Source of the DNA: an uncultured bacterium | Lineage (GTDB): Bacteria; Zixibacteria; MSB-5A5; CAIYYT01 | Assembly: GCA_903930455.1 (NCBI GenBank) | Contig: CAIYYT010000215.1 | Span: forward strand, 1-58,942 | Direction: 5' to 3' | Length of the DNA stretch: 58,942 bases | Shown here: one piece after another, positions 1 through 58,942 of the stretch | How positions within the stretch are numbered: the first letter of the stretch is position 1 | Layout of the letters: the number at the start of each line of letters is the position of its first letter | The notes under the pieces: model-generated | Seen by the model: only the letters and a program-made list of their open reading frames with translations | What the model was told of the DNA's origin: nothing | Databases searched by the model: none | Position numbers and translations under genes: made by a program

Positions 1-141
1 AAACGTCCGTACCGAAGCCATCCCGCCTCGGTTCAATACCATCGTCATCGCCGCCGTCAACGTCGTCTTTCCATGATCCACATGTCCGATCGTTCCCACA
101 TTTACGTGCGGCTTTGTCCGTTTGAATTTCTCCTTCGCCAT
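1..141 (-). CDS. tuf: Elongation factor Tu, N-terminal 47 residues (cut by window edge)
   Basis: The minus strand from the ATG at 141 reads [20 protein letters not shown] and continues [10 protein letters not shown]. This is the EF-Tu N-terminus with its P-loop [10 protein letters not shown]-Tu is the GTPase that delivers aminoacyl-tRNA to the ribosome. The gene runs off the left edge, so only the first 47 codons are visible. tRNA-Thr and tRNA-Gly lie just upstream on the same strand, the conserved tRNA-tuf arrangement seen in many bacteria (thrU-tyrU-glyT-thrT-tufB in E. coli). Confidence 0.97.
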
Positions 142-199
142 GGCAGCCTACCTAACTCCAAAACATTGAATACTTATCATATTCCAACCAAGTATAAAC

Positions 200-272
200 A
201 GCCCACGACCAGGATCGAACTGGTGACCTCATCCTTACCAAGGATGTGCTCTACCAACTGAGCTACGTGGGC
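200..272 (-). tRNA. tRNA-Thr (anticodon GGT)
   Basis: The minus strand folds into a full cloverleaf. The acceptor stem is GCCCACG/CGTGGGC, the T-arm contains GTTCGATCC, and the anticodon stem is CATCC/GGATG around the loop TTGGTAA, giving anticodon GGT. No 3' CCA is encoded. It sits between tRNA-Gly and tuf, probably in one transcript. Confidence 0.95.
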
Positions 273-477
273 AAAAGGTCGCCGCGTCACTCCAACTAAT
301 GACAGGGTGGGATGTAACGGGCAAAACATTTCCCGACACCCCCCCAAAATATAGATTTTCATAATACCTAACCCTTTTCGGCTGTCAAGGACTATTTTTT
401 GACTTTTGCTGAAACCGTGCCAGAAAATCAGAAATCTTTCGACTCTGCCCTGGTTGGCGATTCTACCCCCAAATCAA

Positions 478-550
478 AGCGGGAGACGAGGCTCGAACTC
501 GCGACCAACAGCTTGGAAGGCTGTGACTCTACCAACTGAGTTACTCCCGC
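478..550 (-). tRNA. tRNA-Gly (anticodon TCC)
   Basis: Minus-strand cloverleaf with acceptor stem GCGGGAG/CTCCCGC, the D-arm sequence AACTCAGTTGGTAGAGT, and an anticodon loop CTTCCAA that gives TCC. The T-arm has GTTCGAGCC. CCA is not encoded. It is the first visible member of the tRNA-Gly, tRNA-Thr, tuf cluster. Confidence 0.95.
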
Positions 551-749
551 ATCCTTCGGCAGCCCTATTCTTTACGAAAAGCCGAGTCACAAATCAAGCC
601 CTTTCTTCACTATTGCTTTCCCTCTAGGGGCTGCAATCATCCCAATCAGCTGCCACGCCGCGCTTGCAACCCTATTTTCTTGTTGATTTGCCCTGTCCCA
701 ACGCCGATTTTGTGAGAGAGAGCGACTTTTGCCTTGAAGGAGGGCAAAA

Positions 750-1310
750 ATGGCGGACGAAATCAGACTGACAGAGCAAGAGGGCGAGCAATTGCTTGCT
801 GTTGCCCGTGAGACAGTGCGGCACAAGCTATTAGGCGGTCGGGCGCCGTCGTTTGCGACAGATAACGAGCGTCTTACGTGCCGCCGTGGCGCCTTCGTGA
901 CCATCACGAGCCATGGCGATCTGCGGGGATGCATCGGCTACATTGAAGGAATTAAACCGCTGATTGAGATCATCCAAGACTGCGCGATCCAAGCGGGATT
1001 CCACGACAACCGCTTCGGACCGCTTTCGCCGGACGAATATCCGAATGTCGCCTTCGAAATTTCCGTGCTTACGCCATTGATACAGGTCGAGGAGCTGTCA
1101 GAAGTTGTTGTCGGCAAACATGGTCTGCTGATTTCCTCGCGAGGTAGAAGCGGCCTGCTCTTACCACAAGTCGCCACCGAGCAGGGCTGGGATCGCGACA
1201 CCTTTCTGGCGCATACATGTCTGAAAGCTGGCTTGCCATGGGACGAATGGAAAAACCCTCGGGCGGAAGTCTACCGGTTTGAGGCGCAGATATTTAGCGA
1301 AGAGAAGTAG
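750..1310 (+). CDS. amrA: AMMECR1-domain protein (AmmeMemoRadiSam system protein A)
   Basis: A 186-residue protein that is almost entirely one AMMECR1 domain. The hallmark LRGCIGY lies near residue 70, followed by NRFGPLSPDEYP and EISVLTPL, and the C-terminal part has LLLPQVATEQGWD and FLAHTCLKAGLP. An AGGAGGG ribosome binding site sits a few bases before the ATG. AMMECR1 proteins often occur with a Memo protein and a radical SAM enzyme (AmrB and AmrS), but neither partner is adjacent here. The biochemical role of the family is not settled, so only the family call is firm. Confidence 0.9.
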   Translation: MADEIRLTEQEGEQLLAVARETVRHKLLGGRAPSFATDNERLTCRRGAFVTITSHGDLRGCIGYIEGIKPLIEIIQDCAIQAGFHDNRFGPLSPDEYPNVAFEISVLTPLIQVEELSEVVVGKHGLLISSRGRSGLLLPQVATEQGWDRDTFLAHTCLKAGLPWDEWKNPRAEVYRFEAQIFSEEK

Positions 1311-1333
1311 CACCGACACATCATAGCCTGAAC

Positions 1334-1402
1334 CCGTTCGTCCTGAGCTTGTCGAAGGATGAACCGACGCCTCTTGCCCTTCGACAAGCTCAGGGCGAAC
1401 GG
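1334..1402. repeat. Imperfect inverted repeat, REP-like dispersed element
   Basis: Two 25-base arms (1334-1358 and 1378-1402) are reverse complements at 24 of 25 positions. Their core is TCGACAAGCTCAGG. They are separated by 19 bases and sit between convergent genes, where they could also terminate transcription. Nearly the same core recurs as a dispersed repeat in many unrelated bacterial genomes. Confidence 0.8.
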
Positions 1403-1453
1403 CGTCGAAGTCTTGTTGATACTGTCCTTCATGTCAATGGTATTGGGTCAAGC

Positions 1454-2086
1454 CTACTTGACTCCTTTCTTCGGACAGATTTCGGCAAGGAAACAGCTCT
1501 CACACATCGGATTTCGCGCCTGGCAGACTACGCGGCCATGACGGATCAAGAGATGCGAAATCGCCACCCAGTCATCAGGGTCGATCCGCTTCTCCAGGTC
1601 TTGCTCGATCTTCTTCGGGTCCTTGCTTTTCGTGAATCCAAGCCTGAATGACAGCCGAGTGACGTGCGTATCGACGGCGATGCCTTCTCCCTTGCCGGTT
1701 AGGACTCCCTGAATCACATTGGCGGTTTTTCGGCCGACTCCAGGTAGTCTCCCGAGTTCGACCAGAGTTGTCGGGACGCGTCCGCCGTGATCGCGTTTGA
1801 GCGCTTTGGCCAAGGCGATGATGCTCTTGGCTTTGTTGCGGTACAGCCCTACTGATTTGATCAGTTCCTCAAGCTTAGCTCGGTCGGCATTAGCGAAAGC
1901 TCGGACAGTCTTGTAGCGCCGGAAGAGCGCGGAAGTGGTCAGGTTGACGCGCTTATCGGTTGATTGCGCCGAAAGAATCGTCGCGACGGCGAGTTGGATT
2001 GGCGACTTGAAATCGAGCGAGCATGTGGCGTCGGGATAGGCGCGTTTGAGGAGGCGGGTGATGGCGGAGGCGGTGGAGGGGTTCAT
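1454..2086 (-). CDS. nth: Endonuclease III (DNA glycosylase/AP lyase)
   Basis: A 210-residue base-excision repair enzyme that removes oxidised pyrimidines and nicks AP sites. The helix-hairpin-helix motif LPGVGRKTAN carries the catalytic Lys at 120, and VDTHV carries the catalytic Asp at 139. The 4Fe-4S ligands are C188, C195, C198 and C204 in the C-X6-C-X2-C-X5-C spacing. The length matches the family. The frame is open 23 codons further upstream, but the ATG at 2086 gives the usual N-terminus, so I chose it. No strong ribosome binding site is visible there, so the start is less certain than the function. Confidence 0.95.
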   Translation of the reverse strand: MNPSTASAITRLLKRAYPDATCSLDFKSPIQLAVATILSAQSTDKRVNLTTSALFRRYKTVRAFANADRAKLEELIKSVGLYRNKAKSIIALAKALKRDHGGRVPTTLVELGRLPGVGRKTANVIQGVLTGKGEGIAVDTHVTRLSFRLGFTKSKDPKKIEQDLEKRIDPDDWVAISHLLIRHGRVVCQARNPMCESCFLAEICPKKGVK

Positions 2087-2268
2087 GGGGATATGATTGG
2101 GATCAGAACTGCGATATGTCAAGAAGGAAGTGGGGGACTGAGCACCTTGACCCAATAACGGCCTTCTACTGCGGTGTGAACAACAAGCTTCAAGCCGTTT
2201 GGGTACCAGGCCTAAGAATGAGAGTCTGGATCTATATTTATGCTCGACTCAACAATACTGATTATGAG

Positions 2269-3021
2269 CTATCGAAGATCGCTGGGAATCCACTCCGGCA
2301 GCCTTAGCATTCGTCTTCTGGTCAAACGGTAAAGGCCTACGAGTAGCCAAAAAAAGGAGACAAACGCGACCCCAAGCGAGATGCCTGGCAGCAAGGGCAT
2401 CCAGCCGGGCTGGAAACAGCCGAGGTAAATGAAAGCCAGACCGTTAGAGAGCGCCAAACACGCCACAACACCATCAAACATAACGTCACGTTTTTGGGGC
2501 CATCCGGAAATCTCACCGTAAGGTCGCGTTGATATCCTTCCTCCGATGATCGTCCCGTCAAAAGATAACTCCGGAGAGTTCCCTGGTGAATCCGCGTCAT
2601 TCTGAGATTCATAGAGCACCTCCATTACGGCACCATCTCGCGGATTCAGGAATTCAAGATCCAACGCAATACGGTTCTCACATGCGACAGCTGCTATTTT
2701 GTTGTCCGGTGACGATACGACGGTCAGGTTTGATGAGAGCAACTTCACTCTCTTGTCCAGAACCACCATCAGCTTGGGAACATCAGACTTCTTGATCGCG
2801 TCAGTACCACTATTGAAGAAAACGATAGTGGCCTTGCTCAAATTCGATATCTCGGTATCACCGAATGAGAGCCGGAGACTGGGATGATTCTTCGTTTGCA
2901 GAACGTAATTCTCCGAGATGAACAGAATGGACTTTGTTCGTTTTGACTTGAAAAACAGATAAACGCTCAAGAGACCAAATATCAGAGTTCCAATAGTTCC
3001 GATCAAGCTTATGTTATCCAC
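2269..3021 (-). CDS. Hypothetical membrane protein
   Basis: I do not recognise this 250-residue protein. It has an N-terminal membrane segment (about residues 5-24, IGTIGTLIFGLLSVYLFF) followed by a basic KSKRTK stretch. A predicted beta-rich domain of about 150 residues comes next, then two hydrophobic segments near the C-terminus (about 188-204 and 208-232) and a basic tail. AGAGGTG precedes the ATG at 3021. Two hairpins separate it from the GldG-type operon, so it is probably a single transcription unit. Confidence 0.7.
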   Translation of the reverse strand: MDNISLIGTIGTLIFGLLSVYLFFKSKRTKSILFISENYVLQTKNHPSLRLSFGDTEISNLSKATIVFFNSGTDAIKKSDVPKLMVVLDKRVKLLSSNLTVVSSPDNKIAAVACENRIALDLEFLNPRDGAVMEVLYESQNDADSPGNSPELSFDGTIIGGRISTRPYGEISGWPQKRDVMFDGVVACLALSNGLAFIYLGCFQPGWMPLLPGISLGVAFVSFFWLLVGLYRLTRRRMLRLPEWIPSDLR

Positions 3022-3174
3022 ATTTCACCTCTGAAGCAGCGGACCCGCTGCGTCAAGATAAGTCGTGCCTCGAAAATACTCAATCCCTCAGTCATCCCGG
3101 CATTCAACTGTCTCAATGCTGTTGATAATAAGCTCTATAAAGTTGATGGTGTCAAGAGGAATTGCCTGACCAGC

Positions 3175-3241
3175 GCCGTCAGGAATCCCTTCCTGACGGC
3201 CTTGACTGTCTCGAGGTCGGGCAGGAAAGGATTCCTGCCCG
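3175..3241. repeat. Pair of related hairpins (AGGAA-N4-TTCCT core)
   Basis: Two perfect hairpins stand 17 bases apart. One has an 11-bp stem (GCCGTCAGGAA, 3175-3200) and the other a 10-bp stem (CGGGCAGGAA, 3218-3241), each with a 4-base loop and the same core. They lie just downstream of the DUF4340 gene. Neither has a long T-run, so they look like a REP-type repeat that may also stop transcription or stabilise mRNA ends. Confidence 0.75.
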
Positions 3242-3253
3242 CGTAGCAGAGTG

Positions 3254-4183
3254 CTACTTCAACTCGTCCGGTTTCTTGACCAGATTCGTGACGACGTATT
3301 CATATACTATGAATATTTCATCCCCTGAGGGGGATTGGACGTAGTAGCTCTTGTTCTCGGAAGCGCCTTGCTCGACAAATCGCAGAGACTTGGTGCTGCC
3401 GTCCAACATCGAGATATCAACAGCAACAGTTGGCTGCATGAAATTGGGACGAGCCGTGTCGCCCGGGGCTACCGAGCTATTCCAGCGAATTTGGGCGAGC
3501 TGTCGCAGTAGATTCGACATCTTCTGCGGATTGGCGTTTGCCGCCTCCCCTTTGGCGGGGACAATACGCCAGAGGGAGTCCTGACGGCCGATGCGGTAGT
3601 CGAGGTCTTTGCTCTTGAAACTGATCGTCGCAATCTGCGTCGTATCGATAGTCAAGAGGGTCTTGTCACGATAGCCCGAAGCCGGTCGATTCAGGAAACG
3701 AACGAAGTTACCCTTGGCAGCGTAAACATCGTTGGATTCAGGCTTGCGAACATAGGTGGATTGGTTGTCAGCCCCCGTCTTACCAATGATGACTGACGCC
3801 AGTTCATTGGCGTCGCGATAAAAAGTCACGCGATTGCCCGTGATAGTATCAACCTGAAAAATCATCTGTTTGTCGGGGTTGGAGCTAATGATTTCTCCAA
3901 CCGACATCGTGTGAGCCAGATCGACAAGTGGCTGTATGGCCCCCTTTTCCGTCGAATACAATTTGCCCCGGTCACCCACATTCCAATCTTCGCCTACCTT
4001 CTGGAATTCGACGACCATCCCCAACCGCCGGATGCTGATCTTGTTGACCATTCCGGAGTCAACCGCGAGGAAGTTGCCGACCTCTTTTTCGCTTAGCGAC
4101 TGCTTCTCGCTGTGATACATGATGAGATAGCAGATTGCAAGAAGCACGAGGAGGGCCAACGTGATCAACGTCGAGCGCTTCAT
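3254..4183 (-). CDS. DUF4340-family membrane-anchored protein of a GldG-type ABC system
   Basis: A 309-residue protein with one N-terminal transmembrane anchor (LITLALLVLLAICYLIMY) and a long extracytoplasmic beta-rich region resembling DUF4340, including VEFQKVGEDWNV, STYVRKPESNDVYAA and a weak internal duplication. DUF4340 genes commonly follow gldF/gldG-type genes, as here. The ATG at 4183 overlaps the stop of the upstream gene as ATGA and is preceded by AGGAGG, which fixes the start and implies translational coupling. It is the last gene of the operon. Confidence 0.85.
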   Translation of the reverse strand: MKRSTLITLALLVLLAICYLIMYHSEKQSLSEKEVGNFLAVDSGMVNKISIRRLGMVVEFQKVGEDWNVGDRGKLYSTEKGAIQPLVDLAHTMSVGEIISSNPDKQMIFQVDTITGNRVTFYRDANELASVIIGKTGADNQSTYVRKPESNDVYAAKGNFVRFLNRPASGYRDKTLLTIDTTQIATISFKSKDLDYRIGRQDSLWRIVPAKGEAANANPQKMSNLLRQLAQIRWNSSVAPGDTARPNFMQPTVAVDISMLDGSTKSLRFVEQGASENKSYYVQSPSGDEIFIVYEYVVTNLVKKPDELK

Positions 4184-5766
4184 ACTAACTGCCTCCTGCG
4201 ATTCTGTTTGCGAATTTGCCAACGCGCGACGCCAAACAGGACAACCAGAATCGGCATCAGCAGGATGTTAAGGAACTTCACGACGCTGCGAGTTGAATCT
4301 TCGACAACCTTCAAGGGTCTCACGCTGACATCCTTGGACCTGATCGAGATCAGGCCTTCATCTTCGGACAGCCAGTCGGTCATGTTTTGAAACATCACCA
4401 GATTGGTTTGGTCGCGCAGTACCTGATCGGAAACAAAATCGGCATCGCCCCAGACGACGATGCGCCCTTTGTCACCCTGGTCCAGTCGTGCTTCAGAGCC
4501 TGCGACAGTCTGAGTTATCACGGTGTCCGACTCCGGTTTCGGCTTGCCCGCAAAGAAGCTTCGGAAATTGCCGGTGATCGCCACAGCGACGGGAAGCTCC
4601 TTCTGGTTGAAATCAATTTTGGTCCATTGGCGGTAGGGATCGATGCTGTAAGGCGGGACTAGAGCGCCGGACTGCTTTGAAGTGCGCGCCAGTACATCGT
4701 AGTTGAGACCGCTAGAACCAAAATGCGTGGTGTCAATCGAGGAAGCATAGATCATGTTGATCGATTGCAGATCTTTGACGATCAGGTTCTTCTTGGAGAA
4801 GTCGATGATCTTCGGGAAAAACGGGTACTCTTTCACACTCTGGAAGCGGTACTGGCCCTGCTGCTGCTGCACCGACACTGAACCACATTGGGCGTCGATC
4901 AACATGTTGCTGGAAACGCCGAAGCCATAGTTGGCCATAAACGGATCAAGCCCCGGATCGGCAGGCAGCGCCGTTCCCTGCTGTATCTGAGCATTAACCT
5001 TGTCAATCAGCACACCAACCTTGCCACCGCGCATAAGGAACTGATCGATCAAATACAACTCGTAGTCGGCGAGCTTAGTCTTGGGACCGATGAGGTAGAT
5101 CGTTTGAATATCGGTTGGAATGGCGGACATCGTGCGAAGGTTGAGCGGTTCGACTTCGTACTCCTGAGAAAGCACCTTGCTGATGTAGGTCAGGTCCTTC
5201 TCCAGAGTCAACTCGCCGTGCCCGGTGACGAAACCGACCTTGGGAGTCGTTCTGTGCACCAGTTTCTTAATCGCACGGGTGATTTCGTATTCAAGGGAGG
5301 CGGTGTTTTGAATCACGGGGATAACTTCCTTTTTATCGCCGAACAACACCGCCAATCCCATATAGACGTTCTTGACCTCCATCTTGTCCCGCGCCAGAGT
5401 CTGAATCGGCACGGCAGGGATACCGTAGGAACGGGCTTCCTGCTCCTTGCCTTCCTTGACCGGATCGATATAGACATAGCTCAGGTTTTTTCCGGCATAG
5501 GCCTTGTATTCACCTAACTGGTCTTTCAGATAGCGGGCATTAGCATTGTATGGTTGCGGAATTTCATCTGAGAAATAGCATTTGATCGTCACGCGGTCGT
5601 CAAGACTGCGCATCAGGTCTTTGGATGATTGACTCAAGGAGTATATCTTACCATCGGTCAAATCCAACCGACCGAAGAGATTCACCGAGATCAAATTCAG
5701 AACCAGCAGGATTACGACGATGATAACAATTGAGCTGATGCTTGTAATAGTCAGTTTCTTTTTCAT
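4180..5766 (-). CDS. GldG-like ABC transporter auxiliary protein
   Basis: A 528-residue protein. It has an N-terminal membrane segment (about residues 8-30) followed by RLDLTDGKIYSLSQSSKDLM, the signature of the gliding-motility auxiliary component family (GldG, ABC_transp_aux), and it ends with a second membrane helix (FLNILLMPILVVLFGVARW) and a basic tail. The middle region FVTGHGE is also typical. The ATG at 5766 has GGAGG eight bases upstream; a GTG five codons earlier is in frame but less likely. It starts five bases after the permease gene. In Bacteroidetes GldAFG takes part in gliding and secretion. Outside them the substrate is unknown, so I do not infer motility. Confidence 0.88.
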   Translation of the reverse strand: MKKKLTITSISSIVIIVVILLVLNLISVNLFGRLDLTDGKIYSLSQSSKDLMRSLDDRVTIKCYFSDEIPQPYNANARYLKDQLGEYKAYAGKNLSYVYIDPVKEGKEQEARSYGIPAVPIQTLARDKMEVKNVYMGLAVLFGDKKEVIPVIQNTASLEYEITRAIKKLVHRTTPKVGFVTGHGELTLEKDLTYISKVLSQEYEVEPLNLRTMSAIPTDIQTIYLIGPKTKLADYELYLIDQFLMRGGKVGVLIDKVNAQIQQGTALPADPGLDPFMANYGFGVSSNMLIDAQCGSVSVQQQQGQYRFQSVKEYPFFPKIIDFSKKNLIVKDLQSINMIYASSIDTTHFGSSGLNYDVLARTSKQSGALVPPYSIDPYRQWTKIDFNQKELPVAVAITGNFRSFFAGKPKPESDTVITQTVAGSEARLDQGDKGRIVVWGDADFVSDQVLRDQTNLVMFQNMTDWLSEDEGLISIRSKDVSVRPLKVVEDSTRSVVKFLNILLMPILVVLFGVARWQIRKQNRRRQLV

Positions 5767-5771
5767 GGCGC

Positions 5772-6482
5772 CTACCTCCACTTCCGCAGTTGGGTCATTT
5801 TGACCGCCAGATAAAGGAAGAAGAAGATCATCGAGAAGTAGTAGATCAGATCACGGCTGTCGATCACTCCACGCGAGATATTGCCGTAATGATAGTCGAT
5901 CGATAAATATTCGAAAAATGAAGTGAGCGCGTCGGGTAGAAATGGCAATATCTTGTCGAGCATAAAGAAGGCGAAGATAATCACGAAGCCGACGATGAAC
6001 GCGATGATCTGATTCGGGGAAAGCGAGGAGGTAAAGAGCCCGATCGCCACATAGACCCCCCCCATCAGAATCAACCCCAGGTATCCACCGAACGCAGCGC
6101 CAAAATCGGCGTTGCCCAGCGATGCGATAGTGAGATAGGCAATGAACGTCAGAATGATCGAAAGCGCCGTCAGGGCAAATCCCGCGAGAAACTTGCCGAC
6201 CACTATCTCTTCATCTTTGACCGGCAGCGTCACCAATATCTCAATGGTGCCGGCACGCCGCTCTTCCGCCAACAGACGCATGGTTACCGCCGGAGTAAAG
6301 AGCATCAGGATGAAGCCGGCGATACCGAACAAACTGCGCAGGTCGGCTGAGTTATTCACGAAGAGGGTACTGGAAAAGAAATAGCCGGACACCAGCAAGA
6401 ACAGAGTGATGACGATGTAGGCGACCGGCGAATTGAAATAGGACCGCATTTCGCGGCGGAAAATCGTTATCGCATTATTCAT
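5772..6482 (-). CDS. ABC-2 type permease, GldF-like
   Basis: A 236-residue protein with about six hydrophobic helices. It contains FTPAVTMRLLAEERRAGTIEILVTLPV, whose MRLLAEERRAGTIE core is typical of GldF/NosY-type ABC-2 permeases. Its ATG at 6482 lies inside the end of the ATPase gene (8-base overlap) and has GGGAGGA upstream. It is the membrane partner of the upstream ATPase and the downstream GldG-like protein. Confidence 0.9.
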   Translation of the reverse strand: MNNAITIFRREMRSYFNSPVAYIVITLFLLVSGYFFSSTLFVNNSADLRSLFGIAGFILMLFTPAVTMRLLAEERRAGTIEILVTLPVKDEEIVVGKFLAGFALTALSIILTFIAYLTIASLGNADFGAAFGGYLGLILMGGVYVAIGLFTSSLSPNQIIAFIVGFVIIFAFFMLDKILPFLPDALTSFFEYLSIDYHYGNISRGVIDSRDLIYYFSMIFFFLYLAVKMTQLRKWR

Positions 6483-7413
6483 CGCGTCCTCCCTTTGTCA
6501 GTTTGCGGAAGACGTCTTCCAGACTCGAAACCTCCTGCTTCATCTCGAGAAGCACCCAGCGGTTTTCGACAACCTTGTGGAAGATCGCTTCGCGGGGATC
6601 AAACCCCTGCCGACAGACCAACTCGCAGCGAGTTGTCCCGTTGACCGGATAGGTTTTCAAGTCCTCGACACCGTCAATAGACATCAGGGGGCCACGAACG
6701 GTATCGGGCTGCTGGTTGATCTCGATATTCACAACCGTCTTCCCCGACAGCGAGTGTTGCAACGTCTCAGGCGTGCCATTGGCGACGATCTTGCCTCGGT
6801 CGATAATCATGACCTGGTCGCAGGTCGCTTCAACCTCCGGAAGAATGTGCGTGCAAAGAATGACAGTCTTCTGCCGACCGAGAGCCTTGATTAGGTTCCT
6901 GATTTCAACGATCTGGTTCGGATCGAGACCGACCGTGGGTTCATCCAGCACCAGAATCTCCGGGTTATGAATCATCGCCTGCGCCAGACCAACGCGTTGC
7001 CGGAAACCTTTTGACAACTCGCCGATCCCTCTGGCGATCACTTCCCCAAGTCCACACATCTCAACCACCTGCTTGATGCGCCGTCGGCGTTCGGATTTTG
7101 GTCCGCCCCGCAAGGAGAGGATATATTCGAGATACTCGATCACATCCATGTCCGGATAGAGCGGCGCCGATTCGGGCAAATAACCGATTTTCTTGCGCAC
7201 TTCCATCGATTGCTCGACGACATCGAGTCCGTCAACTGTCACCGTGCCCGAGGTCGGTGGCATATAACAGGTGATGATGCGCACGCTGGTCGTCTTGCCG
7301 GCTCCATTCGGACCCAAAAATCCCAGCACCTGTCCGGTGGGGACCGAGAACGAAATGTCGTCGACAGCGACCGTTTCGCCGTACCGTTTGGTGAGATTCG
7401 TTACTTCAATCAC
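6475..7413 (-). CDS. ABC transporter ATPase, GldA-like
   Basis: A 312-residue ATPase with Walker A GPNGAGKTT, signature LSKGFRQRVGLAQA, Walker B ILVLDEPTVGLD and H-loop CTHILPEVE. A C-terminal extension of about 90 residues is usual in ABC-2 drug or GldA-type ATPases. I prefer a GTG start at 7413, giving VIEVTNLTKRYG; the open frame extends 17 codons further but that part is not family-like. GGAG lies upstream of the GTG. It is the first gene of the four-gene operon ATPase, permease, GldG-like, DUF4340. Confidence 0.9.
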   Translation of the reverse strand: MIEVTNLTKRYGETVAVDDISFSVPTGQVLGFLGPNGAGKTTSVRIITCYMPPTSGTVTVDGLDVVEQSMEVRKKIGYLPESAPLYPDMDVIEYLEYILSLRGGPKSERRRRIKQVVEMCGLGEVIARGIGELSKGFRQRVGLAQAMIHNPEILVLDEPTVGLDPNQIVEIRNLIKALGRQKTVILCTHILPEVEATCDQVMIIDRGKIVANGTPETLQHSLSGKTVVNIEINQQPDTVRGPLMSIDGVEDLKTYPVNGTTRCELVCRQGFDPREAIFHKVVENRWVLLEMKQEVSSLEDVFRKLTKGGRDE

Positions 7414-7588
7414 CTTTGTCCCATCTCCATTTTTATATCGTAGTTTGATTGTGAGTCTAATCAAAACCGCATGACAATGTCAAACCGTTTGCACAGTCCA
7501 CTATCAATTCCAAGTATACATTCAAGACAGCATCAGGTTCCCAAATGTCCGTCGGGTTTCGGCGGAGATTGCCGCCTCAAATGCTCCT

Positions 7589-9346
7589 CTACGACTTCAA
7601 TTGCTTTTGAGCCAGTTCCTGATACAGCGCCGATTTCTCCAGTAACTCCAGATGCGTCCCCTGATCAACAATTTTGCCGTCTTTGAGGGTGATGATGCGG
7701 TCGGCGCGGCGGACCGTTGCCAGCCGATGGGCGATGATTATCGCCGTCTTGTCAGCGAGGATTTTGTCGAGTGCATCCTGTATCAGTTGCTCGGAGATGG
7801 AATCGAGTGCGCTCGTCGCCTCGTCGAGAATCAAGATCGGCGGGTCTTTGAGGATAGCTCGCGCCAGACAGATTCGCTGCCTTTCGCCACCAGACATCGT
7901 TACTCCGCGCTCGCCAACCCTGCTGTTGTATCCGTCCGGCAGGCCCTCAATGAAGTCATGGATGTTGGCGATTCTGGCAGCGCGAATTATCTGCTCTTTG
8001 TCGGCATCCGGATTGGAATAAGCGATGTTCTCGGCGATGGAGGCATTAAACAACAGTGGATCCTGATCAACCAATGCGATATTGTCACGTAATGACGTCA
8101 GCGACAGTTTGCGGAGATCAACACCATCAATGGTGATTGCGCCCCGTTCTGGATCGAAGAAACGCATAACGAGACTGATCAACGTCGTCTTACCGGAGCC
8201 GGATGGCCCCACAATCGCCAGGGTTTCTTTGGCGTGAATCTGCAGATTGAAGTTGTCAAGCCGGAAAGCGTTATCATCATAGCCGAAGGCGACATCGCGT
8301 AGTTCGATCGTGCCATGCGCTCTCGATATAACCGTCGGTTCAGGATCTTCTCTTACTTCCGGTGGAATATCGAGATACTCGAAAACCCGGTTGACGGACG
8401 CCATTGCCACTGAAATCTCGATTCTGGCAAACGCCAATCCTTGCACTGGTGAATAGAGGTAGGCGAGCAGAACATAGAATGCAATCAACGCTCCCAGCTT
8501 CATCGCGCCGGACGCAACCAGATATGCTCCCGCCGACAGCACCACGATTGGGCCGATCATACTAATGAAGGTCACGACGTTGACCGACAGCGACCGGACG
8601 ACGCTGAATCTGACGAGCAATCCAGTAAATCCGCTCAGAATGCCATCTATTCTTCGCCGCTCCAGTCTTTCCCTGCCGAACGCCTTGATAATTTTGATCC
8701 CGACCAATGCCTCTTGCGTCTTGGCGGATAGATCGGCTGTCGTCTCCTGAATCTTGCGAGAAACAATCTGCATACGTTTGCCAAATTTATTGGTAACCCA
8801 AATCGTCAGAGGCACAGGAACGATGGCAATCAGTGTCAGTTGCCAATTTACGTTAAGCAAGTAGATGAGTATCGCGAGCAGCATAAGGACGTTGGTAAGG
8901 AGCATTAGCAGAGTCGAAGTCAACAAGTCCTGAATGCGGGAGACATCGCTCAGCATGCGCGACATGATCTCGCCAACTTGTCGTCGTTGATAGAATTTGA
9001 GGGACAGGTTCTCGAGATGCCAGAACAGCCCCGACCTGATGTCGGCGATGATTCTGGCGCCGATGTAGCCCACCAAGTAGTCGCGTATCCATGACAGGCC
9101 AATTTGGGCCAAGTAAATGCCTATCAGCACAGATCCAAATGTGACGACGGGTCCGAGATTGATACCGTTGGCGGAGACCTTGGCGAGCTTAGGAATTAGC
9201 CCATCAATCAGATACTGAAGTGCAATCGGCAACGCCAACGCCAGTCCTGCCAGACAAGCCATCACCAAGAAGGTTAGTGACTCAAGCCCCCAGTAGGGCT
9301 GCAACAGTTTCCAGAGCCGTTTAGCTTTGTCAGTTTCTAAGATCAT
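7589..9346 (-). CDS. ABC exporter with fused membrane and ATPase domains (MsbA/LmrA type)
   Basis: A 585-residue half-transporter. Six membrane helices fill residues 1-320, followed by an ATPase domain with Walker A GPSGSGKTT, Q-loop VDQDPLLF, signature TMSGGERQRICLARA, Walker B ILILDEATSALD and H-loop IIAHRLATV. The ATG at 9346 has AAAGGGA upstream. It lacks the N-terminal C39 peptidase domain that some RiPP exporters use to cut leaders. It lies 215 bases downstream of two radical SAM genes on the same strand, so I infer that it exports the modified peptide encoded at 12289-12970. A lipid or general exporter role cannot be excluded. Confidence 0.93.
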   Translation of the reverse strand: MILETDKAKRLWKLLQPYWGLESLTFLVMACLAGLALALPIALQYLIDGLIPKLAKVSANGINLGPVVTFGSVLIGIYLAQIGLSWIRDYLVGYIGARIIADIRSGLFWHLENLSLKFYQRRQVGEIMSRMLSDVSRIQDLLTSTLLMLLTNVLMLLAILIYLLNVNWQLTLIAIVPVPLTIWVTNKFGKRMQIVSRKIQETTADLSAKTQEALVGIKIIKAFGRERLERRRIDGILSGFTGLLVRFSVVRSLSVNVVTFISMIGPIVVLSAGAYLVASGAMKLGALIAFYVLLAYLYSPVQGLAFARIEISVAMASVNRVFEYLDIPPEVREDPEPTVISRAHGTIELRDVAFGYDDNAFRLDNFNLQIHAKETLAIVGPSGSGKTTLISLVMRFFDPERGAITIDGVDLRKLSLTSLRDNIALVDQDPLLFNASIAENIAYSNPDADKEQIIRAARIANIHDFIEGLPDGYNSRVGERGVTMSGGERQRICLARAILKDPPILILDEATSALDSISEQLIQDALDKILADKTAIIIAHRLATVRRADRIITLKDGKIVDQGTHLELLEKSALYQELAQKQLKS

Positions 9347-9561
9347 GGTCCCTTTCGGTGTCTCGCTCGGTAAGATACATTCACGGGACCGCTTTCACAA
9401 ATGCAAAGTGGCGTTTGATTTCCACGAGGACATGTTTGATATGGTGGCAAAAAACTGGTGTCGCGTAAATGGATACGACGCATTTCCCGTGACTAGTATC
9501 CGATCGGATTGACCAGCCAAGGTGTGCGCGAGAGAATGAAACTATCCCGACAGCGCAAATG

Positions 9562-10668
9562 CTATTGCGTCGGTGGAGCCTGAAATTGCTTCAGCAATTG
9601 CGTTACTACCTCGGGATCCGGTGGCGCCGGAATTCCCTGTGCTTGCTCGAGTTGATAGATGCAGTACGGGTTGTCCGCCCGACAACCGCTAGCAGAAACA
9701 GATGTTGTCGTGCAGCCGCCACGGCAGAGAGGCAGGTACTTGCATTCATGACAGGCACCGGCAGCCGTTTCTTTCGTAAACTTGCGGTTGTAGGCGAACC
9801 CGTCCGGGTTGTTCCATATCTCTGTCAGAGACTTTTCCCGAATATTCCCTTCGACAAACTCCTCGGGCATTGACAGGCATCCCTTGATGTTGCCGTTTGA
9901 CTCAACGCCCAGGATGCGCATGCCGGCGTAACAGCCGAGATAGGGCGATTCCCCCCACAACTGTGTGCCGAGTTGTCCATAGTAACCGATGTTTTCGCCG
10001 ACGTCGACACGAATTTCGTCGTTTTTCTTTTGAAATTCGAGAATCTTGGTGATCAGTTTCGGGTAGTTATCCAGTGACAGCACCAATTCTCGATTGCCCT
10101 TCATGCGACCGGTTGACGTGCAAAGCTGGATTCGCCACAGGTGACAACCGGCATCGATTAGAGCCTGACGCAAACCATCCAACTCTTCGATATTAATGTT
10201 GGAGACCTGAGAAACGGCACAGTAGCCAAAAGCGTTTCGCTTCGACATCATTCCAATGGCGCCCACTGCCCCAGCGAAGCTTCCCTCCCGCTGGCGAATG
10301 TAATCGTGCGTTTTCTCCATACCATCAATGCTGACGCCAACGGTCACCATCGGGACACTCTCGAAGTCGTCGACAATCTTTTCGGTGATTGCCAGTCCGT
10401 TGGTTACCATCAGCGGTCTCATTCCTCGCGCTCTGATTCTTTTCGCCAGCGTTAACCAATCACTACGCAATAGCGGCTCACCGCCGGAAAGAGTGATATT
10501 GTCGGTACCGAGTTCCGCCAACTCATCAATCAACTTCAATGCTTCGTCCGTTGTCAATTCATCCGGTCTCTTCTTGCCTGCCGAAGTGCCGCAATGAAGA
10601 CAGCGCATACTGCAGGCAAAGGTAGTTTCCCAGACCACCGCCCACGGGAAGAATTTGAACTCGGTCAT
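9562..10668 (-). CDS. Radical SAM/SPASM peptide-modifying enzyme (second maturase)
   Basis: A 368-residue enzyme. The CX3CX2C motif (C19, C23, C26 in TFACSMRCLHC) holds the S-adenosylmethionine-binding 4Fe-4S cluster, and LSGGEPLLR lies near residue 60. The C-terminal SPASM domain has the Cys pattern of auxiliary cluster sites: GNIKGCLSM, then CHECKYLPLCRGGC, then two further Cys. It resembles PqqE/SkfB-type maturases of ribosomal peptides. Its ATG overlaps the stop of the upstream radical SAM gene as ATGA, so the two are translationally coupled. I infer that it works on the two small peptides encoded upstream. Confidence 0.92.
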   Translation of the reverse strand: MTEFKFFPWAVVWETTFACSMRCLHCGTSAGKKRPDELTTDEALKLIDELAELGTDNITLSGGEPLLRSDWLTLAKRIRARGMRPLMVTNGLAITEKIVDDFESVPMVTVGVSIDGMEKTHDYIRQREGSFAGAVGAIGMMSKRNAFGYCAVSQVSNINIEELDGLRQALIDAGCHLWRIQLCTSTGRMKGNRELVLSLDNYPKLITKILEFQKKNDEIRVDVGENIGYYGQLGTQLWGESPYLGCYAGMRILGVESNGNIKGCLSMPEEFVEGNIREKSLTEIWNNPDGFAYNRKFTKETAAGACHECKYLPLCRGGCTTTSVSASGCRADNPYCIYQLEQAQGIPAPPDPEVVTQLLKQFQAPPTQ

Positions 10669-12020
10669 ACTTGCTCCTTAGGTGTCGCTTGAACCTGTTG
10701 CTGCCGTGATCTGGCAATGATCTCCAGCATCGGCGTAAGATTATGTTTCCAACTCTGGCACATCTGCTCGCCAACAAGACCTTGATCAGTGCGCTGAGCC
10801 GGGCAACCGCCCATACATATTGGCAAGATGCTGCAATCCCTGCACATTTCGTCTTCAAAGGGACTGAAGCTGAACAATCGTGTGAAATTCGGGTGCTGAT
10901 AGTTGATCTTGTCACGGACATTTCCCATGGACTTATCGGTATCGCCGACATGATTCCAACAGCGATAGAGAAAACCTTCGGAATCGATCAAAAACGCATT
11001 AACTCGATGCACCATGCAGAAAGTCGCACTCGGTCGAGGCAGTTTCTCGATGCGGAAGCCCTGGTCAAGAAGCAGCCGACAATAGTCAATCTCGACATCC
11101 GAAAAACCGGCATTGTCATAGCAGGTCTCGGCAATGGCGGCACAAGAGATTGACGCCGGCTCCAATTGCGCGAAATACACCGCAACCTTGCCTTGCAGGT
11201 CTGCTTGTTTCAACTCCGCTAGCAATTCGATAATCTCGGCGGCCTCCAAGTTTTTGTCGACATTGACTCTGACCGAGACCATCAGCTTGGTAGCCGCGTA
11301 CTTGAGATTCTCCAAGATTGTCTCGTAGCTCTCCCTGCCATTCTTGAGTGGTCGCTTCTGATTATGCAACCGCGCGGGACCGTCCAGTGTTACTTGACAT
11401 ACCGACACATGGTAGCCAACCAGACGATCGACTACTTCCTTGGTAAGGAGGTACCCATTGGTCACTATTGACGAAGTGTAAGTGAATTGCTTTTCCTCAC
11501 CAAGCCGGATCAGGGATTCGGAAAGCTCACTAATCACGTCCATGGCCAGCAATGGTTCGCCGCCGTACCAGTTGACGTCAACTTGATCCAAGCTCCTGGC
11601 CTGCTTGTCAACAAAACTGACAATGGATTTGATCACCTCGGGGGACATCTTGCCGCGCTTATTGCTCTCGTAACAATATGGGCACGCCATGTTGCAGGCC
11701 ATCGTCGGCGCCAACACCAGACCCAGTTTCGTCATATCATACCTCACCATGCCGTGCTGGAACTTAAGCGCTTCCAATTCGTCAGTATTCTCACGATACA
11801 TGAAGAGTCCGTACTCAAGCTGCTTGAGCAATTCCAGTTCAGGAGGAGTTAGACTAGTGACCGCTTCGCGGCCGTCGTTCGATAGTTTGTCGACAAGTTG
11901 CTGGTAGGTTTGATAGTTGGCTTCGGTCATCAGCGCTACAGCACCAGTGCGCGAATTGAATGCTATATAGTATCCATCATGCCAAGGTTGGAAATGACTA
12001 TATCGAGAGACTCTGCTCAT
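10665..12020 (-). CDS. Radical SAM/SPASM peptide maturase (first maturase)
   Basis: With the ATG at 12020 this is a 451-residue protein. Residues 1-95 (RYSHFQPWHDGYYIAFNSRT and on) look like the N-terminal extension typical of peptide-modifying radical SAM enzymes. The cluster motif is CNMACPYCY (C109, C113, C116), followed by NWYGGEPLLA. The SPASM region has FLYRCW, then CRDCSILPICMGGCPA, then a final C. The frame is open 52 codons upstream to 12176, but a likely promoter at 12183-12211 would start transcription near there, so I favour 12020. It lies downstream of two peptide genes, each closed by its own terminator, and upstream of a second SPASM enzyme and an exporter. Confidence 0.92.
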   Translation of the reverse strand: MSRVSRYSHFQPWHDGYYIAFNSRTGAVALMTEANYQTYQQLVDKLSNDGREAVTSLTPPELELLKQLEYGLFMYRENTDELEALKFQHGMVRYDMTKLGLVLAPTMACNMACPYCYESNKRGKMSPEVIKSIVSFVDKQARSLDQVDVNWYGGEPLLAMDVISELSESLIRLGEEKQFTYTSSIVTNGYLLTKEVVDRLVGYHVSVCQVTLDGPARLHNQKRPLKNGRESYETILENLKYAATKLMVSVRVNVDKNLEAAEIIELLAELKQADLQGKVAVYFAQLEPASISCAAIAETCYDNAGFSDVEIDYCRLLLDQGFRIEKLPRPSATFCMVHRVNAFLIDSEGFLYRCWNHVGDTDKSMGNVRDKINYQHPNFTRLFSFSPFEDEMCRDCSILPICMGGCPAQRTDQGLVGEQMCQSWKHNLTPMLEIIARSRQQQVQATPKEQV

Positions 12021-12182
12021 GCCGTCTGATACTCTCTTTTCACCTGTGGGGCGTCTCCTGCATCCCGGCCTCTGGCGATCATCTCTCATACCCGGTGGCA
12101 CCGATGGCCAAACCGGATAGTTGCATAGAGGGCAGCAGGAAATACCCGAGTAATCGAGGCCGATTTCCGGCGTCAATACTAA

Positions 12183-12211
12183 TCAATACATGATTTGCGG
12201 GGATTTGTCAA
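12183..12211 (-). promoter_or_regulatory. Probable promoter for the two radical SAM genes
   Basis: On the minus strand TTGACA (12206-12211) is followed after 17 bases by TATTGA (12183-12188). The -35 box is perfect and the -10 is weak. It lies between the terminator of the last peptide gene and the first maturase, so the enzymes may be transcribed separately from the peptides. Confidence 0.5.
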
Positions 12212-12242
12212 GGCAGTTTTGGTCTGGTTCGCGGTCGACAAC

Positions 12243-12280
12243 GAATATGAAAAAGAAAAGGGAGGACCAAAGTCCTCCCT
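12243..12280 (-). terminator. Rho-independent terminator after peptide gene A
   Basis: On the minus strand a perfect 9-bp stem (AGGGAGGAC/GTCCTCCCT, loop TTTG) begins eight bases after the stop codon of the peptide gene. It is followed by TTTTCTTTTTC. It should limit read-through into the maturase genes, giving more peptide than enzyme. Confidence 0.85.
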
Positions 12281-12288
12281 ACCGCTTA

Positions 12289-12396
12289 CTACACGGCGAC
12301 CGGAGGAACGCCGTACAACGGGACCATTCTAAAGCAGAACTTCAGGATGCAACCGTTGATTGTGCCGGCTTCCTGCGGATCAACTAAATAGATCAT
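12289..12396 (-). CDS. RiPP-type precursor peptide A (35 aa)
   Basis: A 35-codon gene, too short for usual ORF cut-offs. AGGAGG lies just before the ATG at 12396. The peptide begins MIYLVDPQEAGTI, continues NGCILKFCFRMVPLYGVP and ends PVAV. The first 31 residues are identical to those of peptide B encoded at 12863-12970, and only residues 32-34 differ. Two Cys (C16 and C21) lie in a hydrophobic-aromatic core. The gene is upstream of two radical SAM/SPASM maturases and an exporter, and is closed by its own terminator. I infer a ribosomal peptide precursor modified at or near the Cys residues. I do not recognise a named family, and the leader/core boundary is unknown. Confidence 0.85.
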   Translation of the reverse strand: MIYLVDPQEAGTINGCILKFCFRMVPLYGVPPVAV

Positions 12397-12421
12397 TTAG
12401 AGACCTCCTGTGATGGGTTTT

Positions 12422-12475
12422 GGGTCATGCTGATGGGCTTGTGACCCATCCCGTATCAAGGAACTTTTTGATACG
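12422..12475 (-). promoter_or_regulatory. Conserved leader hairpins upstream of peptide gene A
   Basis: Two inverted repeats lie 26-80 bases before the peptide start and are kept in both copies. One is CGTATCAA/TTGATACG around an 8-base loop (12452-12475). The other is GGGTCA/TGACCC around 14 bases (12422-12447). They may be mRNA leader structures or operators. Confidence 0.5.
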
Positions 12476-12715
12476 ACAATATCATTACTTGGGATTATTT
12501 GTACTGTCTTGATGAAGAATGACACACCGTTTCGACACATGCAACACCTACGCTGCAGGTCTCTCGCCGGAGACCACTTGTGATTGACTGAAATGAACCA
12601 TATAATGTGTTTGCGATAATGACCGCCGAGTCAGAACAAACTACTAGTATCAGTTGGAAAGGTAGGTTTTTTTGTGGCAATGTCAAGGAGTACTTGCTTG
12701 CCATCAAAGGCAGTG

Positions 12716-12806
12716 TTATCTAAGACCGACAACGCCTTCCGCGTTAGCACCTTGGGGTAAATGCATTTCGCAGCACAATTGCTTCGGCGAGTCGCTAACG
12801 ATTAGG
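12716..12806 (-). pseudogene. Relic of the hybrid kinase C-terminus
   Basis: This stretch aligns with the last 30 codons of the kinase gene ending at 13287. Relative to TRQQLAEAVKQQMLSPQSAN it reads R-stop-R-L-A-E-A, then needs a one-base shift (CGAA against CAA) to continue with A-N-A-E-G-V-V-G-L. A stop codon and a frameshift in 30 codons show that it is a non-functional passenger of the tandem duplication. Confidence 0.8.
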
Positions 12807-12819
12807 GATCGGCGATGAC

Positions 12820-12854
12820 TCTGAAAATAAAGAGGGAGGACCGAAGTCCTCCCT
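12820..12854 (-). terminator. Rho-independent terminator after peptide gene B (UUCG tetraloop)
   Basis: On the minus strand AGGGAGGAC-TTCG-GTCCTCCCT forms a perfect 9-bp stem with a stable UUCG loop, starting nine bases after the peptide stop and followed by CTTTATTTTC. It is the counterpart of the terminator after peptide gene A. Confidence 0.85.
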
Positions 12855-12862
12855 ACCGGTTT

Positions 12863-12970
12863 TTACACGGTACCCGTCGGGACGCCGTACAATGGGACCA
12901 TTCTGAAGCAGAACTTCAGTATGCAGCCGTTGATTGTGCCGGCTTCCTGCGGATCAACCAAATAGATCAT
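12863..12970 (-). CDS. RiPP-type precursor peptide B (35 aa)
   Basis: A paralogue of the peptide encoded at 12289-12396. AGGAGG lies just before the ATG at 12970. The peptide is 35 residues and identical to peptide A through residue 31 (ending VPLYGVP), then TGTV instead of PVAV. Many codon differences between the copies are synonymous (for example ATC to ATA and GGT to GGC), which points to protein-level selection. C16 and C21 are conserved. It is first in order behind the hybrid kinase and has its own UUCG terminator. I infer the same maturation route as for peptide A: two radical SAM/SPASM enzymes, then export. Confidence 0.85.
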   Translation of the reverse strand: MIYLVDPQEAGTINGCILKFCFRMVPLYGVPTGTV

Positions 12971-12995
12971 TTAGATACCTCCTGTGATGGGTTTT

Positions 12996-13048
12996 GGGTC
13001 ATGCTGATGGGCTTGCGACCCATCCGTATCAAGGGACTTTTTGATACG
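12996..13048 (-). promoter_or_regulatory. Conserved leader hairpins upstream of peptide gene B
   Basis: The same two inverted repeats as in the other copy: CGTATCAA/TTGATACG (13025-13048) and GGGTC/GACCC (12996-13021). Both stems survive even though loop and flanking bases differ between the copies. Confidence 0.5.
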
Positions 13049-13286
13049 ACAATATCATTGCTTGGAGTTATGCGTGCTATTTTGATGAAGAACGACATAC
13101 TATTCTGGCACATACAGCACCTACGCCACAGGTCTCTCGTCTGAGACGACTAATGACCGACTGGAATGAATCGCATGATGTGTTTGCGACAACTACCGCC
13201 GAGTCAGAACAGACCACTATCAGTTGCCAAAGTAGGGGTTTTTTGTGGCTATGTCAAGGAATATTTGATTGCCGTCAAGAGCAGCG

Positions 13287-15893
13287 CTAGCTGAAACCAA
13301 CAACGCTTTCCGGGTTGGCGCTTTGCGGTGAAAGCATTTGCTGTTTGACTGCCTCAGCGAGTTGCTGACGAGTGTAGGGCTTCTTGAGATAGGCTCCGGC
13401 GCCCATGGCCTGCATTTGTGACACACGGTCGGTAGCGGCAAAGCCGCTGACAATTATGGCCTTTTGGCTGGGATTAAGCTTGAGAATCTCGCGATACGTG
13501 TCCAGGCCATCAAAACCTTTCTCCAAGATCATATCGAGGACGAGCAGATCAACCGGGTGCTCAGTGACATAGGCCACAGCTTCCCGACCGTTCGCAGCCG
13601 TCTTGACCTCATAACCAAGACTCACCAGAATCTGTTCGGCGATCTCTCGCTGTTCCGGCACGTCATCGACCACTAAGATGGTGCCGGTGCCTTCGAGATC
13701 GGCGTCCACTGGAGCGGCCGCGATTGTCGCTTCCTGGCTCACAGGGAAATAGAGGAGGAATTCCGTACCTTTCCCAAGTTCAGAGAGGACGTCGTAATGA
13801 CCCTTATGGTCTTTGATGATTCCATAGACAACCGCCAGACCCAGACCACTGCCACTCGCGCCCATTTGCTTATTAGAGTAATATGGCTGGAAGATCTTCT
13901 GGATGTTGTGCGGGTCGATGCCGACACCGGAATCGCGAATGCTCAGGATGGCATAGTCGTCTTCTGTTATTCTGCTGAAATCGCTGTGCAAATGACTGAG
14001 ATGCTCCTGAGATGTCTTGATTGTCAATGTGCCACCATCAGGCATCGCTTCAAAGGCGTTGACTACAAGATTCATAATGGCTTTCATGAGGTGCGATGAC
14101 GATCCCAGTATGTTGCTTACGCTGTCATCCAAGACAGCGGTCACTGTAACTGCGGGATGAGCCATTTGCAGCGACAGACAATTCGACGATTCCAGGTATT
14201 GTCCGATGACATCGTTGATGCTGGTCGGCTTCAACTCGCACCTCCCCCTTCTGGCCAACGCCAGCAAGTCCTGGATCACGTCGGCAGCGTCCTGGGCGGC
14301 CTTGCCCATGATTGTCAATTGTCGGCGATGCGGACTGTCTGGAGGTAGTTTCATCATTATCAGTTCCGGATAGGCAACGAGCGGGCCAAGGATGTTGTTA
14401 AGATCATGCGCCACTCCTCCCGCCAGCAAACCGAGCGATTCCATCTGCTCTGCCTTTTCCAAGCGTCGCTGCAACGCTTCGCGTTGTTCTTCCGCCTGAA
14501 TGCGCAAGGTCACGTCACGTGCTACGCCGACGATTCCGGCAACCTTGCCGTCCTCAAAAAACGGTTGCTCACTTACCTCAAGCATGATCCGCTGCCCTTG
14601 CTTGTGGCACACTTCTGCTTGATATGGCGGGCAGGCCGTTCCCTCGATGAGAGCTTTTTCCGTATACTCAGCGACCTTGGTGTTGATGGGATTGTCTGTC
14701 AGGAATATCGAATAATGTTGCATCCACTCCTCAGGCGTATAGCCGGTGACAGCTTGCACAGACTGCGAGACATAGCGAAAAATCCCGTTGGTATCATGCC
14801 GGTAAATAAAGTCACGCGCATTCTCAAGGAGAACGCGTTGCTCTTCCGCCAAGGCCGAGACCTTGGCAGTTGTTGCCTTCAGTGCTTGCTCAGAGTGCTT
14901 ATGCTCGACGACTTCGTTGATCAGATTGGCATTTTGCACGAAGAAATGGCTGATCAGACGGGCAATCTGGCCGAACTCGCCTGCGGTCGTTTTCAGCTTC
15001 TCAATAGGCGCCGGATCGTCGTCCGTAAGCGCCGTAGAGATTAGTTTAAGCGGGAGGGTAACCCAGCGACGCATCGTAAGAAAGAGAACAAGTATCAGCA
15101 CACAGAGAAAAGCCAGAATCAGCTCTGAACGCGAGGAAACAGCGCGATTGAGCTCCCTCAGGAATTGCGATTCGCTCTCGCAACGAACCACCGCCAGCGG
15201 CTTGTTGCTCAGGTCGAGCAACGTATCGGCGGTGCGTATCTTTCCCTCTGCCCGGTCAGACGCCCACGGTGGCAAGGCATCCAAGTCTAAGATCACGACA
15301 ATCCGGCTCCCCGCAAGACGCGACAGTTCTTCAACGTACTCCGACGACCAGAGTCGCCCCACGAAAAAGAATCCCCGCGGTGGAGACTCTCGTTTGTTGT
15401 CGGAACTCGGTTGGATGGGCGCGCCAAAGATCTCCAAGACGCCGGAAGACGTCCGGACAAAAAAGTGAGGGAAATGGCCGCGTCGAAAGACGACGGCACT
15501 GGAGTCGCGCGAAATCGGTAATGCCAGTCCGCTCAAGCCGGGAGAATCGGAGGCACAATATACGGGAGCAAGATTCGTGTCGCACACCCAGGCAGCCGAG
15601 GCATTAAACGTGTTCAAAGAGACATCGATATTCTCCTTTGCCCAGGCGCTGTCCCGGTCGTTTACGAACTTGACCATGTCATCCCAGAAACTGTAGTCAT
15701 ACGCCAGAGTCTTCGGTGCGTAGCTCTTGAGATCAATGATCTTGTGTAGCAGTTGATTCTTGGCTTGTTCTTGCTCGCCCATGGTCAGGTCGAGGCGGTA
15801 TGTTTCAGAATGGTGCAACGCGGCCATACCTGCCATGAGTACGCAAATCATCACTACCAACAGTAGCGACAAGCGTGTTTGAACATTAATCAA
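13287..15893 (-). CDS. Hybrid sensor histidine kinase/response regulator (CHASE4-PAS-HisKA-HATPase-REC)
   Basis: An 868-residue membrane sensor. TM1 covers about residues 8-27, followed by a CHASE4-like extracytoplasmic domain (YDYSFWDDMVKFVND). TM2 lies near 260, then a PAS domain with PAC tail (about 345-465). The H-box is GGVAHDLNNILGPL, and the ATPase region has DSGVGI and GSGLGLAVVYGI. The C-terminal receiver has VVDD, the phosphoacceptor in LVLDMIL, and KKPY. The start is TTG at 15893, with GAGGA eight bases upstream. The gene lies directly upstream of the two peptide genes, and its 3' end was copied with them. Whether it controls the peptide locus is not shown by the sequence. Confidence 0.93.
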   Translation of the reverse strand: MINVQTRLSLLLVVMICVLMAGMAALHHSETYRLDLTMGEQEQAKNQLLHKIIDLKSYAPKTLAYDYSFWDDMVKFVNDRDSAWAKENIDVSLNTFNASAAWVCDTNLAPVYCASDSPGLSGLALPISRDSSAVVFRRGHFPHFFVRTSSGVLEIFGAPIQPSSDNKRESPPRGFFFVGRLWSSEYVEELSRLAGSRIVVILDLDALPPWASDRAEGKIRTADTLLDLSNKPLAVVRCESESQFLRELNRAVSSRSELILAFLCVLILVLFLTMRRWVTLPLKLISTALTDDDPAPIEKLKTTAGEFGQIARLISHFFVQNANLINEVVEHKHSEQALKATTAKVSALAEEQRVLLENARDFIYRHDTNGIFRYVSQSVQAVTGYTPEEWMQHYSIFLTDNPINTKVAEYTEKALIEGTACPPYQAEVCHKQGQRIMLEVSEQPFFEDGKVAGIVGVARDVTLRIQAEEQREALQRRLEKAEQMESLGLLAGGVAHDLNNILGPLVAYPELIMMKLPPDSPHRRQLTIMGKAAQDAADVIQDLLALARRGRCELKPTSINDVIGQYLESSNCLSLQMAHPAVTVTAVLDDSVSNILGSSSHLMKAIMNLVVNAFEAMPDGGTLTIKTSQEHLSHLHSDFSRITEDDYAILSIRDSGVGIDPHNIQKIFQPYYSNKQMGASGSGLGLAVVYGIIKDHKGHYDVLSELGKGTEFLLYFPVSQEATIAAAPVDADLEGTGTILVVDDVPEQREIAEQILVSLGYEVKTAANGREAVAYVTEHPVDLLVLDMILEKGFDGLDTYREILKLNPSQKAIIVSGFAATDRVSQMQAMGAGAYLKKPYTRQQLAEAVKQQMLSPQSANPESVVGFS

Positions 15894-16033
15894 GGGAGAA
15901 TTCCTCTATGCCTGTTGTCCGTTTTCGACCCCATTTGTTAGCTTATCGGTTCCACGGAACTCAGATTTAGTATCGTCAAATGCAGTTTGAACCTAAAGCT
16001 GGGGTTGGAGAGGCAGCGAGATCTGTTAAGTTA

Positions 16034-16099
16034 ATGCCGGAGGGGGGAATCGAACCCCCACGGGGTGTAAGCCCCGCCGGATTTTGAGTCCGGTGCGTC
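16034..16099 (-). repeat. Partial tRNA-Leu copy, distal attachment site of an island
   Basis: 66 bases identical to 22798-22863, the 3' part of the tRNA-Leu(CAA) gene from the D-arm edge through the anticodon, variable and T-arms to the 3' end. The 5' portion of the tRNA is absent, so this is not a working tRNA. It is the displaced tRNA end expected after integration of a tyrosine-recombinase element. Confidence 0.9.
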
Positions 16100-16648
16100 A
16101 AAATGTCAGTCTTATTGTCAGAGAGAAACTTCTAACCAACGCGTTTGTTAGCCAAATGGTTGGCCACTGGATCTGAATAGATGCTTTGTGACTGATTATC
16201 ACGAATTTTACGGAATCTATGGCACAGAATTGGCACAGGGAGCTTTCTGAAAGATAGAACCCGGACTTGGGCCCCAATACGGTTTCATCCCGATAGCACT
16301 CTGAGCGGGTGTTCGAGCATTGATTAAGTCTTTAGTCTCGTTCTGAAGCCACGAAGTATGTCGTCAAACCAATTCAGACACGAAGTGCTGGAAGTTAGTA
16401 TACGGTTTGAGTAGTGGCGAACACTTTTCGGCGGTGTCTCCGCTGAAGGTTGACGTTCGCCTTCGATCTCACTTACAAAGCGCTCTCAGTCCCGAACGAT
16501 CTACCCAAATCGTCTTTTAGCTCAACACCCCTTCTTATCCAGATTTGGCTGACAGCAAACACCTATATCGAATACAGGTAAGGTGAGTATCAACGTTTGA
16601 CGGAGCAATCAAGAAAACATGTGGAGTCATCCATCGACAGCGTCCAAA
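16100..16648. other. Non-coding end of the island
   Basis: About 550 bases without a convincing gene on either strand. Close to the attachment site, a direct repeat TGGCACAGAAT-TGGCACAG (about 16220-16238) could be recombinase arm sites. The rest shows nothing I can name. Confidence 0.5.
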
Positions 16649-17263
16649 TCACACAACTTCAATATTGACCACCTCGCGAATAGGTATATGTCCAAAGCGA
16701 TCATCAACCGACTCATCATTAACTTTCCACTCCTTGTCGTAAACAAGTTTCGGGCTTCTGATTTCGGTGAGTACGTTGTTCTCGCATCCGTTGTGATGGT
16801 AGATCCTGACGCTCTTTTTCAAATGACAGGCAAATCTGACAAGCGCGAGGATGAGCATTTCCTTGATCGGTGACATTTTGCCAGGCGTCGAAATCGCCGT
16901 AAGAGTGTCTGCTAAGAATCCCGGCATTTCACCGGAGATATGCAGTTGGAGTTTCGTGCGCGCCCTGTGTATGGGGTCAAAGCTGTCCGGGGCGAGACTG
17001 CACTCAAGGAACTCAAGGGCAAAAAGAACGGCAGCAGACTCCTCCGGGGAGAGACGCGAATACGAGCCACTTCTGTCCATGAGGCGATACCCCCCCGCCT
17101 CGCCATCAAAATACAGCGGGAAACCCGCCGTTTCGAGTGATCGAACATACCGGTATGCGGTCCGCTCGCTAATATTGCACTCCCTCACCATCGTCTTGAC
17201 ATCAACAGCTCGTCTGTGATGGAGGAGGTTTATGAGCAAAACCAGATTTTCAACTTTTGCCAT
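16649..17263 (-). CDS. HTH/WYL-type transcriptional regulator, short form
   Basis: A 204-residue protein with an N-terminal DeoR-type winged helix-turn-helix (about residues 1-60, ECNISERTAYRYVRSLETAG) and a short C-terminal WYL-like region (KSVRIYHHNGCENN, RSPKLVYDKEWKV, FGHIPIREVVNIEVV). It is shorter than the usual ~310-330 residues and lacks the C-terminal WCX part, so it is either a compact form or truncated. GGAGG precedes the ATG at 17263. A GGGGGAG/CTCCCCC hairpin lies immediately upstream. It follows the exported-peptide gene by 71 bases, so the two may be co-transcribed. The ligand and targets are unknown. Confidence 0.8.
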   Translation of the reverse strand: MAKVENLVLLINLLHHRRAVDVKTMVRECNISERTAYRYVRSLETAGFPLYFDGEAGGYRLMDRSGSYSRLSPEESAAVLFALEFLECSLAPDSFDPIHRARTKLQLHISGEMPGFLADTLTAISTPGKMSPIKEMLILALVRFACHLKKSVRIYHHNGCENNVLTEIRSPKLVYDKEWKVNDESVDDRFGHIPIREVVNIEVV

Positions 17264-17334
17264 ATAGCCTCCGGGGGAGCTTGGGTTCTCCCCCAGTTTG
17301 GTTTGTGGATTAGCAGCCTCTTATCTATTTGAGG

Positions 17335-17586
17335 CTACAGCACAGCACCGAAAAACAAGACCACTACCTCGATCACATCGGATGCCGCCATTTCGCTGTT
17401 CGGTATCACCGCAGTGCGTGTTATGATAGTAGTATCTGCCGAAATGCCTTCTCCGGGGAAAGGTACGCTGCCGCTTCCTTCAGCAAAGGCTGGCACGGAG
17501 ACGATTTGGCCAGACAAAAGCCACACAGTGCAGAGCGCTGTCAGCGCAATCACGATGCGTCGGGCGCGTTGGGAATGCCCTTTCAT
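17335..17586 (-). CDS. Small exported peptide of unknown function
   Basis: An 83-residue protein with a strong AGGAGG site before the ATG at 17586. Residues 1-35 form a Sec signal peptide: a basic start (KGHSQRARR), a hydrophobic core (IVIALTALCTVWLLSG) and a VPAFA cleavage site. The mature part is about 48 residues, Gly/Ser/Thr-rich, ending in a hydrophobic VIEVVVLFFGAVL. No Cys in the mature part and no family that I recognise. It lies between the large kinase/AAA+ regulator and the WYL regulator in the island, with a possible sigma-54-like promoter and inverted repeats upstream. A signal or effector peptide is a guess. Confidence 0.7.
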   Translation of the reverse strand: MKGHSQRARRIVIALTALCTVWLLSGQIVSVPAFAEGSGSVPFPGEGISADTTIITRTAVIPNSEMAASDVIEVVVLFFGAVL

Positions 17587-17639
17587 GGTTCCTCCTATGA
17601 GTTTGGGTCGAGAGCCGACGGTTCACAGGAGAAGTGCAA

Positions 17640-17655
17640 GTCAAGAAGTGTGCCA
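17640..17655 (-). promoter_or_regulatory. Possible sigma-54-like promoter for the exported peptide
   Basis: On the minus strand TGGCAC-ACTTC-TTGAC resembles TGGCAC-N5-TTGCA. The -24 half is perfect, but the -12 GC is GA. Transcription would start about 40 bases before the peptide ATG. A palindrome GTGCCAAAGTTGGCAC overlaps the -24 side. Confidence 0.35.
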
Positions 17656-17747
17656 AAGTTGGCACGCTAGCCTGCCAGATCAGATTCCGTTGTCAGGCAA
17701 TGTGTTAGAGCATTGAGACTCGCTTTCAGATCACTAGGTTTTGCGAG

Positions 17748-17832
17748 CACGCTCACCGTTTTGACGAGCGTGACGGATGTGAGCGGTGAACCTGTTGGTC
17801 TACCTCGGGATAGAATTCACCGAAATGGTGAA
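17748..17832. promoter_or_regulatory. Cluster of inverted repeats, candidate activator sites
   Basis: CACGCTC/GAGCGTG (17748-17754 and 17766-17772, 11-base spacer) and TTCACC/GGTGAA (17816-17821 and 17827-17832, 5-base spacer) are perfect dyads. The TCACCG core also occurs at 17753-17758 and inverted at 17784-17789. They lie about 100-190 bases upstream of the possible promoter of the exported peptide, the usual distance for enhancer-binding activators. Confidence 0.4.
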
Positions 17833-17874
17833 CAATTTGAGTTGGGGAGAGTGCGGTTATACGGGTTGTGTCGG

Positions 17875-20800
17875 CTAATCGTTTCGAGAGTCTCTTACAA
17901 TGCCGTATTGTTTGATCCGTCGCTGTAGAGTTGTGTACGACAGATTGAGGGCGCGAGCGACGGCCGACTGGTTCCAATCGAAATCGTTGAGGAGTTCCGT
18001 GATACGGGCTTTCTCACTCTGCGATCCCTTGGCTCGGAGAGTGGTTCGAGCCGAATCTCGAGATCTCAATCCTGCAACCTCAGTTGGCAGCATTTCAATA
18101 TCGATTGATCCATACTGATGTAGGATACACATCTTTTCGACCACATTTCGAAGTTCTCTCACATTGCCAGGCCACGAATAGGCAGTCAATATTTCCAGCG
18201 CCGATCCGGTAAACCGGAGAGCACGGTTTGGCGCAAGAGTGGAGACAAAGTGTTCAATAAGTAACTCAACATCTTCGGGTCGGTCTCGCAAGGGTGGCAG
18301 GATTATCTCGATAGTATTAATTCGATAGTACAAGTCGGAACGAAAACTATGGTTGCTGATCAACTTGTTTAATTCCTTGTTTGTCGCCGCCACAAAGCGA
18401 ACGTCTACCGTTTCCGGAACATTACTACCCACCATTTCGAACTGCTTAGTCTCAATCACCCGCAGCAATTTTGCCTGTGTCGCAAGTGGCATATCGCCGA
18501 TCTCATCGAGGAACAGGGTACCACCGTCAGCAGAATGGAGTCTCCCCTCACGGCGAGCAACTCCCGTGGCCACACCCTTCTCGATGCCGAAGAGCTCGCT
18601 GTCCAGAAGCTCACCGTCAAGTGTAGCGCAGTTGACGCTCACCAGAGGGCCATCACGGTAGGGACTATACTGATGAATCATAGTAGCGAGGATTTCTTTG
18701 CCAGTGCCACTCTCGCCTCTAAGCAGGATCGCTGCGTCTGAGTTTGCGATGATCGGCAGTTTTTCAAGAATATCCTTCATCTCCCTGTTGCGGGTAATTA
18801 ATATTGTTCCTGACCCACGAGCGGCCAGCGTCTTGACTGCTTCGTTTTTTTGCCTCTGGAGCAGATCCAGCGTGCGGGCGTGCGCAAAGGCGACCGCGAT
18901 GAAGTTCGCCACAGACTGTATCAACTCCCTCTCATCAATGCCGAATAGACCGGGCAAGCTGTGATGATCGAGATAGAGCACTCCGATGAGTCTGTCCTGG
19001 GATACGAGCGGCACACAGGCTATCGACAGGATATTATGCACGACAACACTCTTGTAAGATTTTGTCGTTTCGTCCCTCAGCGCATCTTCGACAAACATAC
19101 CTCTGCGGCGATCATACACCGATTGGATGACGCTCTTGCTCAGATTGATGATGTCGCTAAGGCTCTCATGGTCACAGTCAATGGCCGCTTCCACCCGCAA
19201 GTTCTTACCGCCTTCGGTGGAAAGCAGGATCGCTCCCCGTTCGGCACTCGTCTCATCCAGCGCAAGGCGCAGCAATTGCTGCGCTGTTGATTTGTAATCA
19301 GACACGGTATTGAGCAATGATGAAACGTGATGGAAAGCGACATACTTGGAGCGATAAGAGTCCGTCGACGTCGTCAGCCGAGCAAGAGAAGCCTCAATCT
19401 CGCTTGCTATGTCGGGATTAGGGAGCAACTTCGCTAGACGAAGCGCTTCGAGCAGGAATCTCAGGCGAAGACCGGTTTGCTTCGTCGCTTCGTAATATTT
19501 CTCAATCTGAAGCGAGGTATACAGTGCATGGAAGTAGAGACCAACACGCGAATACCTACGGAAGGATTCTTTCAGTCGGGAGCTATCGACACGAATGGAG
19601 CTTTCTTCCGTGCTGTCGAAAGCATGAATGTGACTATAGACTGCCTCAGCAAAAACAGCTGCTGATTCAGTCAGATGTTTTCGCAACAGCTCCGACTCCG
19701 CCACAACACTCTTGACCTCCTCAGAGTAACCGGAGAAAAGAAGCAATGCGATACAGGAGCAGGCTCCAAAGAAATTGCCGCAGCCAATGTATTCCTTGGT
19801 CAACTCGACGCAGGATTCCGGGTCGACCTTCCGTTTTCGCACGAAATCCAGGCATTCGCGTAGCTGTCGAGAATCAAGTAAGTGCACACGATCTTGCGCG
19901 TCTTGAGATATTTTCTCTGCGCGGGATCGCAGGCTTGCCGACAAATCGGCTTTGCCTTGCCAACAATACAGCGTTCCCAGGTAAAGCAGGGATTTGCCCA
20001 GGAGCCAAGGTATGGAAACCGACTCAAAAACAGCGGTCGCATATCGAAGTCCAAACTCTGCTTCACGATATCTTCCTCGGCGAAGGTTCAGCCAGCCCAT
20101 ATTCAGATGATACAAGCCGATGGCTCCGCGGTCGCCGCGTGTTCGAGACACTTCCAAGTAATTGGCGATCGCTCGTTCCGCCTTTTCATATTCTCCGATG
20201 AGCACATAACACGAAAAGAGACTCGCCTCCATAAATGCCCCGCGAGCAATACCACTGCTCGCACAATTGAGCTTTTTCGCTGATGAATGGAATTCTATTG
20301 CTTCCTTGTACTCTCCGCGATCAAAGGAAACCAATCCAAGGTTTGCATAAAGTGGGACCAGACGATCACTATCGACGTACTCAGCACAGTCGCGAATAGC
20401 TGTTTCAAGCACCTCACGAGCATTATTTAGGTTGCCCAGCGTCCACTCGATGCAACCCAAAGCGTTCTGAACAATGAGCTCATGAGTAGCAAGTTTGTGA
20501 TCTTTGGCAATCCTGGCAAGAACTCGGAAGCCCCGTAAGGCGGACCGCGATCGACCTTTTCGATACACAGTCCACAACTGTCTCTCCAACACTTTCAATC
20601 GCAGGTGTAGTATGTCATTCGCTGTGGCAATAGCGTAGGCTCCCTTAAGGAATCGATCATGCTCTTCCTGATCCTTATCTATGGCGTACAAGTCTGCCTG
20701 CTGAAGGTGCACATGGATCTGCTTGGTTGGCGACAAGTGGTTCGAGGCCAAAGCCCGTATGAAATCCTGTCGCGCATCTGCCACAAAACCCGAGAGCCGA

Positions 20801-22119
20801 CAACACTCCCCGAGTCGCACGTAAAGCGAAGCTCGATTCTTTGCCGAAATTTCGTCAGAATCGCTTTCGAGCAATCGTTTCAGCAGGATAGCGGCTTTGA
20901 GAAACCGTCCCTTGGCTTTCAGCTTCAGAGCTGTGCGGGCAATCTGTACACAAGATATCGCAGGTTGTGATGCTGTATTCGGCGATGCAGCACCATCTAT
21001 CCGAGCATACAACTCTTCGATGTCACCCAGCGAGGGAGAAACATAGAAGTGGTCAGCGTAACGCTCAACGGAAGTCTCTGACACAACCTTGCGAGCAACT
21101 CTATACTTGTCAGAATGCGACATAAGGCTTGTCGCTTCAAAGTCATTCGCCAGCTCGAGCGGAATGCCCAGAAGCTTGACATCATGTGTCAAAAATTGCA
21201 GAAGACCTTTGTGTGATCCATTCGTCTCCTTCTGCCACATGTAGTAACGGGTCCTAATCACGTGCCAAAGTAAGTGATTCTCGTAGCGGGAAGCATCTAT
21301 CGCAAGCTGGCTTCCGTGTTCGCGAAGTAGGTGACCGAGATTCGCCGGCCGTTCAACATGATGGTAATGTGACAGAGAGTTGACAATGGGCACCAAACCT
21401 CCCATTTGGCGACACAAGTCGTCCCGGGTTACCTGGAGCTCCTGATGACTTCCGTCGGCCACGTTTCTTAACTGCACTTCGAGCTTAGACGGACTATTGT
21501 GTGACATGAGAAGCAGCATAACACCGAGAGAGTAGTGGTCTGACTGCGGAAGCACTATCTCGTTTCGCAGAATCTCGGGAGCTATATGCAGAGGCGAACC
21601 GAATACCAGACCCTCTGGCTGCATGCCACTTGCGGTAAGAAGATCAAAGTCTGAAAGCAGGACTCTGTGCGTTTCGCCCCGGCACAAAATCCGGAAATTG
21701 TCCTTTTTCAGGTCGCAATGAACATACCCCATGCAGTGGATGAAATCTACGGCTGAGAATATCTGGAGTAGGAGTTCTTGGTAGTTGCGCCGGAACATCT
21801 CAGTATCGAGATCAACACTTTCAGAAACGTACGGATACACAACATTGTACATTCCGTCCCGTTCAAACCCGCTGATCGGAGAAAGTACGTTCGGATGTCT
21901 AAAGTGACAGGCACTCTCAAAACTGTGCTTCAGGATGCGGCCACAATCGTCCTGGGACATCGACGAACCTTCTGCTGGCCTTTTGACCAGAACTTTCCGC
22001 CTTAGTCTCCGATCAAACCCGACGAATGACTCAAATAGATTGCCTGTGGCGATTCTTGTTTGAAGCTCGAATCGTTCAGCAGAATTATAGGCATCCAAGG
22101 AAGGCTCCGCGGCTCTCAA
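17875..22119 (-). CDS. Giant Ser/Thr kinase-TPR-GAF-AAA+-Fis transcriptional regulator
   Basis: A 1414-residue fusion. Residues 15-290 form a Hanks-type kinase-like domain with Lys in VLVKRP, catalytic loop HCDLKKDN (134-141) and DFD in place of DFG (157-159). The Gly-rich loop is poor, so kinase activity is uncertain. TPR-type helices follow (about 390-900), then a GAF domain (about 940-1090). An AAA+ domain has Walker A GESGTGKE (from 1135), GGTLFLDEIGD and YSWPGNVRELRNVV. A C-terminal Fis-type helix-turn-helix (DFDWNQSAVARALNLSYTTL) ends the protein. The sigma-54 contact loop GAFTGA is GVATGV (1182-1187). The start is uncertain: TTG at 22119, or TTG at 22098 with GGAG upstream. Confidence 0.9.
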   Translation of the reverse strand: MRAAEPSLDAYNSAERFELQTRIATGNLFESFVGFDRRLRRKVLVKRPAEGSSMSQDDCGRILKHSFESACHFRHPNVLSPISGFERDGMYNVVYPYVSESVDLDTEMFRRNYQELLLQIFSAVDFIHCMGYVHCDLKKDNFRILCRGETHRVLLSDFDLLTASGMQPEGLVFGSPLHIAPEILRNEIVLPQSDHYSLGVMLLLMSHNSPSKLEVQLRNVADGSHQELQVTRDDLCRQMGGLVPIVNSLSHYHHVERPANLGHLLREHGSQLAIDASRYENHLLWHVIRTRYYMWQKETNGSHKGLLQFLTHDVKLLGIPLELANDFEATSLMSHSDKYRVARKVVSETSVERYADHFYVSPSLGDIEELYARIDGAASPNTASQPAISCVQIARTALKLKAKGRFLKAAILLKRLLESDSDEISAKNRASLYVRLGECCRLSGFVADARQDFIRALASNHLSPTKQIHVHLQQADLYAIDKDQEEHDRFLKGAYAIATANDILHLRLKVLERQLWTVYRKGRSRSALRGFRVLARIAKDHKLATHELIVQNALGCIEWTLGNLNNAREVLETAIRDCAEYVDSDRLVPLYANLGLVSFDRGEYKEAIEFHSSAKKLNCASSGIARGAFMEASLFSCYVLIGEYEKAERAIANYLEVSRTRGDRGAIGLYHLNMGWLNLRRGRYREAEFGLRYATAVFESVSIPWLLGKSLLYLGTLYCWQGKADLSASLRSRAEKISQDAQDRVHLLDSRQLRECLDFVRKRKVDPESCVELTKEYIGCGNFFGACSCIALLLFSGYSEEVKSVVAESELLRKHLTESAAVFAEAVYSHIHAFDSTEESSIRVDSSRLKESFRRYSRVGLYFHALYTSLQIEKYYEATKQTGLRLRFLLEALRLAKLLPNPDIASEIEASLARLTTSTDSYRSKYVAFHHVSSLLNTVSDYKSTAQQLLRLALDETSAERGAILLSTEGGKNLRVEAAIDCDHESLSDIINLSKSVIQSVYDRRRGMFVEDALRDETTKSYKSVVVHNILSIACVPLVSQDRLIGVLYLDHHSLPGLFGIDERELIQSVANFIAVAFAHARTLDLLQRQKNEAVKTLAARGSGTILITRNREMKDILEKLPIIANSDAAILLRGESGTGKEILATMIHQYSPYRDGPLVSVNCATLDGELLDSELFGIEKGVATGVARREGRLHSADGGTLFLDEIGDMPLATQAKLLRVIETKQFEMVGSNVPETVDVRFVAATNKELNKLISNHSFRSDLYYRINTIEIILPPLRDRPEDVELLIEHFVSTLAPNRALRFTGSALEILTAYSWPGNVRELRNVVEKMCILHQYGSIDIEMLPTEVAGLRSRDSARTTLRAKGSQSEKARITELLNDFDWNQSAVARALNLSYTTLQRRIKQYGIVRDSRND

Positions 22120-22341
22120 TTGTCATCTGTCGTTAAGATACACTTATATTTCCAAATGACAAGTGCTGCCGGGCTTTGCGCATAGCCCAGAGGTTGGTGG
22201 AACGAATCTATTCAGTTTAGACAAGTCTCATGTCTAACAATTGATCATGCAACCCCTTATATCAACAACAAACCCGCGATTCCCTGCGTCTCCAATTGAC
22301 CTTAGTTGACCACGCAATTCCTGAGCGCTGGCAAAGCTACC

Positions 22342-22785
22342 TTACTTAATATCGATCTTCCCGATTGACTTCTTCAAATGCTCCTGCGTTTGATGAGTAG
22401 TCATCATCGTTGTCTCGATATCCTTGTGACCAAGGAGCTTACCCATTGTTGCAGGATCAACTCCATTCATTTGCATCAACGAATTAGACGTGCGACGCAG
22501 GTCATGAACACGTGTAAGGTCTCTGAAAAGCCTGCCGTTCTTGCCACTTCAACAGTGCATCTCTCAGAGAGTCATTGTCCAATTGGCACCCTTCTTCATC
22601 ACAAACACATATGTACCATCATCCTTGAGCTTTGCGATAACATCAAGAGCGGTTTGGTTTAGGAAGAACTCTTTCGAACAACTCATGGGAGTCCAGCCCT
22701 CCCTCGGTCGAATCTTGAGTAGACCAGTTCTTAGATCAACATTGCGGATTGTGTGAATCTGATCAAGGTGGTCCAGTACCGTGTG
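22342..22785 (-). pseudogene. Tyrosine recombinase (integrase) remnant
   Basis: The minus strand encodes a recombinase catalytic domain in pieces. VDLRTGLLKIRPREGWTP is followed by VIAKLKDDGTYVFVMKKGANWT, then a +1 shift to NDSLRDALLKWQERQAFQRP, then a return to HDLRRTSNSLMQMNGVDPAT and LGHKDIETTMMTTH. The HxxR motif and LGHK are kept. The N-terminal half with the first catalytic Arg is missing, and the catalytic Tyr (normally in RYTH) reads TTH. The gene lies next to tRNA-Leu, its presumed target. Confidence 0.88.
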
Positions 22786-22798
22786 ATGTGTTTAACTA

Positions 22799-22884
22799 TG
22801 CCGGAGGGGGGAATCGAACCCCCACGGGGTGTAAGCCCCGCCGGATTTTGAGTCCGGTGCGTCTACCAATTTCACCACTCCGGC
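22799..22884 (-). tRNA. tRNA-Leu (anticodon CAA)
   Basis: An 86-base class II tRNA on the minus strand. The acceptor stem is GCCGGAG/CTCCGGC, the anticodon stem CCGGA/TCCGG encloses CTCAAAA (CAA), the variable arm is GGGGCTTACACCCC, and the T-arm contains GTTCGATTC. CCA is not encoded. The gene is the integration target of the island to its left. Confidence 0.95.
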
Positions 22885-23054
22885 AAGTAGTGCATTTTAT
22901 AATCGTTTCCTGCCGTCAAGTCAAGAATTTCTCTTGGCCACCTGTTGATTACAGCAACGCAACAAGAAAGGGTTTGCCTGCCGCCAACGAAATCGCTTAT
23001 ATGTTGGCGACGAAAGCAGACGGCGCACGAGCAGAAGAAAAGGTACAGTAGCGG

Positions 23055-23549
23055 ATGCACAAGCGCAGTGACTATTTGAGTTGGGACGATTACTTCATGG
23101 CTGTCGCGCTGCTATCGGCACAACGAAGCAAAGACCCCAGTACTCAGGTTGGCGCTTGCATTGTCAGCCCACAGAACAAAATCGTTGGCATCGGCTATAA
23201 CGGCTTCCCGATCGGCTGTTCGGATGACGAACTACCCTGGGACCGCGAAGGCGAACCGCTCGACACGAAATATCCTTACGTCTGTCACGCTGAGATGAAT
23301 GCTATCGTCAACAGCACACAGGCGAACCTGTCGGGTAATCGGCTCTACGTTAGTCTATTCCCCTGCAACGAGTGCGCCAAGCTGATCATTCAAGTCGGTA
23401 TCAAGAGAGTCGTTTATATGAGCGACAAGTATGCCGAGAACCATCTGTTTGTCGCTGCCCGTAAGATGTTCACTATGGCGGATGTCGTCACGGAGAAACT
23501 CATCCCCAAGCGTGGCAGCATTCTCCTTGACTTCGCGCCGTATCTGTAA
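23055..23549 (+). CDS. dCMP deaminase (deoxycytidylate deaminase)
   Basis: A 164-residue zinc deaminase of the ComEB/dCMP deaminase family, which converts dCMP to dUMP for dTTP synthesis. The zinc motifs are CHAEMNAI (HAE) and FPCNECAK (PCxxC). [15 protein letters not shown] and GYNGFPIGC near the N-terminus are typical of the dCMP-specific branch. The ATG at 23055 has only a weak AAGG-type site. It stands alone on the plus strand and converges with trpB. Confidence 0.93.
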
Positions 23550-23575
23550 GCTCAACCATTATTACACCACATATC

Positions 23576-24940
23576 TCAGGCGGCGTTGATCTTCGGCGAA
23601 CTTATCAATGCCTGCTCAACCTCCGCGTCGTTGAAATCCTGATCCTCAAGGCGACCTGTCAAGTGGGCCTCGTAGGCAGCAAGATCGAAATGGCCGTGCC
23701 CGCTGAGTGCAAACGCTATCACCTTCTCCTCGCCGGTCTCGCGACACCGCATTGCTTCATCTACGGCGACCCGAATGGCATGTGCACTTTCCGGCGCCGG
23801 AATGATTCCTTCGGTCTGCGCAAACAGGATGGCCGCTTCAAACACCTTCGTTTGCGCGACGGCCACGGCTTCAATGAGTCCTTCATGACGCAGCAGGCAG
23901 AGCAACGGTGCCGCGCCATGATACCGCAGGCCACCAGCATGAATGGGAGCAGGCATAAACTTGTTCCCCAATGTGTACATCTTCATCAACGGAGTCAGCC
24001 CGACACTGTCGCCAAAGTCATAACTGTATGTCCCCCTTGTCAGCGTGGGACAGGCGCTGGGTTCGACGGCAATCATACGCGTGTTCTTCGAGCCATTGAA
24101 GCGTTCGGGCATAAAGGGAAACACGAAGCCGCTGAAGTTGCTGCCACCCCCTACACAACCGATGAGAATGTCCGGATATTCGCCGAGCTGCTCAAACTGC
24201 TGCCGCGCTTCGAGGCCGATGACAGTCTGGTGCAACAAGACATGGTTCAGCACGCTGCCAAGCGAGTATTTGGTATCTTCGCTGCCGGCGGCCATCTCCA
24301 CCGCCTCGCTGATGGCGATGCCGAGACTGCCGGTACAATCGGGATCCGATCGCAAGATGGCTCGGCCGGAAGCAGTCTGATCTGAAGGACTGGCATGTAC
24401 GGTCGATCCAAAGGTCTCCATAAGAAGTCGTCGGTATGGTTTTTGATTGAAGCTTACTTTAACCATAAAAACGGCGCACTCAAGACCAAACAGCTTGCAG
24501 GCCAACGCCAGTGCGCTACCCCACTGGCCGGCGCCGGTTTCAGTAACTAAGCGGCGCACACCGGCGATCTTATTGTAGTAGGCCTGAGCCATCGCAGTGT
24601 TGGCCTTATGGCTGCCGGAAGGGCTAGTGCTCTCATTTTTATAATAAATCCGGGCCGGGGTTCCCAGCGCCTGCTCCAACCGCCGGGCGCGATGGAGCGG
24701 AGTCGGCCTCCAGAGTCGATAGGTGTCACGCACTTCTTCCGGAATCGCAATGAATCTTTCCCGACTAACTTCCTGCGCGATCAAAGCTTCCGGAAACAGC
24801 GGCGCCAAATCCGAGGGTCCGATTGGCTTTAGCGTGCCGGGATGCAATGGAGGGGGCAAAGGCACCGGGAGATCGGCCCGAATGTTGTACCAGGCGCGGG
24901 GAATTTCATTTTCCGTCATTAGGGTCTTGAGCTGTTTCAT
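23576..24940 (-). CDS. trpB: Tryptophan synthase beta subunit, TrpB2 type
   Basis: A 454-residue PLP enzyme that condenses indole with serine. The PLP Lys is in SGSHKANTA, the substrate loop is [12 protein letters not shown], and the phosphate loop is GCVGGGSNF. The N-terminal extension and length (~450 against ~400) mark the TrpB2 branch. I chose the ATG at 24940, with AAGGA seven bases upstream; an earlier ATG at 24970 lacks a site. No trpA is nearby. The gene is preceded by an attenuator with a Trp-rich leader peptide, so it is regulated by tryptophan supply, which supports a real role in Trp synthesis. Confidence 0.95.
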
Positions 24941-25014
24941 GGTTGAGTCCTTTCGGTTTGGATTCATCAACTATTGGTTATTTCTCTCTTTCTGACGCCG
25001 CTGATACAGGGGGG

Positions 25015-25049
25015 AAAAAGAATCGTGGGATCGGCGAATCCCACGATTC
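25015..25049 (-). terminator. Second terminator-like hairpin in the trpB leader
   Basis: On the minus strand a perfect 12-bp stem (GAATCGTGGGAT/ATCCCACGATTC, 6-base loop) is followed by TTTTTCCCCC. A further hairpin GTTGCCC/GGGCAAC lies at 25053-25068. Both are downstream of the attenuator and upstream of trpB, so they may back up the attenuator or stabilise the mRNA 5' end. Confidence 0.65.
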
Positions 25050-25067
25050 CTCGTTGCCCTTGGGCAA

Positions 25068-25103
25068 CAAAAAAGGTGGGAACGCCAATAGGCATTCCCA
25101 CCT
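25068..25103 (-). terminator. trpB attenuator terminator (3:4 stem)
   Basis: On the minus strand AGGTGGGAA-T-GCC pairs with GGC-G-TTCCCACCT around a TATT loop and is followed by TTTTTT. Its 5' arm overlaps the sequence 25089-25098, which can instead pair with 25123-25132 (antiterminator). It lies 26 bases after the leader peptide stop. Confidence 0.88.
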
Positions 25104-25117
25104 GTATCTACACTACA

Positions 25118-25144
25118 TGGCAGAAATACCTACGGCATCTGCCA
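25118..25144 (-). promoter_or_regulatory. trpB leader 1:2 stem and antiterminator strand
   Basis: TGGCAGA (25138-25144), covering the last Trp codon, pairs perfectly with TCTGCCA (25118-25124) to form the 1:2 stem. The segment TAGGTATTTC (25123-25132) can also pair over 10 bases, two of them G-T, with GGAATGCCTA (25089-25098), forming the 2:3 antiterminator that excludes the terminator. Confidence 0.8.
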
Positions 25145-25189
25145 CCACCAACTATTCAAGTTCGACTTGTAAGCAACTCGGTAAATCAT
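25130..25189 (-). CDS. trpL: trp leader peptide with three tandem Trp codons
   Basis: A 19-codon frame reading MIYRVAYKSNLNSWWWQMP then TAG. Three consecutive TGG codons (25142-25150) lie five codons before the stop. GGAG lies upstream of the ATG, and the frame starts about 16 bases after a likely transcription start. When tryptophan is short the ribosome should stall at the Trp codons and leave the antiterminator strand free. When it is plentiful the ribosome reaches the stop codon, which lies within that strand, and the terminator forms. The logic is the same as in the E. coli trp leader, although here the gene is a lone trpB2. Confidence 0.88.
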   Translation of the reverse strand: MIYRVAYKSNLNSWWWQMP

Positions 25190-25211
25190 ATTGTTCAAAT
25201 CTCCGGTAGGT

Positions 25212-25239
25212 AAGATACCATCAATTCGGTTTTTGTCAA
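25212..25239 (-). promoter_or_regulatory. Promoter of the trpL-trpB unit
   Basis: On the minus strand TTGACA (25234-25239), a 16-base spacer, then TATCTT (25212-25217). Transcription should start near 25205, a few bases before the leader's ribosome binding site. Confidence 0.75.
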
Positions 25240-25270
25240 GGGAAAACAGCGTCTGTGCGGGAGAATAAAG

Positions 25271-25352
25271 TGGAGGGGGGAGGATTCGAACCTCCGAAGG
25301 CTTCGCCGACAGATTTACAGTCTGTTCCCTTTGACCGCTCGGGAACCCCTCC
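25271..25352 (-). tRNA. tRNA-Tyr (anticodon GTA)
   Basis: An 82-base class II tRNA on the minus strand. The acceptor stem is GGAGGGG/CCCCTCC, the anticodon loop CTGTAAA gives GTA, there is a long variable arm, and the T-arm contains GTTCGAATC. CCA is not encoded. It lies just upstream of the trpB promoter. Confidence 0.95.
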
Positions 25353-25550
25353 AGAAAGACGGGGAGAGAATATAAGGGTTCGGGCTTGGGGCGCAACTGT
25401 TTTTTCGCCTTCTGACCATCTCCTCTTAGTCCTGATCATCGTGAAACACTGAAACATCTTTTTCTCGACATGAATCCAAAAAGCAGTGATAATTAGGCAA
25501 ACACAGTCGCGCCGTCTGGAAAATCAGAACGCGCACACAGTGGAGGAAGA

Positions 25551-27674
25551 ATGAAATCAATGCAAACGCTAAGGCGAATCATGATCGCCGCCTTGCTCTT
25601 GGCTGCATGTGCATACACTCAGAATGCACCCGATATGTCCGGGGTGTGGGAAGGAACCATCACTTTGCCCGGTATGCCACTCGGCATCACTATCGAATTC
25701 ACCAAAGCCGACGATGGCACTTTCGCCGGCAAGATTGACATCCCATTGCAGAACGCCAAGGGTCTGCCGTTGGTGAACATCGCTGTCAAAGAGGCCGCTG
25801 TTTCGTTCGATATTGCCGACATTCCGGGGGAGCCGAAATTCACGGGCACGATGGCAGATGACGGCAAGACCATAGCCGGCGACTTCACTCAGGGTGGCGG
25901 GAAATTTCCCTTCTCCCTCAAACGCCAGGACGCTGCTCAGGCCGCGGCCGCCGAGGGAGCGCTCAAGGACAAGCTTGATCGCCTTCGGGTGGTGGTTGAT
26001 TCGCTACGCAAGGTCTGGAAAGTGCCGGGCACTGCTTTGGGGATCATCAAGGATGACAAAGTCATACTGAGTGAAGGATTCGGCCAGCGGGGCGTTAAGG
26101 ATAATCTGCCAGTCACGCCGCAGACGTTGTTTGCGATTGGCTCGTGCACCAAGGCATTCACCACGGCCGCATTGGGAATATTGGTCGATGAGGGAAAACT
26201 TGAGTGGGACAAGCCGGTCAAACAGTATCTCCCCACTTTCAAGATGTACGACGACTTCGCCACTCAGCGGATGACCGTTACCGACTTGCTTTCCCATCGT
26301 TCCGGACTGCCGCGCCATGATTTCATGTGGTATAACTCTGCGTTCTCACGGAAAGATATTTTCAACCGTCTTCAGTATCTCGAGCCCAACAAGGATTTCC
26401 GTACTGACTGGCAGTATCAGAACATTATGTACATGACTGCGGGTTACCTGCTTGAACAGGTCAGCGGTGGCACCTGGGAGAGTTTTGTACAGAGTCGCAT
26501 TTTCGAGCCGCTGGGAATGAGGGCGAGCAACTTCTCAGTAGACGAGTCGCAGAAGGCATCCGATTTTGCTTTCCCTTATCGCGAAGTCAAAGACACCGTC
26601 AAGTTGATTCCCTTCCGCAGCATCACAGCCGCCGGACCGGCGGGATCGATCAATTCCAGTGTAAACGAGATGATGGAATGGGTACGCCTGCATCTGAACA
26701 ATGGCAAGGTTGGCGACAAGCAGTTGCTTAGTGTCGCTGCAATGACTAACATCCATTCACCCCGCATGGTTATGCCGCAATCAAGCTTGAACAAGGAGGT
26801 GTTGAATTCCAGCTACGCGCTGGGGTGGATGAGCGAAGTCTATCGGGGACATCAAGTCGTTGAACACGGTGGCAACATCGACGGCTTCTCGGCACAGGTG
26901 ACAATGCTGCCTCAGGACAACATCGGCATCGTCGTATTGACGAATCTCGACGGAACTCCGCTTCCGGGCATTATCAGCAATTGCGTTGCCGACATCCTAC
27001 TGGGATTGGAACCAATCGATTGGAGCGGTCGTATCAAGACACAAGTTGACGTGGCCAAAGCCGGTCAGGAGAAGGGCGAGAAGGATGTCAGTGACCGTAA
27101 GCCCAACACCAAGCCGTCACATGCATTGATGGACTACGTCGGTGAATACGAGAATCCCGGATATGGTGTCTTGATTGTCAAACTTGACAGCAAATCACTC
27201 GAAATGACCTACAACAATATCACAGCTCAGTTGGAGCACTGGCATTATGACGTCTTCCGCGCGCATGGTGAGGAACTCGAGGGTCTCAAGCTCTATGCGA
27301 ACTTCATGACCAACAACGCTGGTGACATAGATCGCGTCTCTCTGCCACTCGAGCCGAGCGTCAAGGAAATCTCCTTTGCGCGCATCCCGCCCTCGTTCAT
27401 GCGCGATCCGAAGTATCTGAAGCAGTTCCTCGGCGAGTACAAGGTTGAGGGGGAAACACAGACTTGTACCACGGGACTAAAAGGCGACTCAACACTCACT
27501 CTGTATGTAGCCGGTCAGGCAGTTTACGAGCTTGAACCTTACAAGGACCGCGAGTTCACGATCAAGGGGCTGACCGGTTTCAGGGTGGCGTTCACTCTCG
27601 ACAAGTCGGGTTCGGTGACCGAGGCGATCTTCTACCAGCCTAACGGTATCTTCACCGCCACAAAACAGAAGTAG
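25551..27674 (+). CDS. Serine hydrolase of the beta-lactamase (class C)/DD-peptidase family, lipoprotein
   Basis: A 707-residue protein. The signal ends in the lipobox LAAC (C20), so it is probably a lipoprotein. A small N-terminal beta domain follows (about 25-130). The hydrolase domain has the SxxK nucleophile in IGSCTKAFT, LSHRSGLPRHD, the YxN motif YQN and EHGGNIDGFSA. The C-terminal part (about 520-707) resembles DUF3471-type tail domains. The ATG at 25551 has GGAGGAAGA directly before it. Substrates of such enzymes range from peptidoglycan stems to esters and small peptides, so the substrate is not assigned. It ends at a shared terminator facing the aldo/keto reductase gene. Confidence 0.9.
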   Translation: MKSMQTLRRIMIAALLLAACAYTQNAPDMSGVWEGTITLPGMPLGITIEFTKADDGTFAGKIDIPLQNAKGLPLVNIAVKEAAVSFDIADIPGEPKFTGTMADDGKTIAGDFTQGGGKFPFSLKRQDAAQAAAAEGALKDKLDRLRVVVDSLRKVWKVPGTALGIIKDDKVILSEGFGQRGVKDNLPVTPQTLFAIGSCTKAFTTAALGILVDEGKLEWDKPVKQYLPTFKMYDDFATQRMTVTDLLSHRSGLPRHDFMWYNSAFSRKDIFNRLQYLEPNKDFRTDWQYQNIMYMTAGYLLEQVSGGTWESFVQSRIFEPLGMRASNFSVDESQKASDFAFPYREVKDTVKLIPFRSITAAGPAGSINSSVNEMMEWVRLHLNNGKVGDKQLLSVAAMTNIHSPRMVMPQSSLNKEVLNSSYALGWMSEVYRGHQVVEHGGNIDGFSAQVTMLPQDNIGIVVLTNLDGTPLPGIISNCVADILLGLEPIDWSGRIKTQVDVAKAGQEKGEKDVSDRKPNTKPSHALMDYVGEYENPGYGVLIVKLDSKSLEMTYNNITAQLEHWHYDVFRAHGEELEGLKLYANFMTNNAGDIDRVSLPLEPSVKEISFARIPPSFMRDPKYLKQFLGEYKVEGETQTCTTGLKGDSTLTLYVAGQAVYELEPYKDREFTIKGLTGFRVAFTLDKSGSVTEAIFYQPNGIFTATKQK

Positions 27675-27689
27675 GTTTCAACCAAGTGA

Positions 27690-27714
27690 TCGGGCGCAAC
27701 AGTGTTGCGCCCGA
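27690..27714. terminator. Bidirectional terminator between convergent genes
   Basis: A perfect 11-bp stem TCGGGCGCAAC/GTTGCGCCCGA with a 3-base loop sits between the serine hydrolase and aldo/keto reductase genes. T-runs are short on both sides. Confidence 0.75.
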
Positions 27715-27745
27715 GTCCTTCTAGAGGTTGACCTCCCGCCGACAA

Positions 27746-28777
27746 TCACCGTCGCAGAATCTGTCCCTGTGTTCCCGCGTACACGAGGTCTTGAATCGAC
27801 GGCTGCTGCAGGAAATCGTGCGGGAATCCGAGTTCGATGGCACTGACCTGATTCAGCCTCGTAATCTGGTCTGGAGTCAACTCGAAATCAACGCAGTCCA
27901 GATTTTCCGCGAGTTGCGTTGCAGTTCGAGCGCCGATAATGGGGATCATCTGCTGTTCGCGTTGACGCACCCAGTTCAGCGCCACTTGTGACGGCTTCCT
28001 ATCGATTTCATTGGCAACCTTCTCCACTTCCTCGGCGATGGCGAGGTTCTTTTCTGAGAGCCGTTTGCCTTCCGGAGATATTCGCTTCGGAACCTTGGGA
28101 TCGAAGTTCTTCTTATTGTACTTACCGGAGAGCAAACCACCGCCGATCGGCGCCCAAGGAGTAACGGTCAATTCCAGCTCCCTGGCCATCGGCAATAGCT
28201 CACGTTCAACTGTGCGCTCGATCAGGCTGTACTCAATTTGCAGGGCAACAAACGGAGTCCAGCCCCGCAACATCGCAAGCATATTGGCTTGCGACACGAT
28301 CCATGCCGGGGTATCGGAGATACCGATGTACAGAACTTTTCCCGCGCGTACCTGATCATCCAGCGCCCGCATGACTTCATCGACCGGCGTCAAATAGTCC
28401 CAAGCGTGCAGCCAATAGAGATCAATATAATCCGTCTTGAGACGCTTTAGACTGGCATCCAGTGATTGCACGAGGTTTTTGCGATGGTTCCCGGCGGAAT
28501 TGGGATCCCCTTTGCGCGTATAGAGCGTATACTTGGTGGCGATCACGAACTCTTCCCGCTTTGCTCCGACAAACTCACCCACCAGACGCTCACTGGTTCC
28601 TTCGGTATAGCGATTGGCGGTGTCGATAAAATTGCCGCCGCGTTCTATGTACAGTTCGAATTGCTTGCGGCTCTCTTCCTTTGATGCACCCCAGCCCCAT
28701 TCTTCTCCGAATGTCATTGTGCCGAGACTAATTTCAGAAACCCGCAAACCACTTCTGCCAAGCAAGTAGTATTTCAT
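27746..28777 (-). CDS. Aldo/keto reductase
   Basis: A 343-residue NADPH-dependent oxidoreductase with a TIM-barrel fold. The catalytic tetrad is visible: Asp and Tyr in FIDTANRYTEG, Lys in VIATKYTL, His in LYWLHAWD. The cofactor-binding end has IPIIGART near the C-terminus. The N-terminus MKYYLLGRSGLRVSEISLGT is typical of the YajO/Tas-like subgroup. The physiological substrate is unknown. It is divergent from the PafA-like phosphatase gene, with 193 bases between them. Confidence 0.93.
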   Translation of the reverse strand: MKYYLLGRSGLRVSEISLGTMTFGEEWGWGASKEESRKQFELYIERGGNFIDTANRYTEGTSERLVGEFVGAKREEFVIATKYTLYTRKGDPNSAGNHRKNLVQSLDASLKRLKTDYIDLYWLHAWDYLTPVDEVMRALDDQVRAGKVLYIGISDTPAWIVSQANMLAMLRGWTPFVALQIEYSLIERTVERELLPMARELELTVTPWAPIGGGLLSGKYNKKNFDPKVPKRISPEGKRLSEKNLAIAEEVEKVANEIDRKPSQVALNWVRQREQQMIPIIGARTATQLAENLDCVDFELTPDQITRLNQVSAIELGFPHDFLQQPSIQDLVYAGTQGQILRR

Positions 28778-28970
28778 CGCAACTCCTTTCTCCGGTTACA
28801 GACACTATTTGTTGATGCAACGTATTGACTACGGCCTCCGTTGGCAATCACACTTTTTGCAGTTGCATGCCGTCTATGCTCGCGCCAAGGTGCCGAGAGA
28901 TGATCTCACATTGATGTTGTCAAAACGCTGAGATTGCATATCATCGTTCCATCATTGCGAGGAGCATAAC

Positions 28971-30596
28971 ATGCCAAGAAGATACCTGATTCTGTTGATT
29001 GCACTGCTGGCACCGGCGTTGACCCAGCTACATGCCTCCGAAAAACCCAAACTGGCGGTTGTCATAGTTGTTGATCAAATGCGGTCTGATTATCTGACCC
29101 GGGAGCAAGCGCTCTCGACCGGCGGCTTCAAACGTCTGCTCGACAATGGCTTTCAGTTCACGGAAACTTATCATGAACACGCGGTCACGGAGACCGGTGT
29201 TGGACATGCCACGATCGCTACCGGCTGCTTTCCTTCGCATCACGGCATTGTCGGCAACGAATGGTGGGACGGAAGCAAATCGCGCTGGGTTTACTGCGTG
29301 GAAGACTCGGCCAAGAGCATTACTGAGCGACCCGACACGGCAGGGCGTTCGCCAAGCAGTCTTAGGCGTCCGGTTTTTGGCGACTGGCTGCGGAAGTCCT
29401 CGCCCCAAAGCAAGGTTTTCGCTGTCACCGGCAAGGATCGCTCTGCGATTCTCATGGCCGGCCTTGGAGGTCAGGCGTACTGGTACTACCCTGGTGATGG
29501 CACATTCGTGACTTCGACATACTACGAAGAGACCTATCCCGCCTGGGTAGATTCCTTCAACACCAAGCTTCCTGCGACAGACTACGCCGACAGCATTTGG
29601 AATCGCTTATTGCCACGCGACAAGTACATTGGCCCCGACAGTGTCACTGCCGAATACGACGGCAAGAGCACTGCATTCCCGCACAACTTTGCAGCCGATT
29701 CCGATTACGTGCCAAGGGAATACTATGAAGAGTTTCGGTACACTCCGTTTTTCGACCAGTTGACCCTTCAATTTGCTCGTGATCTCGTAATCAATGAACA
29801 GTTGGGCGCGGATAGTGTTGCTGATCTGCTGATGATCGGTTGTTCTGCCGGTGATTACATTGGTCATCGCTATGGTCCCTCCAGCCACGAGATTCAGGAT
29901 CACTATCTGCGCCTCGATGGCTATCTCCGCTCGTTCTTTGCGTTTCTTGACAGCACGGTCGGCGTCAATCAGTATGTAGTGGCGCTTACCGGAGATCACG
30001 GAGTAGCGCCATTGCCGGAGGAACTCAGAGAGAAAGGCGTTGATGCCGGACGCATCAACAGCGATATGCTCGCGGCCGCAATCGGACGTATCGGCGCCGC
30101 AGTTGCCGCCGAAATCAAATGCAGCACGAATGTTGTCCTCGGTGCCGGTCGCGACGTCAACCTCAATTATGCCGAAGCCAAAGCCACCGGCCACGACGAA
30201 CCATGGCTCAGACGGACTATGAGCGAGAAGATCAAGCGACTGAGTTTTGTTGCCGACGCGTTTACGCGCGACGATCTTACGTCCGGCGGTGACGATGCTC
30301 GCCCCTTTATCAATCTCTATCGTAACAACTACTATGCAGATCGCTCGCCCGATATCATGCTGCGCTTCAAGGAATACTGGATCATTTCTGATGAGCCTCA
30401 CGGAGCAAGCCATGGGACTCCTTACAGCTATGACAGGCATGTTCCCCTCATTTTCTATGGAGCGGGAATCAAGGTCGGTCTCGACACATTGAAAGCAGCA
30501 TCGGTCGATGTCACTCCGACGCTTTCTGAGCTGCTGGGCACTGCTCCGCCTGCAAATATTGACGGCCGGAGTTTGCTTAATCGGTTGAAACGATGA
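28971..30596 (+). CDS. PafA-like alkaline phosphatase
   Basis: A 541-residue exported metallo-phosphatase (type I phosphodiesterase/phosphatase fold). A signal peptide (LILLIALLAPALTQLHAS) is followed by the metal site VVDQMRSDYL, the Thr nucleophile in GVGHATIATG, and GIVGNEWWD. GKDRSAI corresponds to the Lys-x-Arg pair that gives PafA its phosphomonoesterase activity. Further metal ligands are in GCSAGDYIGHRYG and LTGDHGVAPLP, and H in EPHGASHGTPY. The start codon has GAGGAG nearby. I infer phosphate release from organic phosphates outside the inner membrane. Confidence 0.92.
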   Translation: MPRRYLILLIALLAPALTQLHASEKPKLAVVIVVDQMRSDYLTREQALSTGGFKRLLDNGFQFTETYHEHAVTETGVGHATIATGCFPSHHGIVGNEWWDGSKSRWVYCVEDSAKSITERPDTAGRSPSSLRRPVFGDWLRKSSPQSKVFAVTGKDRSAILMAGLGGQAYWYYPGDGTFVTSTYYEETYPAWVDSFNTKLPATDYADSIWNRLLPRDKYIGPDSVTAEYDGKSTAFPHNFAADSDYVPREYYEEFRYTPFFDQLTLQFARDLVINEQLGADSVADLLMIGCSAGDYIGHRYGPSSHEIQDHYLRLDGYLRSFFAFLDSTVGVNQYVVALTGDHGVAPLPEELREKGVDAGRINSDMLAAAIGRIGAAVAAEIKCSTNVVLGAGRDVNLNYAEAKATGHDEPWLRRTMSEKIKRLSFVADAFTRDDLTSGGDDARPFINLYRNNYYADRSPDIMLRFKEYWIISDEPHGASHGTPYSYDRHVPLIFYGAGIKVGLDTLKAASVDVTPTLSELLGTAPPANIDGRSLLNRLKR

Positions 30597-30771
30597 CTCT
30601 ATCGTCCCCACGATCTACCTGTTTTGTCTTCTCCCCTCTGCTCTTGGGAGAAACGCCGATGGAGATGCAATTTACCTGTTGACTCTCGACCCTTGATGTG
30701 TCATTTTGCGGTGATTTGAAAAGCAGTTGCATCGCTCACAAGAAACGACTCGACTCTCTGGAGGTCATTGC

Positions 30772-31908
30772 ATGAAAGCGCACACCGTCTTCCGGCTGAC
30801 GCTCACCTTCATCTTTCTTCTTGGAATTCTGGTCGTGATCTCCGGATGTGGTCAGAAGGGTCCCCGCGTGGTCAAAGTAGCATTGGTAGCGCCATTAACC
30901 GGCGACATTGCCGCGCACGGGCAAGGAATGAAACGCGCCGCACAGCTTGCGATCGAAGAGGCAGTACAGTCAAACCGATTCAAGGACTTCAAATTAGAGC
31001 TGGCGGCATTTGACGATCGCGGCGATCCGAAAGAAGCGGTCACAATTGCCAATCAGATCATTTCCGATCCCGCGATCCTCGGCATCGTCGGTCATCTCAA
31101 CAGCGGTTGCTCGATTCCGGCAAGTCAGGTCTATGCCAAACGCAATGTTCTGATGATCACGCCGGCATCAACGAATCCCAAGCTAACCCAGCAGGGTCTT
31201 CGGAATGTCTTCCGGCTCTGCACGACCGACGACGTTCAAGGGAAGTTTGCGGCTGACTACGCCGTTGACAATCTCAAGATCGAAAAAGCGGCGCTTGTGC
31301 ACGACAAAACCGCCTATGGACAGGGGCTTACCGAGGAATTCAGGAAGGAATTTCTGGCTCGCAACGGACAGGTATTGAGCTTCGACGGTATTGACGTCGG
31401 AGAAAAGGATTTCAAGGCGCTCATCACCCGTATCAAGGGGGAGAGTCCCCAGTTGCTGTATTTCGGCGGCATGCATCCCGAGTGCGGATTATTGTCGAAA
31501 CAGGCAAAGGAACTCGGATTGAGTGTGCCGGTCTTTTCCGGTGATGGAATCGTGACGCCCGAATACGCCAAAATCGGCGGTCCGGCAACGGAAGGTGATT
31601 ACGCATCCATGATTGGTTCACCTCCGGAGAAACTGCCGGCAGCCAGCAAGTTTGTTGCGAACTACCACCAACGTTATCCCAAAAATGATATGCAGCCTTA
31701 TGATCCCTACACTTACGAAGCGATCAACATCATCCTTGATGCCATCGAGAAGACCGGCGGCGATCGCAACAAGATGATCGATTACATAGCCAAAGTCACC
31801 TATAGCGGCATTCTCGGGGAATCAAGCTTCGATGAGCGTGGAGATACTCGCAACAAGACCATCACTATCTACACCGTTAGGAATGGTTTGTTCAAGTATG
31901 TTGACTGA
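30772..31908 (+). CDS. livK: Branched-chain amino acid ABC transporter, substrate-binding lipoprotein
   Basis: A 378-residue periplasmic binding protein of the Leu/Ile/Val-binding family. The lipobox VISGC (C26) makes it a lipoprotein. VKVALVAPLTGDIAAHGQGMKRA and GIVGHLNSGCSIPASQVYA are typical. The ATG at 30772 has GGAGG seven bases upstream; an in-frame start 15 codons earlier is less likely. It begins a five-gene operon with two permeases and two ATPases. Ligand specificity within the family (amino acids, amides, urea) cannot be read from the sequence. Confidence 0.94.
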   Translation: MKAHTVFRLTLTFIFLLGILVVISGCGQKGPRVVKVALVAPLTGDIAAHGQGMKRAAQLAIEEAVQSNRFKDFKLELAAFDDRGDPKEAVTIANQIISDPAILGIVGHLNSGCSIPASQVYAKRNVLMITPASTNPKLTQQGLRNVFRLCTTDDVQGKFAADYAVDNLKIEKAALVHDKTAYGQGLTEEFRKEFLARNGQVLSFDGIDVGEKDFKALITRIKGESPQLLYFGGMHPECGLLSKQAKELGLSVPVFSGDGIVTPEYAKIGGPATEGDYASMIGSPPEKLPAASKFVANYHQRYPKNDMQPYDPYTYEAINIILDAIEKTGGDRNKMIDYIAKVTYSGILGESSFDERGDTRNKTITIYTVRNGLFKYVD

Positions 31909-31929
31909 GGACGCGAGACTGATCCGCTA

Positions 31930-32826
31930 ATGTTTTTCCAACAACTTGTCAACGGCATCACTCTCGGTAGCATCTATGCCCTGTTTGCCTTGGGCTATAC
32001 GATGGTCTATGGCATCCTACTGATGATCAACTTCGCCCACAGCGAAATCTTCATGGTGGGCGCTTATCTCGGATTCTGGGCTTTGTCACTCTTGCCGGTC
32101 TGGGTTCAGGGTTGGACACCCGGCTATTTCATACTGGTGTTTGCCATCGCTATGATGGGAGCCGGATTGTTGGCGGTGACAATTGAACGCGTCGCATACC
32201 GCCCGCTGCGCCGCGCTTCCCGATTGGCGCCCTTAATAAGCGCAATTGGTGTTTCTATTTTCCTGCAGAATCTCGTGCAAGTGACCGTCAGCGCCCAATC
32301 ACAGCCCTATCCGGACACATTCAAGATCAGTCACTACGAGTTTTTCGGCGTGCAGGTCAATTCACTTCAAATATTCATCTTTGCCCTCGCCATTTCGGCG
32401 ATGGTGCTGCTGCAAGTCTTTATCACGAAGACCCGGCTCGGCAAAGCCATGCGCGCGACCGCTCAGAATCATACCGTTTCGCAACTGATGGGGATCAACG
32501 TTAATTTCATAATCACGGTCACCTTCCTTATCGGCGGCGCGCTCGGCGGGCTGGCGGGTGTGCTCAACGGCATGTACTACGGAAGCATCAAATTCAATAT
32601 GGGCTTCTTCCCCGGTCTCAAAGCATTTACCGCCGCGGTTGTAGGTGGCATCGGCAATATCAAGGGCGCGATGGTCGGCGGTTTCTTGCTCGGCATCATC
32701 GAAGCGCTCACCGTTGGCTACATCTCGTCGGCCTACAAGGACATTATTCTCTTTGCAGTACTGATTCTGGTTCTGATTTTTAGACCCACTGGCATCTTCG
32801 GTGAGGAGGTTACTGAGAAAATATGA
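31930..32826 (+). CDS. livH: Branched-chain amino acid ABC permease LivH
   Basis: A 298-residue inner-membrane protein with about eight helices. It starts MFFQQLVNGITLGSIYALFA, the LivH signature, and carries the conserved loop TRLGKAMRATAQNHTVSQLMGIN and the ending VLIFRPTGIFGE. It overlaps livM as ATGA, so the permeases are coupled. Confidence 0.95.
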   Translation: MFFQQLVNGITLGSIYALFALGYTMVYGILLMINFAHSEIFMVGAYLGFWALSLLPVWVQGWTPGYFILVFAIAMMGAGLLAVTIERVAYRPLRRASRLAPLISAIGVSIFLQNLVQVTVSAQSQPYPDTFKISHYEFFGVQVNSLQIFIFALAISAMVLLQVFITKTRLGKAMRATAQNHTVSQLMGINVNFIITVTFLIGGALGGLAGVLNGMYYGSIKFNMGFFPGLKAFTAAVVGGIGNIKGAMVGGFLLGIIEALTVGYISSAYKDIILFAVLILVLIFRPTGIFGEEVTEKI

Positions 32827-33809
32827 CCTTGCCTCGTCGATGGCCTCTGATAGCCATAGGACTGCTGGTCGTCCTGATTCTGCCGTTAGTGTTAAATCAA
32901 CTGGGTAACCTATATGCCGTCCGTGTTATCGGTTTAGTCGGCATCTACTGCATTCTCGGCGTCGGGCTTAACATCACGATCGGCTACACGGGTCTGCTCG
33001 ACCTCGGCTACATCGCCTTTTACGCGATCGGCGCGTACACTGCCGCGATTCTGAGTATTGCCGGCATCTCCTTCTGGCTCGGATTGCCGATTGTCATGGT
33101 CGTCGGCGGCGCCATCCGGCTCGGGCTCGGTGCGCCGATCCTACGATTACGCGGCGACTATCTCGCCATCGTCACCCTCGGCTTTGGCGAAATCGTCCGT
33201 CTGGTACTGATCAATCTCGATGCAATCACCAACGGGCCCAAGGGTCTGCCACGCGTCGGCGAGAAAATTGCCGATGTCAAATTGTTTGCTTTCACGCTCA
33301 CGGAAAACATTCATTTCTACTATTTGATTCTCGTGTTTCTGCTGATCGCAATTTTCATTAGCCATCGCCTCGAGCATTCGCGCCTGGGTCGGGCCCTGAT
33401 CGCAATTCGGGAGGACGAACTGGCGGCAACTCTATCGGGCATCAATATCGCCCGCACCAAAGCCGTGGCATTCGTAATCAGCGGCATCATCGGCGCCGTT
33501 GCCGGGGATATCTATGTCCACTGGAATCAATTCGTCTCACCGGAATCATTCACTTTTTGGGAATCAGTGTTGCTCGTTTCGATGCTGGTCATCGGCGGCA
33601 TGGGGAATGTCTGGGGCATCCTGCTTGGAGTGGTGCTGTTAGTCGCAGTACCGGAAGTGCTCCGTTCCACTCTCGGCACCGCGTTTGTCGACTATCGCAT
33701 GATCGCTTTTGGACTGCTGATGGTTGTGATCATCATATTCCGTCCGCAGGGACTGCTCCCATCACGCCGTCGCGCACTTGAGTTGGAAGCCGCCGGCGGG
33801 GAGCCTTAG
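32823..33809 (+). CDS. livM: Branched-chain amino acid ABC permease LivM
   Basis: A 328-residue permease with about nine hydrophobic segments. GLNITIGYTGLLDLGYIAFYAIGAY is the LivM signature, with LRLRGDYLAIVTLGFGEIVR, GRALIAIREDELAA and a C-terminal IIFRPQGLLP. It is coupled to livH upstream by a 4-base overlap and followed one base later by livG. Confidence 0.95.
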   Translation: MTLPRRWPLIAIGLLVVLILPLVLNQLGNLYAVRVIGLVGIYCILGVGLNITIGYTGLLDLGYIAFYAIGAYTAAILSIAGISFWLGLPIVMVVGGAIRLGLGAPILRLRGDYLAIVTLGFGEIVRLVLINLDAITNGPKGLPRVGEKIADVKLFAFTLTENIHFYYLILVFLLIAIFISHRLEHSRLGRALIAIREDELAATLSGINIARTKAVAFVISGIIGAVAGDIYVHWNQFVSPESFTFWESVLLVSMLVIGGMGNVWGILLGVVLLVAVPEVLRSTLGTAFVDYRMIAFGLLMVVIIIFRPQGLLPSRRRALELEAAGGEP

Positions 33810-33810
33810 A

Positions 33811-34563
33811 ATGCTGCTGGAAGTCAAAACCGTTACCAAAACTTTCGGCGGACTCAAGGCACTCTCCGCGCTCGACATACACACCGACAGCAACGAAATC
33901 GTCGGTCTGATCGGACCCAATGGCGCCGGGAAGTCGACTTTATTTAACGTTGTCACAGGTGTCTATCCCCCTGACGACGGGGATGTCATTTTCAAAGGAA
34001 AAAGGATCAACGGCTACGCTTCCCACGAAGTGGTCAAGCTTGGTGCGGCTCGCACATTCCAGAACATTCGCCTCTTCGCCGAGATGACGGCTCTGGAGAA
34101 CGTTATGGTAGGCCGGCATTGCCGGACCAAAGCCGATCTTCTGCAGTCCGTGCTCCACACCGGAGCTTTCGTTCGCGAAGAGAGAGAAATTGAGGAGAGC
34201 GCCAAAGAGATATTGGAGTTTGTCGGCTTGCTCAAGTCGGGTAACGAAATCGTCAAGAATCTTCCCTATGGCAGTCAGCGCCGCGTCGAAATCGCCCGCG
34301 CACTGGCGACCGAACCGTCATTGCTGTTGCTGGATGAGCCAACCGCCGGCATGAACCCCCGCGAGTGCAATGACCTGGTTGCGCTCGTGGAGAGGATCAG
34401 ACTGAAGAAGATCGCCGTGATCATTATCGAGCATCGCATGAACGTGGTAATGGCATTGTCCGATCGGGTTGTCGTGCTCGATTACGGAGTCAAGATTGCT
34501 GAGGGCAAACCCGACGAAGTTCAACGCGATCCCAAAGTGATCGAAGCCTATCTGGGGTCATGA
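33811..34563 (+). CDS. livG: Branched-chain amino acid ABC ATPase LivG
   Basis: A 250-residue ATPase with Walker A GPNGAGKST, Walker B LLLLDEPTAGMN and the LivG-specific ARTFQNIRLF. The signature motif is NLPYGSQRRVEIARAL, the relaxed form usual in LivG. GGGGAG precedes the ATG at 33811, one base after the livM stop. It overlaps livF by four bases. Confidence 0.95.
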   Translation: MLLEVKTVTKTFGGLKALSALDIHTDSNEIVGLIGPNGAGKSTLFNVVTGVYPPDDGDVIFKGKRINGYASHEVVKLGAARTFQNIRLFAEMTALENVMVGRHCRTKADLLQSVLHTGAFVREEREIEESAKEILEFVGLLKSGNEIVKNLPYGSQRRVEIARALATEPSLLLLDEPTAGMNPRECNDLVALVERIRLKKIAVIIIEHRMNVVMALSDRVVVLDYGVKIAEGKPDEVQRDPKVIEAYLGS

Positions 34564-35288
34564 AGATGGCGCAAGAGAAGATGTTGTTGGAGATTAATCA
34601 GATTGAGGTCTACTACGAGCAGATCGCCGCGCTCAAAGGCGTTTCTCTCAATCTTGAACGCGGGGAGATTCTCGCTATCATCGGCGCCAACGGCGCCGGT
34701 AAAACGACGCTGATCAATACTATTTCCGGCGTCCTTCATCCTCGCAGTGGATCGGTTGAATTCAACGGCGATCCAATCCACACGCTACCGGCATGGAAGA
34801 TCGCCCGCAAGGGCATCATGCAGATTCCCGAGGGTCGCAAAGTTTTTGCCAAACAGAGCGTGCTCGAGAATCTTGAATTGGGCGCCTATTCGATCAAAGA
34901 CAAATCTGCAATCAAAGCCAGCATTGAGCAAATGTATACGCTGTTCCCGGTGCTTAGCGAGCGGCGTAATCAGTTGGCAGGTACTCTGAGCGGCGGCGAA
35001 CAACAGATGCTGGCGATCGCCCGGGGTTTGATGGGTCATCCCGAATTGCTGCTCTTTGATGAGCCGTCGATGGGGCTGTCTCCGGTGATGGTGGAAAGAG
35101 TGTTCCAGACGATTCAGGAAATAAACAAGCAAGGCATTACGATTTTGCTTGTCGAGCAAAACGCTAAGAAGTCGCTTCAGATTGCCAATCGCGCCTACGT
35201 GCTCGAAACCGGCAGAATCGTGCTTGCCGATGCCGCTGCCAGGCTACTCGAAAACGAACAGGTGAAACAGGCGTATCTCGGCGGCTGA
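34560..35288 (+). CDS. livF: Branched-chain amino acid ABC ATPase LivF
   Basis: A 242-residue ATPase with Walker A GANGAGKTT, the LivF-type MQIPEGRKVFAKQSVLENLE, signature LSGGEQQMLAIARGL, Walker B LLLFDEPSMGLSP and VEQNAKKSLQIA. The ATG at 34560 overlaps the livG stop as ATGA. An internal ATG at 34581 (MLLEINQIEV) is an alternative start. It is the last gene of the liv operon. Confidence 0.95.
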   Translation: MKMAQEKMLLEINQIEVYYEQIAALKGVSLNLERGEILAIIGANGAGKTTLINTISGVLHPRSGSVEFNGDPIHTLPAWKIARKGIMQIPEGRKVFAKQSVLENLELGAYSIKDKSAIKASIEQMYTLFPVLSERRNQLAGTLSGGEQQMLAIARGLMGHPELLLFDEPSMGLSPVMVERVFQTIQEINKQGITILLVEQNAKKSLQIANRAYVLETGRIVLADAAARLLENEQVKQAYLGG

Positions 35289-35321
35289 TCTTGCGTATCC
35301 GACATCTTTCAGATGGGGACG

Positions 35322-35346
35322 TATGTAAATCATCACCTACCACGAA
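35322..35346 (+). repeat. Left copy of a 25-bp direct repeat flanking the alpha/beta hydrolase
   Basis: 22 of 25 bases match 36300-36324, which is the start of the GNAT gene (TATG then ATCATCACYTACCACGAA). It looks like a fragment of the acetyltransferase's 5' end left upstream of the hydrolase gene. Confidence 0.6.
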
Positions 35347-35359
35347 AGGAGTTCCGCAT

Positions 35360-36232
35360 ATGCCCACAAAAGTCTACATCCTCTGTGCCTTTTTGTTTTT
35401 GCTAGCCACCCCATATTCTGCTTCTTGTGAACAGAAGGATGTGGAAAAAGCACGCATCGTTCTTCAAACAAGTTCGATGAATGAGGTCGTCATCAAACGA
35501 GGCATTGCATATCGTACCGCTGGAAACGTTTCACTCTCAATGGACTTATACTACCCACCGAGTATTGATAGCTCTACCGTCTTTCCTCTCGTAGTCTTTG
35601 TGTTCGGCTATTCAGATACCGTTATGCGCAATACGTCCGTCTCGAAACTAAAGGACATGGGCCAATATGTTTCTTGGGCACAACTTATAGCTTCATCTGG
35701 ACTTGTTGCGCTCACATATGAAACACTCGATCCTGCATCAGATATTGAAAAGGTCATTCAATACGTCCGAGCGAATGCTTCGTCATTGCAGATCGATGCC
35801 AGCAGAATCGCTCTCTGGTCTTGCTCAGGCAATGTTCCGACGGCGCTGTCTCTCCTGACTAAGGAGTCGAGGGACTACCTCAAGTGTGCGGTTTTCTACT
35901 ATGGGTTCACATTTGAACTCCCTGGCTCCATCAAGGTTTCTGAATTGTCAACAAGGATCGGATTTGCATTTCCAGCAATCCTAGGCGTACCTGACACGTT
36001 GCGGTGGGATGCGCCAACTTTTCTTGTGCGAGCAGGGCTAGACAACACTCCCTATCTTAATGAAACGCTTTCTCGCTTTATCATGCTCGCTACATCTAAG
36101 AACGCACCATTGGAGTTTCGCAATCTACCAAATGCTCAACACGCATTTGACATTTTGGATGACAACGATAACTCCAGGGAGACAATTAGACGCACAGTGG
36201 ATTTTATCAAGCAACATCTTTCATCGCAGTAG
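35360..36232 (+). CDS. Exported alpha/beta hydrolase of unknown substrate
   Basis: A 290-residue protein with a signal peptide (VYILCAFLFLLATPYSASC). The fold is recognisable: SLSMDLYYPP, then PLVVFVFGYS, a nucleophile elbow SRIALWSCSGN, and a C-terminal NAQHAFD with the likely catalytic His. The elbow reads S-C-S-G-N rather than the usual G-x-S-x-G. The ATG at 35360 has AAGGAG eight bases upstream. Base composition looks more AT-rich than in the neighbours, and the gene is flanked by a short direct repeat shared with the next gene's start, so it may be a later insertion between livF and the acetyltransferase. Confidence 0.78.
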   Translation: MPTKVYILCAFLFLLATPYSASCEQKDVEKARIVLQTSSMNEVVIKRGIAYRTAGNVSLSMDLYYPPSIDSSTVFPLVVFVFGYSDTVMRNTSVSKLKDMGQYVSWAQLIASSGLVALTYETLDPASDIEKVIQYVRANASSLQIDASRIALWSCSGNVPTALSLLTKESRDYLKCAVFYYGFTFELPGSIKVSELSTRIGFAFPAILGVPDTLRWDAPTFLVRAGLDNTPYLNETLSRFIMLATSKNAPLEFRNLPNAQHAFDILDDNDNSRETIRRTVDFIKQHLSSQ

Positions 36233-36299
36233 GAGCGATTTCAGTCGCGACATTCATGGCGACAGCAGTTTTTCAACAATCCCCTGTCAAGTGAGGACT

Positions 36300-36324
36300 T
36301 ATGCGAATCATCACTTACCACGAA
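36300..36324 (+). repeat. Right copy of the 25-bp direct repeat (start of the GNAT gene)
   Basis: Matches 35322-35346 at 22 of 25 positions. This copy is in its native place, coding for the first residues (MRIITYHE) of the acetyltransferase. Confidence 0.6.
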
Positions 36325-37236
36325 TTGAAAGACAAGACCGAGTTGTTCTTGATTTGGGCCAAATCCTTCGGCTGGTTATGTACGCCGAAGCAAATGGATT
36401 ATTGGGTCAGGACCGATGAGCGACTGATCGGAACGCCGGTCGGTGTCTGTGCCATCATTGACGGCAATCTGGCCGGGTTTGTCGGCATCATGGAAATCCC
36501 AACGCGCAACAAGCATGGCGAGGCTGAGTTAGTCGGTGGACTCTGGGCGGTCAGTACCCGGCCGATGTACGCACGGCAGGGAGTCGGTGGCTACCTACTC
36601 GAAGCGGCTGAAAACCATTTCCGATCGAGAGGAGTTCGCCTATCACTATTGACCACATCACGGACGCTGATTTCATACAGAGGTTATGTCTCATTCGGTT
36701 ACCGGGAAGTCGAGAAAGTCAACGGCTACAGTCATTACTACAAGATTCCCCAACGAAGCGCCAAAGCAGACCCGTTTCCACCCGGACCAAAAGGCAAAGC
36801 GCCGAAGTTAGATTTCGAGAAGATTCGCAGCAATTTCGATCGTTATGCGCGCAATCACTGCGGTTTCACGAACCGCCTTATCGGCGCTCTGAAAGAGCAG
36901 CAACAAATGGGCGTCTTCGAACCAAGGTACTCGACCGTTCAAGACGAAGGACATTTACTTGCGAACTCACAGATGAGTTCGCTTGGCGTCGCCGAGACTA
37001 TCGCGTTCAATCAGAAGACGGCTCGTGAGTTGATACAGCGCGCTGTGAAGCTGTCGGGTGCCGGGATCTATGTGCGGTACGTGTTCGACCCGCTCGTTGC
37101 CGCCACGCTGGAAAAGATGTCCTTTCGCAAGGACCCCGGCTCCTACGGCGTGCTGATGGCAAAGCCGCTGGCGGGTGTCTCCTTTGATGATGTCTATGAC
37201 GACACATTCCTCTGGAGCAGCGCTGATTTCTTCTGA
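36301..37236 (+). CDS. GNAT-family N-acetyltransferase
   Basis: A 311-residue protein. Residues 1-150 form a GNAT domain with the acetyl-CoA motif YARQGVGGYLLEAAENHF and the downstream VSFGYREVEKV. The C-terminal ~150 residues have no motif that I recognise and could be a second degenerate GNAT half (RELIQRAVKLSGAGIYVRYV, then TLEKMSFRKDPGSYGVLMAK). GAGGA lies close before the ATG at 36301. The substrate is unknown. A strong terminator follows. Confidence 0.85.
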   Translation: MRIITYHELKDKTELFLIWAKSFGWLCTPKQMDYWVRTDERLIGTPVGVCAIIDGNLAGFVGIMEIPTRNKHGEAELVGGLWAVSTRPMYARQGVGGYLLEAAENHFRSRGVRLSLLTTSRTLISYRGYVSFGYREVEKVNGYSHYYKIPQRSAKADPFPPGPKGKAPKLDFEKIRSNFDRYARNHCGFTNRLIGALKEQQQMGVFEPRYSTVQDEGHLLANSQMSSLGVAETIAFNQKTARELIQRAVKLSGAGIYVRYVFDPLVAATLEKMSFRKDPGSYGVLMAKPLAGVSFDDVYDDTFLWSSADFF

Positions 37237-37258
37237 TCTGAAGACAATGACTTCATAC

Positions 37259-37296
37259 GACAGCGCCCCACCTCCTATCGGAAGCGGGGCGTTGTC
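37259..37296. terminator. Terminator between convergent GNAT and DUF3857 genes
   Basis: An 11-bp stem GACAGCGCCCC/GGGGCGTTGTC (one G-T pair) with a 16-base loop between two genes that end toward each other. Confidence 0.7.
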
Positions 37297-37310
37297 TCTT
37301 GACGGATCTT

Positions 37311-39263
37311 CTATCGCTTTTCGAGCAAGATCATCGTGTTCTTGGGGGTGGCGAAGTCGTCGAATGCCTTTTTGAACTGCTGGTATTCATCGGTGCTGAT
37401 CGTATTGTCGGTCAGCGTCACGCTTGATGAGTACTTGACTGCGGCACTGTCGGGACTCAGTTCATAGATGGCTTCCCAGGTCCCGAACTGGTTCTGTATC
37501 TTCACCGGCTCGGCAACATACACTGCCTTGTAGCCCTTTGGCAAACTGATGACGCCCTCTCTCTTCACCAACATGTCTGGATCAAACACGAAGTCATACG
37601 TTCTCTGCGTTTGCGCCGGGCTTACGGGCATTAGCGCGAAATTAAACGGTGCTTGTGGAATCGTCAGGATCATCATGTCACCTTGCACAATTCCCACTTC
37701 CGGTGTTGTGAAAGTTTGCGTTACTTTCGCCGGCAAACTCAGGTCAGCAAGATCAGTCTTTTCGTAGGAGACGTTCTTTCCTCCCTCGCCAATTGTGTTG
37801 GCGGACTGCTGGAAGTACTGCTCAGCCTCCTTGGGAGTGGCATCCTTCAGCTCTGAACGAGCGCTTACGTCGAATGACCCAGACAACATGCAAGTGATTT
37901 TGCCATCTACATCGCCGTTTGGTTTGACATTCAGCTCAAATCGGGTCGCCGACATATTCGCTTCCGGCGGTGTCTCCGTGATTGGCAACAACTCCCAACC
38001 GTCCGGTTTCACTAACAGGCCGGTACCACCCTGGCCGTCAGGAGCATATCCAAAATAGGCGTTGTCGGCAAAGGCATCAATCCATAGTGGCTTACTCTGA
38101 TAGCTGGGCACGTATACAAACAGTGCATTGAACTGCTTCAAACTCGGATATTCCTGAGCCAACGGCGGCGCATCCAGATGAACCAATTGCGGGTAACACT
38201 CAATTCCCGCCGCTTTCATCAGAGACACCAGCAATACGGTCTTGTCACGCCAATCTCCGTACTTGTTTGCCAGTACAACGTTGGCATCATGCGGCTCATA
38301 CCCCGCCAGCCCCAGTGGCAGCGACAACTCGCCAACACCTCGGATGTCTTTGATCACACAGAGCGATATCTTACGGATCTTGTCGTCCGTGGTCGCAGCA
38401 CCTTTCGTCAACTCGGCTGCTTTGGCGGCAATTGTACTGTCCGTTTTCACATGTGGATAGAATTTGCCGGCAAACCAATTCGACAGTTGGCCCCAATCAT
38501 TCATGTTCGTATAGATCAGTCGCGGAGCCATCTTGATCAGCTTGGGCATAAATCCCTCGTTGATGATTTGCGGCGAATTGTCAATCTGCCAGGTGTGCGT
38601 GATCATGCCATTCTCGGTGGCGGTACTGTAATCAAGTCCTTCATTCTGGTAGGTGTATTTGATTGTGATATCCTGTGGCACGATCACCGATACTTCCTTG
38701 TGTGCAATTGGGTCGTGGCCCTGAAACAGATCATTTCCCGAGACGAAGAATTCTTCCGGTTTATCCGGCGCCTTCGAGTAAGTCCGCAGTTTCAGCTCCA
38801 TGCAAACACCGGGCGCCATACCCGGAAACGAAATAACCTTTTGCATGATATTGGAATAGATTGCAGCATTGGCCAAGTCGCCAGGAGTCAGGTCGTTGAT
38901 CGCTTTAGCCTCCACTGGCAATACGCTACCATCTTTCAAGTAGGTCACAGCCTTGATCACAACCATGCTGTCGAAGTCCTTGTTGTAACGCCTCTTGACG
39001 TCACCGTACATGTCCTTGCCGCGATCTTGAAGGATTTTCACGACAAGATGCTCGTCTGTGACGGCGCTGTGATCGGGGTTAACCTTGATGATCCGCTGGC
39101 TGAGCAGGACCACACCTGCCGCCTGAGGGTATTTCTCCTGTGTTGGCGCGTTCTTCACCATAGCAGCAACGTCGTCGTCCGAATACAGACGCACAGCCGC
39201 GGCGGGATGCACCGACAACAGCGCCAGCGCAAATATGACAATTATTGGTACCAATTTCTTCAT
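37311..39263 (-). CDS. Exported DUF3857/transglutaminase-like protein, catalytic residues lost
   Basis: A 650-residue protein with a Sec signal peptide (VPIIVIFALALLSVHPAAA). An N-terminal DUF3857 domain (about 55-240) is followed by a transglutaminase-like domain (about 290-400) and a beta-rich C-terminal region. At the place of the catalytic Cys it reads KYGDWRDKT (W338). The expected His is Ala (FNALFVYV, A380), and only the Asp is kept (D396). It is a paralogue of the next gene, which has an intact triad. The two lie head to tail with 31 bases between them and are probably co-transcribed. A structural or binding role is more likely than catalysis. Confidence 0.88.
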   Translation of the reverse strand: MKKLVPIIVIFALALLSVHPAAAVRLYSDDDVAAMVKNAPTQEKYPQAAGVVLLSQRIIKVNPDHSAVTDEHLVVKILQDRGKDMYGDVKRRYNKDFDSMVVIKAVTYLKDGSVLPVEAKAINDLTPGDLANAAIYSNIMQKVISFPGMAPGVCMELKLRTYSKAPDKPEEFFVSGNDLFQGHDPIAHKEVSVIVPQDITIKYTYQNEGLDYSTATENGMITHTWQIDNSPQIINEGFMPKLIKMAPRLIYTNMNDWGQLSNWFAGKFYPHVKTDSTIAAKAAELTKGAATTDDKIRKISLCVIKDIRGVGELSLPLGLAGYEPHDANVVLANKYGDWRDKTVLLVSLMKAAGIECYPQLVHLDAPPLAQEYPSLKQFNALFVYVPSYQSKPLWIDAFADNAYFGYAPDGQGGTGLLVKPDGWELLPITETPPEANMSATRFELNVKPNGDVDGKITCMLSGSFDVSARSELKDATPKEAEQYFQQSANTIGEGGKNVSYEKTDLADLSLPAKVTQTFTTPEVGIVQGDMMILTIPQAPFNFALMPVSPAQTQRTYDFVFDPDMLVKREGVISLPKGYKAVYVAEPVKIQNQFGTWEAIYELSPDSAAVKYSSSVTLTDNTISTDEYQQFKKAFDDFATPKNTMILLEKR

Positions 39264-39294
39264 GATTGACTCACCCTGTGAAAAATCCCTGACT

Positions 39295-41280
39295 CTAGTT
39301 CTGCTTGTCCTTGAGCATGATTATCTCGCCGTGTTGCGCCTTGGATGACGCCAACAGCACTTGCTTCAGTTGCGCATATTTTCCCGGAGACATTTGCTTG
39401 GTATCGATCAGTAACCTCTTCTCGTATTTGATTTGCGTGCCGCCGCCAGCAAGCTCCTGAGAGGAAGTTGTGTTGTAGATCATCTTATATTCAATCGATC
39501 CGATCTTCTTCGACACCGGATCCGGAACCGACTTGATCTGCAAACCGGCGGGCAGGTTAATAGTCTCTTCTTCATCAGCACCGAAACTAAATCCGAGCAC
39601 CCAAGGGTATTTGCGTTCAGGCAGGGATGCTGATGCCAGCATAAACTTGGAAATAATCTCGAAGAACCCAAGTGATACCGGACTCTTCATTAGCACGAAC
39701 TTGCCGGCTTCCGTCGGATAGTTGTCAATTTGATAGGATAGTTTGATCTCAAAGGGTTTGTGCAAATCATCGGCATCGCTGAAGTCGAATGATGTCAACC
39801 GCGTACCGGGGTACATCTCTGATAGCAAATAACTCCAGACCTGCTTCACCTGTGCCGACGGTATTGCCTTTGCCCAGCCTCGCAGCGCCAAATCATAAAT
39901 GCCTTGAGTCGAAATCGTCACCTCCGAAGTGTATAACCCCGCCTCAGTAAGATTCGATGTCGCCTTGATCGTTCCCATGTTTTGTTCTGCCGGTGAATGC
40001 GGAGTATCGACGAGAGTGTTTCCTTTCTTGGTACAAAGTAGCACTTGCTGTTCCATTTCAACTGCCGGCAACCAGTCGGTTGAATTCTTGACCGTCGGAT
40101 CTGCATACCGATAGGTGCCGTCATCGTTCTTGATAGCCACAATCGCATGATTGAATGATATCACCGGCATTTCCTTAGGCACATTGTAGCCGACACCGGT
40201 CAACACGATTTCCGATTCGATCTTGGCTTCTCGCAACATCGCAACCATCAACGCCGCCACGTCCCGGCAAACACCGTACTTGGTTTCGTAGGTCTCGGTC
40301 ACCGGCTTTGGTTCAAGACCTTTCTTTTTGCCGGTACCCAAACCCATGTAACGGACTTTCTGGGCTACAAAACGATAAATGGCATCGATCTTTTCGTCCT
40401 TCGTCTGCTTGCCTGCTATCAACGACGCAACTTCGGCTCGCAGTGAATCGTTCATGGTGTACTTGGATTCCGCAATTGCGTTCCACCAACGACTCATATC
40501 TTCCCACGACTTGAGCGTCGTGAAGGTGATCGTTGTGGCAACATCCTGCAATGCAGGCATGGCAGGCTCGCTCACGATACGCTGCACATTTTCCGCCCAC
40601 CAGCTATAGCTGATTTTGTCACCCACTTCCTTCTGAGCGAAATTGACCTTGCCATTGCGGGTCATGTGACGCAGCGGTTTGTCCTTGGGTCCAGTGATAT
40701 TGTACTCAACCCTGATGATCGGGTCAAAAGCCTGGAATCCTGCCGTGCCATCAAACTCATTCTCCATCGGCGCATGGAAGGTGCTGTCAACCGTGTAGTA
40801 CTCGATACAATCGCCGATTTCGAGATTCTTAAACGTAATCACTTTGGTTTTGGCATCCGGCTCATAAATATTGATCGCCTCGTTTGCGGTTGAGTTGATG
40901 TCCTTGATCATGTCGTCCGGAACATCGACCACCGAGCCATCCGTCTTGATGACGCGCGCAAGCTCTACTCTAACAGTGTCATAGGCTTTGTAATAGCCGA
41001 TCTTGTAATCGCTATAGCTCTCCAAACCGGACTGGGTCAAGACCTTTGCCAGGCCGTGGTTGCGTGATGTTCCGGTGCCATCGCTGTTGAACTCAACATC
41101 AGTCTTGTCGAGAAGGACAATTGCGTTGGCATCGGGATACTGCTCTTTGTCCCCCGCTTTCTTGATCAGGTCCAACGTTTCCTTGCTGACCTGAGATGCT
41201 GTTGCCGATTGCGGCGCCGTCGCGATAGCGACAAGACAGAGCACCATCACTGCTGCTGCAACTTTCTTGATACAGTTCAT
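39295..41280 (-). CDS. Exported DUF3857/transglutaminase-like protein, triad intact
   Basis: A 661-residue protein with a signal peptide (VAAAVMVLCLVAIATAPQSA). DUF3857 spans about 60-250 and the transglutaminase-like domain about 290-400. The triad is Cys in KYGVCRDVA (C338), His in SFNHAIVAI (H378) and Asp in YADPTV (D394). AAAGGA precedes the ATG at 41280. It is upstream of the inactive paralogue on the same strand. Proteins of this type are common in Bacteroidetes-related genomes; the substrate is unknown, with peptide or protein processing in the envelope as the usual suggestion. Confidence 0.9.
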   Translation of the reverse strand: MNCIKKVAAAVMVLCLVAIATAPQSATASQVSKETLDLIKKAGDKEQYPDANAIVLLDKTDVEFNSDGTGTSRNHGLAKVLTQSGLESYSDYKIGYYKAYDTVRVELARVIKTDGSVVDVPDDMIKDINSTANEAINIYEPDAKTKVITFKNLEIGDCIEYYTVDSTFHAPMENEFDGTAGFQAFDPIIRVEYNITGPKDKPLRHMTRNGKVNFAQKEVGDKISYSWWAENVQRIVSEPAMPALQDVATTITFTTLKSWEDMSRWWNAIAESKYTMNDSLRAEVASLIAGKQTKDEKIDAIYRFVAQKVRYMGLGTGKKKGLEPKPVTETYETKYGVCRDVAALMVAMLREAKIESEIVLTGVGYNVPKEMPVISFNHAIVAIKNDDGTYRYADPTVKNSTDWLPAVEMEQQVLLCTKKGNTLVDTPHSPAEQNMGTIKATSNLTEAGLYTSEVTISTQGIYDLALRGWAKAIPSAQVKQVWSYLLSEMYPGTRLTSFDFSDADDLHKPFEIKLSYQIDNYPTEAGKFVLMKSPVSLGFFEIISKFMLASASLPERKYPWVLGFSFGADEEETINLPAGLQIKSVPDPVSKKIGSIEYKMIYNTTSSQELAGGGTQIKYEKRLLIDTKQMSPGKYAQLKQVLLASSKAQHGEIIMLKDKQN

Positions 41281-41683
41281 TTGTTGATCCTTTCTCTATT
41301 TACTCTACACTTTTTTGCATTCTTCTCATCACCATTGGACAGACTGACTTCCGCAACTAGACCGGCGTGGCGCTCTGGATGCAGGAGTGCAGACACCACG
41401 ACCTCCGTTGCGGGATGAAGCATATTCTGGTATAAACGGGAGAATGGCGGCCTTTCGGCAGAAAGAGGTCGAGTGAATCCGATATAGCGCACCGTCCGGC
41501 ACGACCCTTATCCTCCGCGCGACTTCCCCAATTCTTGAGTTTCGCCTCTTGATCAGCATATGAAAATCGACAGTCCGATTGTGATCGTTTCTATTCATAA
41601 CTACCGTGATCTCAAGAGCTGCCTGTCTTGCGACCTCCGTGCTGGGTCTTTCTGCATTCCCCACTGCCGTACGTCACCGCCGA

Positions 41684-41872
41684 TCAGGCAATATACACAT
41701 ATGTACGGCTAAATCGACCAGCGGTTGTCCAAAAAAACGTGGGCAAAGCAATCGCAGCGACTACCATAGCCAATGCCATAAGCACCCACAGTCCGAAGGT
41801 CCGCGTTAGGCGCCGACTCGTTCTCCAGGTGACCGCGCCCTTTTTGAAGATTGCGACTCGGAAGAATCGCAA
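41684..41872 (-). CDS. Possible small membrane protein (weak)
   Basis: A 62-codon frame starting at TTG, with one clear membrane helix (LWVLMALAMVVAAIALPTFFW) behind a basic N-terminal part (RTSRRLTR). A GGGGACGG sequence before the TTG is a poor ribosome binding site. No family recognised. It could be a real small protein or a chance frame. Confidence 0.25.
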   Translation of the reverse strand: MRFFRVAIFKKGAVTWRTSRRLTRTFGLWVLMALAMVVAAIALPTFFWTTAGRFSRTYVYIA

Positions 41873-41972
41873 CCGTCCCCAGACGGCTCAACTTGACAAA
41901 ATGCGACCGGGCCTGCTGGGAAAGCAAACTTCGATCTCGGCAAAAAAGTAATCGGCGAACTCTAAATACCAC

Positions 41973-42001
41973 TTGACATTAACTCAGTAAATGTTTTAAT
42001 T
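41973..42001 (+). promoter_or_regulatory. Possible promoter of the cohesin/BACON/dockerin gene
   Basis: TTGACA (41973-41978), a 17-base spacer, then TTAATT. The surroundings are AT-rich. It would give a leader of about 150 bases. Confidence 0.4.
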
Positions 42002-42154
42002 ACATCCGAGGTTGTTCTGCAATCTTTCAAATCTTTGCATCTTTCAGGTAGCCATATTTTGTCGAAACTGCATTTCTTGGTTTTGTAGAACAGAAGCGAA
42101 GTGGTTGTACATGGAAATGTTTACAAAAACCTTATTGGATGAGGAGGGATAACT

Positions 42155-44428
42155 ATGACGAACGTCCGTTCAAGCGTTCTGCTGCTGTCGGTGTTCCTAC
42201 TGATGGCTGGGACAGTTCTCGCACAAGATCCCGGTAACCGAGATACGGTGCGCGTTGCGAAGGTCACAACAAACGCTGGCCAAAAGGTGGGAGTGCCCGT
42301 TACGATTTATAATGACGAAACCCTGGGGGGATACTCGCTTGGCATCAAGTGGAACTGGGACGCTGTCAAATTCGATTCGATTTCGTATATCGGCACGCGC
42401 CTTAGCAAGGACCTGGTGAAGAAGAAGGCGATCGACGCTACGCTCCAAGGAGTGCTGGTCGGCATGTACAGCACGGATCTCACCGTGGATTCACTGGAGC
42501 CCGGCGACGGTCTAGTATTTACGATCTGGTGCACTGTTGCCCCGGGCGTGCCGGATCAGTATGTCTCGCTTGATTCAACTTACATTCCCCCCGCAGGGCC
42601 ATTCATGTTTTCAACAGCCTCCGGAGACAGAATCTCGCCGGAATTCATCAAGGGCGAAATCAAGATCGGCAATCCCCAGCCATCGCCGATAATCGTCCTG
42701 AGCAAATCAGCGTTCGCTTTCGCTGACACGGCGGGTGGCACTAATCCAACGTCGCAAGTACAGCACATTTCAAACGGCGGAGGGCAAACACTCAACTGGA
42801 CGGCCACCAAGCTGGCTTCCTGGCTGGTTCTGACGCCATCGAGCGGCTTAGCTCCTTCGGACATGGTCGTGGCTGTGAATACCGTCGGACTGAGCGCCGG
42901 AACATATTCCGACTCGGTGAGTGTGTCGGCTCCAGGGGCAACCAACACGCCGCAGAAGTTCGCTGTAACCCTGACATTGGCCGTGCCACCTCCAACAATC
43001 AATTTGACGCCCAGCAGCTTCTATTTCCTAGCGCAGCAAGGCAGCGCGAATCCTCCCGGCCAGACGCTCAATATCACCAACACTAGTCAGGGCACTCTAA
43101 ATTGGACAGCGACCAAAAACTCCACTTGGTTGACCCTCTCCAGTTATAGCGGAACGGCGCCATCCAGTGTGACCATCAACGTTGACAACACTGACCTGTT
43201 GGCAGGCGTCTATGTTGACTCAATTTGGATCAGCGATCCGACTGCCACCAATAATCCGCAGTATGACGTTGTGACCTTCGAGATTTTCTCGGAGTTTCCG
43301 GTAATAGTGCCTTCGCCGACTTCGATCTACGTCATCGGCTCCGGGACTCAGTTGCCCTATCCGCGCGAGCTTCTGATTCAGAACAATGGTGGCGGAGTAA
43401 TGAACTGGCACGTCGGCAAGAAACAATCCTGGATGTCGTTTTCTCATGACTCAGGAACGGCGTCGCAAGATAGCCCCGGTGAAGTCATCGTCAGTTTTGA
43501 TGGCGCTGGCCTCAGTTTCGGCGAGCATCACAATACTATCACCATCACTTCCACCAATGCCATCAACTCGCCTGTAGAAGTGCCGGTGGTGTTCTCGAAG
43601 GAGGAAAACCCTAAGATTCTGATCGTCAGTGACAGCGTCATCAGCTTCAGTGAGTATGAATGCGGCAGCTACCCCGGCGTTGGACCAGATTCCTTCATCG
43701 TCAATCCGGGATTGGGGCAACCGCAAATGGAGTGGACTTCGGCTCACCACGCGAGTTGGTTCACAATGAGTCCGACTTCGGGCAACGAAAATACGACAGT
43801 GACTTTAAGAGTGTCAGCTGCCGGGCTTACACCGGGTGTCTACATTGACATCATCCACATTTTTTCCGAGGCCACGATCAATCTAGAGGAGAATGTGCTC
43901 GTGACGTTCACAGTCATGGCGACGCCATCGGCTAAGGAGATTGGACTGACAAAGGACTCGCTACTATATATCTTTAAGAACACAGCGGTTAGCTCGGTTG
44001 ATCAGGACATCGTGATCTACAGCATTCCGGGTGGATGCGTTGACTGGCAGGCGACGTCAAATGCTTCTTGGCTGACACCGATTCCCGCGTCCGGAACCAC
44101 AACTCAGACCGTCAAGATAAGATCGAATGCTGTGGGACTGTCTCTGGGACGTCACGAAGGCAAGGTTACGTTCACGGCCAGTGGGGCCGTACCGAGGGAA
44201 GTGAAAGTCGCGCTATGGGTCTATGCCTTTGGCGATGCCAACGGCGATGGTATTGTTGACATCAGCGATGTGGTGTACCTTCTTGCGTACATCTTTTTAG
44301 GTGGCCAGGAGCCGATACCTGTCATCTGGTCAGGTGACGTCGACTGCTCTCAAATAATTGACATCAGTGACGTCGTCTGGCTGCTCATGTATATTTTCGG
44401 TGGTGGCCAAGCTCCCTGTATCTGGTGA
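42155..44428 (+). CDS. Secreted cohesin-like/BACON-repeat protein with C-terminal dockerin
   Basis: A 757-residue protein with a signal peptide (VLLLSVFLLMAGTVLAQ). Residues about 30-175 resemble a cohesin-type beta domain (AGQKVGVPVTIYNDETLGGY). Five BACON-like repeats of about 95-105 residues follow, with cores such as LNWTATKLASWLVLTPSSG, LNWTATKNSTWLTLSSYSG, MNWHVGKKQSWMSFSHDSG and VDWQATSNASWLTPIPASG. It ends with two Ca-binding dockerin-type repeats (GDANGDGIVDISDVV and GDVDCSQIIDISDVV). GGAGG precedes the ATG. I infer an extracellular adhesive or scaffold protein; no catalytic domain is present. Confidence 0.85.
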   Translation: MTNVRSSVLLLSVFLLMAGTVLAQDPGNRDTVRVAKVTTNAGQKVGVPVTIYNDETLGGYSLGIKWNWDAVKFDSISYIGTRLSKDLVKKKAIDATLQGVLVGMYSTDLTVDSLEPGDGLVFTIWCTVAPGVPDQYVSLDSTYIPPAGPFMFSTASGDRISPEFIKGEIKIGNPQPSPIIVLSKSAFAFADTAGGTNPTSQVQHISNGGGQTLNWTATKLASWLVLTPSSGLAPSDMVVAVNTVGLSAGTYSDSVSVSAPGATNTPQKFAVTLTLAVPPPTINLTPSSFYFLAQQGSANPPGQTLNITNTSQGTLNWTATKNSTWLTLSSYSGTAPSSVTINVDNTDLLAGVYVDSIWISDPTATNNPQYDVVTFEIFSEFPVIVPSPTSIYVIGSGTQLPYPRELLIQNNGGGVMNWHVGKKQSWMSFSHDSGTASQDSPGEVIVSFDGAGLSFGEHHNTITITSTNAINSPVEVPVVFSKEENPKILIVSDSVISFSEYECGSYPGVGPDSFIVNPGLGQPQMEWTSAHHASWFTMSPTSGNENTTVTLRVSAAGLTPGVYIDIIHIFSEATINLEENVLVTFTVMATPSAKEIGLTKDSLLYIFKNTAVSSVDQDIVIYSIPGGCVDWQATSNASWLTPIPASGTTTQTVKIRSNAVGLSLGRHEGKVTFTASGAVPREVKVALWVYAFGDANGDGIVDISDVVYLLAYIFLGGQEPIPVIWSGDVDCSQIIDISDVVWLLMYIFGGGQAPCIW

Positions 44429-44454
44429 CCATCAATTACAGCTGATTTCTGCAA

Positions 44455-44480
44455 GGACCGCGCGCAGGCGCGGTCCTTTT
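44455..44480 (+). terminator. Rho-independent terminator
   Basis: A perfect 9-bp stem GGACCGCGC/GCGCGGTCC with a 4-base loop, followed by TTTTCTT, 27 bases after the stop of the cohesin/BACON gene. Confidence 0.9.
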
Positions 44481-44688
44481 CTTATCTGCACAATCCGCTT
44501 GACCAATTCCCGCAAGTCGTTATATTGCGATTGCCGGCGAATTGTTGCGTCCTACGGATATGGCAAATTCGCTATACTTCTAACGCCTTGCTGCGTATAT
44601 AGATAGTGATAAAAGTACCGTTCTCATACAACGTCTCAGTCATTCTGACCTCTCTCTTGCAGAACCCGAGCAGCTATAGGAGGAATTT

Positions 44689-46944
44689 GTGCTTTATCTG
44701 CTAAGTTCTTGGAAAACATATGGATCGCTGATTCTGGCGCTGGCAATCTCATTCATGGCAGTCTTTACTCCTGCTACAACGGCAGCGAGTTTCCAGAAAA
44801 TCCCGATGGAGCAGGCAATTCGAGAAGCCAAGGAGTCGCACGAGATGGAACGGACGATGAAAATTCGCCAGATGAAAACGCAGCGCAATCTCGAAGAAAC
44901 ACTTGGAACCAAAGGTGCCTTGCCGACGCAGTACCAGTATGATGTGCACTACTATCGTATGCAAATGCGCGTCGATGTGGACGCCCAGTTGGTTTATGGG
45001 CGCGTTGATCAGATGTCGACCGCAACGCAGGATAATGTCACGTTCTGCGACATCGATCTCTATGCGAACATGATCATCGATTCCGTGCGGGTTGATAACA
45101 GCCTAACAACCTTCACTCGCAATGGCAATGTCTTTCGGGTAGATCTGCCGACGCCGGTCAACACTGGCGGGCAGTTCACCGTGCAGACCTTCTATCGGGG
45201 ACATCCGGTGGAGGGTGGATTCCAGGCTTTTGCATTTGAGACCGTGCAAAGCCAGACTCTGGTTTCAACGCTATCGGAACCCTATTTGGCGCGCACGTGG
45301 TGGCCCTGCAAAGACTATCCCGATGATAAGGCCGATTCGGCTGACGTTATCGTGACTTACCCGTCCGAAATGTTCTGCACTTCCAACGGAACAATGGCAT
45401 CAGATATTGATAACGGCGACGGAACACGCACAACCTACTGGAAAGAACGCTATCCTATAACCACGTATCTGATCAGTCTAACGATGTCCGATTTCAAGCA
45501 CTGGCGTGATTGGATGAAATATACCGCGACTGACTCCATGCCGGTAGATTACTGGGTCTTCCCCGATGACTCGGAAGCCGCAGTTCCCGGCTACGCACCC
45601 ACGGTTCCCATGTTGGACACGCTCTCTCGAATTTTCGGACTGTATCCATTTATAAATGAGAAATACGCGATGTCGGCCTTCAACTGGGGCGGCGCCATGG
45701 AGCATCAGACCAATACTTCCATCATCTGGGGCTATTATGACCAATCGATGATAGTGCACGAGATGGGACACCAATGGTGGGGCGATATGATTACCTGCCG
45801 CGACTGGCACCATATCTGGATGAATGAAGGCTTTGCCACTTATGTCGAAGCTCTCTGGTTTGAGTCATTGGGTGGCTTCACCGATCTCCGCAGCTATATG
45901 AACGGTATGCGATATACATGGGGCGGGACAATCTATTGCACCGACACTACCGATGTAAACGCCATCTTCAGCAGCAGAGTGTACGATAAGGGGGCGTGGG
46001 CGCTACATATGCTTCGACACGTGGTCGGTGATGAGACTTTCTTCAGTATCTTTCGTACCTACTACGCTGACCCTCGCTACAAGTGGAAGGACATCACAAC
46101 CGAGGATTTTCGTGACCTCTGTGAGCAGGTCTCCGGCATAGACTTACATGGATTTTTCCAGGACTGGATTTACGGCCAGTACTACCCGAAATACTCGTAC
46201 TCGTACCTGTCAGAACCACGTGGAACCAATTCCTATCGCGTCTACGTTCACGTCCGACAGACGCAGTCGACTACTCCTACAGCGTTTCGCATGCCTGTAA
46301 TTGATGTGTCGGTATATGCCGGCTCCTACGTCGATTTCCAAGTACCGATGATGGATCGCGAGGAAGATTACGTGTTCGACTTGAAGGACGTTGCAGCGCC
46401 GACCGGAGTGGCTGTCGACCGTAACGACTGGATTCTCAAGACCACTGCGTCTGAATCCTACACAGTGCATGTGATCTACGACACACTTATGACTGGCCTG
46501 AAATCCGTTAGCTATCAGGATTCTGTGATCGTGCGAGGCGGCACAAAGCCATACACATACGGTATAACGAGCGGCAGTCTGCCGGCGGAATTGACCCTGA
46601 ACGCTGCTACTGGTATCGTCAGCGGCATACCCACCGACACCGGCACGGTCACTTTCACGGTTTCCGCCACAGCAACAAGCGGTGGCTCTGACAGCAAGCA
46701 GATTACAATGCGAATTGCTCCGAAGCCACAGGCACCATATGTTCCGGGTGATGCCAACGACGATAACATTGTCGACATCAGTGATGTTGTCTCTCTGATC
46801 GCCTACATTTTCTCCGGGGGTTCGGCGCCGGTGCCACTAACAGCGGGCGATGCAAACGCTGACTGCGCAGTAGACATAAGTGATGCGGTCTACCTCATCA
46901 GCTATATTTTCAGTGGGGGGTCTGCACCTCTGCCGGGATGCTAG
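44689..46944 (+). CDS. Secreted M1-family metallo-aminopeptidase with Ig-like and dockerin domains
   Basis: A 751-residue protein starting at GTG with AGGAGG just upstream. A signal/membrane segment (about 11-33) is followed by the M1 N-terminal beta domain. The exopeptidase motif is GGAMEH (334-339) and the zinc site is HEMGH (357-361), with the third ligand in NEGFATY. After the catalytic part comes a putative-Ig (He_PIG-like) domain ending GIVSGIPTDTGTVTFTVSAT, then two dockerin-type repeats (GDANDDNIVDISDVV, GDANADCAVDISDAV). I infer an extracellular peptidase. It shares the dockerin type with the preceding gene, from which a terminator separates it. Confidence 0.92.
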   Translation: MLYLLSSWKTYGSLILALAISFMAVFTPATTAASFQKIPMEQAIREAKESHEMERTMKIRQMKTQRNLEETLGTKGALPTQYQYDVHYYRMQMRVDVDAQLVYGRVDQMSTATQDNVTFCDIDLYANMIIDSVRVDNSLTTFTRNGNVFRVDLPTPVNTGGQFTVQTFYRGHPVEGGFQAFAFETVQSQTLVSTLSEPYLARTWWPCKDYPDDKADSADVIVTYPSEMFCTSNGTMASDIDNGDGTRTTYWKERYPITTYLISLTMSDFKHWRDWMKYTATDSMPVDYWVFPDDSEAAVPGYAPTVPMLDTLSRIFGLYPFINEKYAMSAFNWGGAMEHQTNTSIIWGYYDQSMIVHEMGHQWWGDMITCRDWHHIWMNEGFATYVEALWFESLGGFTDLRSYMNGMRYTWGGTIYCTDTTDVNAIFSSRVYDKGAWALHMLRHVVGDETFFSIFRTYYADPRYKWKDITTEDFRDLCEQVSGIDLHGFFQDWIYGQYYPKYSYSYLSEPRGTNSYRVYVHVRQTQSTTPTAFRMPVIDVSVYAGSYVDFQVPMMDREEDYVFDLKDVAAPTGVAVDRNDWILKTTASESYTVHVIYDTLMTGLKSVSYQDSVIVRGGTKPYTYGITSGSLPAELTLNAATGIVSGIPTDTGTVTFTVSATATSGGSDSKQITMRIAPKPQAPYVPGDANDDNIVDISDVVSLIAYIFSGGSAPVPLTAGDANADCAVDISDAVYLISYIFSGGSAPLPGC

Positions 46945-47013
46945 GTCCTAGTCAGACAGCAATCCTATCTGGCTAGGGCTGTCTTGAGGCCACTGCCGTG
47001 GCGGCGTACAAAA

Positions 47014-47078
47014 CCGTAGGGGTAGCCCAGTGTGGTTGCCCCTGTTCTTATACTTGCGCCTACTCGGTATACCTACGG
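47014..47078. repeat. Nested inverted repeats in intergenic DNA
   Basis: AGGGGTAGCC/GGTTGCCCCT (47018-47043, 8 of 10 paired plus wobble) sits inside wider arms CCGTAGG (47014-47020) and CCTACGG (47072-47078). It resembles GC-rich dispersed palindromes seen between genes in many genomes. Confidence 0.5.
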
Positions 47079-47201
47079 CCAGCGGGATATTGGCAAGGGT
47101 ATCCTCGCATCTGCGCAAGATTGGCGGTGGTAACTGAAAAACCGCTTGCTGTAACTTCAAACATTTGTTTTAATCCCTTCAGCTAAGCTTGGGGAGTAGT
47201 G

Positions 47202-47351
47202 ATGTTTTTTGGATTCTTTATACTTGCTCTCGGAATCCTGTTTCTGTTGAAGAACCTCGGTGTAGTTTACGGCGACACTTGGGATATTCTCTGGCCGCTG
47301 TTGATCATTGCCTTTGGGGCATCGCTGGTTTTCAAAAAACGACATCGTTGA
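47202..47351 (+). CDS. Small two-helix membrane protein (LiaI/DUF5668-like)
   Basis: A 49-residue protein, shorter than usual ORF cut-offs. GGGGAG lies a few bases before the ATG. It has two hydrophobic helices: FFGFFILALGILFLLKNLG, and WPLLIIAFGASLVF after a DTWDILWP turn. The pattern of helix, LLKNLG, WPLLII, helix and basic tail (KKRHR) is that of LiaI-LiaF-like transmembrane regions. It lies 153 bases upstream of a membrane-attached GAF/receiver protein on the same strand and may belong to the same envelope-signalling unit. Confidence 0.7.
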   Translation: MFFGFFILALGILFLLKNLGVVYGDTWDILWPLLIIAFGASLVFKKRHR

Positions 47352-47504
47352 TTCTGGAAGCGGCGCGCCGAACGGACCGGTTTCTACTTCGTTTTGGGTA
47401 ATGCGGCGACAACCGCCGAAGGTCTGCATCAGCAAAACAGTTGAGAACCTGCAACAGGTTCAACTATATGAGTCAGCAAAGATGAAGCGCGGGTTGGTAC
47501 ACTA

Positions 47505-50210
47505 ATGGGTCCACAGCTTTACGGTTTGATGATTGCCGCCGTGGCGGGAGTGCTTATTCCCGTTGTTGGCCGTCTGCGCAGGCAGCTTCTCGTCGTCACC
47601 GCGCATGGCTGGAGCACGCTATATTGGGGCCTGACAAACTTCGTGATCGCAGGTCTGCTTACTTCGTTCGTCAGCACGGCCTCGTTGACACAGCTTCTGG
47701 CACCGACGGCCACAGTCTGGCTTGTCGCATCATCATATTTCGCGATCGGCATCGGGCTGGCACTAATCGTCTGGGGCATCGGTAGTATAGTGTCGTCCGT
47801 GCGGTACATTGAAGATCAGAAAAGCGACGACGAAGACTGGCGGAATCTCTATCTGCAGTTGCAGGATTTATCCCAACAACCGTTCTCATTCGTGGAGATC
47901 CTCAACCTGGCGCTGAACCAGTTGCTCAAACGCACGGAAGCCGACGGCGCCGCCGTAGTGCTGTTCAAGGAGAATTCTTCCGAACTGGTGCTTGCCGCTT
48001 TCTCGAATCTAGCGCCCGAGACAACGAAGAAATTCGAGCTACTCAAAATCACCGGCGACATTTTCGGCCGAGCGCAGAAACTGGGACGGATACAGTCGGT
48101 GGCCAACTTGGCTGAAGCTGACCGCGGCACTTTGGAGCTGTTCGAAGGCTCCGGATTTCTGTCCGCGGCGGTCTTTCCGCTGCGTTCGCGAGACAGAGTA
48201 CTCGGCTCAGTCGGGCTCTTCTCGGCCAAACCGTTCCATTTCATTCAGAAGCGTTGTGAAGCAATCGCCGTTGCCACCAACCATCTGGCGACGCTGCTTG
48301 AAACCGTCCGAAATGACAAAGAAATCATTCGATTGAAAGACCGGCTGAAACCTTCCGAGGAAGCCAAACGAATCGTCGAGGAGTTGTTCTTCCGACGTGG
48401 CATCGGTGCGAACCTGGAATTGCGTGAGGCGGTCGAATTTGAACGGGTACGACGTTTCTTCGACGCTGATTCAATCAAGCTGGTTTTCCGCGACGGCGAC
48501 GGCGAATATCGCATCAAGGCCTCATCCGGCGGCGCTGAGACAGGTCTAATGCTTGACAGACGTAAACTAACCGGCATCTCGCGAGCCGTTTCCGAGAAAA
48601 AACTGCTGCTGTTGACATCGCCCTTATCATCTCCGGCAGGCAACGGCTACGATTCGATGCCCCGCCAGACCTTGTTTATTCCCGTCCCCTATCCCGATCG
48701 CGATGATCTGGTGCTTCTGTTGGAGAGCGAGACGGCAGCACTGGAGTTCTCCGAGGCAAAGCTGTCGGCGGTACGGGTAGCGTCGGTCTATTTGGCGGAC
48801 CTGCATTTTCTCTTTCTGGCCAAACGCGACGGTGACCGTTTCCGAACATCGGCGGCGCAACTTGATGACTCAATCGGTCGCATCCTGCATGCAACCTCCC
48901 GCAGCCAGATGGCGGCTGCACTGGGGGAGGCATGTGCAACGGTGCTGCCCGCGGCCAAGGGTCGGCTGGTTATCCTTACGGCTGCGGATGACGATGATGA
49001 CCTGTTAATTGCCGACGCTACCGGGCTCACCATTGCCAACGAGATGGATTGGATTCGTTACAATCGCTTCCTCAAGGCGATGCAGGATATCCTTCTCGCG
49101 ACTGGAGAAGGTGAGAAGCGAATCGAAAAATCGGTGATGGCGGATGTCGCACCGGCTGATCTGCATGAACGATTTGACAAGTACTTTGCCCATTTGCCGT
49201 TGGTAGTGGTTCAGTCGATGATGCCACTCGAATTTGGTGACCGCTACTTCGGTGTGGTTGGACTCTTTTTCTCCGAGGAAGAACCGGCGCCGCGCGAGGC
49301 GGTTGCGCTCTATCGACGCCTGGTTCATATAGCTTCACTTAGTCTGTATGCTGCAAGTCACCCGGTATCTAACGACAAAAAGCCTGCCAGCAATCCTATG
49401 ACAGCAGACACCACAATAGCCAACTCATTTGCCGACAGCGACATGGAATATCGAACTGATAGCCGCGACGGTTGGGAAGACATTGACACAGATCTAGAAC
49501 TGGCCACTCTACCACCCATAGAAAGAAGCGAGTTGACAGCCCTTGTAGAAGCTTTGGTCATGCGCCTCTTCCACAGTTATCCTCGCGAAAAACTGTATCT
49601 GTCGTCGCTAAGCGAACGACGGTTCCGCTACTACCAGATTAGTATCAGTCCCAGCGAGATCGAGCGTTTTCGCAAGCGGCAGTTTAACAGCGACGAATGG
49701 CACGCCTGCGCTCTGGCCGCGGACTTTCCGAAAGAGTTTCGCTCCTTGGTAGGCGACTATCAGGCCCAGATTGCCGATGGAAAGGTCATGACTGTGACCT
49801 GGAGAGTGCCCGTGGTTCTGTCGGCGCCAGTGAAATCGCATCGGATAAGCGTGTTGGGCATCGATGATCAAGAAGTCATCCGGGAATTACTGCACAATAT
49901 CATCTCCCGCATGGGACATCGAATTGTCACTGCCGGCAACGGTCAGGATGCGTTGAAGCTTTTTAACGAGGAGAAGTTCGACGTCGTGATTCTGGAATCC
50001 GGACTGCCCGGAATCGATGGCTGGGACGTTGCGGCTCAGGTTAAGTCGCTATCGCCGGCGACGCCGGTTATCATGCTTTCCGGTTGGGGGCCGCTGAGTG
50101 ATCGCCAGACTGTTCAACAACGAAACGCCGACTTCATCCTCACTAAGCCGTTCAAAATGGATCAGTTGAGTGAAGTGATCACGGCCGCCTGCCAAATGAT
50201 TGCCAAGTGA
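47505..50210 (+). CDS. Membrane-attached GAF-domain protein with C-terminal receiver (Asp replaced by Glu)
   Basis: A 901-residue protein. Three membrane helices lie in residues 1-100, then a GAF domain (about 130-290) and at least one further GAF-like segment (about 320-460, perhaps another near 460-610). The C-terminal receiver (about 780-901) has the acidic pair in LGIDDQEV (D787, D788), Ser in MLSGWG and Lys in TKPF, but the phosphoacceptor position reads VVILESGLP (E831). No kinase or output domain is present. The start at 47505 has a weak ribosome binding site. The HDOD protein follows after 82 bases and is likely co-expressed. Confidence 0.83.
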   Translation: MGPQLYGLMIAAVAGVLIPVVGRLRRQLLVVTAHGWSTLYWGLTNFVIAGLLTSFVSTASLTQLLAPTATVWLVASSYFAIGIGLALIVWGIGSIVSSVRYIEDQKSDDEDWRNLYLQLQDLSQQPFSFVEILNLALNQLLKRTEADGAAVVLFKENSSELVLAAFSNLAPETTKKFELLKITGDIFGRAQKLGRIQSVANLAEADRGTLELFEGSGFLSAAVFPLRSRDRVLGSVGLFSAKPFHFIQKRCEAIAVATNHLATLLETVRNDKEIIRLKDRLKPSEEAKRIVEELFFRRGIGANLELREAVEFERVRRFFDADSIKLVFRDGDGEYRIKASSGGAETGLMLDRRKLTGISRAVSEKKLLLLTSPLSSPAGNGYDSMPRQTLFIPVPYPDRDDLVLLLESETAALEFSEAKLSAVRVASVYLADLHFLFLAKRDGDRFRTSAAQLDDSIGRILHATSRSQMAAALGEACATVLPAAKGRLVILTAADDDDDLLIADATGLTIANEMDWIRYNRFLKAMQDILLATGEGEKRIEKSVMADVAPADLHERFDKYFAHLPLVVVQSMMPLEFGDRYFGVVGLFFSEEEPAPREAVALYRRLVHIASLSLYAASHPVSNDKKPASNPMTADTTIANSFADSDMEYRTDSRDGWEDIDTDLELATLPPIERSELTALVEALVMRLFHSYPREKLYLSSLSERRFRYYQISISPSEIERFRKRQFNSDEWHACALAADFPKEFRSLVGDYQAQIADGKVMTVTWRVPVVLSAPVKSHRISVLGIDDQEVIRELLHNIISRMGHRIVTAGNGQDALKLFNEEKFDVVILESGLPGIDGWDVAAQVKSLSPATPVIMLSGWGPLSDRQTVQQRNADFILTKPFKMDQLSEVITAACQMIAK

Positions 50211-50292
50211 ATATCCTGCTATAGATTCCTGCCTTCCTTTCCGATACCTCTTATGATTGACTTTTATTCCTATTTGCAGGCTATCAGGCTAT

Positions 50293-51594
50293 ATGGAAAA
50301 AATCCGACTTCTCGAAGACATTGAAGCACCCAAAGATCTCCTCTCACTGCCGGATACACTGATGAAAGTTCTGGACGCTGTCTCTTCCGAAGAGAGTTCG
50401 CCAGATCATATTGCCACCATAATCCTGAGAGACCCCTCGCTGACGGCGCGAACGCTGAAAATGGCTAACTCCAGTTACTACCGCCGCGCAACGACAATCA
50501 AAACCGTCCACCAAGCCGTCATGGTGCTCGGCGCCAACGCGGTGAAGTGCATTGCTTTATCAGTGTCTGTGTTCAGTCCGCCGAAGGGAAAGGCGGCCGA
50601 GATCGAGATGTTTCGGCAGTTCTATTTCCACTCATTGGGTGTCGCGATCCTGTCTCGGGCGATCGCCGCAAAAGCCGGTTATCCGAGCACCGAGGAGGCG
50701 TTTATCGCGGGGCTCTTGCATGATCTTGGCAAGCTTCATATCATGCAACGCTATCCACAAGTCTGTCTGGAAATAAACGCGCTGGCAGAAAAGGGTGAAG
50801 ATATCATCGATGCGGAGCGCAAGTATTTTGATGTTGACCACGCCGAGTTAGGCAGTATCATTGCAAACCGCTGGCGGCTGCCAGAGGCACTGCAGCGGAC
50901 TGTTTGCAGACATCATCACTTGACCGACCCCAGTTCCGATGAATTGACCAAGATCGTGATGCTGTCGAACATGATGGCTGTAGTGATTCAAGCACCAAAC
51001 CTGAAGATGATGGAGCGATACTCTGACACCGTCACGCAACTGTCCGAGAGCCTGAAACTCGATCGGGATTTCCTCGACACCATTTCCTTCCTGCTGTTGG
51101 AGGAGACAGTCAAGGCGGCTTCGAACATTGGTATCGACATCGGCGACACATCCGAACTGATGAATCGGGCCAACCGGGAGCTCTGCAAGGCTTATCTTCT
51201 GATCGAGGGACTATTTAGGGAGCGACAGGAATTGTCAGGAAAGCTTCTAGCCGAGGAACGCACGGCCGGCATGCTGCGATCGAAGAACATCGCGATCGCT
51301 ACGTTGTCGCATTATCTCAACAACGTGGCTACCGCCATTTCCGGCCGAGTGCAACTGATGCAACTAGCCTTGGAAAAGAACGAGGTAGTCGACAAGACGG
51401 ACAAGTTCCCGGTATCGCTGAAAGTAATTGAGAGTTCGATTCTGAAACTGTTGGCCGTGTTGGCTGAGCTGAAATCGCTATCGCGTTTCGATGATCAAAA
51501 TTTCTACAACGATTCCGACGCTCTGAACATTGATGAGCGCATTAAGATGCGCATGCAATCAATCGATCAGACTCATGCGAACGCGCCTCATTAG
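50293..51594 (+). CDS. HDOD-domain protein with C-terminal HisKA-like helix region
   Basis: A 433-residue protein from the ATG at 50293. Residues about 15-220 are an HDOD domain: LSLPDTLMKVLDAVSSEESS, LRDPSLTARTLKMANSSYY, AVMVLGANAVKCIALS, then FIAGLLHDLGKLHI and a DVDHAELGSIIANRWRLP stretch. The C-terminal part has ATLSHYLNNVATAISGRVQLM, resembling a HisKA H-box, but no ATPase domain follows. HDOD proteins usually act in signalling without proven enzyme activity. It may receive signals from the GAF/receiver protein just upstream. Confidence 0.85.
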   Translation: MEKIRLLEDIEAPKDLLSLPDTLMKVLDAVSSEESSPDHIATIILRDPSLTARTLKMANSSYYRRATTIKTVHQAVMVLGANAVKCIALSVSVFSPPKGKAAEIEMFRQFYFHSLGVAILSRAIAAKAGYPSTEEAFIAGLLHDLGKLHIMQRYPQVCLEINALAEKGEDIIDAERKYFDVDHAELGSIIANRWRLPEALQRTVCRHHHLTDPSSDELTKIVMLSNMMAVVIQAPNLKMMERYSDTVTQLSESLKLDRDFLDTISFLLLEETVKAASNIGIDIGDTSELMNRANRELCKAYLLIEGLFRERQELSGKLLAEERTAGMLRSKNIAIATLSHYLNNVATAISGRVQLMQLALEKNEVVDKTDKFPVSLKVIESSILKLLAVLAELKSLSRFDDQNFYNDSDALNIDERIKMRMQSIDQTHANAPH

Positions 51595-51675
51595 GATACC
51601 CACCTTTTTCGGTGTGCCTTCGTATCATTGGTAATAGATTCGCTGACTTAGATCGGAAAGGGACGTGGATCACTC

Positions 51676-52641
51676 ATGCTTAAGTCGACCGTCACCGGTA
51701 ATTATCCGAAGCTGCCGACCCAAAAGGGCGATATCAACATCAGGCGCATGTTGCACCGGTTTGACAAGGCCGAAATCAACCGTCAGGAACTGGAGCAGGC
51801 GTTTGACGCAGTGACAGCGCGCGTAATCCGCGAACAGCTCGAATCGGGAATCGACCTGCCGACCGACGGACAAATCCGCTGGGACGATATCGTGACTCCC
51901 TTCACCTCTCAGGCCGACGGCTTTGAGATTAACGGCCTGATTCGCTGGTTTGACAACAACGTTTACTATCGAAAACCAACCGTTGTCAGCGATATTAAGT
52001 GGCAGAAACCGGTAGCGGCAAACGCTTACCGGCTGGCATCCACTCAGTCGGGCAAGGCGGTCAAGGCGGTGCTGCCGGCTCCATACAGCTTCATGAAACT
52101 CTCTGAGGACAGCCACTACCACAATCAGGGCAGGCTCCTTGCCGATCTCGCAGCGTTGCTGCGTGCCGAAGTCGGAGCACTTGTTGCGGCGGGGGCTGAG
52201 CATATTCAGTTTGATGATCCCTGTCTTCAATATCACGCAGAGGATTTGCCGCTAGCAGCGGAAGCAATTAACAGTGTGGTCAAAGGGTTTCACGCGACCT
52301 TCTGGCTCTGCTTTTATTTTGGCAGCATCGAGAAAATCGCGCCTGACTTTGGGATGTTCGACGTCAGCGTAATCGCGGCGGACTGCGTATCTGTACCGAC
52401 CAACTGTGAGCAATTGCTGCGCTTCGCACATCACCAGATTCCCTGTTTTGGAATGACGGACGCCCGCAATATCAAGCTGGAGCAAGATGACATTCTACGC
52501 CAGAAGTACGAGCGAATCAGCTTGCTGTTTCCTGATGCCTACATAAGCACTTCTTGTGGACTCGAGTTTTTGCCCCACGCAAACGCACTGGAAAAGATTA
52601 AGTTGCTGGGATGCACTGTAAAGCAATTCCGGGGAGAATAG
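51676..52641 (+). CDS. MetE-core-like protein with altered zinc site
   Basis: A 321-residue protein matching only the C-terminal barrel of cobalamin-independent methionine synthase. Where the zinc motif HxC is expected it reads WLCFYFG (W210, C212), and the usual Glu is not evident (IAADCVS). The last Cys is kept (TSCGLEF, C294). The substrate Asp region QFDDP is present. It lies four bases before a canonical paralogue. It may act on another thiol acceptor, act as a partner of the paralogue, or be inactive. Confidence 0.8.
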   Translation: MLKSTVTGNYPKLPTQKGDINIRRMLHRFDKAEINRQELEQAFDAVTARVIREQLESGIDLPTDGQIRWDDIVTPFTSQADGFEINGLIRWFDNNVYYRKPTVVSDIKWQKPVAANAYRLASTQSGKAVKAVLPAPYSFMKLSEDSHYHNQGRLLADLAALLRAEVGALVAAGAEHIQFDDPCLQYHAEDLPLAAEAINSVVKGFHATFWLCFYFGSIEKIAPDFGMFDVSVIAADCVSVPTNCEQLLRFAHHQIPCFGMTDARNIKLEQDDILRQKYERISLLFPDAYISTSCGLEFLPHANALEKIKLLGCTVKQFRGE

Positions 52642-52645
52642 ATCG

Positions 52646-53611
52646 ATGCTGGATACAACGACTGTCGGGAGCTTCCCAAAACCGGATTATCTGCAGAAAG
52701 CGCGGACTCAACACTCCGTCAGCAAGCTGAGCGATGCTGAACTGCACGAGTTGGAGTTGCAGGCAACGCGTGAAGTAATCAGGCAACAGGAGGAAGTCGG
52801 ACTTGACATTCTCGTACATGGCGAGATGGAACGGGGTGACATGACGACCTATTTCGCTGAAAAACTTCTCGGAATGGGAATCAGCGACCTCGTTCGCTCC
52901 TACGGCAATCGCTACTACCGCAAACCAATTGTCGCCGATGCCCTGCAACGACCGGCGCCGATGACGATTGAGATGTTCAAGTACGCCCAATCCCTGACGG
53001 TCAAACCCGTTAAAGGAATGCTTACGGGGCCATACACGATGTGCGACTGGTCATTTAATACTCATTACGAGACTCGTCGCGAAGTAGTGTTGGCATTTGC
53101 GCGCCTGCTTCACGATGAAGTGAAGGACCTTCAATCCGCCGGCGCAAAATACATTCAAATTGATGAACCGGCAATCTCGACGCGCCCCGAGGAGCTACCA
53201 CTGGCGATCGAAGCTATGGCGATCGTGACCGAAGGCATTGCGGCCAAGACAATTTCGCATATCTGTTACGGCGACTTCCACACGATCTATCCGCTTATCC
53301 TCGATTTGCCGGTTGATCAACTCGATCTGGAGTTTGCCAATTCCGGCTACGCCAATCTCGACATCTTTCGCACACCCAGGTTCACCAAGGAAATTGCGTT
53401 TGGGGTGCTTGATATTCACAGCCACCGCATTGAGACGGTCGAGGAGATAGTGTCGGGAATTAGGAAGGGTATAGATGTCTTTGGCGTCGAAAAGATGACA
53501 ATTGATCCCGACTGCGGTCTCAAAACACGCACCACCGAGGAAGCCTTCGCGAAACTTCGCAATATGGTCACGGCCGTACGTCAGGTGAAATCCGAACTCG
53601 GTTTGCCTTAA
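52646..53611 (+). CDS. MetE-core methyltransferase (methionine synthase, short form)
   Basis: A 321-residue barrel lacking the N-terminal folate-binding half of full MetE (~750 residues). Zinc ligands are H205 and C207 in SHICYGDF, E229 in LDLEFANSG and C290 in DPDCGLKTR. The homocysteine site QIDEPA and LDIHSH are present. GGGGAG precedes the ATG. Short core-MetE proteins in some bacteria and archaea take methyl groups from methyl-corrinoids rather than folate, so the methyl donor here is open. It sits between a diverged paralogue and a homocysteine methyltransferase/MTHFR fusion. Confidence 0.88.
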   Translation: MLDTTTVGSFPKPDYLQKARTQHSVSKLSDAELHELELQATREVIRQQEEVGLDILVHGEMERGDMTTYFAEKLLGMGISDLVRSYGNRYYRKPIVADALQRPAPMTIEMFKYAQSLTVKPVKGMLTGPYTMCDWSFNTHYETRREVVLAFARLLHDEVKDLQSAGAKYIQIDEPAISTRPEELPLAIEAMAIVTEGIAAKTISHICYGDFHTIYPLILDLPVDQLDLEFANSGYANLDIFRTPRFTKEIAFGVLDIHSHRIETVEEIVSGIRKGIDVFGVEKMTIDPDCGLKTRTTEEAFAKLRNMVTAVRQVKSELGLP

Positions 53612-53620
53612 CCGCACACC

Positions 53621-55444
53621 ATGCACCCATTTGTCAAACGCATTAAGGAGGGACCGCTGCTGGGCGATGGCGCCATGGGCACCTATCTCTATACCAAAGG
53701 CGTATCATTCAGCCGCTGTTTTGATGAGCTAAACATCACTAATCCGCAGTTGGTGGGTCAGGTGCATGATGATTATATCGCCGCCGGAAGCGAGTTGATC
53801 GAAACCAACACCTTCGGCGCCAATCGTCAAAGATTACTGCTGCACGGCCTCGATCACCGCGTGCGCGAAATTAATATGAAGGCTGCTCGCATCGCCCGTG
53901 ACCGGCGCGAGGCATCCGGTCGCGACGTTTATGTTGCCGGCTCAGTCGGTCCGGTCGGCAAGCGAGTCGGTCACTACAGCGGCGTAACGATACCTGAAGC
54001 TCGCGGCATCTTCACCGAGCAGGCGGAGGCGCTGCTCGAAGGCGGTGTTGATCTCTTTATGGTGGAGACCATCGCGGATATCGAGGAGCTACGAATTACT
54101 GTCGAGGAAATCCACCGCCTATGCGATCTGCCGATCGTGGCACAGTTGACAATCAACGACGATCTCACAACCAGCAACGGTCATACACCGGCAGACCTCA
54201 TGGAACTGGCCCGCGAATACGGGATCGATGTTATCGGCGCCAACTGTTCGGTAGGTCCGCAACGGCTGTACGATTTCGTTGCGATCCTGCATGCTCTGAC
54301 CGATATCCCCTTATCGGCACAACCGAACGCGGGTCTGCCCCGCTATTTTGATGGGCGCTTTTTCTATGTCTCATCGCCAGAATACTTCGCCGACTATTGC
54401 CGCAAATTCCTGAACCTCGGCGTTTCGCTGATTGGTGGATGCTGCGGGACAACGCCGGAGCACATTCGCGCCATGCGCCAGGTGTTCGATTCGTTCTCCA
54501 GGGTCGGAGCCGAACCGTCGACAATCGAAGTCACTCAGTTGGCACGCAAGCCCCAGCGGGAATCGTCGACGGCGCGCGTCTCCGACTTCGCCGCCAAACT
54601 CGGCAGCAAGTTCGTGGTCTCGGTTGAGATCGATCCGCCGCGCGGCGCAAATCCCGAGAAGATACTAAATGCGGCAATCAAACTGCGTGATTCCGGAGTT
54701 GATGCGGTCAATGTCGCAGACTCCCCGATGGCGCGCGTACGAATGAGCTGTCTGGCAGTGGCGGGACTGATTTCCGACCGCGTCGGTCTCGACGTGATTC
54801 TGCATTTCACTTGTCGCGACCGTAACTTGATGGGACTGCATTCCGATCTGATCGGCGCACACGCTCTCGGAGTGCGAAACATTCTGGCGCTCACCGGCGA
54901 TCCTCCATCGTTGGGAGACTATCCAAACGCAACGGCGGTGTATGACGTTGATGCAATCGGGCTAGTGGAGATCATCAGCAAACTGAACAACGGCACCGAC
55001 CTTGCCGGCAATTCTCTCGGCTCTCACACCGGTTTCTCAATCGGCGTGGCCATCAACCCTACGGCCGATAATCTCGATACGGAGTTGGAGAGACTGAAGC
55101 TCAAGATTGCCGCCGGCGCCCAGTTTGTGATGACACAGCCGATGTACAGACTCGATGTGCTTGAGCGTTTCCTGACGAAAGCAAATGAATACAAGATTCC
55201 GACGATTCTGGGACTGCTGCCGCTGCAATCGTATCGCCATGCGGAATTCCTGCACAACGAAGTACCGGGCATTGACATCCCGCTGGAAATCCGCGACCGC
55301 CTCAATCGTGCGGGTAAGGACGCGGCGTCAGTGGGAATCGAATCTTGCCGCGAACTGCTTCACGCCGCCAAACATCTTGTGCAGGGCGCTTACCTCATGC
55401 CTTCATTCGGTCGCTATGAAACGATCCTGCAAGTTTTAGAGTGA
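53621..55444 (+). CDS. Bifunctional homocysteine S-methyltransferase/methylenetetrahydrofolate reductase
   Basis: A 607-residue fusion. Residues 1-290 form a homocysteine methyltransferase barrel with zinc Cys in GANCS and GGCCGTTPEH, and GAMGTYLY at the start. Residues about 325-600 form an MTHFR barrel (VSVEIDPPRGANPEKI, HFTCRDRN, ALTGDPP, FVMTQPMY). MTHFR reduces methylene-THF to methyl-THF, and the first domain moves a methyl group to homocysteine. The fusion is known from other bacteria. It is nine bases downstream of the MetE-core gene, so the three genes form a methionine operon. Confidence 0.93.
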   Translation: MHPFVKRIKEGPLLGDGAMGTYLYTKGVSFSRCFDELNITNPQLVGQVHDDYIAAGSELIETNTFGANRQRLLLHGLDHRVREINMKAARIARDRREASGRDVYVAGSVGPVGKRVGHYSGVTIPEARGIFTEQAEALLEGGVDLFMVETIADIEELRITVEEIHRLCDLPIVAQLTINDDLTTSNGHTPADLMELAREYGIDVIGANCSVGPQRLYDFVAILHALTDIPLSAQPNAGLPRYFDGRFFYVSSPEYFADYCRKFLNLGVSLIGGCCGTTPEHIRAMRQVFDSFSRVGAEPSTIEVTQLARKPQRESSTARVSDFAAKLGSKFVVSVEIDPPRGANPEKILNAAIKLRDSGVDAVNVADSPMARVRMSCLAVAGLISDRVGLDVILHFTCRDRNLMGLHSDLIGAHALGVRNILALTGDPPSLGDYPNATAVYDVDAIGLVEIISKLNNGTDLAGNSLGSHTGFSIGVAINPTADNLDTELERLKLKIAAGAQFVMTQPMYRLDVLERFLTKANEYKIPTILGLLPLQSYRHAEFLHNEVPGIDIPLEIRDRLNRAGKDAASVGIESCRELLHAAKHLVQGAYLMPSFGRYETILQVLE

Positions 55445-55506
55445 CATCATCCCTTCATTGTCGTATCAATTGCCTCGTGTCTTGTTCTTACTGAAAAGGA
55501 ATTCTT

Positions 55507-57003
55507 ATGCGAGTAAACTGCGACGTTCTTTCCAAGAAGTCACTTCGGACGGATATGCTCTGCCTGCCGGTATTCGAAGATGAGCACAATGATGATCATC
55601 TGGACGCCCTCGACCGTTTGTTGCTCGGCCAGATCAAGCAACTGATGAGAGACAAGCAATTTTCGGGCAAGACCGACGAGCAACACCTTTTGGTTGTATT
55701 CCCTAAACGCGAGTTCCGATACTTGCTGCTGCTCGGGCTGGGCAAGAGTAAGGACTTCGACCTTGATAAGCTTCGCAAAACAGCCGGCATCGCGGGCCAG
55801 AAAGCGCTTAGCAGCAAGGCCGCTTCTGCAGCGTTCCTTCTGCCGCGTCACCGATTACCCAAGGAAGTAGGCGCCAACAACGTCGGTTGCGCGGTGGTCG
55901 AAGGATTCAATTTGGGCAGCTACTTCTTTGACAAATACAAGAGCGGCAACGACAGGCACATCAAGCCAAAGGCCTTGACAGTGCTTTTCGCTGATCAGAA
56001 ACAGGCCACAGACGCCAAAACCGGAGCGAGAAAGGGTTTGATCGTTTCGGATCTTCAAAACTACTGCCGTGATCTTGCCGGCTCACCCGGCAATGTCGTT
56101 ACGCCCACCTACCTTGCCAATGAAGCACGGCGACTATCCAGACGTTTCAAATTGCGGGTGCAGGTGATGGGGCGTCCGCAAATTGAAAAACTCAAGATGG
56201 GCGCATTTCTTGCGGTTGCGAAAGCTTCTGCCGAACCTCCCTACTTGATTCGCATTGATTACAAACCGAAGGCGAAGGCAAAGAAACGCGTAGTGCTCGT
56301 CGGCAAAGGCATTACTTTTGACACGGGCGGTATCACGCTCAAGCCCGGCGCCGACATGCACGAGATGAAACAAGATATGGCCGGCGCTGCGGTGGTGCTC
56401 TCGACGATAGCAGCTATCGCACAGATCAAGCCAAATCTCGAAGTCACAGGTTTTATCCCCACGTGTGAAAATATGCCCGGTAGTCGTGCTTATCGACCCG
56501 GCGATGTACTGACTACCAGCATTGGCAAGACAATCGAAATCATTAGCACCGATGCTGAAGGTCGCCTGCTGCTTGCGGATGTGCTGGGCTACGCGTCTAA
56601 GATGAAGCCCGACTATCTGATCGATATCGCAACCCTTACCGGCGCGGTGATTGTGGCGCTTGGATATGCAGGCGCTGCCATGCTATCGACATCGGAGAGC
56701 CTGCTTGCGCAATTTAAGAAGGCATCTGAGGTTACCAGCGAGAAGATATGGCAAATGCCGCTCTGGCCTGAGTACGAGCATGCGATCAAATCACCGATTG
56801 CCGATATGAAAAACTCCGGCGGTCGTCCGGCGGGAACGTGCGTAGCGGCAACTATCCTCAAACATTTCGTCGGTGATATACCCTGGCTGCATCTCGACAT
56901 CGCCGGAATGGATTTGGAGCATCGCGGTACGGAATATACGCCTAAAGGCGCTTCGGGCTACGGTGTGCGACTGCTAACTGAAGTGCTGCGAAACTTGAAG
57001 TAG
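55507..57003 (+). CDS. pepA: Leucyl aminopeptidase (M17, PepA family)
   Basis: A 498-residue cytosolic metallo-aminopeptidase. The C-terminal catalytic domain has VGKGITFDTGGITLKPG (metal Lys and Asp), the bridging STDAEGRLLLADVL and the catalytic Arg in EGR. SGGRPAGTCVAATILKHFV and HLDIAGMDL follow. The N-terminal ~170 residues are the variable M17 regulatory domain. AAAAGGA precedes the ATG. It stands alone after the methionine operon. Confidence 0.94.
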   Translation: MRVNCDVLSKKSLRTDMLCLPVFEDEHNDDHLDALDRLLLGQIKQLMRDKQFSGKTDEQHLLVVFPKREFRYLLLLGLGKSKDFDLDKLRKTAGIAGQKALSSKAASAAFLLPRHRLPKEVGANNVGCAVVEGFNLGSYFFDKYKSGNDRHIKPKALTVLFADQKQATDAKTGARKGLIVSDLQNYCRDLAGSPGNVVTPTYLANEARRLSRRFKLRVQVMGRPQIEKLKMGAFLAVAKASAEPPYLIRIDYKPKAKAKKRVVLVGKGITFDTGGITLKPGADMHEMKQDMAGAAVVLSTIAAIAQIKPNLEVTGFIPTCENMPGSRAYRPGDVLTTSIGKTIEIISTDAEGRLLLADVLGYASKMKPDYLIDIATLTGAVIVALGYAGAAMLSTSESLLAQFKKASEVTSEKIWQMPLWPEYEHAIKSPIADMKNSGGRPAGTCVAATILKHFVGDIPWLHLDIAGMDLEHRGTEYTPKGASGYGVRLLTEVLRNLK

Positions 57004-57022
57004 CGCGAGCGCGAGTCCGGCT

Positions 57023-57772
57023 CTACTGCATGCGCATGACGAAGAATACATAGCCATAGTACGCTGAGTACTTGCGGTGGAGGTCGATCTCCAGTTGAGC
57101 CGCCTCGATCACTGAGAGAGCGTCTTCGTTGCCAGCGTATTTCGATCGCATTGTCCGAACATTGGTCTCCAGCGGTGTGTAGCAGCCATCCCACCACGAC
57201 GAATCGGGGAGAGTGAAATGACCCACGATGGAATAGCCTTCCTCATCGATCGCTTCTAGATTCTGATCGACCGATCTTATTGCCGGATATTCACGATTCC
57301 AGAATTCGAATAAATCTTCCGGCGGATCAGGTTTTAGCCAGGCAACTTCGGTCACAGCGATGTACCCGCCCGGCTTCAACAACCGCTTCCATTCCCGCAG
57401 GCCCTTGTCGAATCCGATTACGAAGATTGCTCCTTCGGACCAGATGATGTCGAATTGATGATCGGGCAGTTGCAGGTCTCCCATATCGGCATTCATGAGT
57501 GTGATGCGCTGCGAGACTCCCAACACTGCCGCTCTCTGACGTAGCGTCTCAAGAACCGGCTGGTAGTTATCGACCGCCACGATAGTACCGTCCGTCAGAC
57601 GTGCCAGATCAAGAGTCTGCGTACCGCTGCCGCAGCCCATGTCGAGGATTCGGGGTGCCGTCGGTCGCGGCGTGATCAGAGCCAGAGCCTTAGCAGTCGA
57701 ACCGGAGTCACCTGGGCCTTGCCGAGGCAGTCCGGTGAATAACTCGTAGAACACTTCTGACAGAACTGGCAT
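57023..57772 (-). CDS. Class I SAM-dependent methyltransferase
   Basis: A 249-residue protein with the Rossmann-type SAM site ILDMGCGSGTQTLDLA (about 41-56), the acidic IVAVDNYQPVLE, NADMGDLQLP and a FDIIWSEGAIFVIGF stretch, followed by RLLKPGGYIAVTEV. AAGGAG precedes the ATG. The family covers many small-molecule acceptors, so the substrate is unknown. It is downstream of the TolB-like gene, behind a terminator. Confidence 0.9.
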   Translation of the reverse strand: MPVLSEVFYELFTGLPRQGPGDSGSTAKALALITPRPTAPRILDMGCGSGTQTLDLARLTDGTIVAVDNYQPVLETLRQRAAVLGVSQRITLMNADMGDLQLPDHQFDIIWSEGAIFVIGFDKGLREWKRLLKPGGYIAVTEVAWLKPDPPEDLFEFWNREYPAIRSVDQNLEAIDEEGYSIVGHFTLPDSSWWDGCYTPLETNVRTMRSKYAGNEDALSVIEAAQLEIDLHRKYSAYYGYVFFVMRMQ

Positions 57773-57791
57773 GTCGACTCCTTAAACACAA

Positions 57792-57812
57792 AGGGCGCGG
57801 AGATCGCGCCCT
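57792..57812 (-). terminator. Terminator after the TolB-like gene
   Basis: An 8-bp stem AGGGCGCG/CGCGCCCT with a 5-base loop, followed on the minus strand by TTGTGTTT, 28 bases after the stop of the propeller gene. Confidence 0.75.
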
Positions 57813-57840
57813 CTGAATAATCACATATGACCGACAAGTA

Positions 57841-58809
57841 TCAATTGCACCAAGCCGGACTGCCATCATTGCCCGGACCCGATAGGCGTACCGGCTCACC
57901 GCCGGTAAGGGAGATCTTGTAGATCGATCCGTTTTGGGTGGCAAAGAGCAGCATCTTCGAGTCAGGCGACCAAACTGGTATCGATGCCGCTAACCCCAAA
58001 CCTTCCGGAGGCGTCCAGAGAACTTTCTTACCAGACAGATCAGGCTTCATGATGAGCAAGCCTTGATTCTTGATATCATTCGACACATAGGCGATCCATT
58101 GCCCGTCCGGGGACCATGATGGCAGAGTCCCTCCGGCCAGCTTCTGTGCATGCGCCACCAGAACGCTGTCCTTGATTGGAAATTCCGTTGTTGAGGCAAT
58201 AGCAATACCTACCTGAGAAGGCTGCTTATCCTTTAGCTGCCAGACAACGAACGCCACTTGCTTTATATCAGGTGACATGGTTGGAGCGGAACAGAGTAGA
58301 TCGGAGCCGGGCTCAAGCTCCAAGTCACGCAGAAGATAACTCTTGGTGTCGTAGAAACTAAGCCGCCACTTGGGCATCATCGCATTGACCGTGTTGGCAT
58401 TGCGATCATGAACGAACAGAATGCGGCTGCCGTCGCGACTGAATTCCGGCGATTGTCCGCCCATTGTCTCGGTGATTCCCTCCCACCAATTATTGGTGGA
58501 ATCAGTGTAGGCATAGAACAGATCATAGAGCTTGTGTTGTCCGCCGCCGCCGTCCGGATATTTCAGCGAAATGTCGCCACGACGGACGAACGCCAGTCTC
58601 TTGTTATCTGGAGACCAGCTCAGACAACCTATGGCGTTGCTGATGCCCGCGACAAAGGGGCGCTGGTTGGAGCCGTCCGATTCCATCAGCCAGATGTCGC
58701 CACTTCGAAGGAAGGCGATCGTGGAACCCTTCTTGATATTGTTGCCAGCCACTGCTGCGGCGGCGAAGGCGAATACCAGTGAGATTAGAATGATGGCAAA
58801 GCGTTTCAT
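57841..58809 (-). CDS. Exported TolB-like beta-propeller (PD40 repeat) protein
   Basis: A 322-residue protein with a signal peptide (FAIILISLVFAFAAAAVAG). The mature part is made of PD40/WD40-like propeller blades: LSWSPDNKRLAFVR, EFSRDGSRILFV, PSWSPDGQWIAYVS and PVWSPDSKMLLFAT. The ATG at 58809 has GAGGAG close upstream; a TTG four codons earlier is less likely. No TolB N-terminal domain and no peptidase domain are present. It probably has a binding or scaffold role in the envelope. Confidence 0.88.
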   Translation of the reverse strand: MKRFAIILISLVFAFAAAAVAGNNIKKGSTIAFLRSGDIWLMESDGSNQRPFVAGISNAIGCLSWSPDNKRLAFVRRGDISLKYPDGGGGQHKLYDLFYAYTDSTNNWWEGITETMGGQSPEFSRDGSRILFVHDRNANTVNAMMPKWRLSFYDTKSYLLRDLELEPGSDLLCSAPTMSPDIKQVAFVVWQLKDKQPSQVGIAIASTTEFPIKDSVLVAHAQKLAGGTLPSWSPDGQWIAYVSNDIKNQGLLIMKPDLSGKKVLWTPPEGLGLAASIPVWSPDSKMLLFATQNGSIYKISLTGGEPVRLSGPGNDGSPAWCN

Positions 58810-58942
58810 TTCTCTCCTCAAACTCGTTTGTTTTTCTGAAGAACAGTCACCCTATCAATGGTTTTACTCAGAAAAGAGCCATTGTTTCAAATTATCGGTA
58901 AGTTATTGATTTGACTTGAGATGTCAACGAGTAAGAATGCTC

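What the first reader, a model, noticed from the sequence alone, without database searches (positions are those of the whole stretch)
7589..13048. Unrecognised RiPP-type cassette: twin 35-residue precursors, two SPASM enzymes and an exporter
Seen: two minus-strand 35-codon frames (12289-12396 and 12863-12970), each with AGGAGG before ATG and a terminator after, identical over residues 1-31 and sharing NGCILKFCFRMVPLYGVP. Downstream on the same strand are two radical SAM/SPASM genes overlapping by ATGA, then an ABC exporter. Known: radical SAM/SPASM enzymes next to short Cys-containing peptides commonly install thioether or other side-chain links (sactipeptide and ranthipeptide classes). Inferred: this is a precursor-maturase-exporter system, with C16 and C21 as the likely modified residues. 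There is no Gly-Gly leader end and no peptidase-exporter, so leader removal, if any, uses something else. Standard gene callers would miss both peptides.
Basis: partly seen in the sequence, partly recalled or inferred. Interest (0 to 1): 0.93.

Follow-up and report, generated by a model that had tools for sequence, protein, structure and literature searches.

The report
Zixibacteria peptide family with paired maturases
Two almost identical 35-residue peptide genes sit beside two radical SAM enzymes and an exporter, and the same arrangement, with peptides that share a constant tail (Pro-Leu-Tyr-Gly), occurs in about a quarter of known Zixibacteria species, so this looks like an undescribed family of enzyme-modified peptides from an uncultured bacterial phylum.

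Summary
The window belongs to Candidatus Zixibacteria. A search of 133 genomes of the phylum, followed by neighbourhood reading, gave 85 candidate precursor frames (83 distinct): 84 have a ribosome-binding site, pN/pS in close pairs is mostly 0.04-0.3, and 81 carry P[L/M/C]Y[G/S]. The order precursor(s) - rSAM1 - rSAM2 - (often a B12-binding radical SAM) - ABC exporter recurs on one strand. Precursor and rSAM2 co-occur (34 genomes with both, 5 with one; p about 1e-25). rSAM1 is a distant Clo7bot/PapB/SCIFF-type enzyme (nearest fold CteB); rSAM2 is PqqE/SkfB-like and lacks an N-terminal recognition domain.

Related loci without rSAM2 have peptides without P-x-Y-G, so rSAM2 probably acts on that motif. 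Thioether formation by rSAM1 is likely but unproven; the product's activity is unknown. No curated precursor family and no paper in the held library describes it.

The parts
12863..12970 (-). precursor peptide copy A, MIYLVDPQEAGTINGCILKFCFRMVPLYGVPTGTV
   Evidence: ORF with RBS; family alignment; purifying selection
12289..12396 (-). precursor peptide copy B, MIYLVDPQEAGTINGCILKFCFRMVPLYGVPPVAV
   Evidence: as copy A; residues 1-31 identical to copy A
12833..12854 (-). terminator-like hairpin after copy A
12259..12280 (-). terminator-like hairpin after copy B, between the peptides and rSAM1
12802..13339 (-). duplicated unit A: 3' end of kinase gene, 5' region of the peptide, peptide, hairpin
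   Evidence: direct repeats D1-D3
12228..12768 (-). duplicated unit B, 77-88% identical to unit A in its parts
   Evidence: direct repeats D1-D3
10665..12020 (-). rSAM1: radical SAM/SPASM maturase with N-terminal RRE-like domain (frame open from TTG 12176; homology supports ATG 12020)
   Evidence: nearest model Clo7bot maturase TIGR04334 at 337 bits (cut-off 600); fold nearest to CteB
9562..10668 (-). rSAM2: second radical SAM/SPASM enzyme, no RRE, overlaps rSAM1 by ATGA
   Evidence: fold nearest to SkfB and PqqE
7589..9346 (-). ABC exporter (MsbA type, fused permease-ATPase, no peptidase domain)
   Evidence: conserved downstream of rSAM2 in 24 loci

Best explanation
This is a RiPP cassette of an undescribed Zixibacteria family. 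Shown by sequence: a short leader (M-x-[YF]-L-[IV]-D-P), a variable Cys-rich middle, and a constant C-terminal P-x-Y-G-[VI], encoded upstream of two different SPASM enzymes and usually an exporter. Inferred: rSAM1 holds the leader with its RRE-like N-terminal domain and links Cys (C16 and C21 here) by thioether bonds to side chains of neighbouring residues, as PapB and CteB-type enzymes do. rSAM2, which has no RRE, acts on the P-x-Y-G unit, most likely on its Tyr or Pro, perhaps as a further cross-link. The MsbA-type exporter carries the product out, and the leader is cut by a protease encoded elsewhere. The product is probably a secreted signal or antimicrobial. The 570-bp duplication raises the dose of one product rather than diversifying it.
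For: Family: 85 precursor frames (83 distinct), 84 with RBS, 81 with the P-x-Y-[GS] motif; in close pairs pN/pS is mostly 0.04-0.3. Linkage: in the 34 loci holding precursor, rSAM1 and rSAM2, 67 of 68 peptides carry the motif; 24 loci also have the exporter in the same order. Co-occurrence over 133 genomes 34/2/3/94, p 8.5e-26. rSAM1: Clo7bot, TIGR04463, CefB and PapB models; CteB 5wgg/5why the best solved relative by sequence and by fold, with a beta3-alpha3 N-terminal domain. rSAM2: SkfB and PqqE. Cys-Cys spacing is 4 in 102 of 146 cases; the last Cys lies 4-8 before Pro in 79 of 79. rSAM2 and motif: lone rSAM1-type loci L163, L172, L175, L179 and the second rSAM1 of G106 have peptides without P-x-Y-G; the G106 copy falls inside the P-x-Y-G clade of the rSAM1 tree. 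Sister systems with a diverged second SPASM enzyme have peptides ending in ILPP instead.
Against: No chemistry can be seen from sequence. All rSAM1 and rSAM2 scores are well below the cut-offs of the named families, so a thioether is an extrapolation. The PapB acceptors (Asp/Glu at CX3D) are absent from the window peptide, whose spacings are C-x4-C and C-x4-P. Two loci (L154 in G131, L142 in G118) have both enzymes but no local precursor. The rSAM2/P-x-Y-G correlation rests on few independent events, one of them (G106) inside the clade.
Confidence: 0.66

Rival explanations
1. P-x-Y-G is a recognition tag (a follower for protease, exporter or enzyme docking), not a modification site; both SPASM enzymes work on the Cys-rich middle.
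For: It is constant while the middle varies, as recognition elements are.
Against: It is kept in loci without an exporter detected nearby (L035, L038, L143, L149) and missing in loci without rSAM2; its distance to the last Cys is held within 4-8 residues, which a detached tag would not need.
Confidence: 0.25
2. RiPP with other rSAM1 chemistry: sactipeptide (alpha-carbon) links, carbon-carbon cyclophanes or epimerisation rather than beta/gamma-carbon thioethers.
For: SPASM enzymes do all of these; rSAM1 also scores weakly against cyclophane and other models.
Against: The best models and folds are Clo7bot, PapB and SCIFF/CteB types, and the first Cys is nearly always at residues 14-18.
Confidence: 0.25
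3. The peptide is the precursor of a redox cofactor, as PqqA is for PQQ or MftA for mycofactocin.
For: rSAM2 resembles PqqE, NirJ and the mycofactocin maturase, and Tyr is invariant.
Against: Up to 7 different precursors per locus with divergent middles (L148), and an exporter; the recurring neighbours that I identified are radical SAM enzymes and the exporter only.
Confidence: 0.05
4. The short frames are not genes but an attenuator or structured 5' region.
For: A hairpin follows each and the 5' region is duplicated.
Against: Codon-level purifying selection, RBS in 84 of 85, protein motifs conserved across deep divergence, and no Rfam family near threshold.
Confidence: 0.02

Closest known systems
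Clo7bot system (TIGR04333 peptide, TIGR04334 maturase)
   Same: Short Cys-containing peptide with a similar first 25 residues (5 of 17 family members match TIGR04333 weakly, best 20.5 bits) and maturase alignable end to end (337 bits).
   Different: Both far below cut-offs (31 and 600); the window peptides themselves do not match. The Clo7bot model covers one maturase; here there is a second SPASM enzyme and a P-x-Y-G motif.
Ranthipeptides of PapB (freyrasin) and CteB/SCIFF
   Same: RRE-SPASM enzyme, Cys periodicity of 4 in the family (PMC9413430 for the CX3D motif of PapA).
   Different: Acceptor Asp/Glu not present at the PapB position; extra SPASM enzyme and constant C-terminal motif.
Sactipeptide pairs such as thuricin CD (two peptides, two SPASM enzymes)
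   Same: Two precursors and two SPASM genes (gene content of thuricin CD from own knowledge; its two peptides are named in PMC8326336).
   Different: Here the two enzymes are of different types, only one with an RRE-like domain, and copies A and B are near-identical duplicates.
PqqE / SkfB
   Same: Nearest solved relatives of rSAM2.
   Different: Low identity (17-24%); peptides unlike PqqA or SkfA (own knowledge).

Membership tests
RiPP biosynthetic cassette | genetically encoded precursor linked to dedicated modifying enzymes | tested here: met
   34 loci with the same order; co-occurrence p 8.5e-26
RiPP biosynthetic cassette | post-translational modification of the peptide | not testable with these tools
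   needs expression and mass spectrometry
Ranthipeptide | SPASM maturase with RRE, related to known ranthipeptide maturases | tested here: met
   PapB, SCIFF and Clo7bot models, below cut-offs; CteB fold and beta3-alpha3 N-terminal domain
Ranthipeptide | Cys thioether to a beta or gamma carbon | not testable with these tools
   chemistry only
Clo7bot family | maturase and peptide above NCBIfam cut-offs | tested here: not met
   maturase 337 of 600 bits; window peptides no match, best relative 20.5 of 31 bits
Sactipeptide | S to alpha-carbon thioether | not testable with these tools
   chemistry only
Geopeptide system | TIGR04280 maturase above cut-off | tested here: not met
   186 of 400 bits
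PQQ / mycofactocin precursor systems | PqqE or mycofactocin maturase above cut-off | tested here: not met
   75 of 381 and 147 of 265 bits

The most novel reading that the evidence does not exclude
A new RiPP class in which two to four radical SAM enzymes work on a 30-50 residue peptide: an RRE-SPASM enzyme sets Cys thioethers, and a separate RRE-less SPASM enzyme installs a new modification or cross-link on a constant P-x-Y-G unit locked 4-8 residues from the last Cys, with a B12 radical SAM enzyme adding a further group in about half of the loci (not in the window).
Probability: 0.45. Interest if true: 0.82.

Novelty: new variant of a known kind. Interest (0 to 1): 0.66.

Why it matters
It gives an uncultured phylum a widespread, previously unnamed natural-product family: about 80 distinct precursor sequences, in 37 of 133 genomes. 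The same loci supply natural comparisons (with and without rSAM2, with and without the B12 enzyme, ILPP-type sister systems) that make the division of labour between paired radical SAM enzymes directly testable. The constant P-x-Y-G motif points at a modification that may not have been described.

Tried and rejected
Rfam scan of the duplicated 5' region for a riboswitch: nothing near threshold. Upstream histidine kinase as part of the cassette: directly upstream in the window and the sister species G001 but not generally, so not counted as part of it. Terminator after the precursor as a conserved feature: present in the window's closest relatives, but 24 of 84 against 10.8 expected overall, so not general. 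B12 enzyme versus a Lys before the motif: 21 of 36 against 7 of 26, suggestive but confounded by kinship. The B12 enzyme was sought in the window's genome: no match. Papers for PLYGVP, Clo7bot, and Zixibacteria with RiPP or radical SAM: none relevant. One Pfam call failed on a wrong frame. A first co-occurrence count (35/1/3/94) was corrected to 34/2/3/94 after the G131 match proved to be an ILPP-type peptide.

Full report
Observation. Residues 1-31 are identical; the tails differ (TGTV, PVAV). The twins come from a tandem duplication of about 570 bp that also copied the 3' end of the upstream kinase gene. The sister genome G001 has the same locus with one copy, at 95% (rSAM1) and 97% (rSAM2) identity.

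Host. Related loci found by a pattern search of about 85,000 species genomes are nearly all titled Candidatus Zixiibacteriota or Zixibacteria. One 3.1 kb contig in a Calditrichaeota MAG also carries the cassette and may be misbinned; a few others bear generic or different titles.

Family. A search with the single peptide already found relatives in other families of the phylum. A profile of 17 peptides, run on all 133 held genomes of the phylum, gave 38 genomes with a match; in one of them, G131, the match is an ILPP-type peptide, not this family, leaving 37. rSAM2 is in 36 genomes (the phylum search gives the same 36). The table is 34 both, 2 rSAM2 only, 3 peptide only, 94 neither, Fisher p 8.5e-26; genomes of one genus are not independent, so the p-value is a guide only. 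The three peptide-only genomes (G004, G103, G127) have contigs ending inside or before the enzymes, and one of the two rSAM2-only genomes (G068) has a contig starting inside rSAM1. Neighbourhood reading raised the number of candidate peptides to 85 (83 distinct), 81 with P-x-Y-[GS], 84 with an RBS. Codon comparison of close pairs shows purifying selection.

Architecture of the peptide. Among 79 distinct P-x-Y-[GS] members, M1, P7, the motif Pro and its Tyr are invariant (Met, Pro and Tyr/Pro were in part criteria for collecting them), position 3 is Y/F and position 4 L/I. The first Cys lies almost always at residues 14-18. Between it and the motif the sequence varies in length; the peptides hold one to six Cys, spaced by 4 in 102 of 146 cases. 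The last Cys precedes the motif Pro by 4 to 8 residues in every one of the 79, mostly 4 or 6. With 21% Cys in this stretch one would expect about half of the peptides to have a Cys within 3 residues of the Pro; none does. The window peptide fits: C16, C21, P26, Y28.

Enzymes. rSAM1 aligns end to end with the Clo7bot maturase model and with TIGR04463, CefB and PapB models, all below their cut-offs. The sequence profile finds CteB as best solved relative, and the predicted fold (pLDDT 76) does too, with a beta3-alpha3 N-terminal domain as in an RRE (RRE fold as described in PMC8326336). rSAM2 (pLDDT 84) starts directly with the radical SAM barrel; its nearest solved folds are SkfB and PqqE. About half of the loci have a third gene between rSAM2 and the exporter, a B12-binding radical SAM protein weakly similar to RiPP C-methyltransferase and BchE models. 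The window genome has no match to it. Three loci of two further families (L035, L038, L154) have an additional radical SAM gene in front of rSAM1.

What the second enzyme does. Loci with rSAM1-type enzymes but no rSAM2 (L163, L172, L175, L179) have Cys-rich peptides of the form MNWLV-x-P without P-x-Y-G. In G106 a second rSAM1, which the tree places inside the P-x-Y-G clade, has no rSAM2 of its own, and its peptides (MDYLIDPKNFETSLTCCTPQGCYLY...) also lack the motif. A sister group of systems with a diverged second SPASM gene has peptides ending in ILPP. So the C-terminal motif follows the second enzyme. This is inference from co-variation, with few independent events, and two loci (L142, L154) have both enzymes without a local peptide.

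Function. An exporter of MsbA type is in order behind the enzymes in 24 loci; it has no peptidase domain. Several diverse precursors per locus (up to seven, L148) speak against a cofactor and for a secreted product such as a signal or an antimicrobial. This is not shown.

Known or new. No NCBIfam or Pfam model recognises the window peptides, and the maturases fall below all equivalog cut-offs. No paper in the held library mentions the motif or a Zixibacteria radical SAM RiPP; subscription journals and most preprints are not covered. I rate it a new variant of a known kind: a radical SAM RiPP family with its own peptide architecture. If the second enzyme's action on P-x-Y-G is confirmed it would be a new class.

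Noticed in passing
L162:8047-8460, L165:4430-4528, L166:3060-3164, L169:6520-6909, L173:1203-1373, L174:3889-4005, L178:933-1046, L180:3900-4046: A second undescribed peptide family (start like MKFIEKP, KPCPCY, end ILPP) beside a Clo7bot-like SPASM enzyme and a diverged second SPASM enzyme in the same phylum.
   Followed up: partly
L163:1538-1861, L172:5931-6176, L175:5541-5747, L179:6026-6420: Cys-rich MNWLV-x-P peptides beside a lone Clo7bot-like SPASM enzyme.
   Followed up: partly
L164:5183-5814, L176:5854-6027: Further short peptides starting like [MV]KLI-x-LP with strong RBS beside the diverged SPASM enzymes.
   Followed up: no
L040:5660-7111, L140:6737-8188 and about 16 further loci: B12-binding radical SAM gene between rSAM2 and the exporter in about half of the cassettes.
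   Followed up: partly
window 17875-22119: 1414-residue fusion of a Ser/Thr kinase, TPR repeats, GAF, sigma-54 AAA+ domain and Fis-type helix-turn-helix.
   Followed up: no
L119:372-510: The cassette on a 3.1 kb contig of a MAG named Calditrichaeota; possible transfer or misbinning.
   Followed up: partly
G118 (L144), G105 (L155-L157), G093 (L160), G107 (L138), G108 (L161): Orphan P-x-Y-G precursors with no cassette enzyme detected in the stretch examined around them.
   Followed up: no

Follow-up and report, generated by a model that had tools for sequence, protein, structure and literature searches.

Tandem copies of a 35-codon gene in an uncultured Zixibacteria genome: purifying selection on a probable RiPP precursor

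Introduction

Annotation usually overlooks or distrusts genes of only 35 codons, and a locus that carries two of them side by side raises the question of whether such tiny frames are genes at all and, if so, what they serve. In this study, we have analysed such a pair in a stretch of 58,942 nucleotides from an uncultured Zixibacteria bacterium (contig CAIYYT010000215.1; hereafter the window). The initial annotation had proposed that a peptide gene was duplicated here together with the end of an upstream kinase gene, and that the kinase passenger then decayed while the peptide was kept.

Results

The window holds two direct tandem copies on the minus strand, 88, 81 and 77% identical over 224, 196 and 111 nt. 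A blastn comparison of the two units returned E = 9e-139 across 561 nt, a value that excludes chance likeness. The proximal unit lies at 12230..12803 (boundaries within a few bases) and the distal unit at 12804..13374; their start-to-start spacing is 571-574 bp, and thus the tandem arrangement first described stands while its length of about 545 bp is revised. No further copy of the peptide unit exists in the window's own genome. The distal unit begins inside, and takes in, the intact 3' end of a gene for a hybrid histidine kinase of 868 aa with the architecture CHASE4-PAS-HisKA-HATPase-REC (13287..15893, minus strand; stop at 13287). At the start of the proximal unit stands a remnant of this kinase's final ~28 codons (12716..12803, minus strand), disrupted by a TAG stop (12795-12797) and by the insertion of one base at 12769. 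The stop and the one-base shift had been recognised from the outset; the remnant is slightly shorter than the ~30 codons then given, and it belongs to the proximal unit rather than the distal one, before the peptide copy nearest the radical SAM gene.

Each unit contains one frame of 35 aa on the minus strand, the distal one MIYLVDPQEAGTINGCILKFCFRMVPLYGVPTGTV (12863..12970) and the proximal one MIYLVDPQEAGTINGCILKFCFRMVPLYGVPPVAV (12289..12396), and each frame has its own ATG and AGGAGG ribosome-binding site. The two peptides share 32 of 35 residues, and 7 of the 10 codon differences between them are synonymous, in agreement with what the initial annotation had read from the letters. They differ at their ends, GVPTGTV in the distal and GVPPVAV in the proximal peptide. 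A terminator-like hairpin with a T-rich tail follows each of them (12833..12854 after the distal and 12259..12280 after the proximal peptide, both minus strand); a promoter scan of the region returned no minus-strand site.

The distribution of changes between the copies bears directly on whether the frames are genes. Over codons 1-31 there are seven synonymous and no non-synonymous changes: first and second positions differ at 0/62 sites and the spacer at 55/246 (Fisher P=1.4e-6), whereas third positions (7/31) have changed at the spacer rate (P=1). When neutral change was simulated, the probability of seeing no non-synonymous change in these codons was 5e-5 to 1e-4, and over the full 35 codons the corresponding value was P = 0.002-0.005. 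The passenger, in contrast, differs from the intact kinase tail at 25/88 sites, spread over the three codon positions (7/29, 6/29 and 12/30), in addition to its stop and its frameshift. Equal divergence of peptide and passenger, or an excess of non-synonymous changes in the peptide, would have spoken against the proposed decay of the one and retention of the other, and neither was found. The three amino-acid changes between the peptides all fall at residues 32-34, past the conserved PLYGVP motif, and they are assigned to the proximal copy because the sister species (see below) has TGT at these positions and shares the full TGTV tail of the distal peptide; residues 32-34 are outside the conserved part of the peptide. 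The stretch past PLYGVP varies in both length and sequence across the whole precursor family.

Tandem repeats often undergo gene conversion, and a recent event of this kind could have made the peptides alike without any selection. The single copy of the sister species does appear intermediate between the two window copies, but a runs test for mosaic structure in that copy was not significant (P=0.06-0.12). Above all, the divergence of the peptide third positions, equal to that of the spacer, argues against recent conversion, which we regard as very improbable. Purifying selection acts on the peptide frame and on the 5' leader before it, whereas the kinase-tail passenger is a remnant free of constraint. 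Separately from the codon statistics, the occurrence of the precursor family in 37 genomes also bears out the claim that the tiny frames are genes; here, the duplication itself supplies the internal neutral control, in the form of passenger and spacer, that shows this.

The conserved leader occupies ~70 nt before each ATG, where only 3/70 positions differ between the copies (P=2e-4 relative to the spacer). It is about as conserved as the peptide coding frame. In the distal copy (12971..13040, minus strand) it includes two hairpins, CGTATCA..TGATACG, whose 5' arm starts at 13048, and GATGGG/CCCATC, with a second CCCATC adjoining the AGGAGG; the proximal leader (12397..12467, minus strand) has the same elements. 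Fold predictions return both hairpins, together with competing alternative pairings. Two further species of the same family, G002 and G004, have the first hairpin ahead of their precursor as well, and the G002 genome contains no other match to it. Its loop spacing differs among species, which would suit an RNA better than a DNA operator. In G004 the second hairpin reads GTGAG/CTCAC, with two compensating changes as judged by eye; in an automatic alignment of five leaders, which misplaced part of the G002 sequence, the covariation term was not favourable. No leader of this two-hairpin kind was seen in more distant families, and an Rfam search of the region gave nothing near the gathering score.

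A leader as conserved as the first and second codon positions, with a hairpin that recurs in two other species, could suggest that what is conserved here is a regulatory element, of RNA or DNA, in which a frame merely happens to be open. This reading is largely refuted by the codon-position pattern, since all seven changes in codons 1-31 fall on third positions. Each frame also has its own ribosome-binding site, and conservation of the protein extends to families that have unrelated DNA leaders. We therefore give an incidental frame little more than a marginal chance.

The history of the duplication can be read against a sister species (L022, contig C333 of genome G001), in which a single peptide gene separates an intact kinase end from the gene of the radical SAM enzyme rSAM1. 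The window copies are 82.4% identical to each other and 87.5 and 86.5% identical to the sister copy, and the spacer divergence between them is 22%, compared with a fourfold-site divergence between window and sister of 0.14-0.23 in rSAM1, rSAM2 and the ABC exporter. Because the spacer divergence equals or exceeds the fourfold-site divergence, and because the copies are further from each other than from the sister, the duplication dates from around the species split or from before it. A recent single-step duplication after the split is disfavoured by these values.

Instead of marking a duplication breakpoint, the kinase fragment may go back to an ancestor with a tandem array of whole kinase plus peptide, whose second kinase was afterwards reduced by deletion to its tail in the lineage of the window. 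The large spacer divergence, on a par with the 14-23% at fourfold sites, would fit such an old array, and over six successive states the kinase fragment agrees with the sister and not with the intact kinase tail of the window. G001 itself holds two kinase sequences that are 14% apart in a 213-nt overlap: one, on contig C109, carries the flank found further upstream in the window and runs off the contig end inside the gene, and the other (C333) adjoins the peptide. A tandem kinase in the sister would make the window's fragment the remnant of a longer copy. Nevertheless, G001 is a fragmented MAG (720 contigs, 5% contamination) whose two kinases may come from a strain mixture, and the sister peptide unit is not clearly nearer either window copy (86.5 vs 87.5%). 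The alternatives are a tandem kinase in the sister, perhaps accompanied by a second peptide missing from the assembly, and a MAG built from mixed strains. We hold the deletion history to be plausible, though with somewhat less than even chances. It is compatible with a RiPP precursor function of the peptides, and it leaves the selection argument unaffected.

The peptides belong to a family of the form MIYLIDP...C...C...PLYGVP, which we collected from 133 genomes of the phylum using the window peptide as query and then an alignment of 35 members. Matches were found in 37 of the 133 genomes, with 1-8 in each. M1, P7, P26 and Y28 are invariant in the family alignment and L4, D6, C16, C21 and G29 nearly so; the window peptide has two cysteines and a few relatives have one. 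None of the library families searched covers the window peptides, Pfam gave only chance hits on the precursors, and no description of this Zixibacteria family was found in the open-licence literature. The radical SAM enzyme rSAM1 (421 aa matched) occurs in 39 genomes, among them 36 of the 37 that have precursors (Fisher P=8e-28).

Many loci share a conserved gene order: precursors, rSAM1, rSAM2, an optional B12-binding radical SAM protein and an ABC exporter. In the window, all on the minus strand, rSAM1 (10665..12020, 451 aa) is a radical SAM/SPASM maturase, rSAM2 (9562..10668) is a second radical SAM/SPASM protein, and the MsbA-like exporter without peptidase domain (7589..9346) is 57-65% identical to those in the cassettes of relatives. 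Short conserved precursor genes thus adjoin a radical SAM/SPASM maturase, the arrangement by which a RiPP cassette is recognised. rSAM1 has a CX3CX2C motif and a seven-cysteine SPASM pattern, with the cysteines invariant in 13-14 homologues. Its structural model, of moderate confidence (mean pLDDT 80, lower in the SPASM region), has a predicted RRE-like N-terminal domain, beta-beta-beta-beta-alpha-alpha-beta-alpha as read from the full-length model, and best matches CteB (5WHY, 5WGG) over almost the full length; 5WGG is also the best PDB match in sequence. The source paper of these two structures concerns thioether formation in sactipeptides. Neither a protease nor a C39 peptidase on the exporter is part of the conserved cassette, so that a RiPP reading does not account for cleavage of the precursor; this and the small number of precursor cysteines count against it. 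GldAFG-like ABC-2 genes downstream, at 4180-7464, were considered as a further part of the system and rejected, tblastn in the loci of relatives giving generic ATPase matches only.

Upstream of the window's cassette stands the hybrid kinase. L034/G116 has a counterpart with identical architecture (44% sequence identity) on the downstream side, in convergent orientation, and G118 (locus L025), G124 and G128 carry related kinases no more than ~6 kb from the cassette. Other kinases of the window's own genome are only ~30% alike. A link between kinase and cassette, drawn from few lineages, is suggestive only, because kinases of a similar kind are found elsewhere in the phylum where there is no such cassette.

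Discussion

Based on our results, we consider it probable that both frames encode one short RiPP precursor, duplicated in tandem, of a lineage-specific radical SAM system of the thioether type. The proposed sequence of events would start with the constant N-terminal MIYLV/IDP strand, which the predicted RRE-like domain at the N-terminus of rSAM1 may bind as its recognition sequence. This enzyme, aided by rSAM2, would then cross-link the core through thioethers formed from Cys16 and Cys21, in a sacti- or ranthipeptide-type chemistry, and the product would leave through the ABC exporter. The CHASE4 hybrid kinase may sense an outside signal, perhaps the product itself, and control the cassette. 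Arrays of 2-8 precursors are common, perhaps because additional copies raise the dose and free the core tail to vary, and the terminator after each precursor probably holds the precursor mRNA above that of the enzymes.

Among known systems, the closest by score is Clo7bot, a distant relative, whose maturase model (TIGR04334) is the best-scoring family for rSAM1 at 337.2 bits, but with a cut-off of 600 bits. The likeness lies in short cysteine peptides beside one rSAM/SPASM enzyme, and the Zixibacteria set is distinguished by its PLYGVP C-terminal motif. Its loci conserve a second rSAM enzyme and an MsbA-like ABC exporter. The Clo7bot precursor model (TIGR04333, cut-off 31 bits) aligns weakly with 2 of the 35 family precursors, the one checked scoring 17.8 bits over residues 1-24, and gave no hit at all on the window peptides. 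An NCBIfam Clo7bot search of the window's own genome returned nothing over the cut-off, and 12 of the 14 control genomes also gave matches. The second-best model for rSAM1, the rSAM/SPASM RiPP maturase TIGR04463, reached 293 bits, below its cut-off of 525, and our precursors hit no family of precursors from that system. The fold match to the SCIFF/ranthipeptide enzyme CteB (5WGG, 5WHY), of the thioether-forming type, is nearly full length at 18% identity, but the SCIFF maturase model TIGR03974 scores 95.8 bits on rSAM1 against a cut-off of 425, below the level for SCIFF membership. SCIFF itself has six cysteines in about forty-five residues, while the window precursor has two, is unrelated in sequence and gave no SCIFF family hit. 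Finally, thuricin CD, described in PMC12093266 as a sactibiotic of two components that is produced with two radical SAM enzymes, resembles the present locus in its two rSAM enzymes and its paired related precursors; the thuricin CD enzymes in that account serve a two-component product, whereas rSAM2 of the window is of another subfamily and has a predicted role only. Taken by their sequences, the Zixibacteria loci appear to be a variant of rSAM/SPASM RiPP systems and not Clo7bot.

The nature of the product allows for another possibility, in which the cassette makes a peptide-derived cofactor or signal and not a secreted, cross-linked bacteriocin. The short leader and the highly constant PLYGVP end would suit this, as would the recurrence of a neighbouring sensor kinase; furthermore, no immunity gene was recognised in the conserved cassette. 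Several diverging cores per genome and a dedicated exporter, on the other hand, better suit secreted and varied products, and we judge a cofactor or signal to be the less probable outcome, if one of some weight. Bolder still, and rather unlikely in our estimate, would be a new Zixibacteria class of radical SAM peptides whose core, ending in PLYGVP, is worked on by two SPASM enzymes and often by a B12-dependent one, with a dedicated CHASE4 hybrid kinase as sensor of the product and, in this family, a two-hairpin leader of its own controlling each precursor mRNA; if true, this would amount to a peptide signalling system in an uncultured phylum.

For the precursor reading that we favour, the importance of the family lies in its setting: it is beyond the libraries searched, more than one in four genomes sampled from an uncultured phylum contain it alongside two or three radical SAM enzymes, and it thus represents a defined target for new peptide chemistry. 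Close named matches (>50% identity) are Candidatus Zixiibacteriota and GN15 MAGs, one FCB-group MAG, one unclassified bacterium and one MAG labelled Ignavibacterium. This last label is probably wrong, the gene layout being that of a Zixibacteria contig (G116:C17).

Leader, flanking genes and variation among relatives

Each of the two precursor genes is preceded by a two-hairpin leader (window 12967-13050 and 12393-12477), in which the motif CCCATC occurs twice and provides two competing 3' arms, the second adjoining the ribosome-binding site. Such a leader could possibly act as a translational switch or as a protein-binding site.

The cassette is followed by codirectional genes for a GldA/GldF/GldG-like ABC-2 transporter and a DUF4340 protein (window 3254-7464), and no such genes were seen adjoining the relatives' cassettes. 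Upstream of the kinase, the ~6.7 kb up to the next homologous flank (window 16100-22785) are missing from contig C109 of the sister genome G001; this region encodes, among others, a 204-aa HTH regulator and a 1414-aa protein that combines domains for a Ser/Thr kinase, TPR, GAF, a sigma-54 activator and a Fis-type HTH. G001 itself carries two distinct kinase sequences, on C109 (locus L074) and C333 (locus L022), which diverge by 14% and have break points near the same codons, reflecting either a tandem kinase or a strain mixture.

In many relatives, an additional radical SAM protein, which bears a B12-binding domain, is encoded between rSAM2 and the ABC exporter (L034:10366-11796; L025:10373-11806; also at L068, L069, L072, L024 and L028), a position at which the window has none. 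This protein may introduce a third modification. Another relative, L026, has two rSAM1 genes and precursors with variant cores (1730-2198 and 4035-4181), including TCCTPQGCYLY... and a long Cys-rich one, which suggests core diversification.
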